DNA of 25,958 nucleotides, taken from positions 1 through 25,958 of IMG/VR virus record IMGVR_UViG_3300020394_000844; one strand, written 5' to 3'. This DNA comes from a virus. Both the position numbers and the translations under genes were made by a program. Under the pieces are notes generated by a model that worked only from the letters and a program-made list of their open reading frames with translations, was not told the DNA's origin and searched no databases. Positions 1 to 25,958 of this stretch are shown here, one piece after another. The stretch's first letter is position 1, and the number at the start of each line of letters is the position of its first letter.

Positions 1-3000
1 ATACATATCAAAGTGGAATTTCAGTTTGTGAGTCTTGCTTACATCAGAGGTACACAAGAAACTTGTTGTTTCTGGATCTGGTCCGCTGTTATGATACAAG
101 TAATAGTCCACGCACTCATATGGTGGAACAGGAGTTAGTGATGTATCTTTAATTGTTGCTGAAACAGAGTTTGGTAATCCTGCACTAGCACCGTTGCTGT
201 CTGCACCTGCCAGTGTTATAGTCATTGCTTCATTGCCTTCTGTAGTTACATCAGCAATAGCGGCTATGAATTTTTTATCAGATACAAATACATTTCCGCC
301 TTGGTCAGACATTGTGAATGTCATTTGTAAATTACTGTTTAGGTCACTACCTGCTGTAAAGTCGCTTCTTGTAATACCTGAGCCACTCACAGTTGCAACA
401 ACAGTTGCACCATCTGTTAAGTGTTCACCAGTAACTTGTAATTCTACAGTACCACCATTTTCATTTAGTGTATTTTTACTTATAGTAATATTGTTATATG
501 TTGGCACTGGATCTAAACTTGTATCGTTTATTGTTAATGTAGCCTTTCTTTTTCCAGTTGGGTTATTGGCATCATCAAATTCTGCTAATGTAAAGATTAA
601 TGTTTCTGCACCTTCTGTAGTTGCATCAGCAGTAAAGTTTATAGTTTTGGTGGCTTTTTGATTATTAATTGTCATTACAAAACTGCTTGTTGTTCCTAAA
701 TCACTGTCTGCCAAACTTGCACTACCACTTACGTTTACTGTGACTTTTGTTCCGTCCTCCACATGTTGGTCTGTTCGAACTGTGTAAACTGTAGAAGCAC
801 CTTCATTAACTGATGATGAACTAAACTGAGCACTAGTGTATCCACCATATGGTTTCGTACATTCTGCTACCCCTCTGTGTTCTTCTATATAGATACCATT
901 TGAAGCCGCATACTCACAGCCTGAATCATTGCCTGCATTGTGTAAATGTGTTTGACATTGATACTTTATGTGTTGTATTCCTTCTGGATTTCTGCCATTT
1001 TCATCTAATACACATTCTCTGGAAATTTCTAAAAAGTCGTGTTCGTGTCGTATTAATGTTGTACAATCTGCGTCAGCATGTTCTATTTTTAAATACGGAT
1101 CTTTTCTATTTGCACTTGTTCCCATAGAGAACGAAGATCCTGCTCCACCACCTGGGTATGTTTGATTAGGACCAAAGCCTGGAGTATAATCTTTGTTGAA
1201 TAAGGCAAATTTTGCTTTAAGTTGTGGGTCTGGTTTTTTGGAACCTGTATCTGTTAGTCCTGTTAATCCATAATCTTTGTATGTACCATCTAATTGTCCG
1301 GTCATTCCGTTTGATGATATTCTGGTTCCTGTTGTTGCCCAAATTGTGCCATTGTCACCATGTATAGTGCCGTCACTCATCATTGTGTATTCTACATCGC
1401 CTTGTGTCCATTTGTGACCTGATGGAATACTCTCCCATTCTCCTGTTTCATAGTTGTAAACCATTTCAGAGGAACCATATGATTGGTCACCTGGACCATA
1501 TTCTATGCCACTTCCTGTATTTCTAGGTCCTCCTACTGAGTAACCACCTGCCGCATCATATTGAGTACCTTGTGCCTCTACATAGTATTGTGCTTGTGGT
1601 TTTACAATTTCTTGCTGATGAGGTAAAATATATTGTGCTTGGAAATCCATTTGAGCCAATAATGCCTGAGCCGCAATTTGTTGTGGTGTAAGTGTAGGCT
1701 TTGGTGGTTCTTCAACTACCTTTTGTGGAGGACACACAATAATAGGAGGTTCAACAATTTGTTCTTGAGCCTGTCTAGCGGCTTCCAAATCTGCTCTCTG
1801 CTGATCCATTCCTTGTTGCATCTGTATCGCCGCATTATGGTCTCTTATAGCCTGATCCATTTGCATTTTTGCTAAGTCCGGACCATGATGTGCCATGTTA
1901 GTTGTGCCGTCAAATGGATTGTAAATCTGTGTACCTTTAAATAACGGAAATGCATCAAAACCTGGATATGACGTAGAACCTGTATCCATAATGTTATAAT
2001 TCATATTCAAACCAACATCAATGTATGGTATATCTATACTGAATGAACCTTTGCTTGATATCATACCTGCTTTAGTGTGCATTTGGTCAGCAATATCATT
2101 CAAGTACTGCTCTACACTATGGAAAGGGAAAGCATTAGTAACAACATTTGCATTATTAAGTTGTATATTACCTAAGTGATTAGCAACAAAGAATGGAGTC
2201 CAATCTACATTTCCTGTAACACCTGGTGCTTCTGTACCATATATTTCATAATCAAATCTTGATAGGTATGTATATCCACCTGTAGTATATGGATGTGCAA
2301 ATGCAGGAAAGTCAACGACCACTGTGTTTGCTGTTGGTATATCAACAACCTTCATTGTGTCGTTATAGTAATCTGGGTTCATCATATATACTTGAACATT
2401 ACTACCCAATAGTTTGTCTGATCCATCTATAGCAAATGAGTGATCCTCTCTTGTTGTAATCACGGTGTTCGCTGACATGAATGTTGCGTCTTGGAATGTT
2501 GTACGATAAATTTTTATATCATCGCCTTCTGTTATTGTTACATTATTGTCTACTGTGAAAACTGTATTACCAATTATATTTGCAATTTTTGTGTTTGTTG
2601 GTATTCCTGTACCTTCTACTTGCATTCCAGGAGCGATTGTGTTCGTGTCTTGGTCAACTGTTATTGTAACATTGCTACTTACATTTGCAGATACTCTGTA
2701 TGTTTGTTTAGGCTCTTCAAACTTTGTTTGCATAGTTGTGAAAGTATTTGCACTTGCATTCGATGTTACTCTTAATGTTCTTGTAAATGAATCATAAATT
2801 CCACCAGCATTAATTTTTACTTTCTCACCTACAGGGAAACTTGACAAGTCTGCATCAACTGAAAATTCTGTTCCTTCATTTATTGTGTAAGAAAGATTTG
2901 CTTCAGTTAAATCACCACCTGTGTAAGTTCCTGGTTCAATGTCAAACACAATAACTTCTTTTGTTACTTCAGGTCCATCTAATTGTGGTATTTCATATTG

Positions 3001-6000
3001 TGCCCTTGTAAAGTGTACAGTAGAATTCATGTCTAATGTAACAGGCTCTGCTAACACTACATTTGCAACTTTACCATCACCATCATGTCTGAATTTTAAT
3101 GCTTCATCGCTTCTAATTTCTATGCCATTTGCTAAAACAATTTTAAATGTACTAAAGTCATCGTTTACGATTGTTGTACCTTCTGGTGAACCTGATGGTG
3201 GAGTTAGTATGTTAGTTTTTGATTGTATGTTTTCTGACAATGTAATGTTTGATCCTGAAATACTTGCAACTGTGATGTTTGAAGAAGGATCTATAACACC
3301 TGAAACTAATACTTTATCTCCTACACTAATACCATCTGTGTTTGAAATTGTGATAACATTTGCTGTTGCATTAGCATCTCTAATAATCCTAACAGGCTCA
3401 CTACCAACATTGCTTAGGTCAAATGCTACTTGTTTTACTTCTACTGGATCTATAGAGTCCTCTGTCCACATGTACATACCTGGTGTAACAGGTGTCAATA
3501 TATTATTTTCTATTGCAGTAGAATCTACTACTGGAACAAGTGTATTATTAGATACAGCACTTTCAACTGTTTTAATTATAGGTGCAGTAACATTTGCAAA
3601 TACTCCTGTGGCAGATGTTAATTGGTCAACTGTGGTAACTTCTCTTCTTACATTATCTACAATAAATGAGTTACCATTTAATTCTGTTCCAGATGTATCT
3701 ATGAACTTAACACTAAGTCCAGGCTGTAAATGTTCTCCTAATGGAAAACTTCCTCCCTTAGTTGACATTTCATTTGGTACTGCTGTAATTTTTATTTTTG
3801 TATTTGCATGTGAAAGTGTAGCACTATCAGTGATAACATTCAATGCTGTATTAGTTCCAAAACGTGCAGATTCTAAAAAGAATGTGTTGTCAGTTCTGCT
3901 ATCTTTGATTGTAAATTCTGTGCCTGCAGAGCCACCTAAATTATTTACGTTGAATACAACATTATCACCTTCTCTAAATTCGTGCCCTTTAGCAACAACT
4001 TGTACTGCATAATCTACATTGGCATTTGCTTCTCTGTTTTTACCAAAGTTTATAAATGATAATGTAGATTTAGGAATTATAGATGTCATTCCATTCAATA
4101 CTGTTGCATTTGCATATAATGAAACTTTACCTTCAGGTTTTATTCTAGCAACTTGGAAAACATTTGCATTTAGGTTTGAACCTCCTGAGTCTGCAAACTT
4201 TAAGTAGTCTCCAAGTTGTACACCTTCTATTTCTCCGCTACCAATATCAAATGTTAATCTATTATTGAATACAATTTGTGTGTTTGGATCTGCTTCTACA
4301 CTTCTTGCTATAGAAATATTTGAAGTTGCTGTAATAACATTTGCTCTTGCAAATTGTGTTGCATTTTGTATAGCAACTGGTGTTGCACTTATAATATTAC
4401 CACTTAGTTGTGGTACAATACTTTTAATACTTTTTACGTCAGGTACTGTATGAGTAATGTTACCCATTTCAACAAATGATTCTGCAACCTTTTCCTCACT
4501 TACGAATCTTGTAACTGGGTGGTCAACTTCTAATTGGTCTGTAACATAAACTGGATTACCTTCTACTGTTTGTAATTCTTTGTGATAAGGATCTAGTATA
4601 TATTTTCCTTTTAGTGCTAATACATAATCATACCATTTTGTATGGTCGTAATCTGCACTAGTATTTGATAATTCGTTACCATCTAAAATCACATTGGACA
4701 AACTATTATCTGTCCATAGGAATGTTGTGCCTTTACCCTCATCGTATTCTATATAAGAAACATTTGAACTAGTGTTAGACAATCTGTAAACATCAAACTC
4801 TTCATGTTCACCTTTAGCAAAGTGAACTACGTTGCCTTCTTTTGGTAGTTGTGTTGCACTATCTAGTTGTGTAACATCAAATAAATTTTCAAAATCGTAA
4901 ATGTCAAATGCTTGATATTGAACATTATACCTGGACACATAACCTGCATTAGGCAATGTGTTGTATTTAGAATCTACTATACCCAAATAACTAACACTTG
5001 ACGTTGTGGGCCATAGTCCTTTTTCTGCCATGTCTGTTGGTCTTACTGGTAACCTTTCTGCATCGTCAACGTCAATTAATAATGTGGCGTCACCTTTAGC
5101 ATCTGGATAAATTTCAAATGTTCTCATTTGTTCCAACTTAGCCGCTAAGGCATCGTTGGCTTGTACTTTGATGTTCATTGAACTTCCAGGCAAGTCACCT
5201 TGATAAGTGTCTTCTAAGTCTATTGTGCCTCTTTCTATAATTTCAATTTTTGAATTAGGCTGTATAGGTGCGTTGGGTAAAGCACCAACATCTAAAAAGT
5301 TAATTGTAGATGTATTTGCTGAAGCATTACTTGTTATAGTAAACAATGCTTCTTCGTTTGTCTCTGGTAATTTTACTCCATTTATTTCAACATCAATGTG
5401 AGGGTAACTACCGTTTATAATTGTTAAGTTGTCTGCCGCAATAGCATCTGTTGTTGATTCGCCATCTGATACATCTATTGGAGTAAATGTGTATGACTGT
5501 GATACATTTCCTGATAATAAAGAATTAACTGGTATAGTTGTTCTACTACCTGCATCAAATACCCAATCAGTGCCTCCTGTTGTAGCATTTCCATCTACAG
5601 TAACAATCACATCGTTTTGTGCTGTACTGTTTGCAGTTTCAAAACTGTAACGTTGTCTAGGTTGATAACGTTTGCTTTCTATGTTTAAAACATTTGCTAA
5701 TGTATTACCAGCACCTGATTCTGCAAGTGTGAAATCGTCACCTTTAATTGTGAGATAGAAACTTTCAACATTTCCTGCTATTGTTCTAACAGATGATGCA
5801 ACAATATTTGCATTTACACCTGCTGTAGTATTAATTGCTGTCACAACATCTTCAGTTGTGGACACATTACTTAAATCAATTTCAGTATTTGTATTTGCAC
5901 TGAAGTGGTCTGTAATTAAAATATTACTTGCACTTGCTAATGCACTAACATTTACATTTGAAGTAGATACTGCATATGGTTTTAAGAACTGTGTTGTAAT

Positions 6001-9000
6001 ATTCGCTGTTAATAACTGAGCGGCAATAACTGTCACTGACGGATTAATTGTGTAACCATATCCTGGTTCAGTAACTGTTACATCTGAAATTCTACCATCA
6101 GCACCAATGTTCACAGTTGCCTGTGCTGTAGTACCTCCGCCATATTCAAAACTTCCTGGAATCTCCGCAGGTGGTGGTTCAATTTCTAAGAAAGGTCTTT
6201 GATAGAATTTAGTTGTTCTATCTAAAACTTCAACTTCTTTAACTTTACTTACTGTGTCTTCTGGATATGCAATTTGTATTAATTGTCTTTCATTTGTAAT
6301 TTCTGAATCAGTAATCTTCATGTCAATTGTTTGGAAATTATCTACATCACCAAAATCACCTGACTTAAGAGCCCATTCATCATATACATTAACACTACCT
6401 GGTACTAAAACTTTTTCACTGTTCAACAATACTTCTAAACTGTTCTTAGTACCTTTACTTCTTATCATACCAACATAAAAATCATATTGGTCATCTTGCG
6501 TTAATTCAAATTCTCTTAAATATTTTCTTTCATTATAACCATACTGTCTTCTACTTGCTTCATAAACTTGTTTTTCTACAGGCACATGTCCAATTTCATT
6601 GTATTTGCCCATATCGCCTGCAAGTGTATCAAAGTTTGGCTTCAAGCCATCTGTTGTAATAACATAACCTTCGGCTGTTAATGTTCCGTTCCAATTCTTT
6701 GTTCTTTTACCTTTAATTTTTAATCTTCTTTGTCTTTGGTTTAGAACATCATTGTAAATTGTGTCGCCAAATATTGTTTTATTAGAAACTGTCATTGCAT
6801 GTTCAATTTCATTTGTGTACAATATTAAGCCATAAATTTGTTTGCCTTCAGGAGGTCTTATTTCTAAATTCTGTCCGTCTCTTATAATCTCGCATTCTGT
6901 GGCTTTAATATTTTTGCCTTCTTCATCAAGTATGCTGTATTGACTTTGGTCAACATCTATAATTTTGCTTACTCTTCCCATTTTAGATGAGAACTTAATA
7001 CCACCAGCCGCTGGACTTAAATTAATTGTGTTACCTGGACTCCAATTACCAATACTCCAGAACAACATTTGTCTACCACTGTACAACCAGTCATTGACAT
7101 CATTTATTTCTGAATTAAATTCACCAAAATCATATCCCATACTTGATTGTTTTCTTCCTAAACTTATTAGGAAGTCAAATAATTCGTTCACTGTATCATA
7201 AACTGTGCCGTATTCAACTTTTAAAGTTTTGCCTGTACCATCTAAATACAATGTTGCTTCTGCGGCATTAACCATAGGCAATGAAGACAGTCTTTGCCAT
7301 GTAGTTGTATCTGTTACACTTACACCTTTACCTGCAAATTTTAATGCTTGGAAAAAATTAAATCCTGATTTTACTATTGTGCCTTGTTGATAATTTGCTG
7401 TATTATCAAAGTTGGCATAGTCAGCCGGTTCACCACCAACACTTACTTCTGTTAGTCTGCCATTTACTTTATTACTTTCTTCAATTTCAAAAAATCTTTT
7501 TACACTATTATAACCTTCAACTTTATATTTTTTATCTTCAGTTAAAGTAATTAATACACCTGTGAAATCGTTTGTTGTGCTATAAGGTCCAACATGTACA
7601 TCTACTTGAATATCTTCTTGTGGAAGAATTAAACTTGAACTATTACCTGTTGAACTATAACTGTCACTGAATACAGTCATTGTGTCTTTATCTACATAAC
7701 CACCAAACTTGTGTCCAAGTTTACTGTTTACACTTCTAAACGGTCTTACAAATTCACCAGTAGTGTTAAGTCCTTGAAATCTTAAGAAACAATCTATAAA
7801 TTGTGTATAACCAACAGTATATGTGGTTACATCATTGCCATTTACTTCGCCATGTATTTTAACATTTTTGCTTTTTAATCTTCTGCCAGTATCTTTATCA
7901 AGTAAATGGTTGGTGTTTGCTGAACTTCGAACAATTTTTCTAGGATCAGCAAACACACTGGCAAACTTACCTGGCTTGGCAAGTAAAAGGGATTGAACTA
8001 CAGCAAAAGGATATCCTTCTGATATTTTCCATGCATTTTCTACAGGAGCACCGTCGCTGTATTTCCAATCTTTATTCGTTAGTGAACTGTTAGCACTATA
8101 TGTAGTTGTTAATGTGCTTGTTAAATTATATGTTGCAGTACCAGTATCTAAAGTAGTTGTGCCTGTTGCATTTGTAGTTACGTCTACTGGTGTATCAGCA
8201 AAACTAGGTCCTACAGTATATGGATATGCTGGTGTTTGGTCAGCATTTATTGTTGCTACATAGTAATAAGTTCCATTTGGGAATTCAGGTGTTGGACCAT
8301 AACGACCATTGTATTGGTCAAGTCCATGTGAGTTTGAAGAATATTCATAATCTTCTATAAATTCACCTGTGGGCAAACCACCCGGGCCAGTTGCTATTGT
8401 GTCTCTGTTTACAGTTTTTAAACTATAACCACTTTCTATTCTTACTATATTGGTTAAGACATTTCCTCTATCCTCATATCCATAAGGACCATAAATTGGA
8501 AATCCATCCAATGCCCAACCTATGATTGGTGAATGTTCTGTTGATGAATATCCTGTTGCTCCTGTAACATTTGCACTAGGTTGCACATAACCGTAAATAT
8601 TATTACTGTCAGGAGCACCACCTTTACTATCTCTGCTTACTTCGTTCCTGTATAGTGCATTGTAGTGCCAACTAGTGCTATCACTGTGAGTGATACCTGT
8701 GTTAGCATTTGTTATCAATGCTCCGTTTACTGCAATACCTTTTACACTACTACCTGTGGTAGTTGCATTTGCATAAGAAGAATTTGCAGGATTGTATTGT
8801 GCAGGTTTTAAAGATACCTTGTACTTTAATTCTTTATCTTCTATAAAATTGGTATTATCTGTTGTTGGAAAAGTACCTGTGGTATGATTGATAATGTTAT
8901 TAGTTGTAATATTAATATTAGAACCAACTTCACTAACAGATAAACCATCAGTTATTATAAATGTGTTTGCACTTGCTGATGCAGTACCACTAGTTGTTTC

Positions 9001-12000
9001 TACCCAAGTAATTGTTTTTGTAGTTGATGATGTGCTAATAATATTTGCTGGTGCAAGTAAATTACCACTTGCATCTACTGGTATTTCAAATTTTAATCCT
9101 ATTCTTCTGTAAGGATTATTTTCTTTATATCTATCATTTGTAACATTTTCTCTGTTACCTTGTCTAATAATACCTTCTTCTAAATCTTTCCACATTGCTT
9201 TGTTGGTTGGGTAACTGTAATCTGTACCGTATTGTGTTTCCCACCAACTTGGCTTTCTAACAAACCCAAGCATTTCCCAAGGATGTGTATGTGGTCTCTC
9301 CGTGTCATAGCACGATTCATATATACCTCTCCAATGAGCAGGCTTTTCTGTTCCGTAATTGTAATTCCATGTAAATAGATTATCTGCTTGATAAAATTCA
9401 TTCTTTACAAAATCTACTTCATTTCTTGTTATATAGAAATTAAAATTATTTCTTAACAATCCATAAAACTCATCTCTACTTCTGCCTGTATTTCTAAATC
9501 TACCAGGTCTTATGTCTGTAACGTTTAAGTCAGGTAAACTGTCATTATTTCTAAATTGTTGTAATGTGCTGTTATACACACGTTTTTCAAATTCTAATAA
9601 AATATAATCATGTACGTCGCCCACTGCAACACTTTTACTTCCGTCATGTCCTCTTACCATTTGTATTGGTTCTACAAATGATGTGTCATTTATTATTTCT
9701 GGATAATAAAGTGGATACAATCCCAATACACTAGGTGTAGGCGGAGTCTGTGTACTTTCTCTGTTAGTATCGTACAGTCTAACTTTTATTGTGTTACCCA
9801 ATGTTAAAACATAACTTGGATCGAATGTAATTGTTACTACACCATTTGCACTTGATATACTATAGTCAACATCGACACACAATAATTTTTCTATGTTGTT
9901 TGCATCATGGTCATAAACAAAAATTGTATTTTCTACTTTATCTAAATCTAAATAGTTTGTTAATGTATATTCTTTTTTCAATACATTGTTAATAACAATT
10001 TTTTCTTCTATATACTGGTCTCCAAATGCCGCCATAAAGGTATCATTGAAAACATTTTTTCCTTGATTAAATGCAATAACATTTTCTAGCACAAGTTCCA
10101 ACATCTCTCCATAAGACATATTGGAATAATCATTGTTATCTACAAATTTTACAATTTCTTTTTTTAATCTGTTTTTATATTTTACATATTCTTCTGCACA
10201 AAAATCTATACTGTCTTTGATATTAAATTTATCGTTGCTAAACAAGAATGCAGATAATTGTAAATCATCATCTGATTGAATCAATGTGTCGGCATATTTT
10301 AAATCTTTTGAAATATTATCAAAGTTATTACCACCTAAAGGATCGCCTGTAATGTCTTCTTGATTTTCTACAAAGTTTTTAAAATGCTCTAAATATTCAG
10401 GCTGAGATACAGTTAGTAAATCAACATTGTCTAAATTACTGTGCCAACTTTTTGCAACATTATATCTTCCATTTGTTTTTGAACTTTCTACAAAACCTGT
10501 AACAGTCTCAGTAAATATATCTATAATATCTAATTTACTAAATGTAAACGAAGCAAATTTAATTGCAACTTGACTTGCATCATAACTAAAGTCAGTTTTG
10601 CGTACACCATTTACATAAACTCTAATACTTTTTTCTACTAGTCCTAATTCGTTACTATCACTATTTTTCGGAACTGCTGATATGTGAAAGAGAGTTTTTT
10701 CATTTGATACGTCTGCATCTTTTATAACATATCTGTCTTCAACTTTTTGCTTTAAATCTTCCTTTAATGGACGCCATGCTGTATCAAATGTAATGTCTCC
10801 ATTTTGTTCTATTTTTTTGTAATACAAATATCCTTGTATTTGAGATTTTGCAGTTCCACCAAAAGGAACGTATGAATAAAAATAATCATCAATATAGTTT
10901 GTAAAAGATATTTCACTAAAATTATTAAAGTTTTTATATTCTAAAGGAAATCCTAACACAGGATCTTCAGTTGTATTTGTTGTTGCTTTTGTATAACCAA
11001 AGATTTCATTACCTACAAATGTACTGCTAGGATATGTACTATCATTATCTAATGCTACTTTATTTTTATCATAAAGGTTAAATTTAATTGGTGTGTTTAT
11101 TTTAGATTTTTGTTGTCCTTTTTTCCAATCTATACCTGACCAGTAATATTCTATACCTGTGTATCTTGCACCAAATTTTACTGTTATAACATCACCAACT
11201 GCCGCAGTATAAGGAACAAAGTTTGAATCACCGTCAACTGCTCCAGCAGGATTATTATCAGCAGGTTTTCTAGTTAATGTTACGTTTTCACTTCCGTCTG
11301 TTCCAATCAAGTAAACATGTTGTGCAACATTTGTTTCTTCTCCTGGGAACATTATAAAGTTACCTACTTGTAAAGTAACATCATCTATTGTGGAACCGTT
11401 AGGTCTGCCTAGTACTTCTGATTTGTTCGAACCTTCAGCACTTATTTCTACAGCAAATTTTCCTAAAGTACCAAAGTTATATAATTCTATATCTCTGTCG
11501 AATTCAATAATAGGTCTAATAGCACGTTTGTCTTTTGCAGGTAATTGGTCACCAACATCTAAAAAGTTTTGTTTGTGATGCCAAAAGTTAATTCTACTCC
11601 ATACATTATTGTCTTTAGATGCACGTTGCATAACAATGTAGTCTGTATTTTCTTGAGTATTATCACTATCATATGGCATAGTATCAAATGCTCCTACACC
11701 ACCTGCTACATATCTTAAGAAAGAACCTACTGGTGCAACATAACCGTCCCAAAGTTTCTGTCTTGTTGTAGCATCTACTTGGTCTTCTGTATAATCAGGT
11801 GTGGGCCATGTGCCGTCTGTTGAAATATAATTTGTAACACCTACTAGACCACCACTTAAAAATTTAGTATCATTTATTAGTGTATCGTTATTAGGATCTA
11901 TAATTGTTTGGTCATACGGAATATAGTCTTCAGTACTGAAAACTGTAGCAAAGTTTTGTTCTTTATTATGCAGTATAATTCCTTCACCGACACCTTCTAC

Positions 12001-12591
12001 AATAAATCTTTTATCATCTTTGAATCTAGTTGGAATTACATAGTTTCCACTAAAAGTAACAACCATGCCATTTTTTAATACTGTACCTTGAGGTGTTGTG
12101 TAAGACTTTTTACCTAAAATATCTTTTTCAATATTGATAGGATTTGTACTTGTGCCTGAAACAATAACTGGTGTAGGTCCTGCAGGACTCCAAAAGTATT
12201 CTTGATAATTTATAAATTTGTCAACGTTAATTGGAGGCATAAATGAATATGCCTGTGTATCAAACAATGTGTTTTGATTTTTTGTATCTACACCATAACT
12301 TTTTAATACATTGATGTAATCCTCATAAAACATCAAGTTGGTGTTTAAACCTGTTTCTTGGTCAATACTGTTTACTACGGGTTCTAAACTAAACTTATCT
12401 CTGTCAGCAGTAGGTTGAAGGATATATGTATCTGTTGCTGTAAATAGGTCTTCGTCTTTTTTACCTATGTACGCAGATACACTTTCAATATTTGCTTTAC
12501 TGAATAGTTGCTCGACTGTAGTATCAAAAAAGTTTTTGATTACAGGAGTCTGATGGGTAACCGGTAATTTTGTATATTTTTTTTCAGCCAT
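1..12591 (-). CDS. giant virion structural protein, YHYH-domain baseplate/adhesion type (3' end outside window)
   Basis: I read every triplet of this frame from ATG 12591 to base 1 and found no stop, so at least 4,197 codons are present and the gene runs off the left edge. It starts 5 nt after the gp6 stop, where T4 has gp7, and belongs to the gp25-gp6 operon. Visible parts in order: an N-terminal segment with MPPINVDKFINYQEYFW (about residues 118-135); MVRGHDGSKSVAVGDVHDYI (978-997); RPHTHPWEMLGFVRKPSWW (1099-1117); a YHYH domain (about 1298-1464); a long series of beta-rich, Asn/Thr/Ala-rich stretches, including EPGYGYTINPSVTV (about 2177-2190); a helix plus proline linker (3578-3677); a Cys/His cluster; and two Ig/Calx-beta-like modules (3924-4157). 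T4 gp7 is about 1,030 residues, so a simple gp7 orthologue is unlikely. A baseplate or host-adhesion protein of marine T4-like phages (sometimes annotated VrlC-like, from memory) is the best reading. Coding is certain; function is inferred. Confidence 0.93.
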   Translation of the reverse strand, partial: MAEKKYTKLPVTHQTPVIKNFFDTTVEQLFSKANIESVSAYIGKKDEDLFTATDTYILQPTADRDKFSLEPVVNSIDQETGLNTNLMFYEDYINVLKSYGVDTKNQNTLFDTQAYSFMPPINVDKFINYQEYFWSPAGPTPVIVSGTSTNPINIEKDILGKKSYTTPQGTVLKNGMVVTFSGNYVIPTRFKDDKRFIVEGVGEGIILHNKEQNFATVFSTEDYIPYDQTIIDPNNDTLINDTKFLSGGLVGVTNYISTDGTWPTPDYTEDQVDATTRQKLWDGYVAPVGSFLRYVAGGVGAFDTMPYDSDNTQENTDYIVMQRASKDNNVWSRINFWHHKQNFLDVGDQLPAKDKRAIRPIIEFDRDIELYNFGTLGKFAVEISAEGSNKSEVLGRPNGSTIDDVTLQVGNFIMFPGEETNVAQHVYLIGTDGSENVTLTRKPADNNPAGAVDGDSNFVPYTAAVGDVITVKFGARYTGIEYYWSGIDWKKGQQKSKINTPIKFNLYDKNKVALDNDSTYPSSTFVGNEIFGYTKATTNTTEDPVLGFPLEYKNFNNFSEISFTNYIDDYFYSYVPFGGTAKSQIQGYLYYKKIEQNGDITFDTAWRPLKEDLKQKVEDRYVIKDADVSNEKTLFHISAVPKNSDSNELGLVEKSIRVYVNGVRKTDFSYDASQVAIKFASFTFSKLDIIDIFTETVTGFVESSKTNGRYNVAKSWHSNLDNVDLLTVSQPEYLEHFKNFVENQEDITGDPLGGNNFDNISKDLKYADTLIQSDDDLQLSAFLFSNDKFNIKDSIDFCAEEYVKYKNRLKKEIVKFVDNNDYSNMSYGEMLELVLENVIAFNQGKNVFNDTFMAAFGDQYIEEKIVINNVLKKEYTLTNYLDLDKVENTIFVYDHDANNIEKLLCVDVDYSISSANGVVTITFDPSYVLTLGNTIKVRLYDTNRESTQTPPTPSVLGLYPLYYPEIINDTSFVEPIQMVRGHDGSKSVAVGDVHDYILLEFEKRVYNSTLQQFRNNDSLPDLNVTDIRPGRFRNTGRSRDEFYGLLRNNFNFYITRNEVDFVKNEFYQADNLFTWNYNYGTEKPAHWRGIYESCYDTERPHTHPWEMLGFVRKPSWWETQYGTDYSYPTNKAMWKDLEEGIIRQGNRENVTNDRYKENNPYRRIGLKFEIPVDASGNLLAPANIISTSSTTKTITWVETTSGTASASANTFIITDGLSVSEVGSNINITTNNIINHTTGTFPTTDNTNFIEDKELKYKVSLKPAQYNPANSSYANATTTGSSVKGIAVNGALITNANTGITHSDSTSWHYNALYRNEVSRDSKGGAPDSNNIYGYVQPSANVTGATGYSSTEHSPIIGWALDGFPIYGPYGYEDRGNVLTNIVRIESGYSLKTVNRDTIATGPGGLPTGEFIEDYEYSSNSHGLDQYNGRYGPTPEFPNGTYYYVATINADQTPAYPYTVGPSFADTPVDVTTNATGTTTLDTGTATYNLTSTLTTTYSANSSLTNKDWKYSDGAPVENAWKISEGYPFAVVQSLLLAKPGKFASVFADPRKIVRSSANTNHLLDKDTGRRLKSKNVKIHGEVNGNDVTTYTVGYTQFIDCFLRFQGLNTTGEFVRPFRSVNSKLGHKFGGYVDKDTMTVFSDSYSSTGNSSSLILPQEDIQVDVHVGPYSTTNDFTGVLITLTEDKKYKVEGYNSVKRFFEIEESNKVNGRLTEVSVGGEPADYANFDNTANYQQGTIVKSGFNFFQALKFAGKGVSVTDTTTWQRLSSLPMVNAAEATLYLDGTGKTLKVEYGTVYDTVNELFDFLISLGRKQSSMGYDFGEFNSEINDVNDWLYSGRQMLFWSIGNWSPGNTINLSPAAGGIKFSSKMGRVSKIIDVDQSQYSILDEEGKNIKATECEIIRDGQNLEIRPPEGKQIYGLILYTNEIEHAMTVSNKTIFGDTIYNDVLNQRQRRLKIKGKRTKNWNGTLTAEGYVITTDGLKPNFDTLAGDMGKYNEIGHVPVEKQVYEASRRQYGYNERKYLREFELTQDDQYDFYVGMIRSKGTKNSLEVLLNSEKVLVPGSVNVYDEWALKSGDFGDVDNFQTIDMKITDSEITNERQLIQIAYPEDTVSKVKEVEVLDRTTKFYQRPFLEIEPPPAEIPGSFEYGGGTTAQATVNIGADGRISDVTVTEPGYGYTINPSVTVIAAQLLTANITTQFLKPYAVSTSNVNVSALASASNILITDHFSANTNTEIDLSNVSTTEDVVTAINTTAGVNANIVASSVRTIAGNVESFYLTIKGDDFTLAESGAGNTLANVLNIESKRYQPRQRYSFETANSTAQNDVIVTVDGNATTGGTDWVFDAGSRTTIPVNSLLSGNVSQSYTFTPIDVSDGESTTDAIAADNLTIINGSYPHIDVEINGVKLPETNEEALFTITSNASANTSTINFLDVGALPNAPIQPNSKIEIIERGTIDLEDTYQGDLPGSSMNIKVQANDALAAKLEQMRTFEIYPDAKGDATLLIDVDDAERLPVRPTDMAEKGLWPTTSSVSYLGIVDSKYNTLPNAGYVSRYNVQYQAFDIYDFENLFDVTQLDSATQLPKEGNVVHFAKGEHEEFDVYRLSNTSSNVSYIEYDEGKGTTFLWTDNSLSNVILDGNELSNTSADYDHTKWYDYVLALKGKYILDPYHKELQTVEGNPVYVTDQLEVDHPVTRFVSEEKVAESFVEMGNITHTVPDVKSIKSIVPQLSGNIISATPVAIQNATQFARANVITATSNISIARSVEADPNTQIVFNNRLTFDIGSGEIEGVQLGDYLKFADSGGSNLNANVFQVARIKPEGKVSLYANATVLNGMTSIIPKSTLSFINFGKNREANANVDYAVQVVAKGHEFREGDNVVFNVNNLGGSAGTEFTIKDSRTDNTFFLESARFGTNTALNVITDSATLSHANTKIKITAVPNEMSTKGGSFPLGEHLQPGLSVKFIDTSGTELNGNSFIVDNVRREVTTVDQLTSATGVFANVTAPIIKTVESAVSNNTLVPVVDSTAIENNILTPVTPGMYMWTEDSIDPVEVKQVAFDLSNVGSEPVRIIRDANATANVITISNTDGISVGDKVLVSGVIDPSSNITVASISGSNITLSENIQSKTNILTPPSGSPEGTTIVNDDFSTFKIVLANGIEIRSDEALKFRHDGDGKVANVVLAEPVTLDMNSTVHFTRAQYEIPQLDGPEVTKEVIVFDIEPGTYTGGDLTEANLSYTINEGTEFSVDADLSSFPVGEKVKINAGGIYDSFTRTLRVTSNASANTFTTMQTKFEEPKQTYRVSANVSSNVTITVDQDTNTIAPGMQVEGTGIPTNTKIANIIGNTVFTVDNNVTITEGDDIKIYRTTFQDATFMSANTVITTREDHSFAIDGSDKLLGSNVQVYMMNPDYYNDTMKVVDIPTANTVVVDFPAFAHPYTTGGYTYLSRFDYEIYGTEAPGVTGNVDWTPFFVANHLGNIQLNNANVVTNAFPFHSVEQYLNDIADQMHTKAGMISSKGSFSIDIPYIDVGLNMNYNIMDTGSTSYPGFDAFPLFKGTQIYNPFDGTTNMAHHGPDLAKMQMDQAIRDHNAAIQMQQGMDQQRADLEAARQAQEQIVEPPIIVCPPQKVVEEPPKPTLTPQQIAAQALLAQMDFQAQYILPHQQEIVKPQAQYYVEAQGTQYDAAGGYSVGGPRNTGSGIEYGPGDQSYGSSEMVYNYETGEWESIPSGHKWTQGDVEYTMMSDGTIHGDNGTIWATTGTRISSNGMTGQLDGTYKDYGLTGLTDTGSKKPDPQLKAKFALFNKDYTPGFGPNQTYPGGGAGSSFSMGTSANRKDPYLKIEHADADCTTLIRHEHDFLEISRECVLDENGRNPEGIQHIKYQCQTHLHNAGNDSGCEYAASNGIYIEEHRGVAECTKPYGGYTSAQFSSSSVNEGASTVYTVRTDQHVEDGTKVTVNVSGSASLADSDLGTTSSFVMTINNQKATKTINFTADATTEGAETLIFTLAEFDDANNPTGKRKATLTINDTSLDPVPTYNNITISKNTLNENGGTVELQVTGEHLTDGATVVATVSGSGITRSDFTAGSDLNSNLQMTFTMSDQGGNVFVSDKKFIAAIADVTTEGNEAMTITLAGADSNGASAGLPNSVSATIKDTSLTPVPPYECVDYYLYHNSGPDPETTSFLCTSDVSKTHKLKFHFDMY
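121..495 (-). repeat. Ig/Calx-beta-like module 2 of the giant protein
   Basis: Residues about 4033-4157. It repeats module 1 position by position: NTLNENGGTVELQVTG, GATVVATVSGSG, SDFTAG, then ADVTTEGNEAMTITLAGAD, and ending ATIKDTSLTPVPPY. The two copies share the TTEGxE and DTSLxPVPxY signatures but differ at most other residues and at the DNA level, so the duplication is old or selected for diversity. After it the frame continues with a short Cys-containing stretch (ECVDYY, FLCTSD) to the window edge. Confidence 0.7.
496..822 (-). repeat. Ig/Calx-beta-like module 1 of the giant protein
   Basis: Residues about 3924-4032. Pattern in order: SSSSVNEG at the start, GTKVTVNVSGS, a SD followed by an M-T motif, ADATTEGAETLIFTLAEFD, and TLTINDTSLDPVPTY at the end. 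The NEG...TEGxE...TL...INDTS pattern is that of Calx-beta-type immunoglobulin-like folds, common in adhesins and phage decoration modules. It is the tandem partner of the module at 121-495. Confidence 0.7.
823..1100 (-). other. Cys/His-rich segment of the giant protein
   Basis: Residues about 3831-3923. Within about 80 residues there are five cysteines (contexts DADC, REC, YQC, SGC, AEC) and several histidines (HADADC, RHEHD, IQHI, QTHLH, EEH). Cysteine is rare in the rest of the protein. The pairing of Cys with HxH-type patterns suggests a metal-binding or disulfide-stabilised knob between the linker and the Ig-like modules. I do not recognise a named family. Confidence 0.55.
1561..1860 (-). 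other. Gln/Ala-rich helix and Pro-rich linker in the giant protein
   Basis: Residues about 3578-3677. The first part (MDQAIRDHNAAIQMQQGMDQ, then RADLEAARQAQEQ) is charged, Ala/Gln-rich and predicted helical or coiled-coil. It runs into a Pro/Glu-rich segment (PPQKVVEEPPKPTLTPQQ) and a second Gln/Ala stretch. This contrasts with the Thr/Asn-rich beta-type sequence on both sides. It could be a stalk or a flexible hinge that separates the body from the distal C-terminal modules. Confidence 0.6.
8200..8700 (-). other. YHYH domain within the giant structural protein
   Basis: Residues about 1298-1464 of the giant protein contain the run of motifs I associate with the YHYH family: WHYNAL near the start, then SPIIGWALDGFPIYGPYGYE, then LDQYNGRYGPTPEFPNGTYY followed by YVATI. 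The second half of the name-giving motif reads YYYV here rather than YHYV. The family occurs in secreted and surface proteins and in some marine phage structural proteins; its biochemical role is not settled. It is the clearest recognisable domain of the protein. Confidence 0.75.
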
Positions 12592-12596
12592 TAGTC

Positions 12597-15500
12597 TTAA
12601 TATCCACTTCCACCTCCACCGGAGCCGCCACTACCGCCGGAACCACTTCCGCCTGAGTAACTAGATCCGCCGGATCCACTTGTTGCACTTGTACCTGAAA
12701 TAGTATTATTTGTTACATCACTTGTTGAAGTTGTAGATGCTTGTGCAGTACCTTCTTCTTCTGTGTAGTTTCCATGATAGAATGTAATACCGTTTGGCAT
12801 GTAGAATGTTTTTCCAAAGAAATCATGTTGATGACTTGTTCCGTTACCTGCAAAGTTAGCCGCTTCTTCTGTCGGATATAATGGATAGTATCCATTAATT
12901 GCAAAAGGTCCAACTTCTGACGTTGGATTCTTGTATGACGTAAACGAAGGTGTAGCAGAGTTTGGTTTAATATTTTCTTTTGTAATTTTATCTACAATGT
13001 CAATATCATTAACTGTTGCTGTACTTAAGAACAGTTCGTCACTATCACATTTTACCTGGAATAAATCTCCAAATACACCTGATGCTTTCTTAGGAACAAT
13101 TACTATACTTCCTATTGTGTTACCTACTTCTTGATGTATATAACTACTGAGTTCTGTGAAGTAAAAAGTATCACCGAACTCCCAATTATCAATATTGAAA
13201 TATTTGTTTACTGCTTTAATAATATTTGTTTTAATTTCGTTATCACTTAAACTTGTGCCTGGCAATCTTACAACTTTAAATCTTGCTTGTAATTCTGCTG
13301 GGGCATCATCGCCGAATAACATTTTAAATCTACCACTCTTAAATAAAAGTTGGTCACTTGCTGATTTAAATGTTTCTAAATTTTGAAATTCTGTTTCAAG
13401 TTCTAGTGTACTAGGTTCTTCTGGGAACGGTGTACCTGGAACATTAAGATATGCTTTTACTTGCTCATAGTATGTGCTAGTTAGTACAAACATTTCATGT
13501 ACATTACTAATACTAGGATCAATACGTTGGTCATTGTTTGCAATGTGAGTCCACTTAAACAAAACATTATCTACTTTATCTTCTTTTGTGTTTTGCGTAA
13601 AACTCTTACCAACTTTTGCTCTGTGTGTAGAACTCTCATAGTGGTTTACTACTTGTAAATTTGTACTACTGTAAGACATTAAATATACTTTGCCTGTGTC
13701 TACAGCATAAACTTTTTTGTTATGTAATTTTCCAGCAGTATTATCAAAACCGTTCGATGCTCCAATGATGCTTTCTGATTTTACTAAAAAGTATTCATAA
13801 TCTGCAACATTATAATATGTTCCAGTTAGTCCTTCGGCATTACCAGTCGAATCACCTGCTATTCTTGTATAGTCAGTGCTAAAGTTTACACCTGGTTCTC
13901 TTCTTAAATCTAATATTCCTGCTTTTACAGGTTTTGTATATGTATATCCATCGAAACTGTTGAAATCTTCAAATAATACAATATCTTGTGGCCCAACAAA
14001 ATCCGAAAATTGAATTGGATTATCTGGACTGTCATCATTTGTTGAATTAAACGGTGTTACTTGTACTTTTCTTGCATCAGTATGTCCGTCTGAGTATGTA
14101 AAGTTTTTAACAGCCGCCCATGTAATAGGCTTATCTAATTTGTCCTTTGACCTTATATAATTAATGTTTATAACGTCTTTACTTGATAAACCACTGCTGT
14201 CTAAAGCATAGTGTCTATTTGTATCAAAATTTGTTACAACTAATGTACCTGTTTGTCCTGAAACATTTGCGTTTGCAACATAAATGTGACCTCCGCCCAT
14301 GTTAGCAATATTACCTGCTGTATATACTGTATTGTTATGCTTATAACTGATGTTACCGTTTGCATCTAAAATGTTATGACCAAATGTACTACTGGTAAAA
14401 TCGATGTTTATGCTATCTGGTAAACTATGTATTACACCTGTATTGTTTGCAATAGTAACGTTTATATTACTTGTAGAATCTGACGTGTCAAAATTTGTGC
14501 CTAAAGTAATATTGTAATTGTTTACAAATACATTAGCCGAAGAATCTGCGTTTCGGAATAGTCCAAAGTTAGTATTAACGTCTATCTCAACTTGGTCATA
14601 TTTTATACTTCTGGTTTTTAAAGGTATATCAGAGAATGTTACACCATCACTAGTTGAATACCATTTGTCTCCAATAAAGTCTGGAGTTGTTGATGTATCT
14701 CTCCACTCAAAAGTTTCTATACTGGTACCTTTTGTATTCATTGTTGGTAGTTCTAGTGTATCGTATTTTGCTCTACCTGTAAAACTATCTACAATTCTAT
14801 TTTCATTTATGTTGTAGAATCTTACATCTTCAAAACTTTCAAAAATGTATCTTGTTCCACGTAATTCTACGTTATATCTATATGATAATGTATCTATAGA
14901 TTCATATGTAAATTTTATAATCCAACTTCTGTCTCTTTGATTACCTGATGTGTCTTTTGCATTACCTACACTAAAAGTACTCTTAGAGTCTAAATTATTA
15001 TTGTTAATAATATAAAATAAATCAGCAGTTGCATCGTAACCTAAACCAAATGTTTGTTTACGTTCGATTGCTGTTTTAAGTCTTGCTTGTTCAACTTCGT
15101 AAAATCTTGTTCTTAATGTTGTAATAATTTCATTACCTAAAAATCCGTCTTTTACATTTTCACTAAGTCTAAAAGGACCATCTGCTGTTGTGCTTGAACT
15201 TACACGTCTACCATTGTCTCTAATAGAAACAATTTTTACCCATTGATATTTTGTTATATCATTTGGATCAACAAATTTTATTAAATGCCCTGGCTGTATT
15301 AATGCTAAATTTGGATTTGCTATATTAACGTCACTAACAGTACCTACATTAGTAAATGTCTCTGTTAAATATCCTGTATCGTTTCTGTCAGTTTTTGGTA
15401 ATGTATTCCATTTTATACCATACTGATCCAGTAAAAATTTATTTGGTTGTGTAGCCTTCCATTGGTCTCTAAAGTCACTGTACACAAAATCTTGTAATTC

Positions 15501-17060
15501 TAGATTTTTAAGATACAGCGGAAGTACTTTTTCAATTTGCTCAACAGCCGTATTGTTGTTGTCTATGATAAATGATCCTGAGCCTGAAATATTTTCTTTG
15601 TACAATGCACCATCTTCTGCAATTGACGTTGTAGTTTGGAATGTACTTGTAGGATCTGTAATATCAATATATCTACTATGCCCTGCATGTGTTCTATTAG
15701 TAACTTTTAATTTTTCTATGTTTGTGCTTTTTGCTAAAGGCAACACTTGATAATCTTGTGCTGACACCATTCTGTCTTGTGCATAAAAACTTTGTGGTGC
15801 TCTTTCTTTTATACCTGCTAATGTTTCTTCTGGCAATGCATTGTTGATTGCTACTTGCAATCTAGATGTAATTGTTAAGACATAACTTTCACCTCTTTGA
15901 TTTACATAAGGCACAGTTGTTACGACATCGCCGACATCATCTGGTTGTATGCTGTATCTTTCATTTGCACTTACTCTATAAAATGCTCTGTAGTTTCCAA
16001 CTGGAACATTTGCAAAGTTTCCATCTGCAAATTGTAATTCAATACCTTCTACTCCTACGTTTTGTATTGCATACAATAAAGGAGTGTTTTTTGCTAAAGT
16101 ATTAAATTGTAAAGTTTGTCCAACTGTATTTGGAATTTTTTGCCACTTTGTCAAAACTACATTTTGGTCACTTACTTGTTGGAAATAAACGTCCGTTTCG
16201 TTTATATTTTCTGCACCAATAAGTTGTCTTCTATTTTCTACAGGATCTTCAAAATTAAATTCTGCAGAGTTAAGAGTACCTTGTTTGAACATTAAGAAAA
16301 ATCCGTTATTGGTACTTGATAATCCTAAACCATCATTTCTATGAACAATACCAAAGTTATTAGTTGGATCAGGATGTTTTTCGTAAAAGTGACTGTTGTC
16401 TTCAAAGTCTGCATTTACAACTTCGAAGTCTCTACTAATACCGTTTATATTCTTTTTAAACTTGTAAACAAATGGCTGATTGATTGCAGTATTAATTTCA
16501 TATAAATCGGTAATAATTTTATTAATTGAACCTGTTTTTACAGGTTTACTAAATCTGTTGACATTACCAAATGCACTATTCATTATTGTAATGAATTGTT
16601 CGTATGCATCTGGATTGTTAGCATCGTTCCATGTGATAGTTCTGTTTCCAATTTGTGTACTGGCACTATCTGTTAATGGTTCTGTTGTTGAAATACTTAC
16701 TATTTTAAGCAAGCCACTAGCCGCAATATTTCTTTTTGGATTGTATCCTAATTGTCTTGCTAGTTTGAATACTGAGTCTCTTCTTTCTGCAGTTTCTAAA
16801 AAATTCTCTCTAGTATTAACATCCATCCTGAATGCAATACTTTGAGCCAAATATGCTAACAATTCTATGATAGCAATGAACTCAGAACTTTCAATGTAGT
16901 CGTTAAAGTTTTCTGGAAAGTTAGTCCTAATGTATTCAATCATTGCAGTACGAATTGTTTCAAAATCGTATGCTTGAAAGTTTACTTGGCTATATGCCTG
17001 ATAGGCTACGTCCCAATCTTCTGCCGCGAATAAATTGTTCTGTCTGTTGCTCAATGCCAT
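12597..17060 (-). CDS. 6: baseplate wedge subunit gp6-like, enlarged (1,487 aa)
   Basis: T4 gp6 forms the ring of wedge dimers that holds the baseplate together. The N-terminus (about residues 30-125) has the gp6-type pattern: an acidic-helical segment, IELLAYLAQSIAFRMDVNT, then RRDSVFKLARQLGYNPKRN. Near 1280-1330 lies a Baseplate-J-like C-terminal segment (NWEFGDTFYFTELSSYIHQE). T4 gp6 is about 660 residues, so some 800 residues of Asn/Thr/Ser-rich beta-type sequence are inserted between these parts. The C-terminus adds a module with YYPLYPTEEAANFAGNG and SHQHDFFGKTFYMPNG (about 1385-1425), then a Ser/Thr linker and a Gly/Ser tail (about 1457-1487). The ATG lies 2 nt after the gp25 stop, so translation is probably coupled. 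Identity rests on the termini plus synteny with gp25. Confidence 0.85.
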   Translation of the reverse strand: MALSNRQNNLFAAEDWDVAYQAYSQVNFQAYDFETIRTAMIEYIRTNFPENFNDYIESSEFIAIIELLAYLAQSIAFRMDVNTRENFLETAERRDSVFKLARQLGYNPKRNIAASGLLKIVSISTTEPLTDSASTQIGNRTITWNDANNPDAYEQFITIMNSAFGNVNRFSKPVKTGSINKIITDLYEINTAINQPFVYKFKKNINGISRDFEVVNADFEDNSHFYEKHPDPTNNFGIVHRNDGLGLSSTNNGFFLMFKQGTLNSAEFNFEDPVENRRQLIGAENINETDVYFQQVSDQNVVLTKWQKIPNTVGQTLQFNTLAKNTPLLYAIQNVGVEGIELQFADGNFANVPVGNYRAFYRVSANERYSIQPDDVGDVVTTVPYVNQRGESYVLTITSRLQVAINNALPEETLAGIKERAPQSFYAQDRMVSAQDYQVLPLAKSTNIEKLKVTNRTHAGHSRYIDITDPTSTFQTTTSIAEDGALYKENISGSGSFIIDNNNTAVEQIEKVLPLYLKNLELQDFVYSDFRDQWKATQPNKFLLDQYGIKWNTLPKTDRNDTGYLTETFTNVGTVSDVNIANPNLALIQPGHLIKFVDPNDITKYQWVKIVSIRDNGRRVSSSTTADGPFRLSENVKDGFLGNEIITTLRTRFYEVEQARLKTAIERKQTFGLGYDATADLFYIINNNNLDSKSTFSVGNAKDTSGNQRDRSWIIKFTYESIDTLSYRYNVELRGTRYIFESFEDVRFYNINENRIVDSFTGRAKYDTLELPTMNTKGTSIETFEWRDTSTTPDFIGDKWYSTSDGVTFSDIPLKTRSIKYDQVEIDVNTNFGLFRNADSSANVFVNNYNITLGTNFDTSDSTSNINVTIANNTGVIHSLPDSINIDFTSSTFGHNILDANGNISYKHNNTVYTAGNIANMGGGHIYVANANVSGQTGTLVVTNFDTNRHYALDSSGLSSKDVININYIRSKDKLDKPITWAAVKNFTYSDGHTDARKVQVTPFNSTNDDSPDNPIQFSDFVGPQDIVLFEDFNSFDGYTYTKPVKAGILDLRREPGVNFSTDYTRIAGDSTGNAEGLTGTYYNVADYEYFLVKSESIIGASNGFDNTAGKLHNKKVYAVDTGKVYLMSYSSTNLQVVNHYESSTHRAKVGKSFTQNTKEDKVDNVLFKWTHIANNDQRIDPSISNVHEMFVLTSTYYEQVKAYLNVPGTPFPEEPSTLELETEFQNLETFKSASDQLLFKSGRFKMLFGDDAPAELQARFKVVRLPGTSLSDNEIKTNIIKAVNKYFNIDNWEFGDTFYFTELSSYIHQEVGNTIGSIVIVPKKASGVFGDLFQVKCDSDELFLSTATVNDIDIVDKITKENIKPNSATPSFTSYKNPTSEVGPFAINGYYPLYPTEEAANFAGNGTSHQHDFFGKTFYMPNGITFYHGNYTEEEGTAQASTTSTSDVTNNTISGTSATSGSGGSSYSGGSGSGGSGGSGGGGSGY
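12600..12690 (-). other. Gly/Ser-rich C-terminal tail of gp6 with a local G+C spike
   Basis: The last 30 or so codons of gp6 encode almost only Gly, Ser and a final Tyr. Because Gly codons begin with GG, this stretch is far richer in G+C than its surroundings. The same GGAGGTGG bases lie about 20 nt ahead of the giant gene's ATG. The better-placed GGAAGTGG is also within gp6, so the tail may double as the ribosome-loading region for the next gene. Confidence 0.6.
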
Positions 17061-17062
17061 GT

Positions 17063-17434
17063 TTAAATCTCTTTGCTATCTTGTGTATATTCTATAAACA
17101 AGGTATCTTCATCTAAAAAAGGCTTTAATAATAATTGTACTTGAACTCTAATTGTGTGGTCTATTACTTGCGTAAATACACTTTCAATTTCAACTCTAGG
17201 ATCTTTCAAACAGATACGTTGAACTTCTTCTCTTACTTCTTGTTCAACATAATCGTCTAAAGGATTCATTATTAAGTCATAAATTGATGTACCATAATTA
17301 GGACGCATTACACGTTCGCCTTTTCTGGTATATAACTCATTGAGTAGGTCAGTTTTTACAGCCTCACCATTTGTTAATGTGTATGGTGGTCTAATCCTGT
17401 CCTTTGTACTAAAGCCTTTGTAAATGTTTGCCAT
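17063..17434 (-). CDS. 25: baseplate wedge subunit gp25
   Basis: gp25 is the small conserved wedge protein (GPW/gp25 family) that links gp6 to the sheath-proximal part of the baseplate. The 123 residues compare with about 130 in T4. The family core is visible at residues 38-50 (KGERVMRPNYGTS), followed by the acidic segment DDYVEQEVREEVQRIC, with a beta-strand half to the C-terminus. The gene is first in the leftward operon gp25-gp6-giant gene. There is no Shine-Dalgarno sequence: a late-type GATAAATA box ends only 6 nt before the ATG, so the late transcript may be leaderless or nearly so. Confidence 0.92.
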   Translation of the reverse strand: MANIYKGFSTKDRIRPPYTLTNGEAVKTDLLNELYTRKGERVMRPNYGTSIYDLIMNPLDDYVEQEVREEVQRICLKDPRVEIESVFTQVIDHTIRVQVQLLLKPFLDEDTLFIEYTQDSKEI

Positions 17435-17439
17435 ATCAA

Positions 17440-17447
17440 TATTTATC
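17440..17447 (-). promoter_or_regulatory. candidate T4-type late promoter for gp25 operon
   Basis: On the minus strand this reads GATAAATA, 7 of 8 matches to the T4 late -10 box TATAAATA used by gp55-RNA polymerase. The usual spacing puts the transcription start at about 17434, the A of the gp25 ATG. The same octamer, in the same orientation, precedes the other late operon at 24895. Confidence 0.6.
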
Positions 17448-17455
17448 TATGTCAG

Positions 17456-17471
17456 TTAAAACACGTTTTAA
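17456..17471. promoter_or_regulatory. inverted repeat upstream of the gp25 late promoter
   Basis: TTAAAACACGTTTTAA has perfect 7-bp arms around a 2-nt centre. It begins 8 nt upstream of the late box, about -22 to -37 from the predicted start. A related element (12 of 16 matches) lies at exactly the same distance from the other late box, at 24911. It may be an operator or activator site; this is inferred from position only. Confidence 0.45.
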
Positions 17472-17488
17472 TATAGCCAAAAAAAAGG

Positions 17489-17517
17489 TTGACTTTGGTA
17501 ATGTTTTACTACATAAT
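17489..17517 (+). promoter_or_regulatory. sigma70-type promoter for the three-gene plus-strand island
   Basis: The -35 box TTGACT (17489-17494) and -10 box CATAAT (17512-17517, 5 of 6 to TATAAT) are 17 nt apart. It fires rightward into the gene at 17568 and is divergent from the gp25 late promoter. The -35 sequence TTGACTT is shared with the gp55 promoter. Confidence 0.65.
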
Positions 17518-17567
17518 ACTGAGAGCATAAGAAATTATGCATGTTTTTGTCATACATAGGAAAACAA

Positions 17568-17852
17568 ATGAAAAACATTCTAGAAAAGTTTAACAACATT
17601 GTTGAACAGGCCCATAAAGCCAACAAACTTATTGCGGAAAACGGATATAAATGGACTACAGGATACGGTCCAAGATTCCGTAAAATGATGCACTACCGCA
17701 ATAAAAGAGTGCATTCCATCGGTATTTTTGACTACCACACCAAGAAATATGTACTATTTGAAATGGTCAATATGGTTGGTCAGCCCAAAAACTCCATTCC
17801 ATCAGAACTTTTAGACATGGAGAAACTTATCGTAGATGCAGAACTTACCTAA
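17568..17852 (+). CDS. hypothetical protein, 94 aa
   Basis: I do not recognise this protein. It starts with an amphipathic helix (MKNILEKFNNIVEQAHKANK) and continues with a basic, aromatic segment (GYGPRFRKMMHYRNKRVH) and a short beta-type region, and ends acidic. It has no signal peptide or membrane segment. I prefer ATG 17568 to an in-frame ATG at 17541 because TAGGAA sits at 17557-17562, 5 nt before it, while nothing of the kind precedes 17541. The basic centre could suit nucleic-acid or protein binding, but this is only a guess. It is the first gene of a short early-type operon with the hydrolase, whose start overlaps its end by 17 nt. Confidence 0.75.
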   Translation: MKNILEKFNNIVEQAHKANKLIAENGYKWTTGYGPRFRKMMHYRNKRVHSIGIFDYHTKKYVLFEMVNMVGQPKNSIPSELLDMEKLIVDAELT

Positions 17853-18468
17853 TGTAGCATTCATTCATGGCTCGGGACAGAGCGGACACAGTTTTAATTA
17901 CTTACAAATCTTTCTACCTGAACACAATTTAATAGAATTAGAATATCAAACACAGGAAGATCCAGAGAATATTCTTAAAAGATTTGAAATGAAAACTCAT
18001 GCCAAATTTGGTGTTGAGCCATTTTTTATTATTTCTCATAGTTATGGTGGATTATTAGCATCATTGTTTGCTAGTAGAAATGATAAAATTCAAAACATAG
18101 TTACATTAAGTTCTCCTTGGAACGGAAGTAGAACTGCTGGTTGGCTCAGTATGGTTTTTAGACAAAGCAAATTGTTTATGAACATGAAGCCTAACAGTAA
18201 TTTTATAAAATCTATACAAGAACTAAAATTAGATATCCCAATTTTGAATGTAGTAACAACTGGAGCAGAAGGTGGTTCAGGAAATGATTTAGCAGGTATG
18301 GGTGCCGCCAATGATGGATTACTTACTTTGTTGACTCAAAGGTCAGTACCTGAAGGATTTTCAAACTGCAAAACAATTGAAGTTCCTTTGAGCCACAACG
18401 AAGTACTCTTGTGTTATGACACGGTAAATATAATTAAACATCACACCTTTGGAGTTTTAAGTGAGTAA
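17836..18468 (+). CDS. alpha/beta hydrolase (lipase/esterase-like)
   Basis: The 210-residue protein has the main marks of the alpha/beta-hydrolase fold. The oxyanion-hole turn FIHGSGQSG is at 9-17. The nucleophile elbow IISHSYGG puts Ser69 in an S-x-S-x-G variant of G-x-S-x-G. Asp160 (AANDGLL) and His187 (PLSHNE) complete a plausible triad. The segment TLSSPWNGS (90-98) resembles that of lipases and PGAP1-like enzymes. There is no signal peptide, so it should act in the cytoplasm unless carried on the virion. It overlaps the 94-aa gene by 17 nt and the small coiled-coil gene by 8 nt, indicating one transcript. It lies inside a structural cluster but is transcribed the other way from an early-type promoter. 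Substrate is unknown: membrane lipid, a host ester or a cell-wall component are all possible. Confidence 0.85.
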   Translation: MQNLPNVAFIHGSGQSGHSFNYLQIFLPEHNLIELEYQTQEDPENILKRFEMKTHAKFGVEPFFIISHSYGGLLASLFASRNDKIQNIVTLSSPWNGSRTAGWLSMVFRQSKLFMNMKPNSNFIKSIQELKLDIPILNVVTTGAEGGSGNDLAGMGAANDGLLTLLTQRSVPEGFSNCKTIEVPLSHNEVLLCYDTVNIIKHHTFGVLSE

Positions 18469-18682
18469 CGTAAACACAACATTAAATAATACACTTGAAG
18501 AAGAACTTAGAGTAATGCTAGTACAAGCAAATAATAATTTGATAGCATTACAACAAGAAAATGATTTTTTGAGAGAATCAGTAAAAGAAGAACAAGACGG
18601 CAAATACAGAGCCTACGTTAGAGTTTCTGATTTAGAAAGAGAATTAAGATTATTAAAAGAAAAATTTAACTGTAAGGTCTAA
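18461..18682 (+). CDS. small coiled-coil protein, 73 aa (GTG start)
   Basis: Starts at GTG 18461, with GGAG at 18451-18454 and a 6-nt spacer, and overlaps the end of the hydrolase gene by 8 nt. The sequence is strongly helical and charged: TLEEELRVMLVQANNNLIAL, then QQENDFLRESVKEEQ and VSDLERELRLLKEKF, with leucines at heptad-like spacing, so a dimeric or trimeric coiled coil is likely. No named family is recognised. Its last 17 nt overlap the 3' end of gp5 on the other strand, tail to tail. The close coupling suggests it works with the hydrolase or the 94-aa protein, perhaps as a scaffold or adaptor. Confidence 0.75.
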   Translation: MSNVNTTLNNTLEEELRVMLVQANNNLIALQQENDFLRESVKEEQDGKYRAYVRVSDLERELRLLKEKFNCKV

Positions 18683-21404
18683 GTCGTTTTGCTTGTCGAT
18701 GTAAGTCTATTACATCAGAGGCTTTCCATTGCCACTCTTTTTGGGTTCCCAATATTTGTACAATTCTAGGCCACATCTTGTCTGAAGATTGAAACAAGTA
18801 ACTCATTAATTGCCCTTTAGAAGCATAGTCGTATGAATCACCTCTGTCATAAAGGAACATTCTAGCAATGTTTTTCTTAGTGCTATTATTACTGCCATTC
18901 ATTAAACTAATCACAGGATGAGTTCTAAATACAGTTGGTCCTAAGTGATGATGTAGCATAGTCATTCCTGCCATTTGTCCTAAAGACATTGGCTTTTTAA
19001 CAACTCGCTGTACACCTATACCATGTTGAATTAAATCATTTGCTAATAAACGTTTACTAGCCTGTTTGCTTATACCATGTTTATTTCCGTTTACAGTGAT
19101 AAAACTTTTCATTTTGTTATCTTTTAAAACATAAGCAGTATCATTGCTACCAAACTCTGGAAATACTGTGCTGGCTTTTTGCAGTCCATATTTACTTAAA
19201 TCTTTTCCTGGTCCTTCATTAGCAATAATTTTTGATACTTCACTTGCACTAATAGGTTTTGCTCCGTTATCAGGATATAAAGTTGTGTCAGCCAATGGAT
19301 CGAAGTTTTTTCCATCTCCAAACATAATACAACCTGCTTCTCTTTCTTCTTCTCCTAATATGTGTTTATATCCCATTACTGTAGCACCGCCCATATCTGG
19401 TGGTATATTATCAAAATCACCTGCAAATGATAATGGTACCTCATCTGCACTAAAGTGACATGATGTTGATATACCGTCTGTAAGTGCAGGAGAAATTTGT
19501 CCTTCGAATGCTTGTTTTAAATCACCCCCTGCCATTGTTTTACATTGCATATTTGGCATGGTTGCATAGTCTGGTGTCATTTGAAAAGCAGTTGTAGGAG
19601 TTTTAGGTGCACCTGTTGTTGGATCAAAATATTGCTTTCTAACATGCTCATCTAATTGACCTCCTTTAACACCATCAAATCCAGTGCCTAGTTCATATGT
19701 ACCGTCATCATTGACAACACTATCAGGTCCTTCATAACCTGTACCAGACGTTGCTGGTGGATATCTTCTTCCTAAATCTCTGTCCACATCTTGTTGGTTT
19801 TGAGTGTATGGAGTAGGTACTGTCTTATCTTCTCTTAAATGATTAAACCAAGGTTCTCTGGTTGTTATCATTGTTGTTGTACTTGCAACATCTATTTTTT
19901 CTCCACGTTCATCTTTATAATTATTTGCTGGGTCTGATATATCAGCAGGTAATTCACCTGGATCTGATTTTCTAACACCTCCAGTTGGTATTGGATTTTT
20001 AGTTCCTGGGTTCTCATGGTCATAAGCAAATACAGGAATACTCATAGGTTCATCTTTAAAAATATTCACTGTCAGTGGTGTTATAGGACCAGGCACTACT
20101 CCTTGGCTTTGAGAGCCACCATCATTCAAATGTACTGTTGAACCTTTTACAAAACTTTGACCACCTGATACAATATGACCACTTCCTGATTGACTTGCAA
20201 AAAAGTCTCCACCTGATTGAATAGTTGTGCTACCAGTTGTTTTTGTCTTAATAGAACTTTCTCCAAACAAAGCAACTGTGGCAGGTGTTCTTGCTGTGAT
20301 GTCACCTTCTCTAGTTTCTAATTTTATAGTATTGTTTGTTAATTGATTTATTGTTCCGCCTGATTGTATGAAAATATCTCCGCCTGTTTCTGCTCCTAAT
20401 TTCAATGTGTCCACATTACTTCCAGCAGATTCTAATAGTCCAGCATTTATGTTTACTCTAACACCACCGTCTATATTAACTGTGTGGTCTGCTCTAATGT
20501 TTATATTTGACGTGGATCTCATGTTTAAGTCTTCGTCACTGAATACATTTATAGAACCGTCTTTAGATAATTCAACCCAAGCAGTACCAGGGCTATTAAT
20601 AACATAAACAATTTCATTTGTATCATCTAATAGTAATTGAGCACCACCGGCTGTTCTTAATCTAATATGTCTTTGGTCTAAATGGTCATCCATTACAAAA
20701 CTGTGACCACCTAATCTGTTTGTTCCGTCCATTGCACTTGTGTCAACATTTTTGTCCATAGGACCAGGTGTTAATATACCATAAACTTGTGAAGGGCTTT
20801 CTCTTCTAGCACCTGCAGTTGTTGTACCTCTTACTGTGTCTTTTATTAATCCTTGTTTTACTATTGGATATGTAATGTATGGATTAAGAGGTCTTTGAAC
20901 ATTTTTACCTTGACTTTTGTCATCGGAACTTCTATTTTTTTCTGCTACAGGTAGTGGAACATCTGTTCCAAATGTTGAGCCTGCAGGATTTCCTGGAACC
21001 ATGTTTTGCATTTGATCCGGAAACATACATCCTATAATAATTGGATTTTTCTTTTTACCATCACCAAAAATAACTAACACAAAATTACCTGGGTCAGGTG
21101 GTACCATCCACATGCCATATGTTTTCATTGTGTCTTGATATTTTTCTTTTTGTGGTCCTACTTTTGCACTAGGTGTTGTGCCTGCAAATGGAGAACTCCA
21201 ATAACAATTGAAATATCCTCTAGGATCATTTCTATCTTTTGATAACATTGGAATATAAACAGGAATACGTCCACTGTGGCTTTCATCTTTAGGTGTAACA
21301 ATTACTTCACCTATGTAGATACCCATATCCAAGTCGGCATCTGCTCGTAACTTTTCTACAGGATTTTTCCTACTGGTTCTATATTCGTCTGCTTTATAAC
21401 CCAT
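18666..21404 (-). CDS. 5: baseplate hub/spike protein gp5-like, 912 aa
   Basis: gp5 forms the trimeric spike under the hub that pierces the outer membrane. Residues about 28-130 look like the OB-fold: IGEVIVTPKD, VPPDPGNFVLVIFGDGKKKN, PIIIGCMFPD. Residues about 231-450 are a VgrG/gp5-type beta-helix with short strand repeats (LGGHSFVMDDHLDQRHIRLR, then VNIDGGVRVNIN). T4 gp5 has its lysozyme domain between these two; here only about 100 residues separate them and no lysozyme motif is evident. Instead there is a Pro/Gly-rich region and a C-terminal domain from about 715, with IIANEGPGKDLSKYG and LHHHLGPTVFRTHP. That domain could be a relocated or replaced wall hydrolase, but I cannot assign it. 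The ATG is 1 nt after the stop of the hub gene. Confidence 0.85.
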   Translation of the reverse strand: MGYKADEYRTSRKNPVEKLRADADLDMGIYIGEVIVTPKDESHSGRIPVYIPMLSKDRNDPRGYFNCYWSSPFAGTTPSAKVGPQKEKYQDTMKTYGMWMVPPDPGNFVLVIFGDGKKKNPIIIGCMFPDQMQNMVPGNPAGSTFGTDVPLPVAEKNRSSDDKSQGKNVQRPLNPYITYPIVKQGLIKDTVRGTTTAGARRESPSQVYGILTPGPMDKNVDTSAMDGTNRLGGHSFVMDDHLDQRHIRLRTAGGAQLLLDDTNEIVYVINSPGTAWVELSKDGSINVFSDEDLNMRSTSNINIRADHTVNIDGGVRVNINAGLLESAGSNVDTLKLGAETGGDIFIQSGGTINQLTNNTIKLETREGDITARTPATVALFGESSIKTKTTGSTTIQSGGDFFASQSGSGHIVSGGQSFVKGSTVHLNDGGSQSQGVVPGPITPLTVNIFKDEPMSIPVFAYDHENPGTKNPIPTGGVRKSDPGELPADISDPANNYKDERGEKIDVASTTTMITTREPWFNHLREDKTVPTPYTQNQQDVDRDLGRRYPPATSGTGYEGPDSVVNDDGTYELGTGFDGVKGGQLDEHVRKQYFDPTTGAPKTPTTAFQMTPDYATMPNMQCKTMAGGDLKQAFEGQISPALTDGISTSCHFSADEVPLSFAGDFDNIPPDMGGATVMGYKHILGEEEREAGCIMFGDGKNFDPLADTTLYPDNGAKPISASEVSKIIANEGPGKDLSKYGLQKASTVFPEFGSNDTAYVLKDNKMKSFITVNGNKHGISKQASKRLLANDLIQHGIGVQRVVKKPMSLGQMAGMTMLHHHLGPTVFRTHPVISLMNGSNNSTKKNIARMFLYDRGDSYDYASKGQLMSYLFQSSDKMWPRIVQILGTQKEWQWKASDVIDLHRQAKRLRPYS

Positions 21405-21405
21405 C

Positions 21406-23832
21406 TTAGTTGTCCGTTATGTCTATCTTAGATAAACTTAGTGCTGTAACTTTTGGTGCTTTTGCTAATTCAACATCAAACAATCCACCACTAAAGTTGG
21501 CTGTTACTGCCATAATTGTATATACTCCACTTATAAAAAATGCAGTACCTTGTCTACTCATGTACCCTGTGTTATTATCTTCGTCATCAACATCTGGGTC
21601 TCTGACTCTGGGTGTTTGCATGGTGAACAAAAAGTAATTATCGCCTCCGCCATAATTTATGTACTTGTCTTGAGTAGGCTCATTGTGTACTTCAGCCGCC
21701 TCATTATTTTTCGGATTTGTATGTGCTCTTGCTTCTTGATATGTCATAGGCTTACCTAAATACCAAGGGTCTCCTCTGACTTTTAGATTTAAGTCTACTA
21801 AAATACTTGCATCGTTTACATTATTATACATATATCCAAATAACGTTGCACTAGCGGTGCCGTCGTTAGTCTGACCACCCGTTGCAACAACGTGTGTTCC
21901 GTAATTGTATTTTGACCTGGGAGATGTATCTATGTCTTTTACTTTTGCTCTTGCTGAACTTTTAAGTAATGCTAATGCCTGTCCTCCAGCAAGTTCACCT
22001 ATTACTGTGGTAGAGCCACCATAATCTTCTAATAAGTCTGCACTATACAAATAACCACTTGCTTCTGGTTTATAAGGTTGTGCTTGTGGATTAGCAGGAG
22101 GTAAATCTACTGGAAAATCTGCTTGTCCTTGTGCTGTTTTTCTATAACCTAAAGGATCTTTACCATTATTGTTTACATATAAAATTGTTTCTGCTAGGTT
22201 TTGTCTTTTTGCATCTTCGTTCATCAAATCTTTAAACTCATCATCTGACAATGACAATTCTTGTTTGACTCTTTGTTGGAAATCTTTATTATCTTTTAAT
22301 TCACTTAATACACCTGCAGGGTCTGTTTGCTTTGCTTTTACTTCTGCATCTCTATTTTTTCCATCAAAGTCAGGTGCACCATCGGTATTCATTGTTGGAC
22401 TATTTGCATTAGTTGACATGTCTCCCATGTAACCACCACCTGGTGCGGCTAGTAGTAATTGACCAGCATTGTATGATATGTCTGCACTCAATATTTGGTC
22501 ATTAAGTCCTGTGTAAAGATAATGGTATGCTTTTTTGATATTCATTTCTTTAACACGTTTGGTTGTTTGTCTATCACTTAAATTATTTTCTGCTTGTGAT
22601 ATTTCATGATTAGGATGTGCTGTATCATATATAACAGGTTTGTAAATTATTTTCTTAGCATATTTTCCTCTACGTCTATCAAACTTAGCCGCTCCGTGTT
22701 TGTCTAATTCATATGAAATTGATGCTTCAATTTTATACCACTTTGTGAATGTTTGGTCTAAATTTAATCCGTTTTCATCTATCTCAGGATCATTAAAAAC
22801 TTTCTTTCTTGATGCTTTGTTTAAAAAGTCATCACACATTACTAATACAGTTGTAAAAAATTGATTTAAACTTGTACCTTCTTTCATATTAATGTTTTGA
22901 TTGTAAAACCAGTCACTGCCTGCTTCTACACCACCATCAAAACTTTCTGGTGATTCTTCAAGTCGCTTTCTGTATTCTTCTAATGTTTTTACACCTTGCT
23001 CTTGAGCGTTCAATAATCTGTTTACTTCTTCTGCCGCTTTTGCTCCTGCATGGCTAACTTCTAAATCTGGTAGTTGTGTTTTTAATTGCGATAAGTCAAA
23101 CACAATTTCATCGTGATGTTCTTCACCGTCTAAATTTTCTTCTCTATAACTGTTTAATTGGTCTTCCAAGTCTTCGACCATTTCGTCAACTGCGTTGCCT
23201 TGCACTTTTAAATCTTTTGGTAATTTAAAATACTCATCTGTAAAAGCATGACTGTTTCCAACTGGACATTCAAAATCGTATGTGCTACCTGTACTGTCTA
23301 TGCTTACACCGACTTTTGCTATTTGTAATCTATAAATGTATGGTCCAGCAATATCACTTAATTTGTCGTCACTACTTAAAACTGGCTTGCCATCTATACT
23401 TTCATCATCTTCTTGGTCAATGGCTGAATTATAACCTTTAAATTCTATTGCTAAAAATAAAGGCACATCTGCAAACATGTATTCATGTCCTAGTGCCAAT
23501 TTTGCGGCTTGTATTTGGTCTAATAAATCTGCGGCACTTGGTTGGAATAATGTGAAAGATGCTCTGGTGGCAAATGTGTTTCCTGAACCTGGGCCTTTAA
23601 CAATGTCTAATGATAAGTTATCTATCTGTACTCCAGTAACGCCTGTCTGTGCTAACACAACTGTACGTCCTGGTTCGGCGGCATATTGTCCTCTTAGCCA
23701 TTCCTCTTCGCCTATCATGTACAGTTTAAGGTTGTAACTGGTATTCTCATAATAGTCCAGTATGTTACCCATCACGGCATCTAGATATACATCTTCTACT
23801 GCTTCTTTATGTGCGTCTTTGTCAACTGCCAT
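21406..23832 (-). CDS. baseplate hub structural protein candidate, 808 aa
   Basis: The gene lies between gp53-like and gp5 in the same operon; its ATG overlaps the gp53 stop by 1 nt. The first 210 residues (VTGVQIDNLSLDIVKGPGSG, then FTLFQPSAADLLDQIQAAKL and DVPLFLAIEFKGY) look like a tail-hub fold of the gp27 type, which sits on top of the gp5 trimer in T4. An acidic, probably coiled-coil region follows (about 215-320, with NAVDEMVEDLEDQLNSYREE), then a second mixed domain, a DPxG-rich linker and a C-terminal beta domain (FFISGVYTIMAVTANFSGGL). T4 gp27 is about 390 residues, so this is roughly twice that size. Structural role is secure from context; the gp27 equivalence is inferred. Confidence 0.75.
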   Translation of the reverse strand: MAVDKDAHKEAVEDVYLDAVMGNILDYYENTSYNLKLYMIGEEEWLRGQYAAEPGRTVVLAQTGVTGVQIDNLSLDIVKGPGSGNTFATRASFTLFQPSAADLLDQIQAAKLALGHEYMFADVPLFLAIEFKGYNSAIDQEDDESIDGKPVLSSDDKLSDIAGPYIYRLQIAKVGVSIDSTGSTYDFECPVGNSHAFTDEYFKLPKDLKVQGNAVDEMVEDLEDQLNSYREENLDGEEHHDEIVFDLSQLKTQLPDLEVSHAGAKAAEEVNRLLNAQEQGVKTLEEYRKRLEESPESFDGGVEAGSDWFYNQNINMKEGTSLNQFFTTVLVMCDDFLNKASRKKVFNDPEIDENGLNLDQTFTKWYKIEASISYELDKHGAAKFDRRRGKYAKKIIYKPVIYDTAHPNHEISQAENNLSDRQTTKRVKEMNIKKAYHYLYTGLNDQILSADISYNAGQLLLAAPGGGYMGDMSTNANSPTMNTDGAPDFDGKNRDAEVKAKQTDPAGVLSELKDNKDFQQRVKQELSLSDDEFKDLMNEDAKRQNLAETILYVNNNGKDPLGYRKTAQGQADFPVDLPPANPQAQPYKPEASGYLYSADLLEDYGGSTTVIGELAGGQALALLKSSARAKVKDIDTSPRSKYNYGTHVVATGGQTNDGTASATLFGYMYNNVNDASILVDLNLKVRGDPWYLGKPMTYQEARAHTNPKNNEAAEVHNEPTQDKYINYGGGDNYFLFTMQTPRVRDPDVDDEDNNTGYMSRQGTAFFISGVYTIMAVTANFSGGLFDVELAKAPKVTALSLSKIDITDN

Positions 23833-24128
23833 TATCTAACTCTATCTATTGCTGTAGTACTTGGCAAAAATATTTCTTTTCCAGAAGTAAAGTCTTCTAA
23901 AGGATCTATAAGTTTGTCTGGATTTCTCAAAGCAAACACCCACCATAATTTTACTGTTCCAAATAAATCATTTGCTAAAAGGTCCGGTCTTTTGTCATAT
24001 CTACTTTCAATAGTATAGAGTTCGTCGGAAGCCGACTGAGGAATTTTTGGCAATGTGTTCACATCTAAATAAAATTTAGTGACCTGTGTATTTTTTAAAA
24101 AACTATTATTGCTGTGAAATGTAGCCAT
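23832..24128 (-). CDS. 53: baseplate wedge subunit gp53-like, 98 aa
   Basis: Residues about 38-90 carry the LysM-like pattern seen in small baseplate wedge proteins: YTIESRYDKRPDLLANDLFG, LWWVFALRNP, and ending GKEIFLP. T4 gp53 has about 196 residues and the same YG-x-LYWVLL-x-N motif, so this is a short form. In T4 gp53 joins wedge assembly after gp6 and closes the baseplate ring. Start and stop codons overlap with both neighbours in TAATG junctions, showing translational coupling in the late operon. Confidence 0.75.
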   Translation of the reverse strand: MATFHSNNSFLKNTQVTKFYLDVNTLPKIPQSASDELYTIESRYDKRPDLLANDLFGTVKLWWVFALRNPDKLIDPLEDFTSGKEIFLPSTTAIDRVR

Positions 24129-24877
24129 TAGATAAATCCTTTGTTAAAGTCTTCGCCTCTGGTAAATGCATTCAAGTCAAAACGTTTCCTTAATTTTTTC
24201 AATGTGTATTGAGGTGCCATTTCTATCATAATGTCTGTTTCTGTAGGCATATAAGTTACTGTCTCTTTTGCTGTAGGGTGATTGTATCTAACTGGTACAT
24301 AATCTACTCCGTCTGGCAATTGGAAGTTAAAACTTCTAATAATGACAGGAACTTTGTTAAATCCAAAGTGTCCTAAATATTCAAAAATTAACACTGGTGG
24401 CGGAGTTCCATAGAATCCTTGTTCTACTGCTGAGTCTCCAAAATACCCTTTTGTTATACTTCTTAAAAAATGGAATATTGCCAATAAATATTGTGCTTCT
24501 TCTAGTGTGTTTGCTGTAAACTGTCCTTGCACTGGCAAGACAGGTGGTTTACTATTAAGGTAGGTATAGAACGGATAATTAGAACCATGCTGACTATGTT
24601 CGTCATAATCAACTTGTCCTTGTAAGAAGATGTTAGGTGTATAAGGAAATACTATACCACCTCTGTCTTTTAAAGGACTTAATATACTTGGCTTATCTTC
24701 GCCTTTAGCATTTTTTGTTCCGTAAGCAAAGTCTTCACCACCTTTTTTAGGTCGTATTCTTGCTCTCCAGTCGAATTTACCAAAATCTTGTCGACTTTGT
24801 GGTAAATCTGTGATAGAGTTGGCTCCAACACTACCTCTGTTTACTGGTTCTCCGTCTATAATGAAATCATCTGCCAT
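24128..24877 (-). CDS. 48: baseplate tail-tube-cap protein, gp48-like, 249 aa
   Basis: First gene of the leftward late operon. Residues about 73-205 have the pattern of gp48/gp54-type tube-junction proteins: VQGQFTANTLEEAQYLLAIF, HFLRSITKGYFG, GTPPPVLIFEYLGHFGF, and VPVIIRSFNFQLPDGVDYVP. It should cap the baseplate hub and start the tail tube. I take ATG 24877 (MADDF) as the start because AGGAGAAG lies 4 nt upstream at 24882-24889. An in-frame ATG at 24904 would place the late promoter and the ribosome site inside the gene. The protein is shorter than T4 gp48 (about 364 residues). The choice of gp48 over gp54 is uncertain. Confidence 0.7.
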   Translation of the reverse strand: MADDFIIDGEPVNRGSVGANSITDLPQSRQDFGKFDWRARIRPKKGGEDFAYGTKNAKGEDKPSILSPLKDRGGIVFPYTPNIFLQGQVDYDEHSQHGSNYPFYTYLNSKPPVLPVQGQFTANTLEEAQYLLAIFHFLRSITKGYFGDSAVEQGFYGTPPPVLIFEYLGHFGFNKVPVIIRSFNFQLPDGVDYVPVRYNHPTAKETVTYMPTETDIMIEMAPQYTLKKLRKRFDLNAFTRGEDFNKGFI

Positions 24878-24881
24878 AATA

Positions 24882-24889
24882 CTTCTCCT
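24882..24889 (-). promoter_or_regulatory. strong ribosome binding site, fixes gp48-like start
   Basis: AGGAGAAG on the minus strand, 4 nt before ATG 24877. With a start predicted at about 24889 from the late box, the mRNA leader would be about 12 nt and consist mostly of this site. Confidence 0.75.
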
Positions 24890-24894
24890 GCAAT

Positions 24895-24902
24895 TATTTA
24901 TC
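24895..24902 (-). promoter_or_regulatory. candidate T4-type late promoter for the gp48-gp53-hub-gp5 operon
   Basis: GATAAATA on the minus strand, identical to the box ahead of gp25 and one mismatch from the T4 late consensus TATAAATA. The position, just ahead of an excellent ribosome site, supports it. Confidence 0.65.
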
Positions 24903-24910
24903 ATAATAAA

Positions 24911-24926
24911 TAAAAACGTATTTTAA
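24911..24926. promoter_or_regulatory. conserved element upstream of late promoter (related to 17456-17471)
   Basis: TAAAAACGTATTTTAA lies 8 nt upstream of the late box, exactly as TTAAAACACGTTTTAA does ahead of gp25, with 12 of 16 bases shared. It overlaps a second perfect palindrome, TTTTAATTATTAAAA (24921-24935, 7-bp arms and a 1-nt centre). A regulator site is possible. A+T-rich DNA produces such matches easily, so weight lies on the equal spacing. Confidence 0.4.
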
Positions 24927-24940
24927 TTATTAAAACAATT

Positions 24941-24969
24941 CAAAAACAATTGACTTAAAGTTGTTTTTG
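24941..24969. promoter_or_regulatory. inverted repeat bracketing the -35 box of the gp55 promoter
   Basis: CAAAAACAA (24941-24949) and its exact reverse complement TTGTTTTTG (24961-24969) flank an 11-nt centre holding TTGACT. The arm centres are 20 nt apart, about two helical turns, as expected for a dimeric protein binding one face of the DNA. Occupancy would block RNA polymerase at the gp55 promoter, so it is a repressor operator candidate. A stem-loop role is unlikely because it lies upstream of the transcription start. Confidence 0.5.
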
Positions 24970-24977
24970 TGTATAAT
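24950..24977 (+). promoter_or_regulatory. sigma70-type promoter for gp55
   Basis: TTGACT (24950-24955) and a perfect TATAAT (24972-24977) with a 16-nt spacer. A start near 24984 gives a leader of about 29 nt that includes the ribosome site GAGGAG at 25002-25007, 5 nt before the ATG. Host sigma factor alone should use it, so gp55 can be made before late transcription begins. Confidence 0.75.
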
Positions 24978-25012
24978 ACAATATAAACGAATGATAGTTT
25001 TGAGGAGAATAT

Positions 25013-25879
25013 ATGACACAAGGCAGAAAAGTCAACTATCTTAACAACAAAGACATTCTATCTGAGATACATAAGAGTAAACTAAGTTACTGTTACATAG
25101 CAGACGAAAATTATTCAGATCCAGATATAATTGTTGAATCTGTAAAAAAGATTAATAAAACAAACATTAAACAAGCACAAATTAATCGAGCCAGTAAAAT
25201 GTCTCGTAAAGCATATGATGAAGCCATTGCCAAAGGCGATTGGACTAAAAAACCTAAACAGAAAGAATTTGCAGTAGATCCAAACTCTATTGCTGTTGAT
25301 TCTTTGGTGTTTCGTGTATCCACATATGAGCATATTCCAGATGAACCAGGTAGAAAGAAAACAACAAAAACTGTTGCTGATTCAAAAGCAAAAGTTAATT
25401 TCCCACCGTTTAAGCATTACATCTTAGATAGTAATGGAATAAACCCTAGGGAAGTTGTTAGAAGCCACTGGGTAGGTGGATTACATAATGGACATTTTAG
25501 TACTACACATGGCAGTATAACAAATGAACTAGGTAAGATGTTTATGAAATTAGTAGAACGTTACAGTCAAAGAGGTAACTGGAGAGGTTACACTTACGTT
25601 GATGAGATGCGTGGACAAGCATTAGTGCAATTAGCACAAATAGGACTACAGTTTAATGAAGCGAAAAGTGATAATCCTTTTGCATATTATACTGCAACCG
25701 TAAACAATAGTTTTACTAGAGTATTAAATTTAGAAAAACGTAATCAAACAATCAGAGATGATATTTTGATTGAACAAGGTCACTTACCAAGTTATGGCAG
25801 ACAAATCCAGCATGAGAACGAACTCAAAGAAATGAGAGAGATGGCTCAAGCAGAATTGGATAACGACCCAAGTAAGTAA
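25013..25879 (+). CDS. 55: late-transcription sigma factor gp55
   Basis: gp55 redirects host RNA polymerase to late promoters of the TATAAATA type. The N-terminus has YLNNKDILSEI (9-19), matching the T4 pattern YVNNKELLQAI. Residues about 165-250 match sigma region 2: ITNELGKMFMKLVERYSQRG, NWRGYTYVDEMRGQALVQLA, NPFAYYTATVNNSFTRVLNL, then EKRNQTIRDD. T4 gp55 is about 185 residues; this one has 288, and the extra length (about 100-120 residues, Lys-rich) lies between the N-terminal motif and region 2. It has its own sigma70-type promoter with a flanking inverted repeat and a good ribosome site. A nuclease gene of the gp47 type starts 8 nt after the stop. Confidence 0.9.
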   Translation: MTQGRKVNYLNNKDILSEIHKSKLSYCYIADENYSDPDIIVESVKKINKTNIKQAQINRASKMSRKAYDEAIAKGDWTKKPKQKEFAVDPNSIAVDSLVFRVSTYEHIPDEPGRKKTTKTVADSKAKVNFPPFKHYILDSNGINPREVVRSHWVGGLHNGHFSTTHGSITNELGKMFMKLVERYSQRGNWRGYTYVDEMRGQALVQLAQIGLQFNEAKSDNPFAYYTATVNNSFTRVLNLEKRNQTIRDDILIEQGHLPSYGRQIQHENELKEMREMAQAELDNDPSK

Positions 25880-25887
25880 GGAAACAT

Positions 25888-25958
25888 ATGGCTAACCTTT
25901 TTAAAAGGGCCGCATGTTTTACAGATATACATTACGGCTTAAAACAAAATAGTAGACA
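25888..25958 (+). CDS. 47: gp47/SbcD-like recombination nuclease, N-terminus only
   Basis: Only 23 codons lie in the window. They read MANLFKRAACFTDIHYGLKQ and run to the edge. FTDIHYG is the first metal-binding motif (D-x-H) of the calcineurin-like phosphoesterase fold, and the spacing from the start is that of gp47/SbcD, the nuclease subunit that acts with the gp46 ATPase in DNA recombination and end processing. AAGGAAA at 25878-25884 is the ribosome site. The gene probably shares the gp55 transcript. Confidence 0.7.
   Translation, partial: MANLFKRAACFTDIHYGLKQNSR

Follow-up and report, generated by a model that had tools for sequence, protein, structure and literature searches.

Our analyses concern a window (i.e., the whole stretch of DNA analyzed, a complete IMG/VR record of 25,958 bases) in which a very long minus-strand gene lies directly downstream of a gp6 homologue, as an earlier note on this DNA had stated, with homologues of gp25, gp5, and gp53 nearby. 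The genes of the window, and the blocks into which the product of the giant gene can be divided, are as follows:

1..12591, minus strand: giant gene, N-terminal two thirds (4,197 codons); runs off the contig
9040..12591, minus strand: N core, residues 1-1184; common to RaK2, PA5oct-type phages, SCTP-2, Atu_ph07, and Vibrio 2.275.O
8080..9039, minus strand: YHYH-domain insertion, residues 1185-1504 (PF14240 match at 1268-1451)
6007..8079, minus strand: middle core, residues 1505-2195
4732..6006, minus strand: segment 2196-2620, start of the long internal insert (identity profile)
1..4731, minus strand: hypervariable internal arm, first part, residues 2621-4197 (identity profile, dN/dS)
12597..17060, minus strand: gp6-type baseplate wedge protein, 1,487 aa (phrog_10646, E 0)
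17063..17434, minus strand: gp25-type wedge protein (PF04965, E 6.7e-10)
18666..21404, minus strand: gp5-type baseplate hub/tail lysozyme (phrog_13211, E 5.3e-42)
21406..23832, minus strand: virion structural protein (phrog_11190)
23832..24128, minus strand: gp53-type wedge protein (phrog_7145, E 4.2e-24; PF11246, E 2.9e-4)

The gp6-type protein is recognized in HHalign comparison with T4 and cyanophage gp6 (probability 98.5). Its 1,487 residues are over twice those of T4 gp6 (660), and its counterpart in SCTP-2 has 3,096; the wedge proteins are enlarged as a group in the lineage of the giant protein. Two plus-strand features are also present in the window, viz. an islet (17541-18468) that separates the gp25 gene from the gp5 gene and is made up of two overlapping ORFs, the second of which resembles alpha/beta hydrolases (PF07819, E 8.3e-6; PF00561, E 1.1e-5), and a 357-codon ORF antisense to the arm (2939-4012), which is without a convincing family match and probably occurs by chance.

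The frame of the giant gene (minus strand, 12591..1) is opened by an ATG at position 12591, five bases beyond the stop codon of the gene before it, and it continues stop-free through 4,197 codons to the end of the contig, where it is still open. The probability of a stop-free run of this length is about 10^-149 under the base composition of the window, and among the stop-free runs in 100 shuffled versions of the window, the longest had 165 codons. An independent contig (L009; IMGVR_UViG_3300030451_006175) matches the window across 17,800 bases, ungapped and with 99.89% identity, to approximately codon 3,615, and the protein of a second relative (L010) aligns through the final codon of the window with 85% protein identity over all 4,197 residues. 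Additionally, dN/dS between the window and four relatives is 0.06-0.39 in each 300-codon block. The giant frame is genuine and unbroken coding DNA, and the earlier description of one uninterrupted frame of at least 4,197 codons with its end beyond the window is borne out by the ORF itself, the shuffles, the relatives, and the dN/dS values. An assembly or frame artefact that fuses unrelated genes could be suspected in a single metagenomic contig that is cut at its end, but against it stand the ungapped, 99.89% identical contig and the whole, uninterrupted genes of ten distinct relatives and of a 339,794-base contig, and we give this explanation practically no chance of being correct. The assembly join or frameshift within 1-12591 that the earlier note had allowed for is ruled out by the L009 match, the closed relatives, and dN/dS.

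The relatives examined are viral contigs, which were extended to recover the end of the gene. A closed gene is present in ten distinct marine contigs (and in one near-identical duplicate), with lengths of 5,697; 6,225-6,269; 6,289; 6,327; 6,342; and 6,361 codons, and the 339,794-base contig contains a closed gene of 6,539 codons. As the closed relatives have 5,697-6,539 codons, the frame in the window represents the first approximately two thirds of the gene for a protein of ~6,300 residues. The nearest complete relative (L010) has 6,327 residues and a mass of about 680 kDa, and multiplication of the average residue mass by the lengths of the relatives yields about 610-680 kDa for the whole protein. 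Hence, the earlier estimate of a mass well above 450 kDa is correct for the whole protein. The accompanying suggestion that it belongs among the largest virion proteins is a fair one, but the protein is not unique in this regard, as gp7 of P-SSM2 has 5,195 residues, a protein of S-MS29 has 6,114, and the PHROGs collection includes a virion profile (phrog_701) of 6,136 positions. A jumbo phage is the most likely source.

The giant protein has a match (E 3.8e-250) to phrog_10938, a 3,324-position profile annotated as virion structural protein, and the identity of its cores to the RaK2-type proteins is 25-35%. Orthologues that follow the gp6 position have been identified in RaK2 (ORF070, 3,326 aa), phi30-2, a relative of PA5oct (BDR25914, 3,857 aa), Salicola SCTP-2 (ORF 140, 3,807 aa), Atu_ph07 (AUZ94962, 4,449 aa), Vibrio 2.275.O (424, 3,771 aa), CBB (CBB_236, 3,340 aa), and phAPEC6 (gp245, 3,323 aa). 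In each of these phages, as in the window, the orthologue is immediately preceded by a large gene at the position of gp6, for which the annotation in RaK2, CBB, and phAPEC6 is baseplate wedge. In all five of the named relatives compared, alignment recovers the N, middle, and C cores in the same order, and the complete marine relatives carry all three of these blocks, the first two of which are covered by the window. The C-core model also matches two UniProt/BFVD entries named 'YHYH domain-containing protein', A0A6J5T0D1 and A0A6J5L0K2 (fragment 3; E 1e-24 and 3e-22), and relatives of the giant protein are therefore already in databases.

Two further groups of records deserve mention. The annotations of the orthologues in K64-1, EJP2, and vB_Pa-PAC2 (records NC_027399.1, OQ411014.1, and PP408249.1) look wrong or broken: 16 hypothetical proteins are listed beneath the orthologue match in K64-1, whereas the orthologues of EJP2 and vB_Pa-PAC2 are labelled D-alanyl-D-alanine carboxypeptidase and chitin-binding protein, respectively. 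Three bacterial-binned contigs (L086, L087, and L088), including ones from a Gammaproteobacteria and an Endomicrobia bin, contain sequences distantly related to the N core, with 26-29% identity; these are probably phage contigs that were mis-binned or are carried by those hosts.

The orthologues of two phages have been detected in virions by mass spectrometry, viz. CBB_236 in CBB (21 peptides, 7.72% coverage; PMC5259590) and gp245, of 381.88 kDa, in phAPEC6 (17 peptides, 7.6%; PMC7247149). This evidence, which comes from relatives without the long arm, supports at the level of the family the earlier view that the giant protein is a virion protein. The same reports bear on the idea that the frame is translated whole and then cut as a polyprotein into a wedge part, an arm, and C-terminal virion proteins. 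Such processing would suit the extreme length of the frame, and gp7 of cyanophage B23 does occur as two adjacent ORFs; however, phAPEC6 gp245 and CBB_236 were each reported as a single entry of ~3,300 residues, and we consider a polyprotein quite improbable.

The division of the giant protein into blocks was made from pairwise and profile comparisons. In the complete proteins the blocks occur in the order N core, YHYH insertion, middle core, long variable segment, C core, and C-terminal tail; the C core (~residues 5,060-5,970) falls beyond the window, and all relatives have it. The segment 2196-2620 is well kept among the marine relatives and mostly missing from the named RaK2-like proteins. 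The distance from the middle core to the C core is 175-440 residues in phi30-2, RaK2, SCTP-2, and Vibrio 2.275.O, about 1,480 residues in Atu_ph07, and about 3,000 residues in the marine proteins. Between marine clades, the cores show ~31-80% identity and residues 2,800-4,600 only 10-40%, with many gaps, and dN/dS is about 0.2-0.39 in the arm vs. 0.06-0.29 ahead of it. The arm is a fast-evolving, length-variable, internal segment between conserved cores. The window ends within the arm, and the distal modules of the arm are therefore internal to the protein; the variable part, which had been taken for a distal tip, instead comprises ~3,000 residues between core blocks with the C core beyond them.

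By eye, the arm contains a Q/M-rich and P-rich stretch (~3566-3622), a Cys/His-rich patch (~3835-3915), and two Calx-beta-like beta domains (~3918-4145), which are leads rather than tested assignments. Searches of the window's arm against Pfam, PHROG, NCBIfam, and PDB gave no match, including to Calx-beta or adhesin domains, and the family searches identified no recognizable adhesin, lectin, or receptor-binding domain in it. In the arms of four relatives, likewise, nothing matched in PHROG or, above the cut-off, in Pfam, residues 2,799-4,197 matched no named phage record, and self-BLAST of four full-length proteins detected no internal repeats. The modular layout proposed earlier is thus retained for the conserved N-terminal part, the YHYH domain, and the variable part, but not for the adhesin modules, to which Pfam, PHROG, NCBIfam, and PDB lend no support. 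In one contig (L037:675-2087; G005, a relative of L016), a second insertion of ~450 residues follows the C core and matches phrog_4527, a profile of short tail fibres (E 3.2e-10), which hints at a movement of fibre modules into the giant gene.

The YHYH domain of the giant protein is recognized by PF14240 (E 4.9e-32), and this insertion, which the named RaK2-like proteins lack, is also present in cyanophage gp7 at a similar position. The YHYH motif reads YYYV in the window, with YYYV or YAYF replacements here and in the aligned cyanophage gp7, and [YF]H[YF]H was found in none of the proteins compared in the alignment, where the canonical motif was placed by our own reading. The domain has been predicted to be a tail-associated metal-dependent hydrolase in jumbo-phage genomics (PMC7824862). 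Because the motif is replaced, catalysis by these copies is unlikely.

The gene order gp25-gp6-giant in the window matches the order gp25-gp6-gp7 of T4, and it is this order that makes a gp7 role for the giant protein plausible. T4 gp7 profiles gave no match to the giant family in HHalign, hmmsearch, or a whole-genome profile search, and BLAST also returned nothing, though the same HHalign and hmmsearch procedures detect gp7 in the cyanophage giants (E about 1e-6) as a positive control. Comparison of the T4 gp7 and cyanophage gp7 N-terminal profiles with the core blocks revealed only short Gly-rich repeats in common, and the gp7 motif FYxSKGxxxSxxxLFxxLYxE is absent from the window protein. 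The gp7-type function that the earlier note had envisaged thus finds no support in homology in these results, among them the HHalign comparison of the cores. A profile search of five large records, made without a positive control, found no other gp7, a search for gp8 in five records, also without a positive control, was empty, and no hidden gp7 core was found within the enlarged gp6 neighbour.

Giant proteins that follow gp6 are also known from cyanophages. The annotation is gp7 or baseplate wedge initiator for those of P-SSM2 (gp7, 5,195 aa), ACG-2014f (4,225 aa), and S-CAM9 (3,884 aa), and baseplate wedge subunit for that of S-MS29 (6,114 aa). The cyanophage giants carry the T4 gp7 motif FYxSKGxxxSxxxLFxxLYGE (profile E about 1e-6), which is weaker in S-CAM9. 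In Synechococcus phage B23 (L057:5383-17162), gp7 occupies a pair of neighbouring ORFs (2,845 and 1,081 residues), each with the annotation T4-like gp7; either a giant gp7 is naturally divided here, or the break arose in sequencing or annotation. In earlier work, gp7 was listed among the non-cyanophage core genes (Sullivan 2010), and T4 gp7 was reported to be absent from pelagimyophages and apparently replaced by VrlC (pelagimyophage paper).

These observations bear on the possibility that the giant protein is a true but highly diverged gp7, which has grown by insertions as in the cyanophages and initiates wedge assembly. Its exact position after gp6, the similar placement of the YHYH domain in the giant gp7 of cyanophages, and the lack of a second gp7 in the five large records (in the search without a positive control) are in keeping with this possibility; however, no core block matches the T4 gp7 or cyanophage gp7 N-terminal profiles, T4 gp7 is matched by the gp7 of cyanophages (E about 1e-6), and only the YHYH domain and short Gly-rich repeats are held in common. 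We regard a diverged gp7 as a real, though unlikely, possibility. AlphaFold models of the N and C cores are of low confidence (pLDDT 50.7 and 56.6, respectively). With these models, Foldseek returned nothing significant from PDB; the top hits for the N core, short domains of podophage tail/fibre complexes (E 0.0095 or worse), serve as a lead only. Sequence searches of PDB that used the arm and the two cores as queries found no match.

The explanation that we favor, and hold to be moderately probable, is that the giant protein comes from a marine jumbo myophage, is associated with the baseplate wedge in the virion, is an orthologue of the RaK2, PA5oct, CBB, and phAPEC6 proteins, and bears an internal host-contacting arm. 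It takes up the continuous frame under selection, the family membership, the order and conservation of the blocks, the variable arm, and the presence of two orthologues in virions, and to these it would add a location at the wedge, to which gene order is the only link, the projection of the arm, and contact with the host. The cores (residues 1-1184, 1505-2195, and ~5060-5970) would be folded back against the gp6-type wedge, and these three blocks would build the outer baseplate where T4 has gp7 and other outer wedge proteins. The ~3,000-residue stretch between the second and third core blocks would project as an arm, whose fast-evolving modules would touch the host surface; host contact by the arm is probable. 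Of the fusion of gp7-type wedge functions with a host-recognition arm that was suggested earlier, no link to T4 gp7 was found in sequence or fold, whereas the variable arm is present and its contact with the host is what we infer. A more speculative proposal, which we consider rather doubtful, is that a wedge protein unrelated to gp7 took over the gp7 role in this lineage of jumbo phages, and that in marine members it carries a looped-out host-recognition fibre of ~3,000 residues, which is anchored in the baseplate at both ends and stands in place of a separate fibre gene.

The phrog_10938 family, giants of similar size (phrog_701, S-MS29), and the YHYH proteins of uncultured phages were already known, and our literature searches found no paper that describes the structure of the giant protein or names it. 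New in the present work are the completed length, the separation of RaK2-type from gp7-type giants, and the internal placing of the variable arm. A gene that was formerly partial is now completed to ~6,300 residues (6,539 in one relative), a size comparable to that of the largest annotated virion proteins of phages encountered in this work. The two kinds of giants that follow gp6, viz. the gp7-type of cyanophages and the RaK2-type, can now be told apart, where gene order alone would merge them. The internal fast-evolving segment is a testable candidate for a host-recognition site in uncultured ocean jumbo phages, and should the arm prove to be a receptor-binding element with both of its ends anchored, this would represent an unusual tail-fibre construction.

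Among known systems, T4 gp7 (baseplate wedge, 1,032 aa) resembles the giant protein in its position directly after gp6, but it is six times shorter, and no similarity between the two was detected in sequence or, with the low-confidence core models, in fold. The giant gp7 of the Kyanoviridae share with it the position after gp6, the giant size, short Gly-rich repeats, and a YHYH domain near residues 1,200-1,550 in which the YHYH motif is lost; they differ in possessing the T4 gp7 motif and in being followed by gp8 (in P-SSM2 and ACG-2014f), and their N-terminal regions show no similarity to the giant RaK2-type family. The predicted YHYH hydrolase differs from the window protein in that the histidines of its motif are not kept in the latter. 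A0A6J5T0D1 and A0A6J5L0K2, uncharacterized proteins of uncultured Caudovirales phages, are alike in the C core (fragment 3). The named RaK2-type proteins share the same gene neighbourhood, where annotated, and the same order of the N, middle, and C cores, and they are distinguished from the marine proteins by their length (3,323-4,449 vs. ~6,300 residues), by being without the YHYH insertion, and by a spacing between the middle and C cores of 175-1,480 residues, which in the marine proteins is ~3,000.
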